Position numbers and translations under genes: made by a program
DNA from: Candidatus Desulfobacula maris
GTDB lineage: Bacteria; Desulfobacterota; Desulfobacteria; Desulfobacterales; Desulfobacteraceae
NCBI GenBank assembly: GCA_014383445.1
Contig: JACNHV010000384.1
Span: 1 to 34,351 of the forward strand
DNA: 34,351 nucleotides
Reading direction: 5' to 3'
Shown here: piece by piece, positions 1 to 34,351 of the stretch
Numbering within the stretch: the stretch's first letter is position 1
Layout of the letters: every line of letters starts with the position of its first letter
The notes under the pieces: model-generated
Databases searched by the model: none
Seen by the model: the letters and a program-made list of their open reading frames with translations, nothing else
Told to the model about the DNA's origin: nothing

Positions 1-2
1 AG

Positions 3-226
3 ATTCCACAGGTTAAAATTGCAACGACTACCAATTCACAGTTCCGGGACGTGCTGCGATTGAATATTGAGTCAGGCTTTCAAATTGAGGTTCCCGATGG
101 GTTTTCCCAAACCACTCTTTTGCTAAAGAGTTTGACACAAAAGAACAGAATTATAAATCTGAAATCAAAATTCTTAATGAGCAGATCAAAAGTTTGAGGG
201 ATAAACTTTTCTTCAAGCTGACTTGA
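3..226 (+). mobile_element. Decayed IS66-type insertion sequence remnant
   Basis: Two short broken reading frames lie side by side. From base 3 to the stop at 195-197 the frame reads a C-terminal piece with LRLNIESGFQIEVPDGF, which has the look of the accessory TnpA protein of IS66 elements (a short beta-rich protein ending in a 'x-VPxxF' stretch). In another frame, 128-226, the peptide reads YKSEIKILNEQIKSLRDKLF and then stops; this matches the coiled-coil start of IS66 transposases just before their usual 'GRKSEK' motif. The TnpB gene expected between them is missing and the transposase is cut off, so this is a relic with internal deletions. The assignment rests on motif memory, not on a search, and the left side is cut by the window edge. 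Confidence 0.45.
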
Positions 227-528
227 AGTTTCATTACATCAAGACACAGGGGTTTACCAACCTGATCATGGATCAGTTTGAGTTTTATAAAAGCAAAATA
301 AATGTTACAGGCACAGCAGATATTATAACAAAATATATCCTCCTGACCTGTAGATTCTTTGCCCAGAGTGTTGTACAGAAACAAAGACTTCTGGATTTTT
401 CCTTTCATCTTGAAACAGGAGCCCTGGTTTCAGGTCATAAAAAGATCAATGTTTCAATGATGTACAACCCTGTGACAAAACAGATGGATCCCATGGTGTG
501 CCAATTTATTCCCCAAGCCATAATTTGA
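223..528 (+). CDS. Unrecognised small protein (hypothetical)
   Basis: An open frame of 101 codons from a TTG, or 86 residues from the first ATG at 268. Neither start has a clear Shine-Dalgarno sequence. I do not recognise a family. The protein is a mixed-charge soluble type with a compact C-terminal half containing the stretch VSMMYNPVTKQMDPM and ending in QFIPQAII; there is no signal peptide or membrane segment. It starts where the IS66 remnant stops, and a 35-nt palindrome begins 16 bases after its stop. It may be the 3' part of a gene disrupted by the insertion sequence rather than an intact gene. An opposite-strand frame of 85 codons over 151-408 looks no better and was not taken. Confidence 0.3.
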   Translation: MKFHYIKTQGFTNLIMDQFEFYKSKINVTGTADIITKYILLTCRFFAQSVVQKQRLLDFSFHLETGALVSGHKKINVSMMYNPVTKQMDPMVCQFIPQAII

Positions 529-543
529 CCGGCAAAATACCGC

Positions 544-578
544 TGGACATATTGTTAATTGAATTGACAATATGTCCA
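544..578. promoter_or_regulatory. 35-nt near-perfect palindrome overlapping the ATPase promoter
   Basis: Arms TGGACATATTGT (544-555) and ACAATATGTCCA (567-578) are exact inverted repeats, and the pairing continues inward through AATT/AATT around a central G at 561, leaving only one imperfect pair (556/566). The right arm contains TTGACA (564-569), which fits a -35 box for the downstream ATPase gene. A dyad placed on a -35 box is what a dimeric repressor operator looks like; the same DNA could also fold as a terminator-like hairpin for the preceding frame, but no T run follows. The regulator is not known. Confidence 0.5.
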
Positions 579-596
579 AAAAAATTGTATTAGAAT
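564..596 (+). promoter_or_regulatory. Candidate sigma-70-type promoter for the AAA/DUF4143 gene
   Basis: TTGACA at 564-569 is a full -35 consensus. Candidate -10 hexamers are TATTAG at 588-593 (18-base spacer) or TAGAAT at 591-596 (21-base spacer, too long). The start codon follows at 630 after GGAG with a 6-base spacer. The -10 assignment is the weak part of the call. Confidence 0.4.
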
Positions 597-629
597 ACAG
601 AACAATTAAAAATTAATCTGGAGTATCCC

Positions 630-1790
630 ATGGCACTCATCAAACGAAACATATCTGAAAAGGTTCTTACATATGCAAGCCAATACCCTGTTGTGACAAT
701 AACAGGGCCGAGGCAGTCCGGCAAAACAACACTCAGTAAAATGATCTTTCCTCAAAAAGCATATATATCCCTTGAAGATGTTGATGAGCGATTGTTTGCC
801 AAAGAAGATCCAAGAGGGTTTTTAAATCGTTTTCCAAAAGGAGCAATCATTGATGAAATTCAACGGGAGCCGGAGTTGATTTCATATATCCAGACTATTG
901 TGGATCAGCAGAACATAGAAGGTTTGTTTATTTTAACAGGCAGTCAGCAGTTTGATCTGATGCAGACTATTTCTCAGTCCCTTGCCGGCCGTAGTGCCAT
1001 TGTCAGGCTGCTGCCCTTTTCCTATGATGAGGCGTATGGAAATGACAGGGATCAAAGCAAGATGGATGCGGTTTTATTAAAAGGCTTTTATCCGAGGATA
1101 TTTGATAAAAATCTTGATCCCACTGAAGCGATGCAGTTTTATGTCAATACCTATGTGGAAAGAGATCTTCGAAGACTCATCAATGTAAAGGATCTGACAA
1201 AATTTGAAATTTTCCTGAAACTCTGTGCCGGAAGAACAGGACAGATTTTAAATCTTTCATCTCTGGGCAATGACTGCGGGATAAATCATAATACTGCGAA
1301 AGCGTGGATTTCTGTACTTGAAGCAAGTTTTATTATCAAACTTCTCAAACCATTCTATAAAAATTTTAACAAACGTCTGATAAAAGCCCCTAAACTTTAT
1401 TTTCTGGATACGGGGCTTGTCTCATTCCTTCTTGGCATTACCCAGGCAGATCAAATTTTTTCCCACCCTTTGAAGGGTGCTCTGTTTGAAACCTATGTGT
1501 ATTCTGAACTATTAAAATCACGGTATAACAAAGGAAAAACTGAGAATCTTTATTTTTACCGCGACAGCAAGGGAAATGAGGTGGATATTATCTGTGATAA
1601 TGGAAATACGGTTTCCCAGATTGAAATCAAAGCAGGGCAAACTATTACTTTGGATCATTTTAAAGGATTACATTATTTTTCTAAACTCTGTGATATGCCT
1701 TTGGAATCCTATTTGATTTATGGCGGGGATAAAACCTATTTTCGGAACAATGTTCAAGTCATTGGATGGCAAGGTATTTCCGGAATATAG
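630..1790 (+). CDS. AAA_14/DUF4143 family ATPase
   Basis: A 386-residue protein of the common bacterial AAA_14 plus DUF4143 architecture. The Walker A motif GPRQSGKTT is at residues 26-34, Walker B with AIIDEIQ at about 72-78, and a sensor-like ILTGSQQF at 101-108. The C-terminal part carries the DUF4143 pattern NEVDII followed by EIKAG near residues 318-338, which resembles a PD-(D/E)xK nuclease core (acidic residue, then E-x-K). Length is normal for the family, and GGAG lies 6 bases before the ATG. The cellular role of these proteins is not settled; they are patchily distributed and often sit in accessory DNA, which fits its position between an IS66 relic and interspersed repeats. It appears intact and is transcribed alone. 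Confidence 0.85.
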   Translation: MALIKRNISEKVLTYASQYPVVTITGPRQSGKTTLSKMIFPQKAYISLEDVDERLFAKEDPRGFLNRFPKGAIIDEIQREPELISYIQTIVDQQNIEGLFILTGSQQFDLMQTISQSLAGRSAIVRLLPFSYDEAYGNDRDQSKMDAVLLKGFYPRIFDKNLDPTEAMQFYVNTYVERDLRRLINVKDLTKFEIFLKLCAGRTGQILNLSSLGNDCGINHNTAKAWISVLEASFIIKLLKPFYKNFNKRLIKAPKLYFLDTGLVSFLLGITQADQIFSHPLKGALFETYVYSELLKSRYNKGKTENLYFYRDSKGNEVDIICDNGNTVSQIEIKAGQTITLDHFKGLHYFSKLCDMPLESYLIYGGDKTYFRNNVQVIGWQGISGI

Positions 1791-1847
1791 GAGGAATTAC
1801 AGAAAAGAAATCCTTCTGGTTTCAGGACTTTTTAAGGATAAGCCCGT

Positions 1848-1913
1848 AATTCTGGGGACAGTTTATTTAATTATTGTCATATTGGAAATTCTGGGGACAG
1901 TTCATATTGGAAA
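1848..1913. repeat. Interspersed direct repeats AATTCTGGGGACAGTT
   Basis: AATTCTGGGGACAGTT occurs exactly at 1848-1863 and again at 1887-1902. A second short repeat, TCATATTGGAAA, occurs at 1877-1888 and 1902-1913, so the two families interleave. From memory, TTCTGGGGACA elements are found in many bacterial genomes next to REP-associated tyrosine transposase (RAYT, Y1_Tnp) genes. No such transposase is present here, so this would be a solo repeat. It fills part of the 347-base gene-free stretch between the ATPase gene and the dehydrogenase; I see no convincing gene in that stretch. Confidence 0.55.
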
Positions 1914-1990
1914 CAGTATAACAAACTTCTTTCTATGCAGCATTGATAAAGATTTTTCTGGCGGATGGCACTTTTAAGCGTTCCAACGGC

Positions 1991-2029
1991 AAGGGCTTTA
2001 TGTTTTGGGATCACACAGCCCTTTTCATT
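1991..2029 (+). terminator. Weak terminator-like hairpin after the ATPase gene
   Basis: AAGGGCT (1991-1997) can pair with AGCCCTT (2017-2023) across a 19-base loop, and the right arm runs into TTCATTTTT. The loop is large and the stem short, so termination here is only possible, not shown. The rest of the gap up to 2137 is A-rich leader sequence. Confidence 0.22.
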
Positions 2030-2137
2030 TTTAAGTTTATGAAGATTTGGTTTAATAATATTATTTTTTAAGGTATGACAGATCAGTAAAAAAAAAATTG
2101 ATGATATGCAAAAAAAATATAAATGTTTGGAGGCTCG

Positions 2138-3037
2138 ATGGAATCAATTACGTTTGCAAACAGGGTTGCCATCGTAACAGGTGCAGGAGAAGGGATTGGA
2201 AGAGAATATGCCGTGGATCTTGCAAAAAGAGGAGCCCGGGTTGTGGTCAATGATATCGGCTATGGGCTGGATCAGGGCAGGACAGCAGACAAGGTTGTGG
2301 ATGAAATAAAAAAAGCCGGTGGAAAGGCTGTTGCCAGCTTTGATTCCGTGGCCACCATGCAAGGCGGCCAGAATATCGTTGACACGGCCATGGACCATTT
2401 CGGCAGGGTGGATATCCTGATTAACAATGCCGGAATACTGCGGGACCGGACATTTATGAAGATGACGGAAAAAGACTGGGATGAGGTCATTGCCGTTCAT
2501 TTAAAAGGTGCTTTTTGTGTGACCCAGCCAGCCGTAAAAATTATGAAGGAGAATGGATATGGTCGAATTGTATTTACAGCTTCTTCATCAGGTATGTATG
2601 GAAATTTTGGTCAGTCAAATTATGGGGCGGCCAAAATGGGGGTTATCGGCATCATGAACACCTTAAAGCTTGAAACAGCCAAGTATAATATTAAAATCAA
2701 TACAGTGGCTCCCAATGCTGCAACCGGCATGACCAGGGGAGTTTTCCCCGATGAAGTGACCAAAAGAATACGCCCTGAATTCAACACGCCCATTGTGACC
2801 TTTCTGTGTTCTGAAGAAAACCGGGAATCCGGGATGATTTTTACCATGAGTGCAGGATGGTTTGCCCGTTCAGCAATGGTTTCCGGCAAAGGCATCTGCA
2901 TTGGCGACACAAAAAGGGTGATAAAAGCGGAAGAGATCAGGGACCGGTTTGATCAGATTAAAAACCTTGATAATGCACTTGCCTATGATCATTGCGGCCA
3001 GATTTACAGCCTGGGGAGACCCCTGACCGGCAGATAA
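2138..3037 (+). CDS. SDR-family (3R)-hydroxyacyl-CoA dehydrogenase, MFE-2/HSD17B4-like
   Basis: A 299-residue classical short-chain dehydrogenase. The cofactor motif TGAGEGIG is at residues 14-21, NNAG at 96-99, and the catalytic Ser (about 150-151), Tyr162 and Lys166 (YGAAK) are all present. The opening, with VAIVTGAGEGIGREYAVDL and then VVVND, is closest to the dehydrogenase domain of peroxisomal multifunctional enzyme 2, which oxidises (R)-3-hydroxyacyl-CoA with NAD; here that domain stands alone, with no hydratase or SCP2 part. An in-frame ATG lies at 2123, but GGAGG at 2129-2133 sits just before the ATG at 2138 (4-base gap), so 2138 is preferred. It faces a hot-dog thioesterase 27 bases away. 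The acyl-CoA substrate is inferred from family resemblance. Confidence 0.82.
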   Translation: MESITFANRVAIVTGAGEGIGREYAVDLAKRGARVVVNDIGYGLDQGRTADKVVDEIKKAGGKAVASFDSVATMQGGQNIVDTAMDHFGRVDILINNAGILRDRTFMKMTEKDWDEVIAVHLKGAFCVTQPAVKIMKENGYGRIVFTASSSGMYGNFGQSNYGAAKMGVIGIMNTLKLETAKYNIKINTVAPNAATGMTRGVFPDEVTKRIRPEFNTPIVTFLCSEENRESGMIFTMSAGWFARSAMVSGKGICIGDTKRVIKAEEIRDRFDQIKNLDNALAYDHCGQIYSLGRPLTGR

Positions 3038-3064
3038 GGGCAAAAATTCATTTATTTGCTTAAA

Positions 3065-3529
3065 TTATATATTTAACATGGTTTTCGGCATCCGCACGGC
3101 GACCACTTTTCCCGTTGCACAGATTTTATTTTCCGCGAGAACGGTTGCTTCGACAACCACTTTTTTTTCTTTTATTTCAACAACCTTGCCTCGGATTTCA
3201 AGTTCCACACCCAAAGGGGTTGGTGCAAGAAAATCCACTTTTAAGGATGCAGTGACATACCGCAGGGCAGGTTCTGTATCCATATCCCTGCCTTCTTCCC
3301 GGTATTTTGCAGCAGCAGCAGTTCCCGTGCAATGACAGTCAATAAGAGAGGCGATTAATCCGCCATAGGCAAATCCTGGTATGGCAATATATTTTTCATT
3401 GGGAATGAGTTTTGCAACACTTTCCTGACCATCCCAATAACTTTTAATCTGTAATCCGTGTTCATTAAGTCTTCCGCATCCATAGCAATGACTTAAATCC
3501 TCTGGATAATACTCTTGAAATGCTTTCAT
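3065..3529 (-). CDS. PaaI/THEM4-type hot-dog acyl-CoA thioesterase
   Basis: A 154-residue single hot-dog domain protein, soluble. The N-terminal CYGCG (15-19) followed by HGL is typical of a THEM4-like branch of these thioesterases. The helix motif YGGLIASLID (55-64) carries the Gly-Gly and the acidic residue that in this family lie at the active site. The predicted reaction is hydrolysis of an acyl-CoA to acid and CoA. GGAG lies 9 bases before the ATG. Its ATG overlaps the stop of a possible 56-residue frame as ATGA, so it may be translated as part of the mscS run. It converges with the SDR dehydrogenase, and both act on acyl-CoA, but opposite strands argue against one operon. Confidence 0.8.
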   Translation of the reverse strand: MKAFQEYYPEDLSHCYGCGRLNEHGLQIKSYWDGQESVAKLIPNEKYIAIPGFAYGGLIASLIDCHCTGTAAAAKYREEGRDMDTEPALRYVTASLKVDFLAPTPLGVELEIRGKVVEIKEKKVVVEATVLAENKICATGKVVAVRMPKTMLNI

Positions 3530-3696
3530 TTTTTATTTCTCCATATAAAAATAAGGTTGATTTTCATTATGCCATTTGCAAAAACCTGGGCAATCTCTTT
3601 TCTGGCAGCAACAGCTGAAAATGGATGACGGTTTCCAAAGGATTTGTTTATGACAACAATATCAGGAATTTTGATTAAATAATTTTTATTTTTCAT
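3526..3696 (-). CDS. Possible 56-residue ORF linking mscS-like and thioesterase genes
   Basis: From an ATG at 3696 this frame begins inside the last codons of the mscS-like gene (11-base overlap) and ends with TGA overlapping the thioesterase ATG (ATGA). The peptide is basic, with a middle segment VVINKSFGNRHPFSAVAARK and a hydrophobic tail. I do not recognise it and see no ribosome-binding site. The double overlap suggests translational coupling, but a gap of this size between two genes can stay open by chance. A longer version from an ATG at 3762 lies wholly within mscS coding DNA and is less likely. Confidence 0.22.
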   Translation of the reverse strand: MKNKNYLIKIPDIVVINKSFGNRHPFSAVAARKEIAQVFANGIMKINLIFIWRNKK

Positions 3697-4522
3697 CTGC
3701 CGGGTTATTATAAAGGTGAACATCCTGTTGAGGATAGGGAATATGGATGCCCTCTTCATCAAAGGTAATTTTTATTTTTTCTATTAAATCATAATAGACA
3801 TCCCAGTATTCAGAAGTTTTTACCCAGGGCCTGACAACAAAATTCACACTGCTGTCGGCAAGCTCAGACACAGCAATTTTAGTTTTCGGGGTATCCAGGA
3901 TCCTTTTGTCTTCCTGGATAATTCTGTTAAGAACCTCTTTTGTTTTTTTAATATCATCATCATAACTGATACCGATCACAAGGTCCACTCTCCGGGTGTC
4001 ATTGGTCGTGACATTGGTGATGACATTGTTGGTGATTTTGGAATTGGGAACAATAACTTTCTGGTTGTCCGGGGTTTTCAAGGTTGTATTAAACAGAGCT
4101 ATGCTGGCGACGGTTCCAGACACACCGCCCGCGTTAACAAAGTCACCCGCCCTGAAGGGACGGAACAGGATCAGCATAACCCCTGATGCAAAATTAGACA
4201 AGGAATCTTTAAGAGCAAGACCGATGGCAAGACCGGCAGCGCCAACAATAGTAATGAAGGATGTGGTATTAATACCCAGTTGCCCTGCTGTAGCAATAAT
4301 GACAACAATCAGAAAGGTATAATATGTGATGCTTTCAAGGAAGTGAACCAGGGTGATATCAACATTATTTTTTTCAAGAAGTTTTGTGATCAGCCTTGAA
4401 ATTTTATGGGCCAGCCATTTTCCAATAATAAATATAAGAATGGCGGCAATTAATTTTACAGAATAAGTGGTTGCCCAATAGGTAAGCGTTTCAATAATTT
4501 TATCAATATTTATGTTGCTCAT
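3686..4522 (-). CDS. Small-conductance mechanosensitive channel (MscS family)
   Basis: A 278-residue protein close in size to E. coli MscS. Three membrane helices are visible at about residues 20-37, 60-83 and 88-118. The third is the pore helix, with the Gly/Ala-packed GAAGLAIGLALKDSLSNFASG, followed by the beta domain (FRPFRAGDFV) and a C-terminal alpha/beta domain. The protein would be a homoheptameric inner-membrane channel that opens under tension during hypo-osmotic shock. A GTG at 4537 extends the frame by five codons, but AGGGG before the ATG at 4522 (5-base gap) makes 4522 the better start. It lies downstream of the DUF1456 gene on the same strand. Confidence 0.9.
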   Translation of the reverse strand: MSNINIDKIIETLTYWATTYSVKLIAAILIFIIGKWLAHKISRLITKLLEKNNVDITLVHFLESITYYTFLIVVIIATAGQLGINTTSFITIVGAAGLAIGLALKDSLSNFASGVMLILFRPFRAGDFVNAGGVSGTVASIALFNTTLKTPDNQKVIVPNSKITNNVITNVTTNDTRRVDLVIGISYDDDIKKTKEVLNRIIQEDKRILDTPKTKIAVSELADSSVNFVVRPWVKTSEYWDVYYDLIEKIKITFDEEGIHIPYPQQDVHLYNNPADEK

Positions 4523-4627
4523 GTTTTCCCCTTTCACTTAAATGATGTTAAAAATATGTTTTTATAAGACATTGCTCGCTATTCTTTTCAAACGTATCTC
4601 TTTAATAATATATTCCTTCTAAAAAAT

Positions 4628-5119
4628 TTACTGCCATTTGAAATCTGGTTCCAATTGGGTGGCAGCGCGATATTTAAGCTGCATACCCTTTAGAAAATTA
4701 CGTAAAATCTGATCTTGACAATTCCGATAGTGTTTATGACCTGGCTTGCGGAAAAATGCACTTAATTCGTGTTTACTTATGTTAAAATTTGCCAGGGCAA
4801 TAATCTCCAACACATCTTCTGCTTTCAGGTTTAAGGCGATTTTTAATTTTATAAAAATCATATTATTGGTTAAATGCTTTTCCGGCTCGGGTTGAGATCC
4901 TTCCTTTTTGCCTCGTTTATCATTAATCAAACCATTCAGGAAAATTGCAAGATCAGTGTCACTGCATTTTTGAAAAGCCGGGTCATCATCTTTTTTTAAC
5001 CAGTCGCTGATTTGCCCCCGGGTTACCTTGTGATCAGCCAGACCAAATATGGCAATCATTTTTGAATCGTTAAGGTCAAAGATATAGCGGATGCGGCGTA
5101 AGATATCGTTATTTGTCAT
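4628..5119 (-). CDS. DUF1456 (YehS-like) protein
   Basis: A 163-residue soluble protein made of two related halves: residues about 1-70 start NNDILRRIRYIFDLND and contain FLNGLI, and residues about 84-150 start LTNNMIFIKLKIALNL and contain FLKGMQ. This is the E. coli YehS/DUF1456 pattern, whose function is unknown to me. AGGGA is 6 bases before the ATG. It is 30 bases downstream of the VanZ-like gene on the same strand, so co-transcription with thrS and vanZ is likely. Length and both repeats are normal, so it is intact. Confidence 0.85.
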   Translation of the reverse strand: MTNNDILRRIRYIFDLNDSKMIAIFGLADHKVTRGQISDWLKKDDDPAFQKCSDTDLAIFLNGLINDKRGKKEGSQPEPEKHLTNNMIFIKLKIALNLKAEDVLEIIALANFNISKHELSAFFRKPGHKHYRNCQDQILRNFLKGMQLKYRAATQLEPDFKWQ

Positions 5120-5149
5120 GAGTTATCCCTTATTAAAACTATAGTTGTG

Positions 5150-5563
5150 TCACAATGACTTGTTGTTAGGTCTCCTATTTTTACGGATAAAAACATCAAG
5201 GTAAAAAAGGCAGCCAAATATGCTTCCTGCACAATCTGCAAGGAAATCTCCGGCAGAGGCAGACCTTGATGGAACAAAGGCCTGGTGGATTTCATCTGAT
5301 AATCCAAAAAGACAGGCAAAGACAATCGTGATAATTTTTATTTTTGTAAGAGGCCAGAATGGTTTTTCAGCGATCAGGTCTCTGGCAATAAGGAATGCCA
5401 GAAGAGCCCATACACCAAAATGTAGAACCTTGTCGTCATGGGAAAACAAGGATGTTGAAATGATACTGGGATTAGAAGACTGCCAGAAAATAAGCAGGCA
5501 TAAGCCAATAACCGGCAGTCTGTATAAATAGATCAGGTTCAGCTTGCTAGAGGATTGTCTCAT
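5150..5563 (-). CDS. VanZ-like membrane protein
   Basis: A 137-residue protein with membrane segments at roughly residues 12-28, 48-62, 74-90 and 106-124. It has the VanZ-family motifs DKVLHFGVWALLAF (44-57) and DEIHQAFVPSRSASAGDF (90-107). The family is named for a teicoplanin-resistance gene, but most members are of unknown function and this one should not be read as a resistance gene. The frame is open up to 5689, yet that part lies within the end of thrS; I chose the ATG at 5563, which overlaps thrS by 17 bases and begins right before the first membrane segment. The ribosome-binding site is weak, so translation may be coupled to thrS. Confidence 0.78.
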   Translation of the reverse strand: MRQSSSKLNLIYLYRLPVIGLCLLIFWQSSNPSIISTSLFSHDDKVLHFGVWALLAFLIARDLIAEKPFWPLTKIKIITIVFACLFGLSDEIHQAFVPSRSASAGDFLADCAGSIFGCLFYLDVFIRKNRRPNNKSL

Positions 5564-7460
5564 CCAGGATTCTTTCTTTAACATGATGTGATACAGACGT
5601 GACAAACTTATCCATGGAAAGGCCCATCCTGACCATGCCATCAAGGGTTCTGACAGAAAGGGTCCTGGTTTCTTTTTCCTTATCTCCAATGGTGATGATC
5701 AGAGGGACATAGGCAAGCTGGGCATCCCTGATTTTCTTTTTCAGGGTTTCGCTTCTCTTGTCAACTTCACATCTTATTTTATGGGAATCAAGCTCGGCTT
5801 TGATTGTTTCAGCATATTGCCCAAGGTCCTGGTTGATGGGAAGCAGGATGACCTGCACCGGTGCCAGCCACAAGGGGAACCTGCCTGCAAAATGTTCCAC
5901 AAGTATGCCGAAAAATCTTTCCAGAGATCCATAAATAACGCGATGGATCATTATGGGCTGGTGCTTTTCATTGTCCTGGCCCTTGTAACTCAGGTCAAAT
6001 CTTTCCGGCAGCGCCATGTCGAGCTGGACTGTTCCGCATTGCCAGGTTCTTCCCAAAGCATCTTTGATGTGGATATCAATTTTAGGGCCGTAAAATGCCC
6101 CATCACCTTCATTAACAAAGTATTGGCGGCCATATTTGTCCAATGCGGCTTTAAGGCCGTTTGTGGCTTCTTCCCATTGCTCATCCGTTCCAATGGATTT
6201 TTTTGGCCTGGTAGACAATTCCAGATGAAAATCAAGACCAAATCTGCTGTAGATTCTCTGGGACAATTCCAGTACGCCAAGGACTTCATCTTCGATTTGA
6301 TCCGAAGTCATGAAAATATGGGCATCATCCTGGTGAAAGGCACGGACCCTGAAAAGACCTGATAAAGCGCCTGACAGCTCATGCCTGTGAACCAGGCCGA
6401 CTTCGCCGGCTCTTACAGGCAGATCCTTGTAGGAGTATGCTTTTGTTTTGTAAAGCAGCATACCGCCGGGGCAGTTCATGGGTTTTATGGCATATTCTTC
6501 ATCATCAATCACGGAGGTATACATGTTTTCCCGGTAATAGTCCCAGTGGCCGCTTTGTTCCCAGAGTTTTCGGTTAAGCATGACAGGGGTTTTGGTTTCC
6601 ACATAGCCGGCTTTTTTGTGTTCATACCGCCAGTACTCTAAGAGAGCATTCCATATTTCCATTCCCTTGGCATGGAAAAAGGGCATGCCGGCAGCTTCAT
6701 CATGAAAGGAGTAAAGATCCAGTTTGGTTCCAAGTTTCCTGTGATCCCTTTTTTTGGCTTCCTCAATCAGGTTGATGTACTGGTTGAGCTTTTTTTTGTC
6801 AAAAAAGGAGATGCCATAAAGCCGCTGGAGCTGTTCACGGGTCTGGTCCGCTCTCCAATAGGCACCGGATATTTTTAAAAGTTTGAATCCTTTAATCATT
6901 CCAGTATGGGGTATGTGTGGACCGCGGCACAGATCAATAAATTTGCCATTCTGGTAAAGGGATATCTCCTGGGTCTCGTCAAGTTCATTGATGAGCTCAA
7001 GTTTGAACGGGTTATCCTTGAATATTTCAAGGGCTTCTTTTTTTGAAACAACTTTTCTTTCAAAGGTGTTTTTGTCATTGATGATTTTTTTCATTTCAGC
7101 TTCAATGGCACCAAGATCATCTTTTGAAACCGGGTCCATATCTATATCATAGTAAAACCCGTCTTCAACCACGGGACCTATGGTCAGTTTTGCATCCGTG
7201 TAAATATTTAATACAGCTTCCGCCATGACATGGGCAGAAGAATGCCTTAAAATATCAAGGCCTTCGTCATCATTGGCTGTAATAAATCGGATAGCTGCGT
7301 CTTCCTTGATGGTAACGCCTAAATCCAGAAGCCGATCATCAATTTTCATTGCCACACAATTTCTGGCAAATCCTTCTGAAATGCTAATGGCCACATCCAT
7401 TCCTGTCGGGATATTTTCAAAACTCTTTATACTATTGTCTGGAAGTGTTATGTTAATCAT
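5547..7460 (-). CDS. thrS: Threonyl-tRNA synthetase
   Basis: A full-length 637-residue class II synthetase that attaches threonine to tRNA-Thr in the cytoplasm. It has the N-terminal TGS domain (about 1-60), the editing domain with HSSAH (73-77) and CRGPH (178-182) that clears mischarged serine, the catalytic core, and the C-terminal anticodon-binding domain. The zinc ligands of the active site are Cys330 (in PMNCPGG), His381 (DDAH) and His506 (MIHR), matching E. coli Cys334, His385 and His511. In many bacteria thrS is followed by infC-rpmI-rplT; here it is followed by vanZ-like and DUF1456 genes instead. It is divergent from RNase D with a gap of about 85 bases. No T-box leader is visible there. 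Confidence 0.97.
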   Translation of the reverse strand: MINITLPDNSIKSFENIPTGMDVAISISEGFARNCVAMKIDDRLLDLGVTIKEDAAIRFITANDDEGLDILRHSSAHVMAEAVLNIYTDAKLTIGPVVEDGFYYDIDMDPVSKDDLGAIEAEMKKIINDKNTFERKVVSKKEALEIFKDNPFKLELINELDETQEISLYQNGKFIDLCRGPHIPHTGMIKGFKLLKISGAYWRADQTREQLQRLYGISFFDKKKLNQYINLIEEAKKRDHRKLGTKLDLYSFHDEAAGMPFFHAKGMEIWNALLEYWRYEHKKAGYVETKTPVMLNRKLWEQSGHWDYYRENMYTSVIDDEEYAIKPMNCPGGMLLYKTKAYSYKDLPVRAGEVGLVHRHELSGALSGLFRVRAFHQDDAHIFMTSDQIEDEVLGVLELSQRIYSRFGLDFHLELSTRPKKSIGTDEQWEEATNGLKAALDKYGRQYFVNEGDGAFYGPKIDIHIKDALGRTWQCGTVQLDMALPERFDLSYKGQDNEKHQPIMIHRVIYGSLERFFGILVEHFAGRFPLWLAPVQVILLPINQDLGQYAETIKAELDSHKIRCEVDKRSETLKKKIRDAQLAYVPLIITIGDKEKETRTLSVRTLDGMVRMGLSMDKFVTSVSHHVKERILDETIL

Positions 7461-7545
7461 AATAATTTTCCATTGTGTTTTATTATTTGTTAGTTATAAA
7501 ACATGAATTTTAGAAGAACTAGTGCAAACAATCAAGGGAAAAATT

Positions 7546-8679
7546 TTGAATTATAAGTTTATTGAGTCAGATGCAGAACTGATAGATGTGTGTGAAGGCC
7601 TTTTAAAGGAAAAGATTATCGCTGTGGACCTTGAAGCAGATTCAATGCATTGCTTTAAAGAGAAAATTTGTCTGATTCAGATTGCGTCTGCCAAAGAAGC
7701 TTTTTTAATTGATCCGTTTGAAATTAAAGAGGTACTCCCTTTTTTGAACGTGCTTGCAAACAATACTATTATTAAGGTATTTCATGGTGCTGATTTTGAC
7801 ATCAGAAGTCTTGACAGAGATTATAAGGCCCAGGTGAACAATCTTTTTGACACGGAAATTGCCTGCCGGTTTTTAGGCATCAAAGAGCGGGGACTTGCTG
7901 CCCTGTTAAAAAGAAATTTTAATGTGGATGTAGATAAAAAATTTCAGAAAGTAGACTGGTCAAGACGTCCGCTCAAGCAGACGATGATTGAATATTCAGT
8001 GGGGGATGTGGCATATCTTACAAAGCTGCATGATATAATCCATCAAAAGCTTGTGGCAAACGGGCGGCTTTCCTGGGCCGGAGAAGAGTTTGAAATACAA
8101 ACCCGGGTCCGGTATGAAAACAATCATGTACTGCCATTGTTTAAAAAATTTAAAGGTGCAGGCAAAATGGACAATAGGAGCCTTGCTGTTCTTGAAAACT
8201 TATTGCAGGTAAGGCAGGAGATAGCACAAAAAAAAGATCAGCCTCTGTTTAAAATTTTCTCAAATCTTTCTTTAATGACCATGGCTTATGAGAAACCTGT
8301 GACAATTGATCATATGTTGAAGATAAGGGCAATAAGCCAAAAACAGGCAGACATGTATGGAAATCTGTGCGTGGAGGCAATTGTTAAAGCAATGGAACTT
8401 GCACATAGAGCGTTGCCCTCATATCCTAAAACCAGAAAGCCGAAAAAAGATGTTATAGTTCAGGAAAGAATTGAACGTCTGAAAAAGATGAGAGAAAAAT
8501 TAAGCAGTTCAATAGGGATTGAACCAGGATTTTTATTGAATAATGCAATAATTGGTTGTATTGCTATTGAAAATCCTGCAACGGCCCAGGATCTTTTAAA
8601 AATAGAACATGTAAGGCATTGGCAGGTGGAAGCAATAGGTGAAAATATTATCTCAACCCTTGGATATTGTCAGTTTTAA
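7546..8679 (+). CDS. rnd: Ribonuclease D
   Basis: A 3'-to-5' exoribonuclease of the DEDDy class, which trims tRNA and other small RNA 3' ends. Counting from the chosen start, the metal-binding residues are Asp28 and Glu30 (DLEAD), Asp85 (HGADFD) and Asp154, with the catalytic Tyr150 (YSVGD). The C-terminal half has two HRDC-like helical domains. A GTG at 7522 gives eight more residues but has a poor ribosome-binding site; a TTG at 7546 has AAGGGA 6 bases upstream, so 377 residues is preferred. dapF follows after 11 bases, which implies co-transcription. The two alternative starts do not affect the domains. Confidence 0.9.
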   Translation: MNYKFIESDAELIDVCEGLLKEKIIAVDLEADSMHCFKEKICLIQIASAKEAFLIDPFEIKEVLPFLNVLANNTIIKVFHGADFDIRSLDRDYKAQVNNLFDTEIACRFLGIKERGLAALLKRNFNVDVDKKFQKVDWSRRPLKQTMIEYSVGDVAYLTKLHDIIHQKLVANGRLSWAGEEFEIQTRVRYENNHVLPLFKKFKGAGKMDNRSLAVLENLLQVRQEIAQKKDQPLFKIFSNLSLMTMAYEKPVTIDHMLKIRAISQKQADMYGNLCVEAIVKAMELAHRALPSYPKTRKPKKDVIVQERIERLKKMREKLSSSIGIEPGFLLNNAIIGCIAIENPATAQDLLKIEHVRHWQVEAIGENIISTLGYCQF

Positions 8680-8690
8680 TGGAGAAAAAC

Positions 8691-9542
8691 ATGGAAATTG
8701 AATTTGTGAAAATGGAAGGACTTGGCAATGATTTTATTATTCTGGATGACAGAACCTGTGACATCCAACGTCATGAAGCTTATCCTGCATTGGCAAAAAA
8801 TCTCTGCTCAAGACATTTTGGCATTGGGGCAGATGGCATTATTCTGATTCTTGAGTCCCATGACCATGATATTAAATACAGAATATACAATTCTGACGGC
8901 TCCCAGGCCCAGATGTGCGGTAATGGCATGCGCTGTTTTGCTAAATACCTGTATGAAAAAAAGATATTTACTCAAAAGAAGATAAGAGTGGATACCAAGG
9001 CTGGAACCGTAATCCCCGAGGTGATTGTTGATGATAATGATCAGGTTCAGTCAATAAGGGTGGATATGGGAGAACCTGTTCTTTCCTGCCTGGATATCCC
9101 TTTTGAAAGCCCAAATGAAAAAGCCATTGAAGAACGTTTGACCGTCGGGGACAAGGAATATCTTATTACGGCATTATTCATGGGTAACCCCCATGCTGTC
9201 CTTTTTGTAGATGATTTGCAAAAAGTGGACATTGAAAAGGTCGGCCGATTAATTGAAGCCCATAAACGATTTCCAGAAAAGACCAATGTTGAGTTTATTG
9301 AGGTTGTGAACAACAGAGAATTGAAAATGAAGGTCTGGGAAAGGGGAGCCGGGAGGACACTGGCCTGCGGTACAGGCGCCTGTGCTGCACTTGTTGCAGC
9401 CAACCTGACTGGCAGGGCACAGGACAGCGCTATTGTTCACCTGGATGGCGGAGATCTTGACATCCACTGGGATAAAGAGACAAATCATATTTTTAAGACA
9501 GGTCCTGCTACCCTGGTGTTTGAAGGGAGGATCAGGATTTAA
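8691..9542 (+). CDS. dapF: Diaminopimelate epimerase
   Basis: A 283-residue enzyme that converts LL- to meso-diaminopimelate, the precursor of lysine and of peptidoglycan cross-links. The two catalytic cysteines are visible: Cys76 in MCGNGMRC and Cys226 in ACGTGACA. The N-terminal GNDFI motif is also present. The frame can be extended upstream to a TTG at 8667, but GGAG lies 6 bases before the ATG at 8691, right after the RNase D stop, so this start is chosen. It is the central gene of a tight rnd-dapF-MFS run. Another lysine-pathway gene, lysA, is present at the far end of the window but is not linked to it. Confidence 0.96.
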   Translation: MEIEFVKMEGLGNDFIILDDRTCDIQRHEAYPALAKNLCSRHFGIGADGIILILESHDHDIKYRIYNSDGSQAQMCGNGMRCFAKYLYEKKIFTQKKIRVDTKAGTVIPEVIVDDNDQVQSIRVDMGEPVLSCLDIPFESPNEKAIEERLTVGDKEYLITALFMGNPHAVLFVDDLQKVDIEKVGRLIEAHKRFPEKTNVEFIEVVNNRELKMKVWERGAGRTLACGTGACAALVAANLTGRAQDSAIVHLDGGDLDIHWDKETNHIFKTGPATLVFEGRIRI

Positions 9543-9565
9543 AAACCGCTTCAAATTAAAAAATA

Positions 9566-10807
9566 ATGAATCCATCAAACCCATCTGAATCAGCACCCAT
9601 GAGAGCCTTTGCCCTTGTGACAGCCATGTGCACGGCACAGGTTCTGGGTATGCTCGGAGTGTTTGCTTTTCCAGCTCTGCTCCCATATTTTATCGATCTC
9701 TGGGATTTGTCAAACAGCCAGGCCGGATGGATAAGCGGCATTTACTTTGCCGGATATTCCATTGCAGTCCCTGTGTTGACCAGTCTCACTGACCATGTGG
9801 ATGCCCGGAAAATCTATCTTATTTCCTGCCTCATCGGCATCATAGCCAATCTTGGGTTTGCAGTGTTCAGCCAGGGATTTTGGTCTGCCCTTATATTCCG
9901 CTCCCTGTGCGGCATTGGTCTTGCCGGCACCTTTATTCCAGGCCTGAAAGCGCTCCTAGACCGTCTTGAAATCCGGTTTCTGCCCAGGGCAGTATCTTTT
10001 TATACAGCCTGCTTTGGGCTTGGTATGAGCATTTCCTTTTATTACGCCGGTGTCATGTTCAACTGGTTTGGGTGGGAGATTGTATTTTTCGGTGCAGCAG
10101 CTGGCTGTGGACTTGTTTTGCTGCTGAGCATGATTGTTCTGGATCCCATGCCGATGGAAAAATCAGAAGGCTCTTCAACGGGCATTTTGGATGTCTTGGA
10201 TTTCAGGCCGGTATGGCAGAATTACCCGGCACGGACCTATATCATTGCCTATATGTGTCACATGTGGGAAATGTTTGCGGCCCGTTCCTGGATGGTGGCA
10301 TTTCTGACCTTTGCCATGACGCTTCAACCCGTTTCCACAACTTTCATGGTTCCCACAACTATAATGGCTGTAGCTGGAGTATTTGGTATGGCAGCCAGCA
10401 TCCTGTTTGGTGAACTTGCCGTAAAATTTGGTCGTAGAAGGATTGTCTCCATGGTGATGGCAATTTCCTGCCTATTGGGTCTGAGCATTGGTTTTTTATC
10501 AGCGATCCCATACCCTGTTCTGGTGTGTCTGTGTATCAGTTACACCATTTTTTTTCAGGGTGATTCTGCGGCCATTCACGCCGGTGTAATCACTGCAGCT
10601 GCACCTGATCGAAGGGGAGCCACCATGGCTCTGCAATCCCTTGCAGGATTTGCAGCAGCTTCGTTAGCCCCTGTTGCAGCTGGTGTTGTTCTGGACATTA
10701 CGGGGGGCGGTAGCAACGTCATTTCCTGGGGATTTACATTTGGGGTAATGGGCGCTGCAGCCCTGTTAGGTTTAGTCCTGCTTTTTAAAGCCCAAAAAAC
10801 TCCATAA
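9566..10807 (+). CDS. Major facilitator superfamily transporter
   Basis: A 413-residue inner-membrane protein with about twelve hydrophobic segments in two halves joined by a polar stretch (residues about 190-215). The loop after the second helix reads SLTDHVDARKIYL, a variant of the MFS signature (usually GxxxDRxGRR), and the matching loop in the second half, KFGRRRIVS, is canonical. Substrate cannot be told from sequence; it resembles generic MFS permeases of uncharacterised function. It starts 23 bases after dapF, probably in the same transcript. No good ribosome-binding site precedes the ATG at 9566; an in-frame ATG at 9599 is possible. Confidence 0.85.
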   Translation: MNPSNPSESAPMRAFALVTAMCTAQVLGMLGVFAFPALLPYFIDLWDLSNSQAGWISGIYFAGYSIAVPVLTSLTDHVDARKIYLISCLIGIIANLGFAVFSQGFWSALIFRSLCGIGLAGTFIPGLKALLDRLEIRFLPRAVSFYTACFGLGMSISFYYAGVMFNWFGWEIVFFGAAAGCGLVLLLSMIVLDPMPMEKSEGSSTGILDVLDFRPVWQNYPARTYIIAYMCHMWEMFAARSWMVAFLTFAMTLQPVSTTFMVPTTIMAVAGVFGMAASILFGELAVKFGRRRIVSMVMAISCLLGLSIGFLSAIPYPVLVCLCISYTIFFQGDSAAIHAGVITAAAPDRRGATMALQSLAGFAAASLAPVAAGVVLDITGGGSNVISWGFTFGVMGAAALLGLVLLFKAQKTP

Positions 10808-10886
10808 AAACTATGATGCTTATATTGATTGTGTTGAATCGAACACGGAGAAAGACAATAAATCCATGTCTTGGTCCTGGGAGAGC

Positions 10887-10926
10887 AAATTATCGATATT
10901 GCAAAAATTTGCATTTTCGATAATTT
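10887..10926. terminator. 40-nt AT-rich hairpin between convergent genes
   Basis: AAATTATCGA (10887-10896) pairs exactly with TCGATAATTT (10917-10926), and after a 3x3 internal loop TGCAAA (10900-10905) pairs with TTTGCA (10908-10913). It sits between the convergent MFS and pirin genes, where a two-way terminator is expected. It lacks a clean run of T on either side, so function is inferred from place and shape. Confidence 0.4.
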
Positions 10927-10986
10927 CTGATTTCCTGTAACAAGCCGGGTCAAAATGAGTTGACAGTTCAAAGAGTTTCATTAAGA

Positions 10987-11844
10987 TCACTGGTGTTTTA
11001 AAAAAGTGTTGTTCCGGACTTCCATAAAGGCTGTTTCAAGTTCCTGGTCTGTATTCATGACAATGGGGCCCTGCCATGCAATGGGTTCGTTTATGGGACG
11101 GCCCGAAACCAGAAGAAATCTGACGTTTTCAGCGTTTGTGGAGATGTTAACTTTGTTTCCATCATCAAATATGACCAGGGATTCAAGGCCGATAGCCTGG
11201 TCCTCAGCCTGATCAAAAAAGGCCTGGCCGTCCAGGACATAGGCAAAGACTTTATGACCGGATAAAGTTTTATGATCAAAGACGGTATGTTTGGGGATCG
11301 TCACATCCAAAAATTGCGGATCAATAACAATATCTTTGACCGGGCCTTCAACATCATTAACCATGCCGCAGATTATTTTTATATTTACGCCCGTGTCCAG
11401 TTCAAGCTCGGGGATCTGGTCTTTTTTTATTTCCTGGTACCGGGGCGGCATCATTTTGTGGGAAGCCGGAAGATTGGCCCAGAGCTGGAATCCCCATAAA
11501 AGGTTGTCCTTATCACCTTTTGGCATTTCCTGGTGAATGATCCCGTTTCCGGCCGTCATCCACTGGACGTCGCCTGAAGAGATAATGCCTTTGTTTCCCA
11601 TGCTGTCCCCATGTTCCACCTCGCCGTGAAGAATATAGGAAATGGTTTCGATCCCGCGGTGGGGATGCCAGGGAAAGCCTTTGATATATTTTTCAGGATT
11701 ATTGGAATGGAAATCATCCAGGAGTAAAAATGGATCAAGTTGTGGAACCTGCTGGCTGCCAAAGGCCCGGTTCAGGTGAACACCGGCACCCTCCAGGATA
11801 GGTATGCTTTTAATAACTTTTTTTACCTTCCGCACTTTTTCCAT
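10987..11844 (-). CDS. Pirin family protein
   Basis: A 285-residue bicupin. The N-terminal cupin has the metal ligands of pirins: His60 and His62 in WHPHRG, His104 and Glu106 in GIIHQEMP (human pirin uses His56, His58, His101 and Glu103). The second cupin domain ends the protein. Bacterial pirins bind Fe or another divalent metal; some act as quercetin dioxygenases and others bind redox or metabolic enzymes, so the reaction here is open. A GGGGG stretch lies 5 bases before the ATG. It is downstream of the tmcB-like gene on the same strand but separated by a hairpin, so it may have its own promoter. Confidence 0.9.
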   Translation of the reverse strand: MEKVRKVKKVIKSIPILEGAGVHLNRAFGSQQVPQLDPFLLLDDFHSNNPEKYIKGFPWHPHRGIETISYILHGEVEHGDSMGNKGIISSGDVQWMTAGNGIIHQEMPKGDKDNLLWGFQLWANLPASHKMMPPRYQEIKKDQIPELELDTGVNIKIICGMVNDVEGPVKDIVIDPQFLDVTIPKHTVFDHKTLSGHKVFAYVLDGQAFFDQAEDQAIGLESLVIFDDGNKVNISTNAENVRFLLVSGRPINEPIAWQGPIVMNTDQELETAFMEVRNNTFLKHQ

Positions 11845-11899
11845 TTTTACCCCCTCTGCATGATAGTCATGCTTTCTTGATTCATTGTGGAAGTTCCTG

Positions 11900-11930
11900 G
11901 CAGTTTAAGGCCTTATTCGATAAGGACTGC
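11900..11930 (-). terminator. Hairpin immediately after the HdrD-like gene
   Basis: GCAGT (11900-11904) pairs with ACTGC (11926-11930), and inside it CCTTAT (11911-11916) pairs with ATAAGG (11920-11925) with a 3-base loop. It begins one base past the stop codon of the TmcB-like gene on the minus strand. There is no U run after it, so it may protect the 3' end or partly end the transcript rather than act as a full intrinsic terminator. Confidence 0.35.
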
Positions 11931-11931
11931 A

Positions 11932-13266
11932 TTATTTCATAATGGAGTTTGCAACCACCTCAACAATGCTTTTGACCTTAAAATCCAGATCATAGTTTTC
12001 TGCGATGTCCCGGATCTGGTTTTTACAATTAAAACAACCTGTAATAACAGTTTTTGCACCGGTTTCCCGGATCTGATCAGCCTTTATTTTTCCCATCCTT
12101 TGACGGATATGCCCCAGATCACCCGTGGATGCGAGTCCTCCCCCGCCGCCGCAACAATAATTATGAACGCCCGTGGGGGTCATCTCCACAAAATTGCTGG
12201 TCAATGCCCGGATAACGCGTCTGGGTTCCTCAATTACCCCACCCCTGCGACCTATATTGCAGGGGTCATGATAGGTAACAGGGCCTTCAAACAAATCTTT
12301 TTCAAGTTTTAGAATCCCTTTTTGAATGTATAGGTCAATGAGTTCTACCAGAGTATAGATTTTAAAATTAAACCGCTCTCCTATGATTTTTTCCATTTCA
12401 TGTTTTAATACACGATAGCCATGACCACAGGGTGCTAAGACAATGGATTTGGCATTAATTAGTTTTCTGGCCTCAAGGGGGTTGCTGGCAACCTGGAAGG
12501 CATTTTCCTTGCTGCCCTGGTAAAACGCATAGTTGGCTACATCAAAGCCTTTTGTGGAAAGGGTGAAATTTTCATTGGCAGCGGACAGGATTTTGAGTTC
12601 ATCCATGAGAAGAAAAGGAAGATCCCTTAATGTCAATGGGTGTGGTACATAGAGAACTTCAGCATTCTCTTTGTCTATGGGCAGGGTAAACCCTTCTCCC
12701 ATGTCGTCTTCCATTTCTTCGGCAATCCATTCAATGGTGTCGATGAAATCATCTTTGGAAAGTCCCAGATAGTTGCCCGTCTCAAGGGTGGTATTAACAG
12801 GGCCGACAAGCCCGGTAGGCAGACGTCCAAGTCCGAATAAAAGAGCTCTTGCCACATACATGATTTCACCGGTATTAATGCCCATGGGACAGGTGAGCGC
12901 ACAATTGCCGCAAAGGGTGCAGTTTTCAAAGGCTGCCCTGTAGAGTTCGTCAAATTTCGGATTGGTCATGGGGTCCTGGGTACTTGAAAGCCCCAGTTTT
13001 AATTTGATCGGATGGAAATACTCTGAGATAATTTTGGATAATACCTTGATCCGGTTTGCCGGAATATGATCAGGGTCCTGTTCGGAACAATAGTAGTGAC
13101 AGGCGTTAGCGCATGCTCCGCAGTTAATGCAGGCATTGATCATGGAAAAAAATTTGGTGCTGGTATATTTATCATAGATGCCCCTTAGTTTTTCAATATA
13201 TTCCGAGGAGCTTAATTTGTTTCCGGCATCTGCTGAAGAGATTTTTGAATCGGGTTGGGCAATCAT
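11932..13266 (-). CDS. tmcB: HdrD-like Fe-S protein with CCG domain, TmcB-like
   Basis: A 444-residue cytoplasmic-side electron-transfer protein. Two [4Fe-4S] motifs are visible, Cys46-49-52-56 (with an extra Cys60) and Cys116-119-122-126. The C-terminal half has one clear cysteine-rich CCG module: Cys336 (DPCN), Cys371-Cys372 (NYCCGGGGG) and Cys411-Cys414 (GCFNC); in HdrD, DsrK and TmcB this binds a special [4Fe-4S] cluster. An upstream Cys280 is what remains of a first CCG module. The frame is open further upstream, but AAGGA lies 8 bases before the ATG at 13266 and the extension runs into tmcA. With its cytochrome c3 and cytochrome b neighbours it best fits the Tmc complex of sulfate reducers. 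DsrK or a generic HdrD homologue is the alternative. Confidence 0.8.
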   Translation of the reverse strand: MIAQPDSKISSADAGNKLSSSEYIEKLRGIYDKYTSTKFFSMINACINCGACANACHYYCSEQDPDHIPANRIKVLSKIISEYFHPIKLKLGLSSTQDPMTNPKFDELYRAAFENCTLCGNCALTCPMGINTGEIMYVARALLFGLGRLPTGLVGPVNTTLETGNYLGLSKDDFIDTIEWIAEEMEDDMGEGFTLPIDKENAEVLYVPHPLTLRDLPFLLMDELKILSAANENFTLSTKGFDVANYAFYQGSKENAFQVASNPLEARKLINAKSIVLAPCGHGYRVLKHEMEKIIGERFNFKIYTLVELIDLYIQKGILKLEKDLFEGPVTYHDPCNIGRRGGVIEEPRRVIRALTSNFVEMTPTGVHNYCCGGGGGLASTGDLGHIRQRMGKIKADQIRETGAKTVITGCFNCKNQIRDIAENYDLDFKVKSIVEVVANSIMK

Positions 13267-13285
13267 GTTTTGTTTCCTTAAAAAA

Positions 13286-13690
13286 TTATTTCCTGTGACA
13301 TTCACCACAGGTTGTAGGTCCGGCTGTCTTTTTTTCTTTTTTCATTTCACGGTGGCAGCCTGTACAGCTCGCATGACTGGCTTCTCTGATGGCCAGTATA
13401 TTGTCAGATTGCTCAGAAGTGTGACATTCTGAGCAGGCAGCCTCTTCGCCTTCAGTGTATACCAGTTTGTTTTGCTCAATATCTAAAACATGATGGCACC
13501 TGGCACATCCCGTATCTCCAAGGCTGTCCTCGTGCACGGTATGGTCAAATGCAGGTTCAGGTCTTTTCTGGTTTGAAAAGAGTGTGAAATGATCAGCTTT
13601 CCGGGTTTCTTCCTGTGTCATGGCTTGCTGAAGAAAGATGGTAAAAAGGCATAAAATAATGATGCCCGGGATTAATATCTTGTATTTCAT
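13286..13690 (-). CDS. tmcA: Periplasmic tetrahaem cytochrome c3, TmcA-like
   Basis: A 134-residue secreted class III cytochrome. The first ~26 residues form a signal peptide with a long hydrophobic run. Four CxxCH haem-binding sites are present: CARCH (62-66), CSECH (86-90), CTGCH (109-113) and CGECH (128-132). His50, His53, His67 and His106 are placed to act as second axial ligands, as in cytochrome c3. It is acidic in the middle, as type II c3 (TmcA) is, with a basic stretch near 117-121. In sulfate reducers this protein takes electrons from periplasmic hydrogenases or formate dehydrogenases through type I c3 and passes them to the membrane complex. AGGA is 8 bases before the ATG; 33 bases follow tmcC. 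Confidence 0.85.
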   Translation of the reverse strand: MKYKILIPGIIILCLFTIFLQQAMTQEETRKADHFTLFSNQKRPEPAFDHTVHEDSLGDTGCARCHHVLDIEQNKLVYTEGEEAACSECHTSEQSDNILAIREASHASCTGCHREMKKEKKTAGPTTCGECHRK

Positions 13691-13723
13691 TATAAATTTC
13701 CTTTATTTCAATGGGGTTGAACC

Positions 13724-14386
13724 TTACCAGTCACGGGCCTTTAAAACATTTCCGAAATCAGCCCCCATATAATACCGTGAAAAGGGATAGGCAATCATGT
13801 GCCAGAGCCTTGTAAAAGGAATCATGACAATGAGAAGTTCACTGGATAGAATATGAACAATCAGCAGTGGCCGATAAGGACCAAACTGATGAAATGCCAT
13901 AAAACCGGTTAGAAATGAAATAAAGATAAGAATCAGGAGCACAAAATCAGACGGCTGGGTTACCATTCTTATTTCAGGAATCACCAGTCTTCTGACAAAA
14001 AAGAAGATGCATGAAAAGAGAACAAAAAGGGTCATGATATCAGCAAGACCATTGGAAATATTTTTCCATAATACCCCGTATGATTCAAACCATAATACAA
14101 TATGAGCCATGAAAAAAAGGGGGATTAAAACAACACACAAATGAAACAAAACCGTAATACTAGTAAATATGGGTCTTTTCCTCATAAATCGTGTGGCAAA
14201 TGGGATAAGACCGAACAGAATGGATTTGAATCCATTGGTCAGGTTCTCTTTTGGATAGAGCATTTTCGGGTTGAAGCCCTTGAGATAAAAGCTGACCAGC
14301 CTGAAACAGCAACCTAAAATCAGCACTGCAAATGAGATCATTGCCAAAGGTCCGCGTACAAATTCATAAAAATCCAATTTTTCCAT
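13724..14386 (-). CDS. tmcC: NarI-like membrane cytochrome b subunit, TmcC-like
   Basis: A 220-residue membrane protein with about five helices (roughly 12-34, 75-100, 112-132, 147-166, 172-195). Candidate haem b ligands His82, His95, His166, His178 and His196 lie in or next to helices, as in NarI, DsrM and TmcC. It would carry electrons between the periplasmic cytochrome and the cytoplasmic Fe-S protein, or exchange them with quinone. It is the first gene of the three-gene run, after a 194-base gap from the hydroxyacyl-CoA dehydrogenase. AAGG touches the ATG with no spacing, so the ribosome-binding site is poor. Fewer helices than TmcC or DsrM would suggest another family; here the count fits. 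Confidence 0.75.
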   Translation of the reverse strand: MEKLDFYEFVRGPLAMISFAVLILGCCFRLVSFYLKGFNPKMLYPKENLTNGFKSILFGLIPFATRFMRKRPIFTSITVLFHLCVVLIPLFFMAHIVLWFESYGVLWKNISNGLADIMTLFVLFSCIFFFVRRLVIPEIRMVTQPSDFVLLILIFISFLTGFMAFHQFGPYRPLLIVHILSSELLIVMIPFTRLWHMIAYPFSRYYMGADFGNVLKARDW

Positions 14387-14580
14387 CCTTATCTGGTATT
14401 GAAAAATTAAGAAAGAACAAGTCTTCCCACGACATGCCTTCCCTTACTAACAAGAATATTTGTATGCAAACTTGAATTCCAAGTCAAGAAATAATATCAG
14501 CTTGTGGACAACAGAATGGATATTAATGATAAGGATGGCTATGAAAAGTGTGACTGGTTTTTTGGGGCACGCAATATGTA

Positions 14581-15441
14581 TCAATCAATGCCAGAATAGT
14601 CATAAACCCCTTTTCCTGTTTTTTTACCAAATCGTCCGGCTCTGACTAGTTTTTTTAAATATGGGGCAGGTATATATTTATCACCCATCTCCCTGTGAAG
14701 GCCCTCAATCACACGAAGAATGGTGTCAAGGCCGACAAGATCGGCCAGGGCAAGGGGACCCATGGGGTGGTTGCATCCCAGTACCATTCCTTTATCAATA
14801 TCCTCGGCACTGGCAATTCCTTCACCCAGAACAAAAAATGCCTCATTGATCATGGGACAAAGAACCCTGTTTACAGCAAAGGCTGGGGCTTCATCCACAA
14901 CAATGGTTTCCTTGCCAAGGGTTTTTCCCCATTGTTGTGCAATAGCAAGGGTTTCATCAGAGGTTTCATGACCTTTGATGATTTCCAGCAATTTCATTAT
15001 CGTGACCGGATAAAAAAAATGGGTGCCGATGAATTTATCCGGCCTGTCTGTAACAGCGGCCAGTTCAGTGATGCTCAGGCCGGATGTGTTGGTGAAAAAA
15101 AGACAGTGTGACGGCACAATGCTTCCCAGATCTCCATATATTTTCTTTTTAATATCCATGATCTCAATGATGACTTCCACTGCAATATCAGCGCCATCCC
15201 CAGCTTCATTGAGATCCAGGGTGGGTGTGATTCTTTTGAAAATATCATCCATTTCCATCTGGTCTATTTTTCCTTTTTTAACATTGCTTTCCAGGTTTTT
15301 TCGGATGGTTGCCATGCCCTTGTCAACAAAGCTTTGTTCTATATCCCTTAACATCACCTGATAACCTGCCTGGGCACAGGCCTGGGCAATCCCGCTGCCC
15401 ATCAATCCCGCACCCAATACACATATTTTTTTGATATCCAT
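14581..15441 (-). CDS. 3-hydroxyacyl-CoA dehydrogenase (3-hydroxybutyryl-CoA type)
   Basis: A 286-residue single-function enzyme that oxidises (S)-3-hydroxyacyl-CoA with NAD. The Rossmann motif GAGLMGSG is at residues 10-17. The expected active-site residues are Ser120 (TNTSGLS), His141, Glu153 and Asn191 (AFAVNR). The usual active-site sequence HFFNPVP reads HFFYPVT here, replacing the conserved Asn and Pro after the catalytic His. Upstream TTG at 15444 could start it, but GGAG sits 7 bases before the ATG at 15441. It follows the acyl-CoA ligase on the same strand after a repeat-filled gap and fits the third step of beta-oxidation; no hydratase, thiolase or acyl-CoA dehydrogenase gene is nearby. 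Confidence 0.93.
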
Positions 15442-15475
15442 CAATGGTCTCCTTTTTTATACCTTATTCAGGCAT

Positions 15476-15540
15476 GGTTTTAAGTTTTAGGTTTTAAGTT
15501 TTAGCCTAAATCCTAAAACTTAAAACCTAAATCCTAAAAC
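15476..15540. repeat. Tandem and inverted repeat forming a 64-nt hairpin
   Basis: GGTTTTAAGTTTTA is repeated exactly in tandem at 15476-15489 and 15490-15503. The following DNA holds the reverse complement: GGTTTTAAGTTTTAG (15490-15504) pairs exactly with CTAAAACTTAAAACC (15513-15527), and pairing extends out to 15477/15540 with two mismatches. CCTAAATCCTAAAAC occurs twice, at 15505-15519 and 15526-15540. The structure sits between the acyl-CoA ligase and hydroxyacyl-CoA dehydrogenase genes. It may act as a processing or termination hairpin or be a mobile intergenic repeat. Confidence 0.7.
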
Positions 15541-15607
15541 AATCTCGAATAGTTTCAAGTCTCTACCCAAAATTGAAAAACTATATTTCTGACTTTTCAT
15601 CCAGGCA

Positions 15608-17419
15608 CTATACATCATAAATCGTTTCAATTTCTTTGGCAAATTTTTTATAAATCGTGGCTCTTCTGACTTTCATGGTGGCAGTCATTTCATTATCGTC
15701 ATGGTCCAGTTCTTTGGTCAGAAGCAGGAATTTCCGGATATTTTCCACCCGGCTGAACCTGGCATTGACTGTGTTTACAGCCTCCTGGATTAAAGTTTTA
15801 ACCTCTGGCATCATGGATAGCGATTTAAAGGTGGTATAGGCTATCTGGCGGTTGCTGGCCCATTTGCCCACATTTTCAAAATCGATCTGGATCAGGGCGG
15901 ATATGAATTTTTTCCCATCCCCCAGCACAATGGCTTCCTTGATATAGGGGCTGACCTTGAGTTCGTTTTCAATCTGGGAAGGGGCAATGTTTTTACCGCC
16001 TGATGTGATGAGGATGTCCTTTTTCCGGTCTACAATGGAAACATGCCCGTCCTTGTCCACAGTGGCAATATCTTCAGTCATAAGCCAGCCATTGACAATG
16101 GTTTTGGCTGTTGCTTCCGGATTTTTATAGTAGCCCATAAAGATGCTGTCTCCTTTTTTCATCAGCTCACCGTCCGGGGCCAGTTTATATTCAATACAGG
16201 AGATGGGTTTGCCCACAGTACCCAGCTTGATATCATTTCCCATGTGGATAAAGGAAAGCCCAGTGCACTCGGTCATGCCATAGCCTTCCTTGACGCAAAT
16301 GCCCATGGCGTGGAAAAACAGCAGTTCCTCAGGGCTGACCTTGGCTGCGGCAGACAGGCATATCCTGACCTTTCTTAAGCCCACATAATTTTGCAGGGCT
16401 CTGAATATCAGCCAGTATCCTGCCCGCCAGGATAGTTTTAAGCCCAGATTAATTTTTTTTTTGTCAAGGCGCAGATTTGCCACCTTGTAGCCAATGGCCA
16501 TGCACTGATCAAAGAAAAAGCGCTGAAACCGGCTGGAGTCCTGGATTTTTATGGTAATGGAACTGTGCAGTTTTTCCCAGATCCGGGGCACCCCAAGAAA
16601 TACAGTTGGCGCAATTTCCCTTAAATCCTGCTGGATTGTGGAAATACTCTCGGCAAAATTGACAGTATTTCCAACAAACAAGGGCAGGTACAAACTGAAG
16701 ATCTGTTCTGCCACATGGCAAAGGGGCAGATAGGAGACAACCGTGTCTTTTTGACTGACTTCCATGGCTTCGGCAGAAGCCATGGCCGTTGCCGCAACAT
16801 TAAGATGGTTGACCATGGCACCCTTGGGCGGACCCGTAGTGCCCGAGGTATAGATCATGATACAGACATCCTCAACATTTCCTTTATTCACTTGTTCAAG
16901 AAAATGATTGGGGCTTTTTATTTCCATCTGTCTGCCAAGTTCTTCGACCTCTTTGAACGAGATAATGATGTCTTTGGGATATTTTCGCAACCCTTTCATA
17001 TCCTTGACAATAATTTTTTTCAAACGGGGCAGGTCATCGATGACTTCAAGGATTTTGTCGGTCTGTTCCTGGTCCTCGGACAGGATAAAGACTGAATCGG
17101 AATGGTGAATCACGTATTTGACTTCAGCATAGGGACTTGTGGGGTACACGCCCAGGGTGACCCCCCCGAGACTGATACATGCAAGGTCAGCATAAAGCCA
17201 TTCCTTGCAGTTCTCACTGATGATGGCCATATGATCCCCTCGTTTAAAACCAAGGGTCACAAGCCCAAGTGCGAAATGCTGAACATGGTCAAGATACTGG
17301 TTCCATGTGATGCGCTGCCAGATCCCGAAATCTTTTTCACGCAAAGCCACCTGGTCACCGCATTCTGCAACCCGGTCAAGAAAGACCCGGGGCAGGGTTC
17401 TGTTTGTCAGCTTAACCAT
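15608..17419 (-). CDS. AMP-forming long-chain acyl-CoA synthetase (FadD/FAA1-like)
   Basis: A 603-residue adenylate-forming enzyme that activates a carboxylic acid to an acyl-CoA using ATP. The P-loop YTSGTTGPPKG is at 190-200, GYGMTE at 379-384, and the hinge region SIVDRKKDILITSGGKNIAP at 461-480. The motif usually written GWLHTGD reads GWLMTED here, keeping the Asp. The long N-terminal lead and total length match the FAA1 long-chain type rather than acetyl-CoA synthetase. GGAGG is 5 bases before the ATG, inside livF; the two genes overlap by 13 bases, so translation is likely coupled. Next to a Liv-type importer, the natural reading is that it activates the imported acid; the acid is not known. 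Confidence 0.9.
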   Translation of the reverse strand: MVKLTNRTLPRVFLDRVAECGDQVALREKDFGIWQRITWNQYLDHVQHFALGLVTLGFKRGDHMAIISENCKEWLYADLACISLGGVTLGVYPTSPYAEVKYVIHHSDSVFILSEDQEQTDKILEVIDDLPRLKKIIVKDMKGLRKYPKDIIISFKEVEELGRQMEIKSPNHFLEQVNKGNVEDVCIMIYTSGTTGPPKGAMVNHLNVAATAMASAEAMEVSQKDTVVSYLPLCHVAEQIFSLYLPLFVGNTVNFAESISTIQQDLREIAPTVFLGVPRIWEKLHSSITIKIQDSSRFQRFFFDQCMAIGYKVANLRLDKKKINLGLKLSWRAGYWLIFRALQNYVGLRKVRICLSAAAKVSPEELLFFHAMGICVKEGYGMTECTGLSFIHMGNDIKLGTVGKPISCIEYKLAPDGELMKKGDSIFMGYYKNPEATAKTIVNGWLMTEDIATVDKDGHVSIVDRKKDILITSGGKNIAPSQIENELKVSPYIKEAIVLGDGKKFISALIQIDFENVGKWASNRQIAYTTFKSLSMMPEVKTLIQEAVNTVNARFSRVENIRKFLLLTKELDHDDNEMTATMKVRRATIYKKFAKEIETIYDV

Positions 17420-18210
17420 CTTTTCCTCCGCTTGTAGTGTTTTACGTTGCGGTAGCTGGTATTATCGTTTCCATCCCCCATGCCAAGGTAAAATTCCTGG
17501 ACATCCCTGTCCTTCAATAAAATATCCACAGGCCCGTCCAGCACAATCCTGCCCGTTTCCATTATATATCCATAATTGCTGATTTCCAGTGCCAGCTGGG
17601 CATTCTGCTCCACAAGCAGAATAGCGGTTCCCTCATTTTTATTTATCTTTTTAATGATCTCAAAAATTTCTTCCACAAGCATGGGTGCAAGCCCCATGGA
17701 AGGTTCATCCAGCATCATCAGGGTGGGTGTTGCAAGCAGGGCTCGGCTGATGACAAGCATCTGCTGTTCCCCGCCGCTCAGATATCCGGCCAGGCGTTTG
17801 TAACTTCGTTTTAATATGGGAAAATACTTAAAACACTTATCCAGATCAAGGGCAATTTGTGCGCGGCTTTTTTGGGTATAGGCCCCGCAGATCAGGTTTT
17901 CTTCAACGGTCAGGTCTTCAAAAACCCGCCGGCCCTCCATGACCTGAAAAATGCCCTTTTTTACAATTTTGTGGGGTGTCAGTCTGGTTATAGACTCTCC
18001 CTTGTAATAAATTGTTCCATCAGTGATAGCACCGTCCTCCAGGGGCAGAAATCCGCTGATGGCCTTCAATGTGGTGGACTTGCCTGCACCGTTGGACCCG
18101 AGCAAAGCCACAATAGAACCTTTTTCTACTTTAAGGGACAACCCTTTCAGTACCAGGATGATATTGTTGTAAAGCACTTCTAAATTATTAACTTCAAGAA
18201 TAGATGACAC
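17407..18210 (-). CDS. livF: Branched-chain amino acid-type ABC transporter ATPase LivF
   Basis: A 267-residue ABC ATPase of the HAAT importer family. Walker A GSNGAGKST is at 38-46, signature LSGGEQQ at 144-150 and Walker B LMMLDEP at 164-170. LivF usually ends near residue 235-240 after a FYLG-like motif; this one has an extra basic tail of about 25 residues ending in VKHYKRRKRWLS. From memory, such a tail is common in LivF proteins encoded beside acyl-CoA ligases. GGAGG lies 6 bases before the GTG start. It is separated from livK by a 137-base gap with a hairpin, and overlaps the ligase gene. Confidence 0.93.
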   Translation of the reverse strand: MSSILEVNNLEVLYNNIILVLKGLSLKVEKGSIVALLGSNGAGKSTTLKAISGFLPLEDGAITDGTIYYKGESITRLTPHKIVKKGIFQVMEGRRVFEDLTVEENLICGAYTQKSRAQIALDLDKCFKYFPILKRSYKRLAGYLSGGEQQMLVISRALLATPTLMMLDEPSMGLAPMLVEEIFEIIKKINKNEGTAILLVEQNAQLALEISNYGYIMETGRIVLDGPVDILLKDRDVQEFYLGMGDGNDNTSYRNVKHYKRRKRWLS

Positions 18211-18299
18211 CTAAGTCCTCCTGCTTGATTTTAACCCATTGATGCATCCTGGCGCCTGAATTACCAATTTCAAATTCGGTTTGACGAACAAAGATAACT

Positions 18300-18333
18300 G
18301 GCCCGGACAGAAAAAGGATATCAAGTCCGGGCC
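18300..18333 (-). terminator. Intercistronic hairpin between livK and livF
   Basis: GGCCCGGAC (18300-18308) pairs exactly with GTCCGGGCC (18325-18333) across a 16-base loop, starting 14 bases after the livK stop. No U run follows on the minus strand, so it is more likely a 3'-end stabiliser or partial attenuator than a full terminator. That is common after genes for binding proteins, which are needed in excess over the other subunits. Confidence 0.5.
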
Positions 18334-18347
18334 CTTGTTATTTATTT

Positions 18348-19529
18348 TTATTCATCCAGCTTGATCCAGTCGGAAACTGCTACAAATTTACCACCCTGGG
18401 CTTTATAAACTTTTCCCGAGGCAGTGGCGTTTGACTTGCTGAAGCTTACCACGCCGTTCAGGCCGCCCGTATCCCAGTTGTTTACCTTGGGGAGCATATC
18501 TTTAAGATTTTCGCCTGTTATGGGCAGCCCTGCTTCATGACACATCTGGGCCAGTTTCACATAGACCATGCCCGTGAACCATCCCTGCATATAGGAGTTG
18601 GGCTTATAGGTTTCATCGGGATAGTGTTTTTTATTATAGGCTTGAATGGTCTTTATCATGGGAACATCATCCATGTACCAATAGGCATAGGGACACACCC
18701 CCATATATCCTTCCGCATCCGGACCCAGCTTATCAAGCAGCATTTTGCTCATGGCCCAGAATGTTCCCATAAAGGTGATGTCAAGACCAAAATCCTTTGC
18801 CCCTCTTATGACTTCTGGTATGGGTGGAACCACATAACCCTGGAAAATACAATAATCAGGCTTATTGCGTTTCAGGTCCAGAAGCTGGCTGGTAATATCC
18901 ACGGCCCCGACTTTTGTCACCTCTTCAGCCACAACTTCGATCCCCAGTTCACCGGCTAATTTCCTGGCAAAGGGAATAGGGTCCCGGCCAAATTCCGTGT
19001 CACTGTAAAAAAATGCCACCCTGTGGGGCTTGTTGTTTTTCTTTGGCTGGCCGGCAATATATTTTAACAGAACACCAAATTGCTGGGAATAGGTGGGGCC
19101 GCTTACAAAGGTATAGGGGTTTTTTTCTCTGTCAGCAAGTTCTTCAGAAAAACTGGTGGAACCATAGAGCACGTGATACCGGGAATTGATTTCCGGTGCC
19201 ATGGCTTTTCCTACCCCTGTGGACTCGCCATACATCATGACGGGATTATCCTGTGCCATTATTTTTTTAAACGAAGCAATGGCACGCATAAGATCATATC
19301 CAGTATCTTCATAAATATATTTGAATTTTTTCCCTCCGACTCCGCCCTGTTCATTGGCATAGTCTAAAGAGTCCATCAGCCCCTGATGGATATGTTTGCC
19401 TGCAAAGGCAAACCTGCCTGTGATGGGCTGGCCTGCACCTACCTTGATTTCCTCATCGGCAAATGATACGCCCATGCATAATAATAATGATAAAACCAGA
19501 ACCAGGGTTGAAACAATACGTTTTTTCAT
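18348..19529 (-). CDS. livK: Periplasmic binding protein of a Liv/HAAT-type ABC transporter
   Basis: A 393-residue exported solute-binding protein. The first 24 residues are a Sec signal peptide (Lys-rich start, hydrophobic core, VSFA before the acidic DEE). The one Cys in the core is in LLLC and does not make a lipobox. The mature part opens with the family pattern IKVGAGQPITG and FAFAGKHIHQG, and has type I periplasmic binding folds. The ligand cannot be read off; relatives bind branched-chain amino acids, amides, urea or aromatic acids. AAGGAG lies 5 bases before the ATG at 19529. It is the fourth gene of the liv run. Confidence 0.92.
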   Translation of the reverse strand: MKKRIVSTLVLVLSLLLCMGVSFADEEIKVGAGQPITGRFAFAGKHIHQGLMDSLDYANEQGGVGGKKFKYIYEDTGYDLMRAIASFKKIMAQDNPVMMYGESTGVGKAMAPEINSRYHVLYGSTSFSEELADREKNPYTFVSGPTYSQQFGVLLKYIAGQPKKNNKPHRVAFFYSDTEFGRDPIPFARKLAGELGIEVVAEEVTKVGAVDITSQLLDLKRNKPDYCIFQGYVVPPIPEVIRGAKDFGLDITFMGTFWAMSKMLLDKLGPDAEGYMGVCPYAYWYMDDVPMIKTIQAYNKKHYPDETYKPNSYMQGWFTGMVYVKLAQMCHEAGLPITGENLKDMLPKVNNWDTGGLNGVVSFSKSNATASGKVYKAQGGKFVAVSDWIKLDE

Positions 19530-19576
19530 GATCACTCCTTTTTTAATGGTTTATGGGTTAAACGGTTTATGTTCAA

Positions 19577-20620
19577 TTAGTGTTCAAAGGGCCACAGATG
19601 GAAATAGTTTTTGATACGTCTCCAGATTTCAGCCAGACCGTGGGGTTCAAATACCAGGAATATAACAATCAATAATCCAAAGATGACCTGTTGCAGCGGG
19701 AAAAGAAAACTCATGGCCGTTGGAAAGATATTGACCAGAAATCCAAGGATAGTGCTGATTACCTCAGGTACAATGGTCATGAAGATAGCGCCTAGTATGG
19801 AACCCAGGATACTTCCCATGCCGCCCACAATAATCATTGCCAGGTATCGAACACTTTCCAGTAAGGGGAAATGCTCTGGAGTTATAGTTTTTAAGAAATT
19901 TACCCAGAGGCATCCTGAAATTCCTGCCAAAAATGAGCTTAAGGCAAAAGCATAGGTTTTATAGCGCAAAAGGTTGATGCCCATTAGTTCGGCTGAAATG
20001 TCCCGGTCTCTTATAGCAATAAATGCCCGGCCCACCCTGGTTCGAAAAAGATTCCTGGCAAAGGTTACACACAAAATGACCATGATAAGGGTCACAAAAT
20101 AAAATTTAAAATCATTGTCCAGAACATACCCGAAAATATCCGGCGGAGAAATGTTCATACCCCGGATTCCTCCGGTCATGGATTCCCAGTGGACAAAAAT
20201 AAACTCAAGGATCAATTGGGCTGCCAGGGTAGCAATGCAAAGATACAATCCTTTCAGGCGCAAGGAGGGCCCACCGACTATTATGCCGAAAAAAGCTGCC
20301 ATGAGACCGGATAAAGGAAGGCATAAAAGAAAGGGCAGATCAAAACGGGTGGATAAAATTGCAGCAGTATATCCGCCAACTCCAATGAAAGCCGCATGAC
20401 CAAGAGATATCAGACCGGCAAAACCTGTGAGAATATTCAAACCCACTGCCCCGATGATAGTGATGCCGGCAAGATTGGCCATGAACAGAAGATAATCCCC
20501 GGCCACAAAGGGAAATAGTATCAACAGAGCAAACAGAATGCCCAGCCAGAAACGGGAGGTGGCATTTATAAAAACAGCCTGGTCTGATGCGTATGTTTCC
20601 TTAAAGTCTCCAATGTGCAT
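19577..20620 (-). CDS. livM: ABC transporter permease LivM
   Basis: A 347-residue inner-membrane permease with about nine to ten helices. Family-typical segments include GLNILTGFAGLISLGHAAF (about 60-78), GPSLRLKGLYLCIATLAAQ and the cytoplasmic coupling loop TRVGRAFIAIRDRDISAELMG, which touches the ATPase. Together with LivH it forms the transmembrane pore. It begins 18 bases after livH; AGAGG lies about 10 bases before the ATG. Length is normal and no defects are seen. Confidence 0.93.
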   Translation of the reverse strand: MHIGDFKETYASDQAVFINATSRFWLGILFALLILFPFVAGDYLLFMANLAGITIIGAVGLNILTGFAGLISLGHAAFIGVGGYTAAILSTRFDLPFLLCLPLSGLMAAFFGIIVGGPSLRLKGLYLCIATLAAQLILEFIFVHWESMTGGIRGMNISPPDIFGYVLDNDFKFYFVTLIMVILCVTFARNLFRTRVGRAFIAIRDRDISAELMGINLLRYKTYAFALSSFLAGISGCLWVNFLKTITPEHFPLLESVRYLAMIIVGGMGSILGSILGAIFMTIVPEVISTILGFLVNIFPTAMSFLFPLQQVIFGLLIVIFLVFEPHGLAEIWRRIKNYFHLWPFEH

Positions 20621-20638
20621 AAATACTTTACCTCTTTG

Positions 20639-21523
20639 TTAAAGCCGCTCGATTTCTTTTGTGCCGAACAGGCCATGGGGTTTTATCAAGAGGATGAAAA
20701 TCAGGACAACAAAGGGGGCAAGGTCCTTGACACCACCATGAAAATAGGGGTCCAGATAGCCCCCGGCCAGGTTTTCCACAATACCCACGATAAATCCGCC
20801 AATGACAGCCCCGATAATGGAATCAAGACCTCCCAGGATCACTATGGGAAATATTTTTAGTCCGATATGCCCCAGGGTAGGCTGAACTCCACCGATGTTG
20901 CCGATGATGATTCCGCCCAGAGATGCAGCGATGGCACCAAATGCCCAGGAAATAGTAAACATGGTTTTGACGTTGATCCCCATGGAAAAAGCAGCCATTT
21001 GATCATTGGCTGTGGCCCGCATGGCCACACCGACTTTGGCGTACTTGAAAAGGAGTAGAAAGACCGCCACCACGACCATGGCCATTAAAAATCCGTAAAA
21101 AAGATTGGACCGCAGCACTATCTCTCCTAAAATAATGGGCTTTCTGGGGAAAAGAGGAGGGAAGCTCCTAAAGCTGGAGCCCCATATGATTTCTGCCAGC
21201 CCCAGCAATATGGAACTTAAGCCAATGGTCACCATTATGATACTGATATTGGGCTGTCCGAGCATATGTCTTAAAATCAGGCGCTCAACCAGAAAGCCGA
21301 GGATTGCGGCAAAGATAATGACAAGGGGGAATCCGATAAAGGGCGATAATTTTAAATATACCACCAGAGAATAAAAAATATACGCTCCGATCATCATGAA
21401 TTCACCTGTGGCAAAATTGATGATATTGGTGGCCTTATAGATGAGTACAAAACCAAGGGCAATGAGCGCATAGATTCCCCCGACCAGAAAACCGCTGGCA
21501 ACCAGCTGCAGGAAGATGTCCAT
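20639..21523 (-). CDS. livH: ABC transporter permease LivH
   Basis: A 294-residue permease with about eight helices. It opens with MDIFLQLVASGFLVGGIYAL and has the family segments NFATGEFMMIGAY and the coupling loop KVGVAMRATANDQMAAFSMG. The frame is open up to 21631, but those 36 extra codons lie within the end of livG and are hydrophilic; AGGA 5 bases before the ATG at 21523 settles the start. It follows livG by 13 bases, consistent with one operon livG-livH-livM-livK-livF. Confidence 0.93.
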   Translation of the reverse strand: MDIFLQLVASGFLVGGIYALIALGFVLIYKATNIINFATGEFMMIGAYIFYSLVVYLKLSPFIGFPLVIIFAAILGFLVERLILRHMLGQPNISIIMVTIGLSSILLGLAEIIWGSSFRSFPPLFPRKPIILGEIVLRSNLFYGFLMAMVVVAVFLLLFKYAKVGVAMRATANDQMAAFSMGINVKTMFTISWAFGAIAASLGGIIIGNIGGVQPTLGHIGLKIFPIVILGGLDSIIGAVIGGFIVGIVENLAGGYLDPYFHGGVKDLAPFVVLIFILLIKPHGLFGTKEIERL

Positions 21524-21536
21524 TTTTATCCTTTTC

Positions 21537-22331
21537 TCATATAATGGCAGTTCTGTTGGTTTTAGCTTTTTTTTTGCCCAGGTATGCCTCAATGACATCC
21601 GGATGTTTTTGTACTTCTTTTGGGGTTCCATGGGTCAGCGCCTGGCCGAAATTTAAAACCAGAACCCTGTCTGAAATATCCATAATCATTTTCATGTCAT
21701 GCTCAATGAGGACTATGGTGGTATCGTACTCTTCTTTAATATCAAGAATAAACCGGGCCATGTCCTCGGTCTCCTCGGCATTCATGCCGGCAACGGGTTC
21801 ATCCATCAAAAGAACCTTGGGACGCATGGCAAGAGCCCGGGCCAGTTCAACTCTTTTTTGCAGGCCATAGGCAAGGGCGCTGACCGGGTGGTTTCGAATG
21901 GATTCAATCTCCAGAAAATCAATGATATCTTCTTCAATTTTCTTTCTCAGCTCCATCTCTTCCCTGTGAGCGGCCCCCCAATACCACAGTGCTGACATTA
22001 AACCTGTTTTTAAATGGTAATGGGCCCCCAGTTTGATATTATCCAACACAGACATGCCATGGTAGAGGGCAATATTCTGGAATGTTCTGCCCATGCCCAG
22101 TGCTGCTCTCTTGTCTGCCGGCATGTGGGTGAGATCATTGCCATTGAAAAAAACTTTCCCTTTTTCAGGACGGTAGAAACCGCTGATAATATTCAGTATA
22201 GAGGTCTTGCCGGCACCATTGGGTCCGATAATGGCAAATATTTCGCCCTGGTTTACATCAAAGGATACATCTGACAAAACATTTAAACCGCCAAAGGATA
22301 GAGATATATGATCTATGGAAAGAATTTTCAT
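21537..22331 (-). CDS. livG: ABC transporter ATPase LivG
   Basis: A 264-residue ABC ATPase. Walker A is GPNGAGKTS, Walker B is VLLMDEPVAGMN. The ABC signature reads LAYGLQKRVELARAL, the non-canonical 'YG' form usual for LivG rather than LSGGQ. A histidine switch is in LIEHDM. AAGGA lies 6 bases before the ATG. It is the first gene of the liv run; upstream is a 265-base AT-rich space with a TATAAT-like box (minus strand, 22434-22439) and a perfect 38-bp palindrome. The first promoter of the operon should be in that space. Confidence 0.94.
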   Translation of the reverse strand: MKILSIDHISLSFGGLNVLSDVSFDVNQGEIFAIIGPNGAGKTSILNIISGFYRPEKGKVFFNGNDLTHMPADKRAALGMGRTFQNIALYHGMSVLDNIKLGAHYHLKTGLMSALWYWGAAHREEMELRKKIEEDIIDFLEIESIRNHPVSALAYGLQKRVELARALAMRPKVLLMDEPVAGMNAEETEDMARFILDIKEEYDTTIVLIEHDMKMIMDISDRVLVLNFGQALTHGTPKEVQKHPDVIEAYLGKKKAKTNRTAII

Positions 22332-22522
22332 GCTATTTCCTTACCTCATTTTTTATCTACCTGAGAATTATGTTTCACTGATAGATTCCAATTTGCTTTG
22401 ATGAGTAAAACAGTTTTGCAAAGTATTTTAATGATTATATTTCTCTAACACCATTTGATGGAAAAAAGAAACTAAAAAATTTATAAATTATATAAAATAT
22501 GCCCAGGAGGAGATCTGTGACT

Positions 22523-22560
22523 ATTTGGCGGAAATGGCAGTACTGCCATTTCCGCCAAAT
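22523..22560. promoter_or_regulatory. Perfect 38-bp palindrome upstream of livG
   Basis: ATTTGGCGGAAATGGCAGT (22523-22541) is followed directly by its exact reverse complement (22542-22560): 19 bp arms and no spacer. It lies 36 bases after the rhomboid stop codon and 191 bases before the livG start, all on the minus strand. As RNA it would be a strong hairpin that could end the rhomboid transcript, although no U run follows; as DNA it could be an operator for the liv operon. The rest of the 265-base gap is AT-rich with no gene. Confidence 0.6.
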
Positions 22561-22596
22561 GCCGGGTTATTTATAATAGTAAAGAAAGAATCCGGT

Positions 22597-23466
22597 TCAA
22601 GTTGCAGCAAGGAAGGATGAGGCAATGATAAGGATGGTTATAAAAAAGGCGATGAAATCCTTTTGAGGAAAGGCAAGTGTTCTGTTCAAGGGAAAGAAAA
22701 TAATGCCCGTTCCAAGCCCGCTTAAAAATCCAAATACATGAGCCATAACATCTGTACGCTCGCCCTGGCTGAACATGCCGACCATCAGGGCACCGGCAAA
22801 GACAGGCATCAGGTTGTTCAATCTAAGCGGTTTTCCTTTTTGGGTTACCTGGAAGGCCACAAGAAGGCCTGCTGCTGCCATGACAGCTGTTGAGGCCCCA
22901 ATGGAAAGATGTGCCGTCTGGTAAAGGTGAGCATTGAAAAGATTGCCAAGGGTCCCGGCAAACAGCAGCATAAAAGGCCCCACACCAAACCCGGAAAGGC
23001 TTATAAAGGGTGCCCCGAAAATGAGCATGCCGGCTATATTTCCTGCAAGGTGCCGGGCATCTGCATGCAGGAACAGTGCGGTAATAGCCCTGTAGGTCTC
23101 TCCCTGGAGGATAAAAAGGGCAGAGGCTCCATATTTTAATATCATGGCTTCGTGGATATGGTAATGAATACAGGCTGCATGAATAAGCCAGAGCAGTCCC
23201 ATGATACAGAAGGCTGGATATGATTTAAATGAGGATATGGGAATTTGGTGTAGCTGCTGTTTTAGCCTGAAAAATTTATTTTCTTTATAATAGGTCTCAA
23301 CCATGATGCGGGCTTTTTCCATATCTGCTTTATTTACAAGGATATTAAATAAATTATTTTCCTGTTCAGCATGATTTTCAATATTTTGAGAGGTTAAAAT
23401 TAGGATGATTAAATCTGCTTTTTTGTCAGGAAGACCAATGAATAGTTTTTCCATATTCCGGCTCAT
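22597..23466 (-). CDS. Rhomboid family intramembrane serine protease
   Basis: A 289-residue membrane protease that cuts transmembrane segments of other proteins. The catalytic Ser192 is in GASTAV and His243 in AHVFGFLSG; the HxxxN pair, His139 and Asn143, which shapes the oxyanion hole, is in RHLAGN. Six or more helices cover residues about 83-285. The N-terminal ~80 residues are a cytosolic extension with a region rich in Asn and Glu, like the N-terminal domain of GlpG-type rhomboids. Start is uncertain: ATG at 23466 has no ribosome-binding site; an ATG four codons later is possible. It is divergent from the FAH-family gene. Confidence 0.88.
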   Translation of the reverse strand: MSRNMEKLFIGLPDKKADLIILILTSQNIENHAEQENNLFNILVNKADMEKARIMVETYYKENKFFRLKQQLHQIPISSFKSYPAFCIMGLLWLIHAACIHYHIHEAMILKYGASALFILQGETYRAITALFLHADARHLAGNIAGMLIFGAPFISLSGFGVGPFMLLFAGTLGNLFNAHLYQTAHLSIGASTAVMAAAGLLVAFQVTQKGKPLRLNNLMPVFAGALMVGMFSQGERTDVMAHVFGFLSGLGTGIIFFPLNRTLAFPQKDFIAFFITILIIASSFLAAT

Positions 23467-23479
23467 GGGTTAAAGGGTC

Positions 23480-23508
23480 TTGACCTTTTATGATAATGAT
23501 TTTAATAC
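23480..23508 (+). promoter_or_regulatory. Candidate promoter for the FAH-family gene
   Basis: TTGACC (23480-23485) and TAATAC (23503-23508) are separated by exactly 17 bases in the divergent space between the rhomboid and FAH-family genes. GGAG lies 9 bases before the ATG at 23566. The match is reasonable but not perfect. Confidence 0.4.
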
Positions 23509-23565
23509 AATCAAAAAATAAGAGACTTTTTTAATTGTATATATGAATAACTGGAGAAAATAAAC

Positions 23566-24375
23566 ATGCAAATACTAAGGTTTGAAAGTGATGACAATAA
23601 AATTTATACTGGTTGTGATTTTGCTAATGAAAGTGCTTCCGTGATCAAGGGAGATATTTATACTGATTTTTCCAATACCGGGAAAAGAAAAAAGGTTAAA
23701 AAAATTTTAACCCCGATTTCACCCAAAGTCATCTTTTGCATCGGGTTAAATTACAAACTCCATGCCAAAGAGGCTGGGTTTGAATTACCAAAATATCCCG
23801 TTGTGTTCATGAAGAATCTGGGTGCGGCAGCAGGTCACCTGGATGATATCAGAATCCCTGTCTCCTGTGCAAAGATCCCTGAAGTTGATTATGAGGTTGA
23901 ACTTGCTGTGATCATAAAAAAGAATGCCAAAAATGTCCTGCCGGAAAATGCCCTTGATTATGTTCTGGGGTATACCTGTGCCAATGATATTTCTGCCAGA
24001 AGATGGCAGATGCATGCAGGCGGAAAGCAATGGATAAAAGGGAAAAGTTTTGACACATTTTGCCCTTTTGGCCCATGGATTGTGACACGGGATGAGCTTC
24101 CCGACCCTGGTAATCTTGATATTGAATGTGTGTTAAACGGGAAAACCATGCAGAAAAGCAATACAAGTGATATGATTTTTTCTGTGGCCCAGATCATTTC
24201 ATATCTATCCGAGTCTGCCACCCTTTTGCCTGGAACGATCATATTAACTGGAACACCAAGCGGGGTTGGGTATACCAGACAACCACCTGTGTATCTTACT
24301 TCCGGGGATGTGATGGAATCAAAAATTGAGAAAATCGGTGTGCTGAAAAATCATGTAAGGCTTGAACAAGAATAA
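23566..24375 (+). CDS. Fumarylacetoacetate hydrolase family protein
   Basis: A 269-residue cytoplasmic enzyme of the FAH fold, which breaks C-C bonds or decarboxylates in 2-oxo or 1,3-dioxo acid substrates. Metal-binding acidic residues are visible as Glu110 and Glu112 in VDYEVELAV and Asp141 in CANDISAR. His66 in GLNYKLHAKE and Lys83 in VFMKN match conserved active-site positions, and the GTPSGVGYTR motif closes the site. Relatives include 2-hydroxyhepta-2,4-diene-dioate isomerase and fumarylpyruvate hydrolase, so the substrate is open. It stands alone, with a promoter upstream and a strong terminator directly after the stop. Confidence 0.88.
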   Translation: MQILRFESDDNKIYTGCDFANESASVIKGDIYTDFSNTGKRKKVKKILTPISPKVIFCIGLNYKLHAKEAGFELPKYPVVFMKNLGAAAGHLDDIRIPVSCAKIPEVDYEVELAVIIKKNAKNVLPENALDYVLGYTCANDISARRWQMHAGGKQWIKGKSFDTFCPFGPWIVTRDELPDPGNLDIECVLNGKTMQKSNTSDMIFSVAQIISYLSESATLLPGTIILTGTPSGVGYTRQPPVYLTSGDVMESKIEKIGVLKNHVRLEQE

Positions 24376-24415
24376 AAAAAGCCCGGAAGATGGTGTTATC
24401 CTTCCGGGCTTTTTT
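24375..24415. terminator. Bidirectional intrinsic terminator
   Basis: GCCCGGAAG (24381-24389) pairs exactly with CTTCCGGGC (24401-24409), flanked by six A on the left and six T on the right, so it works on both strands. It begins at the FAH-family stop codon and would also end transcripts of the convergent ZraP-like gene. Confidence 0.9.
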
Positions 24416-24421
24416 ATGGTG

Positions 24422-24457
24422 AATCTAATCAGGTGCTTATCATTGCCTGATTAGATT
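24422..24457. terminator. Second hairpin behind the ZraP-like gene
   Basis: AATCTAATCAGG (24422-24433) pairs exactly with CCTGATTAGATT (24446-24457) across a 12-base loop, 8 bases after the ZraP-like stop on the minus strand. It has no T run; it may add to the terminator next to it or protect the mRNA 3' end. Confidence 0.5.
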
Positions 24458-24464
24458 TTAAGCG

Positions 24465-24965
24465 TTAATTATTCCAACAATTTCCCTGTCTCTGGAAACC
24501 TCTTTGGCCGCCTCTTCCTGACCATTCGCCGTAACCCTGGCCAAATCCTCTGCCACGACCAAGTTCAGGTGCTATCTTTTTTGCAGCCAAAATAAAGTCA
24601 ATGCGTTTGCTCATTACCTGTTTTTGCAGGTCCATGATTTCCTGGGATAATTTATCAAGCTTTGCCCTGTCAGGTTCAGATGTTTCCATGAGCATTTTCA
24701 TTTCCTGTCGTTTTGCGAATTTTGCAGATCTCAGTTCATAAGTTTCATCAATGAATTCCTGGCGAAGTACACCCAGAGCATCTCTCAGATCCTTGGACAA
24801 GTCATTGAAGGCACCTTGCTCCCCGTATCTTGGACAGTCCTGATTGTCGCCATAACCCATTCTCTGTCCTCTGCCCTGGCATTTGCCCTGGCCCCATGCA
24901 AATGCGCTTCCTGAAACAAGAACAACCATAAGCAGTGAACTGATGATAATAATTGATTTTTTCAT
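24465..24965 (-). CDS. Periplasmic Spy/CpxP/ZraP-like metal-stress protein
   Basis: A 166-residue exported protein. Residues 1-23 form a signal peptide ending AFA before WGQG. The mature part has a Gly/Arg/Gln-rich start with Cys29 and Cys44, a helical middle (about 53-132) of the LTxxQ/heavy-metal-resistance type, and a Gly/Arg-rich tail with Cys163. ZraP of E. coli is a zinc-binding periplasmic chaperone that restrains its own two-component system. GGAGG lies 5 bases before the ATG at 24965. A sigma-54 promoter lies upstream, and the divergent kinase/regulator pair completes the ZraPSR layout. The metal is not known; the zra name is by analogy. Confidence 0.8.
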   Translation of the reverse strand: MKKSIIIISSLLMVVLVSGSAFAWGQGKCQGRGQRMGYGDNQDCPRYGEQGAFNDLSKDLRDALGVLRQEFIDETYELRSAKFAKRQEMKMLMETSEPDRAKLDKLSQEIMDLQKQVMSKRIDFILAAKKIAPELGRGRGFGQGYGEWSGRGGQRGFQRQGNCWNN

Positions 24966-25027
24966 AATAACCTCCAATTTAAAATTGTTTTGTTAATTGA
25001 CCTTTGTATCACTTGTTGAAACTGGAT

Positions 25028-25046
25028 ATAGCAAAGGGTGTGCCAA
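25028..25046 (-). promoter_or_regulatory. Sigma-54 promoter of the ZraP-like gene
   Basis: On the minus strand the sequence is TTGGCACACCCTTTGCTAT. GG and GC are exactly 10 bases apart, and TGGCAC and TTGCT match the -24/-12 consensus (TGGCACG-N4-TTGCW) nearly base for base. Predicted transcription start is near 25019, giving a leader of about 55 bases before the ATG at 24965. Confidence 0.85.
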
Positions 25047-25098
25047 GAAGAAAAATATATTTTAACTTATTGAATTTAAAATATATATTTAAAACTAT

Positions 25099-25127
25099 GC
25101 AGATTCAAACATTGCTATTGAATCTGC
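25099..25127. promoter_or_regulatory. Dyad: candidate enhancer site for the NtrC-type regulator
   Basis: GCAGATTCAA (25099-25108) and TTGAATCTGC (25118-25127) are an exact inverted repeat with a 9-base spacer. It lies about 80-108 bases upstream of the predicted ZraP-like start and about 135-163 bases upstream of the predicted kinase start, the usual distance for sigma-54 enhancers. Other possible weaker sites are TATTTG-N5-CAAATA (25192-25208) and the partly matching direct pair GTATACTTTTTACCC (25134) and GTATAGAAAGTACCC (25167). The 402 bases between the two start codons hold no gene. Confidence 0.65.
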
Positions 25128-25234
25128 GGTAGTGTATACTTTTTACCCGGTACAATGTATCCAGATGTATAGAAAGTACCCACAATTATGATATTTGGAA
25201 ATCAAATAGCATGTAAACAAAGGCGTTTGTCCCA

Positions 25235-25250
25235 TGGTATTGTTTTTGCT
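25235..25250 (+). promoter_or_regulatory. Sigma-54 promoter of the kinase-regulator operon
   Basis: TGGTATTGTTTTTGCT has GG and GC exactly 10 bases apart and matches the -12 half (TTGCT) fully; the -24 half departs at three positions (TGGTATT for TGGCACG). Predicted start is near 25261, about 107 bases before the kinase ATG. It faces away from the promoter of the ZraP-like gene. Confidence 0.65.
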
Positions 25251-25367
25251 TATAATTAAGTAAATGGTAAATGGTAAGGGAAGCTAAGCTGCTGGTTTTT
25301 CTCACTACTTAAAACTCATAGCCCAGTGCTTTCATATAAAAGTATAATGTGTAAAAAAGAGAAAAAA

Positions 25368-27164
25368 ATGAAAAAATATAAGTTTCCATGGATATCTCCT
25401 TTATTCCTTATAGGTGTTTTATTGATCATGTTACCGATTTTTACATTCATGACCCTTGACAGGCTTGAAAAACAAAATGAATTTTTTACCCAGAGATTAT
25501 TGGAAAAGGGTGCTTCATTGATAAGAACATTTGAGGCGGGAACCCGGACCGGAATGTTCACCATGAGATGGGGCGCAAATAGAATACAGGCCATGCTTTT
25601 GGAAACCGCGTTGCAGCCTGAAGTTATCTATATGATGATTACATCAAAGGATGGCCTGATACTGGCACACTCGGATGCATCCTTGGTGGGACAGATTTTT
25701 GATGCCATGCCCGGGACGGTAAAGATAAATGAAGATACGGCCATGGTCTATCACAGGGTAAAACTGCAAAAAGATCAGAGCCAGGTTTTAGATCAGAGCC
25801 AGGTTTTTGAAGTGTTCAAGCGGTTTGTACCGATCAAGTCCGGTGCAAGGCGGCGGCATATGCGGATTGATGGAATGCCAATGCACAGGTATCAGAATTC
25901 GCCTGATATGTCGAAGTTTGAAAAAGAGAACAAGGACTGGAGTCAACCCTATCTTAAACACCAGGGGGATATGCTGTCTGAAATGGCGGAACATTATATT
26001 TTTGCCGGCCTTTCCATGGAAAGGGCAAGGATCGCCCGGGACAGATTGGTAAAAGAGACTGTCTGGCGGGGCATTCTGTTTTTTATTTTAGGATGCGTCG
26101 GTATGGCAGCTTTGTTTGTTTTCCAGGCGTACAGATCTGCAAAAGCCTCACTGACAAGTGTTAAGGCCTTTTCCGATAATGTGATCCAGAACATGCCGGC
26201 AGGACTGATTACGATTAATCAGGACCATGAAATCACATCTGTGAATAATGCTGCAAAAAATATTTTAGGAGGGGATTTGACTCAACCCTACCCGCAAATG
26301 ATTGAATTGATAAAGGAAATGGAAATATCACAAGAGGTTCTCAACCGGGAGATCAATTTTATTATTGCCCAAGACCGAAAGCTTGATCTTGATATAACTG
26401 CATCCCCTATTAAGGGTTATGAAAATCAAATCATGGGATTTTTATTTCTTTTCAGAGATCTCACCCAGATAAGGGAGCTAAAAAAACAGGTGGAAACAAA
26501 CAAACGCCTTGCAGCCATTGGAAAGCTTGCAGCAGGTGTTGCCCATGAAATCAGAAATCCTTTGAGTTCCATCAAAGGGTTTGCAACCTATTTTGGTAAA
26601 CGATATGCGGACAAAGACTCAGACAAGGAGATTGCACAGATTATGGTCAAGGAAGTGGAACGTATCAATCGATCAGTTACCCAGTTGCTTGAGTTTGCAA
26701 AACCCATGATCGTTGAAAAAAAACAGGTGGATATCAAAGAGATGATCACCCATTCTTTAAAACTTGTTCACCATGATCTGGGGAAAAAAAATATTGAAAC
26801 AAGGGTCAATATTGATACAAAAAAAATAGTAATTCACACAGACGGCGACCGGATGAACCAGGTCCTTTTAAACCTGTATATCAATGCCATAGAGGCATTG
26901 GATGACAAAGGGATACTGGAGATACAGGTACAGGATGCTCCAAAAGATGAGCAGATAGAAATAAGGGTTAAGGATAACGGCCAGGGTATAGATGAGGCAT
27001 CCCTTGATCTGATTTTTGATCCCTATTTTACCACCCGGCCCACGGGCACAGGGCTTGGCCTTTCAATCGTTCACAGGATAATTGAAAATCTTGATGCAAG
27101 CATTCGTGTGGAGAGCATAAAAGGTAAGGGTACGTGTTTTATTATCAATCTGCCTGTTTCATAA
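25368..27164 (+). CDS. Membrane sensor histidine kinase (ZraS/HydH-like)
   Basis: A 598-residue kinase with two membrane helices (about 9-29 and 234-254) around a periplasmic sensor domain of about 200 residues, then a PAS domain (about 266-370), the HisKA box with phosphorylated His393 (AAGVAHEIRNPLSS), and an ATPase domain with Asn506, DNGQG (536-540) and GTGLGLSI (560-567). The sensor domain is rich in Met and His near residues 164-174 (HMRIDGMPMHR), possibly for metal. An 18-bp direct duplication at 25773-25808 gives two DQSQV[LF] copies (136-147). ATG at 25368 is taken over upstream in-frame starts at 25347 and 25326 because GAGA precedes it and the helix follows. The regulator gene follows after 10 bases. 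Confidence 0.9.
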   Translation: MKKYKFPWISPLFLIGVLLIMLPIFTFMTLDRLEKQNEFFTQRLLEKGASLIRTFEAGTRTGMFTMRWGANRIQAMLLETALQPEVIYMMITSKDGLILAHSDASLVGQIFDAMPGTVKINEDTAMVYHRVKLQKDQSQVLDQSQVFEVFKRFVPIKSGARRRHMRIDGMPMHRYQNSPDMSKFEKENKDWSQPYLKHQGDMLSEMAEHYIFAGLSMERARIARDRLVKETVWRGILFFILGCVGMAALFVFQAYRSAKASLTSVKAFSDNVIQNMPAGLITINQDHEITSVNNAAKNILGGDLTQPYPQMIELIKEMEISQEVLNREINFIIAQDRKLDLDITASPIKGYENQIMGFLFLFRDLTQIRELKKQVETNKRLAAIGKLAAGVAHEIRNPLSSIKGFATYFGKRYADKDSDKEIAQIMVKEVERINRSVTQLLEFAKPMIVEKKQVDIKEMITHSLKLVHHDLGKKNIETRVNIDTKKIVIHTDGDRMNQVLLNLYINAIEALDDKGILEIQVQDAPKDEQIEIRVKDNGQGIDEASLDLIFDPYFTTRPTGTGLGLSIVHRIIENLDASIRVESIKGKGTCFIINLPVS

Positions 27165-27174
27165 AAGGATAAAA

Positions 27175-28518
27175 ATGAAAAAAATACTTGTTGTTGACGA
27201 TGATGCAGCCCATGCCAGAATGCTTGAGGCAGTGATGGCAGACTGGGGGCTTGTGATTCATCTGGCAGATGATGGGGCAGTCGCCGTTGATATGGTAAAA
27301 AACCAGCCCTTTGATATAGTTCTCATGGATATGAAAATGGTGAAAATGTCCGGGATGGAAGCTTTGCAGTTGATTAAAGCCTATAATCCTTCTTTGCCCG
27401 TGATCATCATGACGGCCTATTCATCCGTACAGACTGCTGTGGAAGCCCTGCAAATCGGGGCCTATGATTACCTGACCAAACCCCTGGATTTTGATAAACT
27501 GAAATTAACCATTGAACATATATTTGAAAGTATTTCTTTAAAAACGGAAAACAGGCATTTGAAGATTCGGTTAAAGGAGAAAGATTTTTCCCATGACATT
27601 CTTGGAAAAAGTCCTGCCATTCTTTCCCTGCTTGATACCATTCACATGGTGGCACCCACTGATGCCAATGTTCTGGTCATGGGCGAATCAGGAACTGGCA
27701 AGGAACTGGTGGCATCTGCCATCCATTTTAATTCTTCACGAAAAGATCATCCCTATGTAAGGATTAATTGTGCCGCTATTACTGAGACCCTGCTTGAGTC
27801 CGAACTTTTTGGCCATGAAAAAGGTTCCTTCACGGGTGCAGACAAAAAAAGAAAAGGAAGGTTTTTACTGGCAGACAAGGGTAGTATTCTTTTGGATGAA
27901 ATCGGTGAAATGAGCCTTGCCATGCAGGTAAAGCTGTTAAGGGTAATTCAGGAAAAAGAAATCACACCAGTGGGAAGTGATGAAAATATTAAAACAGATG
28001 TGAGGATTATTGCCGCAACCAATAAGAATTTAAAGCAAATGTCAGAGCAGGGAGGCTTTCGCCAGGATTTATATTATCGGCTTAACGTTGTGAGTGTCGA
28101 GATCCCTCCCTTAAGGGAAAGAAAAGAAGATATCCCAACCCTGGCAAATCATTTTTTAGAAATTTTTTCAAAGAAAAACAAAAGAGATATAAAAGGTTTT
28201 TCTCCAGATGCCATGGATGCCATGATCCGGTATGAATGGGAAGGCAATGTCAGGGAATTGATGAACAGCGTGGAAAGGGGCGTGGTCCTTGCCAGGTCTG
28301 ACTATATCTGCAAACAAGACCTTTCTTTTATAAAGGTAACGGCTGCTGAAGGAATTGAAGGGGAAATGGATTTTGGAAATATCAGGCTTTCGGATATAGA
28401 AGAAAAAGCTATTCTTTCAACTCTTGAATCAGCCGAAGGCAACAAGAGTGAAGCTGCCAGAAGACTTGGTATTACAAGAAAAACCCTGTTAAAGAAATTA
28501 AAACAATATGAAAAATGA
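27175..28518 (+). CDS. Sigma-54-dependent response regulator (ZraR/NtrC family)
   Basis: A 447-residue three-domain activator. The receiver domain has phospho-acceptor Asp52 (LMDMKM), with Asp8-9, Thr80 and Lys102. The central AAA+ domain has Walker A GESGTGKE (170-177), Walker B ILLDE (238-242) and the sigma-54 contact loop GSFTGA (217-222), a known working variant of GAFTGA. The C-terminal FIS-type helix-turn-helix (about 419-447) has GNKSEAARRLGITRKTLLKKL. When phosphorylated by the upstream kinase it should bind the dyad upstream and start both sigma-54 promoters. AGGA is 5 bases before the ATG. Its stop is only 2 bases from that of tyrA on the other strand. Confidence 0.95.
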   Translation: MKKILVVDDDAAHARMLEAVMADWGLVIHLADDGAVAVDMVKNQPFDIVLMDMKMVKMSGMEALQLIKAYNPSLPVIIMTAYSSVQTAVEALQIGAYDYLTKPLDFDKLKLTIEHIFESISLKTENRHLKIRLKEKDFSHDILGKSPAILSLLDTIHMVAPTDANVLVMGESGTGKELVASAIHFNSSRKDHPYVRINCAAITETLLESELFGHEKGSFTGADKKRKGRFLLADKGSILLDEIGEMSLAMQVKLLRVIQEKEITPVGSDENIKTDVRIIAATNKNLKQMSEQGGFRQDLYYRLNVVSVEIPPLRERKEDIPTLANHFLEIFSKKNKRDIKGFSPDAMDAMIRYEWEGNVRELMNSVERGVVLARSDYICKQDLSFIKVTAAEGIEGEMDFGNIRLSDIEEKAILSTLESAEGNKSEAARRLGITRKTLLKKLKQYEK

Positions 28519-28520
28519 AT

Positions 28521-29663
28521 TTAAAACCTTTCAATCAATTTGTTGATCAGAAACGTGCTTTCACGCATGGCCTGCTCGCTAAAGGGACCAAACCATTGGG
28601 CAATATGGTCGAATTTTTCAATAAAAAGATTTTTGTCATTGGCTTCCAGCATTTCAAGATGATTATTTAAAGATGCAATATAGTCTTTTAAAAGTTGCCG
28701 CCGTTGTTTTGTCGCAAAAATAATTTCAGAGTAAAGAGAAGCGTCCTGGGCAAACAACCTGCCCACCATTCCCAGCTCAAGGCGGTAAATCGGGCTTGAA
28801 AATTCAAGGGTCCTTTCAATGCGGGCATTTTTTTCATATAAAAACTGTCCAAAACTAAAGGTGGCAAAATGGCGCAAAGCCTGGACAATTTCCATTATTT
28901 CATCATGCTCTTTTGCACTGCACGGAACAATAACAGCACCCCAGAGAGTCATCTGGTCCACCAGCCACTGGCAGCGATCTGAGTCTCTTCCCGGGGTAAC
29001 AATAACGATCTGTTTGTCAAGAGAGCCTGAATCAGGACCAAATAAAGGGTGAAGCCCTGTCACAGGCCCTGGATGGGCATCCAGCATTTTTTCCAATGGC
29101 CTGGCTTTTATGCTGGTCAGGTCGGCAAGAATGGTATTAGGTCCAAGAAATGGTGCAATCTCTTCAATAATATCGCAGGTTTTCTCAATGGGAACGCAGA
29201 TAAGGGCAAGATCAATATTTTCGCAAAGCTGTTTTGCTTTGTTCCAATCCTTTTTTTCAAGGATCCTGACCTCATAACCGGATTTGTGAAAGAGTGAAGC
29301 AAAAAATTGCCCCATCTGGCCGTCACCCCCGATGATTAAAATCCTGGTGTCCGGCCTGACACCTTTACCTTGCATTTGGTCTATCTGCTTTACACGGGAC
29401 TGTTTTAAAATTACCCGATAAAGGTCTTCCATGAAATCCGGGTCAAGATTTGCTTTGCCAGCCTGTACCCGAAGTTTTGAAATCAGATCTTCTTCCCTGG
29501 CAGGATGGTACACGGGGATATTGTGCTTTTTTTTTAATTTGACCACCTTTTCAACCTGGTCCTGTCGTTGGGCAAGAAGGGAAAGTATCTGCCAATCAAT
29601 TTCATCAATTTGTGCCCGTAAGGCAAGGATCTTTTTGTCAAATTTTAGCTTGTCTTTTTCCAT
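28521..29663 (-). CDS. tyrA: Bifunctional chorismate mutase / prephenate dehydrogenase (T-protein)
   Basis: A 380-residue enzyme of the E. coli T-protein type that carries out two steps of tyrosine synthesis. The AroQ-type chorismate mutase domain covers residues about 8-95 (LRAQIDEIDWQILSLLAQR). The dehydrogenase domain has the NAD motif GGDGQMG (112-118) and the catalytic His205 in GLHPLFGPDSG; PIYRLELGMVGRLFAQD (291-307) matches the enterobacterial protein closely. No ribosome-binding site is visible before the ATG at 29663 (only AAAGAC), so expression may be low or the start unusual. A small ATCCC-N9-GGGAT hairpin (29712-29730) separates it from mazF upstream. Confidence 0.95.
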   Translation of the reverse strand: MEKDKLKFDKKILALRAQIDEIDWQILSLLAQRQDQVEKVVKLKKKHNIPVYHPAREEDLISKLRVQAGKANLDPDFMEDLYRVILKQSRVKQIDQMQGKGVRPDTRILIIGGDGQMGQFFASLFHKSGYEVRILEKKDWNKAKQLCENIDLALICVPIEKTCDIIEEIAPFLGPNTILADLTSIKARPLEKMLDAHPGPVTGLHPLFGPDSGSLDKQIVIVTPGRDSDRCQWLVDQMTLWGAVIVPCSAKEHDEIMEIVQALRHFATFSFGQFLYEKNARIERTLEFSSPIYRLELGMVGRLFAQDASLYSEIIFATKQRRQLLKDYIASLNNHLEMLEANDKNLFIEKFDHIAQWFGPFSEQAMRESTFLINKLIERF

Positions 29664-29760
29664 GTTTTGTCTTTTTTTTAATTGTTAAGGGTTTTGGCGA
29701 CCGGGTTGGCTATCCCTTAGTGAATGGGATTGTTATCTCTCCTCTGTCTTTGTTCCAAAT

Positions 29761-30072
29761 TTATAAACCTAATGCAAATAAAACTGCTTGGCGCACTTGT
29801 TCTTTTTTTTGCGGGGAAAGAGTCGTAATGAGTGAACCCAGTTTCCCTTTTGAGACTGTCTGGATATGATCAAAATTGATGGTGCAATCTCTTGGCATAC
29901 CATCAATTTTCGACAAAAAGACTTCACTTGCTATATCTCTGATTGTTGATGTGATCGGTGCAATAGTAACTTCTCCAAGGTATTCCAAAATGGAGTTGCG
30001 GGTCAAAATCAACACGGGACGTTTCTTGTTGGGTGCTTTAAATGTATACCATCTAATCTCTCCTTTCTTCAT
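29761..30072 (-). CDS. mazF: MazF/PemK-type toxin
   Basis: A 103-residue protein of the MazF/PemK/CcdB fold, predicted to be a sequence-specific mRNA endoribonuclease. Family signs are the opening KKGEIRWYTF, the strand KRPVLILTRN with the conserved Arg18, PITST (catalytic Thr/Ser) and the closing DHIQTVSKGKL. It starts with an ATG that overlaps the antitoxin stop (ATGA), the standard layout for translational coupling. The size and motifs are complete, so it looks active. The RNA target cannot be predicted. Confidence 0.88.
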   Translation of the reverse strand: MKKGEIRWYTFKAPNKKRPVLILTRNSILEYLGEVTIAPITSTIRDIASEVFLSKIDGMPRDCTINFDHIQTVSKGKLGSLITTLSPQKKEQVRQAVLFALGL

Positions 30073-30302
30073 TCATCCCCCCAATTCTGTTCCTCTTCCC
30101 ACACGCTGAACTCTTCCTTATTCACAGGATACAACTCATATCCCCTCCTGTGTTTCTCTTCTAGACGGCTAATGCTAAAATGATTAATTGCATTTCGTAA
30201 AGCATTACGTGTGAAAGCAGATCGTGTCGTTTTGAGTTCTTTGACCACCTTGTCGACAGACTGAACCAAGTTGTCATCCAGGGTCATTTGTATAGTTCGC
30301 AT
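30069..30302 (-). CDS. Ribbon-helix-helix antitoxin
   Basis: A 77-residue protein. The N-terminal part, MRTIQMTLDDNLVQSVDKVV, is a classic ribbon-helix-helix DNA-binding unit (strand then two helices, residues about 1-45); the C-terminal tail is acidic (EEFSVWEEEQNWGDE) and would wrap and neutralise the MazF partner. AGAGG lies 7 bases before the ATG at 30302, which is preferred over a GTG two codons upstream. RHH antitoxins with MazF toxins usually repress their own operon; a short palindrome upstream is the likely site. Confidence 0.85.
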   Translation of the reverse strand: MRTIQMTLDDNLVQSVDKVVKELKTTRSAFTRNALRNAINHFSISRLEEKHRRGYELYPVNKEEFSVWEEEQNWGDE

Positions 30303-30329
30303 ATGCACACCTCTATTTAATGTGGACAG

Positions 30330-30341
30330 ATATAGCTATAT
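30330..30341. promoter_or_regulatory. Palindrome ATATAGCTATAT upstream of the toxin-antitoxin pair
   Basis: A perfect 12-bp palindrome 28 bases upstream of the antitoxin ATG, in AT-rich DNA where the promoter must be. Ribbon-helix-helix repressors bind short palindromes of this kind, so it is a good operator candidate for autoregulation. The rest of the space up to 30542 shows no gene. Confidence 0.45.
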
Positions 30342-30542
30342 ATACCCCAGGTAAAACATTAGATCAAATGATATTTAATATTTTAAAAGATCTGGAAGAG
30401 CAATGACTAAATATTGTGGGGCAAAGGAAATAAAAAATAATCTGGGGGATTTGTGTTGTTAAACATCTTGAAATGGTTTATAGAAAACAGGTGTTTTAAT
30501 ATAGAATAGCGGCTATAAACCAAGAACGGGAATCATAGTAAA

Positions 30543-30953
30543 ATGCTGGATGAAATTATAAAAAGAGTTCGTAATCTTACCCAGGATCAGCAAAAAGAGA
30601 TTCTTGAAATCCTTAATACCTGGCAAGTCGGTAAACAAAGGGAATATCAACGGCTAAAAGCCAAATCAGATGTTGATGTGGGGCTTGGCAACAAGGTTAT
30701 TCAGACCGATACCATTGATATCAGTGCCAGTGGTCTTTACATCAACACCACTGGGAAATTCGAACCTGAGAAAATGGTGAAGGTTGTTTTTTCCGTTCCA
30801 GGTGCTGATAAATCCTTTAAGCTTCAAGGAATGATAGTCAGGGTGGACGAAAACGGAATTGCCATACAATTTGAGAATATCACCCCCTATTTTAAGAAAA
30901 TCCTTGATAATATTATCTGGGAAAACAAGAACCCTGGTGATGATTTTTCCTAG
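30543..30953 (+). CDS. PilZ-domain protein
   Basis: A 136-residue soluble protein. A helical N-terminus of about 30 residues (IIKRVRNLTQDQQKEILEIL) precedes a PilZ domain with the c-di-GMP motif parts QREYQRLK (about 31-38) and DISASGLYI (about 59-67; consensus D/NxSxxG). The first motif is weaker than the usual RxxxR, so binding of c-di-GMP is likely but not certain. The gene stands alone between the toxin-antitoxin operon and the EamA transporter. A weak GGGA precedes the ATG. Confidence 0.78.
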   Translation: MLDEIIKRVRNLTQDQQKEILEILNTWQVGKQREYQRLKAKSDVDVGLGNKVIQTDTIDISASGLYINTTGKFEPEKMVKVVFSVPGADKSFKLQGMIVRVDENGIAIQFENITPYFKKILDNIIWENKNPGDDFS

Positions 30954-31023
30954 GAAAATATTTTATCCCATCCTTATCAAAAAATCCTCTTTTCCTGTTT
31001 GATCACAATAGGGAAAGTTAATT

Positions 31024-31896
31024 TTGAAAACTCAGTTTAACCTAAAGGTATTGCTGGGATGCATCTGTATTTTCGGCTCGGCTTTCTTTTTTTATCTGGC
31101 CACTATTATTATCAAGTGGGCCAAGATCAAAGGGTTACATATTGATCCGGCACTTTTCGTGTTTGCAAGATTTTTATTGGGATTTATCAGTGTCTTGATC
31201 CTGATGGCCCTTAAAAAGAAAAAAATTAAAGCAGAAAAGAAAGGATATCTCATTGGCAGGACTATTGCCAATTGTGTTGCAGTATATTGTTTTTTTAAAG
31301 GTGTGGATTTAACATCTGTGGTCCAGGCCAATATTTTAAATATGACCTATCCTTTGTTTATCGCAATTTTTTCATGGATGTTTTTAAAGGAACAGCGGGA
31401 TGCGATTGCAATTATTGTTGTTATAATCGCATTTGCTGGGGTCTGGCTGATTCTTGCACCGGGAAAAATGAATTTTCATCTTAATTCTTTATGGGCGCTG
31501 GCATCAGGGATCAGTGCAGCGATTTCCATGATGTATCTTAACCTTTCAAGGCGGGTGAATGATACTGAGACAACCCTGTTTTTTTTGTTTGGTCTTGGTT
31601 CTGCACTGATATATATTGCATTTTTTGATAAGATCAATATGCCTCAATTATTAGACTTGAAATATCTTTTTTTGTGTTCCATATCAGGTATTGTCGGCCA
31701 ATATCTGATTACCATCGGGTTTAAATATGTGACGGCCATTGAAGGGGGGATTATCTCTTCAACACGGATTTTGCTGGCCGCTGTATTAGGCCCATTCATT
31801 GCAATGGACCCTGCCCTTTCTGTTTTCGGATGGGTAGGGGCATTTCTGATTTTTAGCGGCAATATATTTTTAACTTTAAGAAAGGCAAAAAGGTAA
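31024..31896 (+). CDS. EamA/DMT-family transporter
   Basis: A 290-residue inner-membrane protein with about ten helices in two homologous EamA halves (about residues 10-140 and 150-288). The pattern YCFFKGVDLTSVVQANIL and the following helix fit the drug/metabolite transporter superfamily. Substrate is unknown. It appears to start at a TTG (31024) with AGGGA about 9 bases upstream. It faces a convergent MFS gene 29 bases away, with no visible terminator between them. Confidence 0.82.
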   Translation: MKTQFNLKVLLGCICIFGSAFFFYLATIIIKWAKIKGLHIDPALFVFARFLLGFISVLILMALKKKKIKAEKKGYLIGRTIANCVAVYCFFKGVDLTSVVQANILNMTYPLFIAIFSWMFLKEQRDAIAIIVVIIAFAGVWLILAPGKMNFHLNSLWALASGISAAISMMYLNLSRRVNDTETTLFFLFGLGSALIYIAFFDKINMPQLLDLKYLFLCSISGIVGQYLITIGFKYVTAIEGGIISSTRILLAAVLGPFIAMDPALSVFGWVGAFLIFSGNIFLTLRKAKR

Positions 31897-31925
31897 AATG
31901 GAAAAGAGTTAAAGTCTGGACTATA

Positions 31926-33134
31926 TTAAGAGGAAATGCCGGGTTTAATCCGGGAAAGACAAAGGCTTAACACAAGGCCCAAAAGTGCAACGCTTCCCAG
32001 AAACCATGACCCGCATGACCAGGACCCTGTCTGGGAAACAAGATAGGCCAGTATTGGCGGACCCATTACCTGGCCTGCCTGTCCGCCCTGAATCACAAGC
32101 CCATTAGTGGTTGCAATCAGGTTTTTTGAGGGTGCATAATCAGGGACTGCCCCAAGGATAGAGGCAGGGATTAAACCGCCAAAAATAGAAAAAATAAGAC
32201 AACCTGTATAGTTTAATATAAAAATAGCATCGGCAGAATATATGGCAATGGAACTCAATCCCATTACCGTGCAGGCAAATGCGATTAATTTCCATCGTGT
32301 GATGCCTCTCTTCAACAGCCTGCCACCTGCAAGGTTTCCAAAAATATTAACAAAGACCATGGCAGCCGTCAAAATTGAGGCCATGGATTTGGAAAATCCA
32401 TATTTCTCAAGGATCAGTGTCGGTAAAAACCCCATGACTGTAATCCATTGCAGGGCATAGGCGACAAAAATCAATGCAAGAATCAATGGCCCGGCACTGG
32501 TGGATGTCCTTATAACATCCTGTATCAGTTTTTTAAAGGTCACCAAAGTTGACGGGTTCATGAATTTGATATGGGACGTCTTTTTTGAAAGTAACAGGGT
32601 ATAGGCCATCAATATGACTGCATTAATTTGCCAAAGGCCTTTCCAGTCCGTGCCCGTTAAAATAAATGGCACCAGGATCATCATCAATGAGGCCCCGGCC
32701 GGAAGATAACATGTCCAGATGGCAAGGGCTATAGTCATATCTTTAGGCTTTACCACCTGGAAAATCAGTGTCGGGGCGCTGACAATAACCGCCAGAAAGC
32801 CAGCCCCTTCAAGAAACCTGGTTGCAAGCAATCCATAAAAGGAATCGGTAAATGATCCTAGTAAACAACCTATAATTTGAAAAACAAGGCCGGTAAGCAT
32901 CAGGCGGCGGTGGCCAATGGCATCGGCAATGGCCCCTGTGAAGGTCCCAAGCAAAAGGCCGGTAAAATTGAAAACAGATAAAATCCATCCTGCATAAAAC
33001 AGGCTGATCACAAGATCGGACCTGATATCTGACAACACAGGAGGCACCTTACCAACCTGAAAGGCAGACAGAATCCCCGCTCCGAACAGGATTAAAATAA
33101 GCCCCCATGGGCTTTTATTTTCATTGGTTTTCAC
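31926..33134 (-). CDS. MFS transporter (CynX/NimT-like)
   Basis: A 402-residue permease with about twelve helices. The first-half loop TGAIADAIGHRRLMLTG is a good MFS signature; the second-half loop GGRLLKRGITRWK matches in part. It resembles the cyanate/nitrate-like MFS branch, but substrate is unknown. The start GTG (33134) overlaps the stop TGA of the fabG-like gene by 4 bases (GTGA), and GGAGG lies 6 bases before it, so the two are translated as a pair. Confidence 0.85.
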   Translation of the reverse strand: MKTNENKSPWGLILILFGAGILSAFQVGKVPPVLSDIRSDLVISLFYAGWILSVFNFTGLLLGTFTGAIADAIGHRRLMLTGLVFQIIGCLLGSFTDSFYGLLATRFLEGAGFLAVIVSAPTLIFQVVKPKDMTIALAIWTCYLPAGASLMMILVPFILTGTDWKGLWQINAVILMAYTLLLSKKTSHIKFMNPSTLVTFKKLIQDVIRTSTSAGPLILALIFVAYALQWITVMGFLPTLILEKYGFSKSMASILTAAMVFVNIFGNLAGGRLLKRGITRWKLIAFACTVMGLSSIAIYSADAIFILNYTGCLIFSIFGGLIPASILGAVPDYAPSKNLIATTNGLVIQGGQAGQVMGPPILAYLVSQTGSWSCGSWFLGSVALLGLVLSLCLSRIKPGISS

Positions 33135-33874
33135 ACAATTCCTCCATTAATACCAATGACCTGCCCGGTAATATATCCTGCGTCTTTTGAACATAAAAAA
33201 AGAACGGTTGCTGCAACTTCGCAAGGTTTGCCAAGTCTGCCTGCCGGTATTGTTTTTGTTATTTCCTTTAACGGCAGACCATCAATCATTTCGGTTTCTA
33301 TAAATCCGGGTGCCACTGCATTTACAGTAATATTCCTTTTTGCAATCTCCCGGGCAAGTGCTTTGGTGGCTCCGATAAGACCGGCCTTTGAAGCAGAATA
33401 ATTCACTTGCCCTGCCTGTCCTGTCTGCCCTGATGTTGAAGATATGTTGATAATCCTTCCAAACCGCTTTGACAGCATGTTTTTAACAACAAGGCGCGTT
33501 ACATTAAAAAAACCTGTCAGATTAGTATCCAGAACTGTTTGCCAATTCTCTTTTTTCATCCAGACCATGAGCATGTCATCTCTGATACCGGCATTGTTCA
33601 CCAGGATATCTATTTTACCCTTTTCCATAATAATTTTTTTAATGGCTTTTTCTGATGCTTCCTTGCTTTTTACGTCAAACTGAAGGAGAGCCCCATTCCC
33701 ACCGTTTCTGATAATATTTTCAAGAACGGCTTCGGCTTTTTCCCTGTTTGAATTAAAGTTAAGATATACAAACCGCCCTGTTTGGGCAAGCGCTATAGAG
33801 ATAGCTTTCCCAATCCTTCCACTGGCCCCTGTTACAAGAGCTACTTGGATATTATCAGTTTTTGTTTCAGGCAT
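33131..33874 (-). CDS. FabG-like short-chain dehydrogenase/reductase
   Basis: A 247-residue SDR reductase, predicted to reduce 3-oxoacyl groups on ACP or CoA with NADPH. The cofactor motif TGASGRIG is at 15-22, NNAG at 93-96, and Ser146, Tyr159 and Lys163 (YSASK) form the active site. C-terminal INGGIV is normal for FabG. GGAG lies 6 bases before the ATG at 33874. Pairing with an MFS transporter is not the fatty-acid synthesis context of the housekeeping fabG, so this is probably a paralogue for a side pathway. It may also act on other 3-oxo substrates. Confidence 0.88.
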   Translation of the reverse strand: MPETKTDNIQVALVTGASGRIGKAISIALAQTGRFVYLNFNSNREKAEAVLENIIRNGGNGALLQFDVKSKEASEKAIKKIIMEKGKIDILVNNAGIRDDMLMVWMKKENWQTVLDTNLTGFFNVTRLVVKNMLSKRFGRIINISSTSGQTGQAGQVNYSASKAGLIGATKALAREIAKRNITVNAVAPGFIETEMIDGLPLKEITKTIPAGRLGKPCEVAATVLFLCSKDAGYITGQVIGINGGIV

Positions 33875-34067
33875 ATTTTCTCCTTTATATTGGCTTACAA
33901 TTGAAACTATATTTAAAAGCCTCCTGCTGAAATTTAAAAATCACAAAGGACTTATAATTGTTGAAAAGTAGCTGTTCCGGTTATTTCAGAAGTTTAATCA
34001 CCTTGATCAATTGCCATTGGGTTTAATCTCAAAGTTGCAGATAGCGAGTCGGGAAGTAGTCGTTTTA

Positions 34068-34351
34068 TTACTTTTCCAGATCAATTAAGTCCTCATAGGT
34101 CTGCCGTTTGCGGATGATCCTGAACTGATCGCCGTCTACCAGCACTTCAGCGCACAAGGGCCTGGCATTGTAGTTGCTGGCCATGGTAAAGCCATAGGCA
34201 CCAACACTAAATACGGCTAATAGGTCGCCCTTCTCAACGGGCGGTATAGCCCTGTTTTTTGCAAAGTAGTCTGTACCCTCGCAGATCGGACCCACTACAT
34301 CGACCTTTTCAGTATTGTCCATTTCCAAACCGTTTACACGTTTTTCAGGAA
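34068..34351 (-). CDS. lysA: Diaminopimelate decarboxylase, C-terminal part (runs off window)
   Basis: The frame is open to the window edge, so the gene starts beyond 34351. The visible 94 residues match the C-terminal beta domain of Lys[22 protein letters not shown], with the Cys and Glu of the CEGTD motif that bind substrate at the dimer interface, then [15 protein letters not shown] with its Tyr contact to PLP, and a typical end [13 protein letters not shown]-like. LysA removes CO2 from meso-diaminopimelate to give lysine. The 193 bases between its stop and the fabG-like start show no gene and no clear terminator. Confidence 0.9.

Follow-up and report, generated by a model that had tools for sequence, protein, structure and literature searches.

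A TmcD-less C-A-B module in Candidatus Desulfobacula maris that probably joins a Tmc-type membrane arm to a CCG iron-sulfur subunit of separate lineage

Background

Either DsrC or ferredoxin has been proposed as the partner of TmcB, the CCG iron-sulfur protein of the transmembrane complex TmcABCD. In ETF:menaquinone oxidoreductase (EMO/EtfD), membrane, Fer4 and CCG parts are all carried by one polypeptide. Several departures from canonical Tmc are on record. The Tmc sections of PMC5109826 describe Desulfococcus multivorans 'Tmc2', a paralogous, TmcD-less Tmc cluster at 2.38 Mbp with 27-35% identity to D. vulgaris Tmc; those of PMC10553843 describe a divergent Tmc in Seep-SRB1a and Seep-SRB1g, rebuilt with TmcA missing and TmcD present, which the authors read as adapted to another electron donor; and two TmcBCA clusters are noted for D. 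autotrophicum HRM2 in the corresponding part of PMC2702500. In the literature searched, outside which lies the comparative genomics of Pereira et al. 2011, we found none that describes a Tmc whose CCG subunit has been exchanged.

Results and discussion

The window, by which we mean the whole analysed stretch of 34,351 nucleotides, carries on its minus strand a single run of three genes (14386 to 11932 by ORF and coordinate check), transcribed in the order C-A-B: a NarI-like cytochrome b (C; 13724-14386, 220 aa, Pfam PF02665 Nitrate_red_gam), a tetrahaem cytochrome c3 (A; 13286-13690, 134 aa, PF02085 Cytochrom_CIII) and a CCG Fe-S protein (B'; 11932-13308, 458 aa, PF02754 CCG and PF13183 Fer4_8). 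Coordinates and Pfam matches agree with the original prediction of a NarI-like cytochrome b, a four-haem c3 with signal peptide and an HdrD-like CCG protein in one run. The C and A genes are 33 bp apart, and the GTG start of the CCG gene overlaps the cytochrome c3 gene by 23 bases, so the ATG at 13266 is the more probable start. Hydropathy predicts five hydrophobic helices in C, and its His82, His95, His178 and His196, invariant in all 14 aligned rows (TmcC, HmcE and one DsrM-like row included), are candidate haem b ligands. Subunit A combines four CxxCH motifs, spaced 24-23-19, with one N-terminal hydrophobic, signal-like segment, and holds 20 D+E against 14 K+R after residue 24. Alignment of the Cys columns shows B' to be HdrD-like, with two 4Fe-4S motifs and one C-terminal CxnCCGxnCxxC site.

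All three proteins are recognisably Tmc-like, and none attains its NCBIfam equivalog cut-off: the best matches are TmcC for C (235 bits, cut-off 240), TmcA for A (85 bits, cut-off 114) and TmcB for B' (249 bits, cut-off 735). A tblastn search with TmcD finds no match in the window, nor in any CAB locus to which it was applied, which bears out the predicted order of cytochrome b, cytochrome c and Fe-S protein with no TmcD-like gene beside them. The sole TmcD family match of the source genome lies on another contig, within a complete tmcDCBA operon (L039 4637-8347); the C-A-B module is thus a paralogue, present alongside a genuine, tmcD-bearing tmc operon. The original prediction had given the order of Desulfovibrio tmc as A-B-C-D. 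It was right that the module departs from the canonical order, but that order, read 5' to 3', is D-C-B-A, as found in 11 of 11 loci (among 25 examined) where all four tmc genes stood together. What truly sets the module apart is therefore the place of its CCG gene, downstream of A and not between C and A. Like canonical TmcABCD, the module has a cytochrome b that is probably of TmcC type, a tetrahaem c3 that resembles TmcA and one dicluster plus CCG Fe-S protein, and the wiring across the membrane is likely to be the same; it differs in gene order, in lacking TmcD and in a CCG subunit that is about 30% identical and falls outside the TmcB clade. The last two haem motifs are also spaced 19-20 in CAB, against 14 in nine of 12 TmcB-linked c3 rows and 19 in the other three (L128, L131, L135).

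Of 389 Desulfobacterales genomes, 18 encode a protein of the same CCG type (CAB-type), and the C-A-B order occurs in 16 of the 20 genomes that have one. The exceptions are G126, with C-B and no A; G276, where the locus is cut by a contig end; and G466 and G431, in which a C-A pair without B between is present and the CAB-type CCG gene lies apart. All named carriers are MAGs. The module is a patchy accessory unit in Desulfobacterales, and the genomes that carry it may or may not have a canonical TmcD gene as well.

The module differs from other described systems as well. D. multivorans Tmc2, as read here (L198), consists of NarI, c3, a MetV-like protein and a dicluster Fe-S frame of 127 aa that has no CCG domain, and so was dropped as a published form of the module. 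The 127-aa frame itself does not fit the 50 kDa given for TmcB2 in the part of PMC5109826 that deals with it. The Seep-SRB1a/1g Tmc also lacks a subunit, but the one missing is TmcA, whereas the module lacks TmcD and has a different B lineage. DsrMKJOP and DsrMK-like pairs share a NarI-like and a CCG Fe-S subunit with the module. EMO/EtfD is a single polypeptide, in contrast to three separate genes including a c3. An identity with HmcABCDEF, which has a 16-haem HmcA and an NrfD-like subunit, was rejected (HmcF 224 bits against a cut-off of 750, HmcE 174 against 275); in a Pfam scan of nine window proteins, none matched a multihaem or NrfD-like family. Elsewhere in the source genome, contig C61 has an HmcF match above cut-off.

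To place the CCG subunit, thinning by identity reduced 152 candidates to 69, which two outgroup rows joined in a quick tree of 71; long branches or doubling led to the removal of seven rows (an EMO piece, an HdrD-like row entered twice, L115, L116, L103_533 and L107_1170), and the final tree has 64. This phylogeny, which the original prediction had called for, puts the B' clade with neither TmcB, DsrK nor HmcF. CAB-type CCG proteins form a clade of their own (100/100) outside TmcB plus HmcF (100/100), and a single clade of CAB and TmcB is rejected (AU p = 0.00035). An assignment of B' to DsrK fails as well: the four DsrK rows form a separate 100/100 clade without CAB and lack the last CCG cysteine, unlike B', which scores 245 bits against the DsrK cut-off of 400.

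One alternative is that the module is a plain divergent Tmc paralogue whose subunits descended together, with TmcD lost and either a fast-evolving TmcB or a split older than Tmc and Hmc, and that it keeps the same function, from the c3 pool to DsrC or sulfite reduction. The Tmc families found as best NCBIfam matches agree with this, as does a DsrC-like gene lying divergently upstream in one of 16 loci (G029, L044 8211-8528), and the CAB-CCG stem is long (0.88), which leaves some room for fast divergence of a true TmcB as the source of B'. Against it, B' is no nearer to TmcB (27.8% identity) than to HmcF (28.0%; eight CAB, nine Tmc and five Hmc rows), its mean identity to another CCG group (34.1%) exceeds that to TmcB (28.4%), the joint clade is rejected as above, and B' is about as conserved within the CAB clade as TmcB is within Tmc. 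We regard this alternative as unlikely, though worth keeping in view.

Comparison of the subunits with one another points to an exchange. Across 90 CAB-Tmc pairs (nine CAB and ten Tmc chosen loci), mean identity is 44.9% for C, 38.0% for A and 30.5% for B, and in none of the 90 is B above C. Within either group B is the better conserved of the two: 65 against 55 within Tmc, where 43 of 45 pairs have B above C, and 64 against 56 within CAB, where all 36 do. In a column bootstrap (eight CAB, nine Tmc and five Hmc rows), CAB-Tmc minus Hmc-Tmc identity is +5.2 points for C (1.5 to 9.0) and -7.5 points for B (-10.6 to -4.5).

In trees of C and A, CAB and Tmc lie together on one side of the branch that leads to Hmc (99/98, and 100/98 in a larger tree). 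A careful cytochrome b tree was built from 79 rows less 12 that were long-branched or surplus DsrM-type; in it, the DsrM rows form a separate long-branched clade and the C subunits group with TmcC. Support for a nesting of CAB inside Tmc was not firm in C+A AU tests: p was 0.017 with 39 rows and 0.095 with L181 left out of the constrained group; with 51 rows (ten more Tmc rows and two split pairs) the value weakened to 0.099. In C alone, neither CAB outside Tmc plus Hmc (p = 0.577) nor a TmcC clade without CAB (p = 0.328) is rejected, which is in keeping with the paralogue alternative. An origin of C and A within Tmc is hence a less firm suggestion than the separate lineage of B', and in the larger C+A tree CAB and the split pairs are not recovered as a clade of their own. 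Among the C and A sequences nearest to CAB are those of G392, which has a full D-C-B-A operon (L181/L239) and the same haem spacing of 24-23-19; unlike the module, this operon has TmcD, and its TmcB belongs to the TmcB clade (715 bits, just below the 735 cut-off). G466 and G431 have the same genus code as G392.

Taken together, we consider it probable that the module encodes a transmembrane electron-transfer complex working like Tmc but chimaeric in make-up, with Tmc-type C and A, a B' of separate lineage and no TmcD. By this history, a D-C-B-A operon would have lost D and B and gained a different CCG gene after A, to give C-A-B.

The original prediction also raised the possibility of a tie to fatty- or aromatic-acid oxidation, as its electron outlet or inlet, instead of or besides hydrogen cycling. 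In such a role B' would take electrons from ETF or acyl-CoA oxidation and C and A would pass them to the periplasm, or the reverse. In the source genome, HBD and FadD do lie directly upstream, as part of an 8.1 kb block outside the module (HBD, FadD, LivF/K/M/H/G; 14549-22624, minus strand). This block is absent from the module site in four carriers of the same genus. In the near-identical relative G012, blastn shows window positions 14185-14548 running straight into 22625-23087, and in G003, G014 and G018, which have the module without the block, there is no HBD match above 60% identity. G022 (81% complete) has an HBD gene of 85% identity, whereas its cytochrome b matches are TmcC-like and reach just 42-43%. 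A 24-bp imperfect repeat, which may be a chance match, lies at 14524 and 22623. Between block and module lies a sigma70-like element (14455-14488, minus strand; TTGACT - 17 - TACAAA), some 70 bp ahead of the start of the cytochrome b gene. It is the longest well-conserved upstream stretch in an alignment of five same-genus carriers, is not seen in the other-genus carriers G029, G042 and G160 of that alignment, and may act as the promoter of the module, which would then be transcribed on its own.

None of 28 nearest or second-nearest neighbours at 16 other loci, scanned singly, belongs to an acyl-CoA-type family, and no ETF or acyl-CoA dehydrogenase gene is among them; in a wider scan of 75 neighbours, no family occurred in more than two proteins of either set among the matches listed (25 of 52 and 25 of 96 families). 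Somewhat further out, an acyl-CoA dehydrogenase gene lies three genes off in G042 and an AMP-binding gene three off in G199. The synteny check therefore went against the predicted link, the acyl-CoA neighbours being unlinked in relatives, and the module is probably not tied to the adjacent fatty-acid genes.

A weak residual hint of an ETF link comes from modelling. Compared with the PDB, the AF2 model of B' (pLDDT 90.8; an earlier one from seven close sequences, pLDDT 55.5, was left out) comes closest to EtfD of M. smegmatis (9ojn; rmsd 3.2, 387 aligned, Z 27.7, Foldseek E 3.7e-16), and in phmmer searches against 9ojn two CAB B' proteins score 57.5 and 50.3 bits, compared with 29.6 for the genome's own TmcB, 38.6 for DsrK-2 and 45.6 for one protein of the 34-37% group. 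Such a fold match is, however, expected, because 9ojn is the only relative by sequence in the PDB at E <= 0.01. The source genome moreover has a separate EtfB and EtfA-CCG fusion (L111), as well as a 774-aa Fe-S protein with a hydrophobic N-terminus that matches B' and TmcB equally (51 bits each). We judge a role as outlet or inlet of fatty- or aromatic-acid oxidation to be very unlikely.

We give even less credence to a hydrogen-cycling device like the Desulfovibrio Tmc. In D. alaskensis G20, mutation of Tmc slows growth on H2, according to the part of PMC4215793 on these mutants, and 16 of the 20 genomes with a CAB-type CCG protein match the NiFe hydrogenase family PF00374. Yet G143 (99% complete) has C-A-B with no PF00374 match at E <= 1e-10 (the NiFe family being the one searched) and no TmcD.

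Conclusions

In the chimaeric complex that we favour, the electron path would link the c3 pool of the periplasm, the haems of A, two b haems of C and, in B', the 4Fe-4S clusters and the cluster bound by the CCG site. At this last cluster a partner in the cytoplasm, either a thiol/disulfide or a flavoprotein, would be reduced or oxidised. Since the membrane arm seems to have been retained and the cytoplasmic subunit replaced, that partner may well differ from TmcB's; electron exchange between the c3 pool and such a partner is the likely function. More speculatively, and with more doubt than conviction, Tmc-type membrane arms could be regarded as a plug-in transmembrane wire whose cytoplasmic end has been exchanged in evolution (TmcB, CAB-type B', or short Fe-S proteins linked to MetV/MetF, of which D. 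multivorans 'Tmc2' and its relatives are examples), with CAB as a direct link from the c3 pool to some redox reaction in the cytoplasm that is not sulfite reduction. The partner of B' would then possibly be an ETF- or HdrB-like flavo- or thiol protein. Annotating such genes as tmcABC and assuming a hydrogen- or DsrC-linked function is unsafe, and the module would offer a direct comparison with true Tmc, often in the same cells, for the residues that choose the partner.

A Tmc-like module in addition to a genuine tmc operon

The genes for a NarI-like cytochrome b (C; 220 aa), a tetrahaem cytochrome c3 (A; 134 aa, its N-terminus resembling a signal segment) and a CCG iron-sulfur protein (B'; 458 aa as called) follow one another in this order on the minus strand, from 14386 down to 11932 of the window. 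Gene calls, Pfam and NCBIfam thus bear out the original prediction of these three types in one run; B' probably starts at 13266, which shortens the called frame. For all three proteins the top NCBIfam match is to a subunit of Tmc, and none reaches its cut-off: C scores 235 bits against TmcC (cut-off 240), A 85 bits against TmcA (114), and B' 249 bits against TmcB (735), nearly equalled by DsrK (245) and HmcF (224). In C, the four histidines that are candidate haem b ligands are invariant in 14 aligned rows, and A retains four CxxCH motifs. B' retains two Fe-S motifs of four cysteines each and, at its C-terminus, a complete CCG site, including the last cysteine, which is absent from all four DsrK rows compared.

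The module is a second, different Tmc-like copy in this genome (4.85 Mb, 94% complete), which also has a genuine tmc operon, located on contig C61. All four proteins of that operon score above their cut-offs, including the single TmcD match in the genome. HmcF above cut-off is also encoded on C61, and DsrK above cut-off on another contig. The C-A-B order was correctly read, whereas the Desulfovibrio order A-B-C-D given for comparison is the canonical one read backwards: all 11 loci with the four genes together, out of 25 examined, run D-C-B-A 5' to 3'. The real difference in order from canonical Tmc is that the CCG gene of the module is placed after A.

Evidence for a probable chimaeric origin

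In a 64-row tree of CCG proteins, the 19 of the C-A-B type form a clade of their own (100/100), outside TmcB plus HmcF (100/100) and apart from DsrK (100/100), so that the phylogeny proposed as a check places B' within neither TmcB nor DsrK. Holding these proteins together with TmcB is rejected (p = 0.00035), and their nearest neighbour among the CCG groups is supported at only 49/25. A tree-free comparison of identities gives a plainer picture. Within Tmc (10 operons), identity is higher for B than for C (65 versus 55%; 43 of 45 pairs), as it is within C-A-B modules (nine modules; 64 versus 56%; 36 of 36 pairs), whereas between C-A-B and Tmc the relation is inverted, with B at 30.5%, C at 44.9%, A at 38.0%, and B exceeding C in 0 of 90 pairs. 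By column bootstrap, C of the C-A-B modules is nearer to Tmc than that of Hmc is, by 5.2 points (1.5 to 9.0), and B is further from Tmc than that of Hmc is (-7.5 points; -10.6 to -4.5).

In trees of C plus A, the branch that separates Hmc from Tmc has the C-A-B modules on its Tmc side (99/98 in the smaller tree, 100/98 in the larger). They lie near genome G392, which has a complete D-C-B-A operon and the 24-23-19 haem spacing of C-A-B modules; once rows were added, a sister relation of the two was no longer firm (83/69). A single Tmc clade without C-A-B modules gave an AU p value of 0.017 for C plus A with 39 rows, 0.095 when locus L181 was left out of the held group, and 0.099 with 51 rows. 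For C alone, the comparable grouping gave 0.33, and C-A-B outside Tmc plus Hmc gave 0.58. A foreign origin of B' is well supported by these sequence comparisons; that C and A derive from within Tmc is likely but short of proof, with AU p values from 0.017 to 0.58 by data set and grouping.

Upstream of the cytochrome b gene, a 34-bp stretch containing TTGACT-17-TACAAA is common to the five carriers of the same genus and was not found in the three aligned carriers of other genera. We consider it reasonably probable that the module is a chimaeric variant of Tmc, with confidence slightly lowered because this promoter-like element is genus-only and the TmcB of G392 falls just under its family cut-off.

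Other variants of Tmc

In the literature searched, which excludes Pereira et al. 2011, we found no account of a Tmc whose CCG subunit has been exchanged. For D. multivorans, one paper describes a TmcD-less Tmc2 at 2.38 Mbp and reports most components of its two Tmc complexes with every one of 17 substrates, TmcB2 not among them (PMC5109826). That locus (in G044) encodes NarI, a 127-aa Fe-S frame that has no CCG domain, then c3 and a MetV-like protein; by this gene content it is another variant and not the published form of our module. It is of the same kind (L198, 7120-9378, minus strand) as several loci in which a Tmc-like membrane arm of c3, a 221-225-aa Cys-rich protein, a NarI-like protein and a dicluster Fe-S protein of about 127 aa is tied to methylene-THF reductase (L199, 7845-11182; L200, 6273-8605; L202, 5253-8621; L203, 5441-8791). 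The Cys-rich protein is MetV-like DUF5981 where tested (L198, L199, L202), and the reductase gene is present in L199, L202 and L203, L198 having been read within its listed frames only. Other papers report two TmcBCA clusters in D. autotrophicum (PMC2702500) and a divergent Tmc without TmcA in Seep-SRB1a/1g (PMC10553843). Five of our loci (L182, L183, L191, L192, L197) show Tmc D-C-B followed by a 16- or 17-CxxCH cytochrome and a DsrO-like gene replacing TmcA.

Distribution

The module is a real, conserved, accessory three-gene unit. Seven of 58 close genomes carry its cytochrome b clade (at least 68% identity), and 18 of 389 genomes within the order, from 11 of 150 genera, carry its CCG type (E <= 1e-85); both counts include our own genome. 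A phylum sample gave CCG matches in 9 of 395 genomes, again including our own; two (G466 and G431, 49-50% identical) were counted as this CCG type, and the other six form a 34-37% group. Among the resulting 20 genomes, 16 have the C-A-B order (counting G364, where a contig end cuts the cytochrome b), one has C-B with no c3 between (G126), one has a locus cut by a contig end (G276), and in G466 and G431 the CCG gene and a C-A pair lie at separate places. Named carriers include MAGs of Desulfobacula, the Olavius algarvensis Delta 4 endosymbiont and Desulfosudis oleivorans. TmcD is matched in 12 of the 20 and a PF00374 hydrogenase in 16.

A PocR sensory-domain protein is encoded directly upstream of the C-A-B-type CCG gene in G466 (L103, 8828-9397) and of the module in G199 (L100, 7380-7886). 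In one genome, G029, a DsrC-like gene lies upstream of the module in divergent orientation (L044, 8211-8528). A further family of NarI plus CCG pairs, about 32-37% identical to B' (L105-L110, L061, L062 and L103 12357-14854), had no c3 seen beside it; these pairs lie near putative kinase/regulator-like genes that resemble those at window 25326-27164 and 27175-28518, with a macro-domain gene nearby in L061 and L103 and a TPR gene in L105.

The acyl-CoA neighbourhood

From the adjacent acyl-CoA genes, the original prediction raised the possibility that the module serves fatty- or aromatic-acid oxidation; the relatives speak against this. In G012, whose module proteins are 93-97% identical to ours, window 14185-14548 runs directly into 22625-23087, with none of the intervening HBD, FadD and Liv genes. 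A 24-bp imperfect direct repeat with three mismatches (14524-14547 and 22623-22646) lies at both ends of this 8.1-kb Liv-FadD-HBD block and is possibly a trace of its insertion. The module is likewise kept without the block in G003, where a rhomboid gene directly adjoins it, in G018, where that gene is two small frames further away, and in G014, where other genes adjoin. The only close match to the HBD gene among 25 genomes of the genus (85%; next best 61%) is in G022 (81% complete), whose cytochrome b matches reach only 42-43%.

From 16 other loci, 82 neighbouring frames were collected and 75 scanned together, leaving out one very long partial and six small or overlapping frames; among the first 25 families out of 52 in one set and 96 in the other, none occurred in more than two proteins of either set. 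Twenty-eight nearest or second-nearest neighbours, scanned singly, contained no acyl-CoA-type family. Three genes away, one locus has an acyl-CoA dehydrogenase gene and another an AMP-binding gene. On present evidence from synteny and neighbour scans, a role as a fatty-acid device is very unlikely, and the fatty-acid neighbourhood looks incidental to the module.

Predicted structure of B' and proposed working

Modelled with AF2 from a 44-row alignment (mean pLDDT 90.8), B' aligns with M. smegmatis EtfD at Z 27.7 and rmsd 3.2 (387 residues), with LutA at Z 22.9 and rmsd 2.7 (228 residues) and with HdrB at Z about 20 and rmsd 2.8 (235 residues). EtfD is also the only PDB relative by sequence at E <= 0.01, B' scoring 57.5 and 50.3 bits against it, a protein of the 34-37% group 45.6, DsrK-2 38.6 and our TmcB 29.6. 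This likeness is the one pointer to an ETF-like partner, and a weak one, because B' and TmcB are matched equally by a 774-aa Fe-S protein of the same genome whose N-terminus is hydrophobic. Separately, on contig C38 an EtfB-like gene adjoins one for a 1077-aa fusion of EtfA with Fer4 and two CCG stretches (L111, 689-4760).

What the module does beyond transmembrane electron transfer we infer. Going by the roles established for these protein families, A would contact the cytochrome pool of the periplasm, C would conduct electrons through the membrane, and B' would contact a partner in the cytoplasm.
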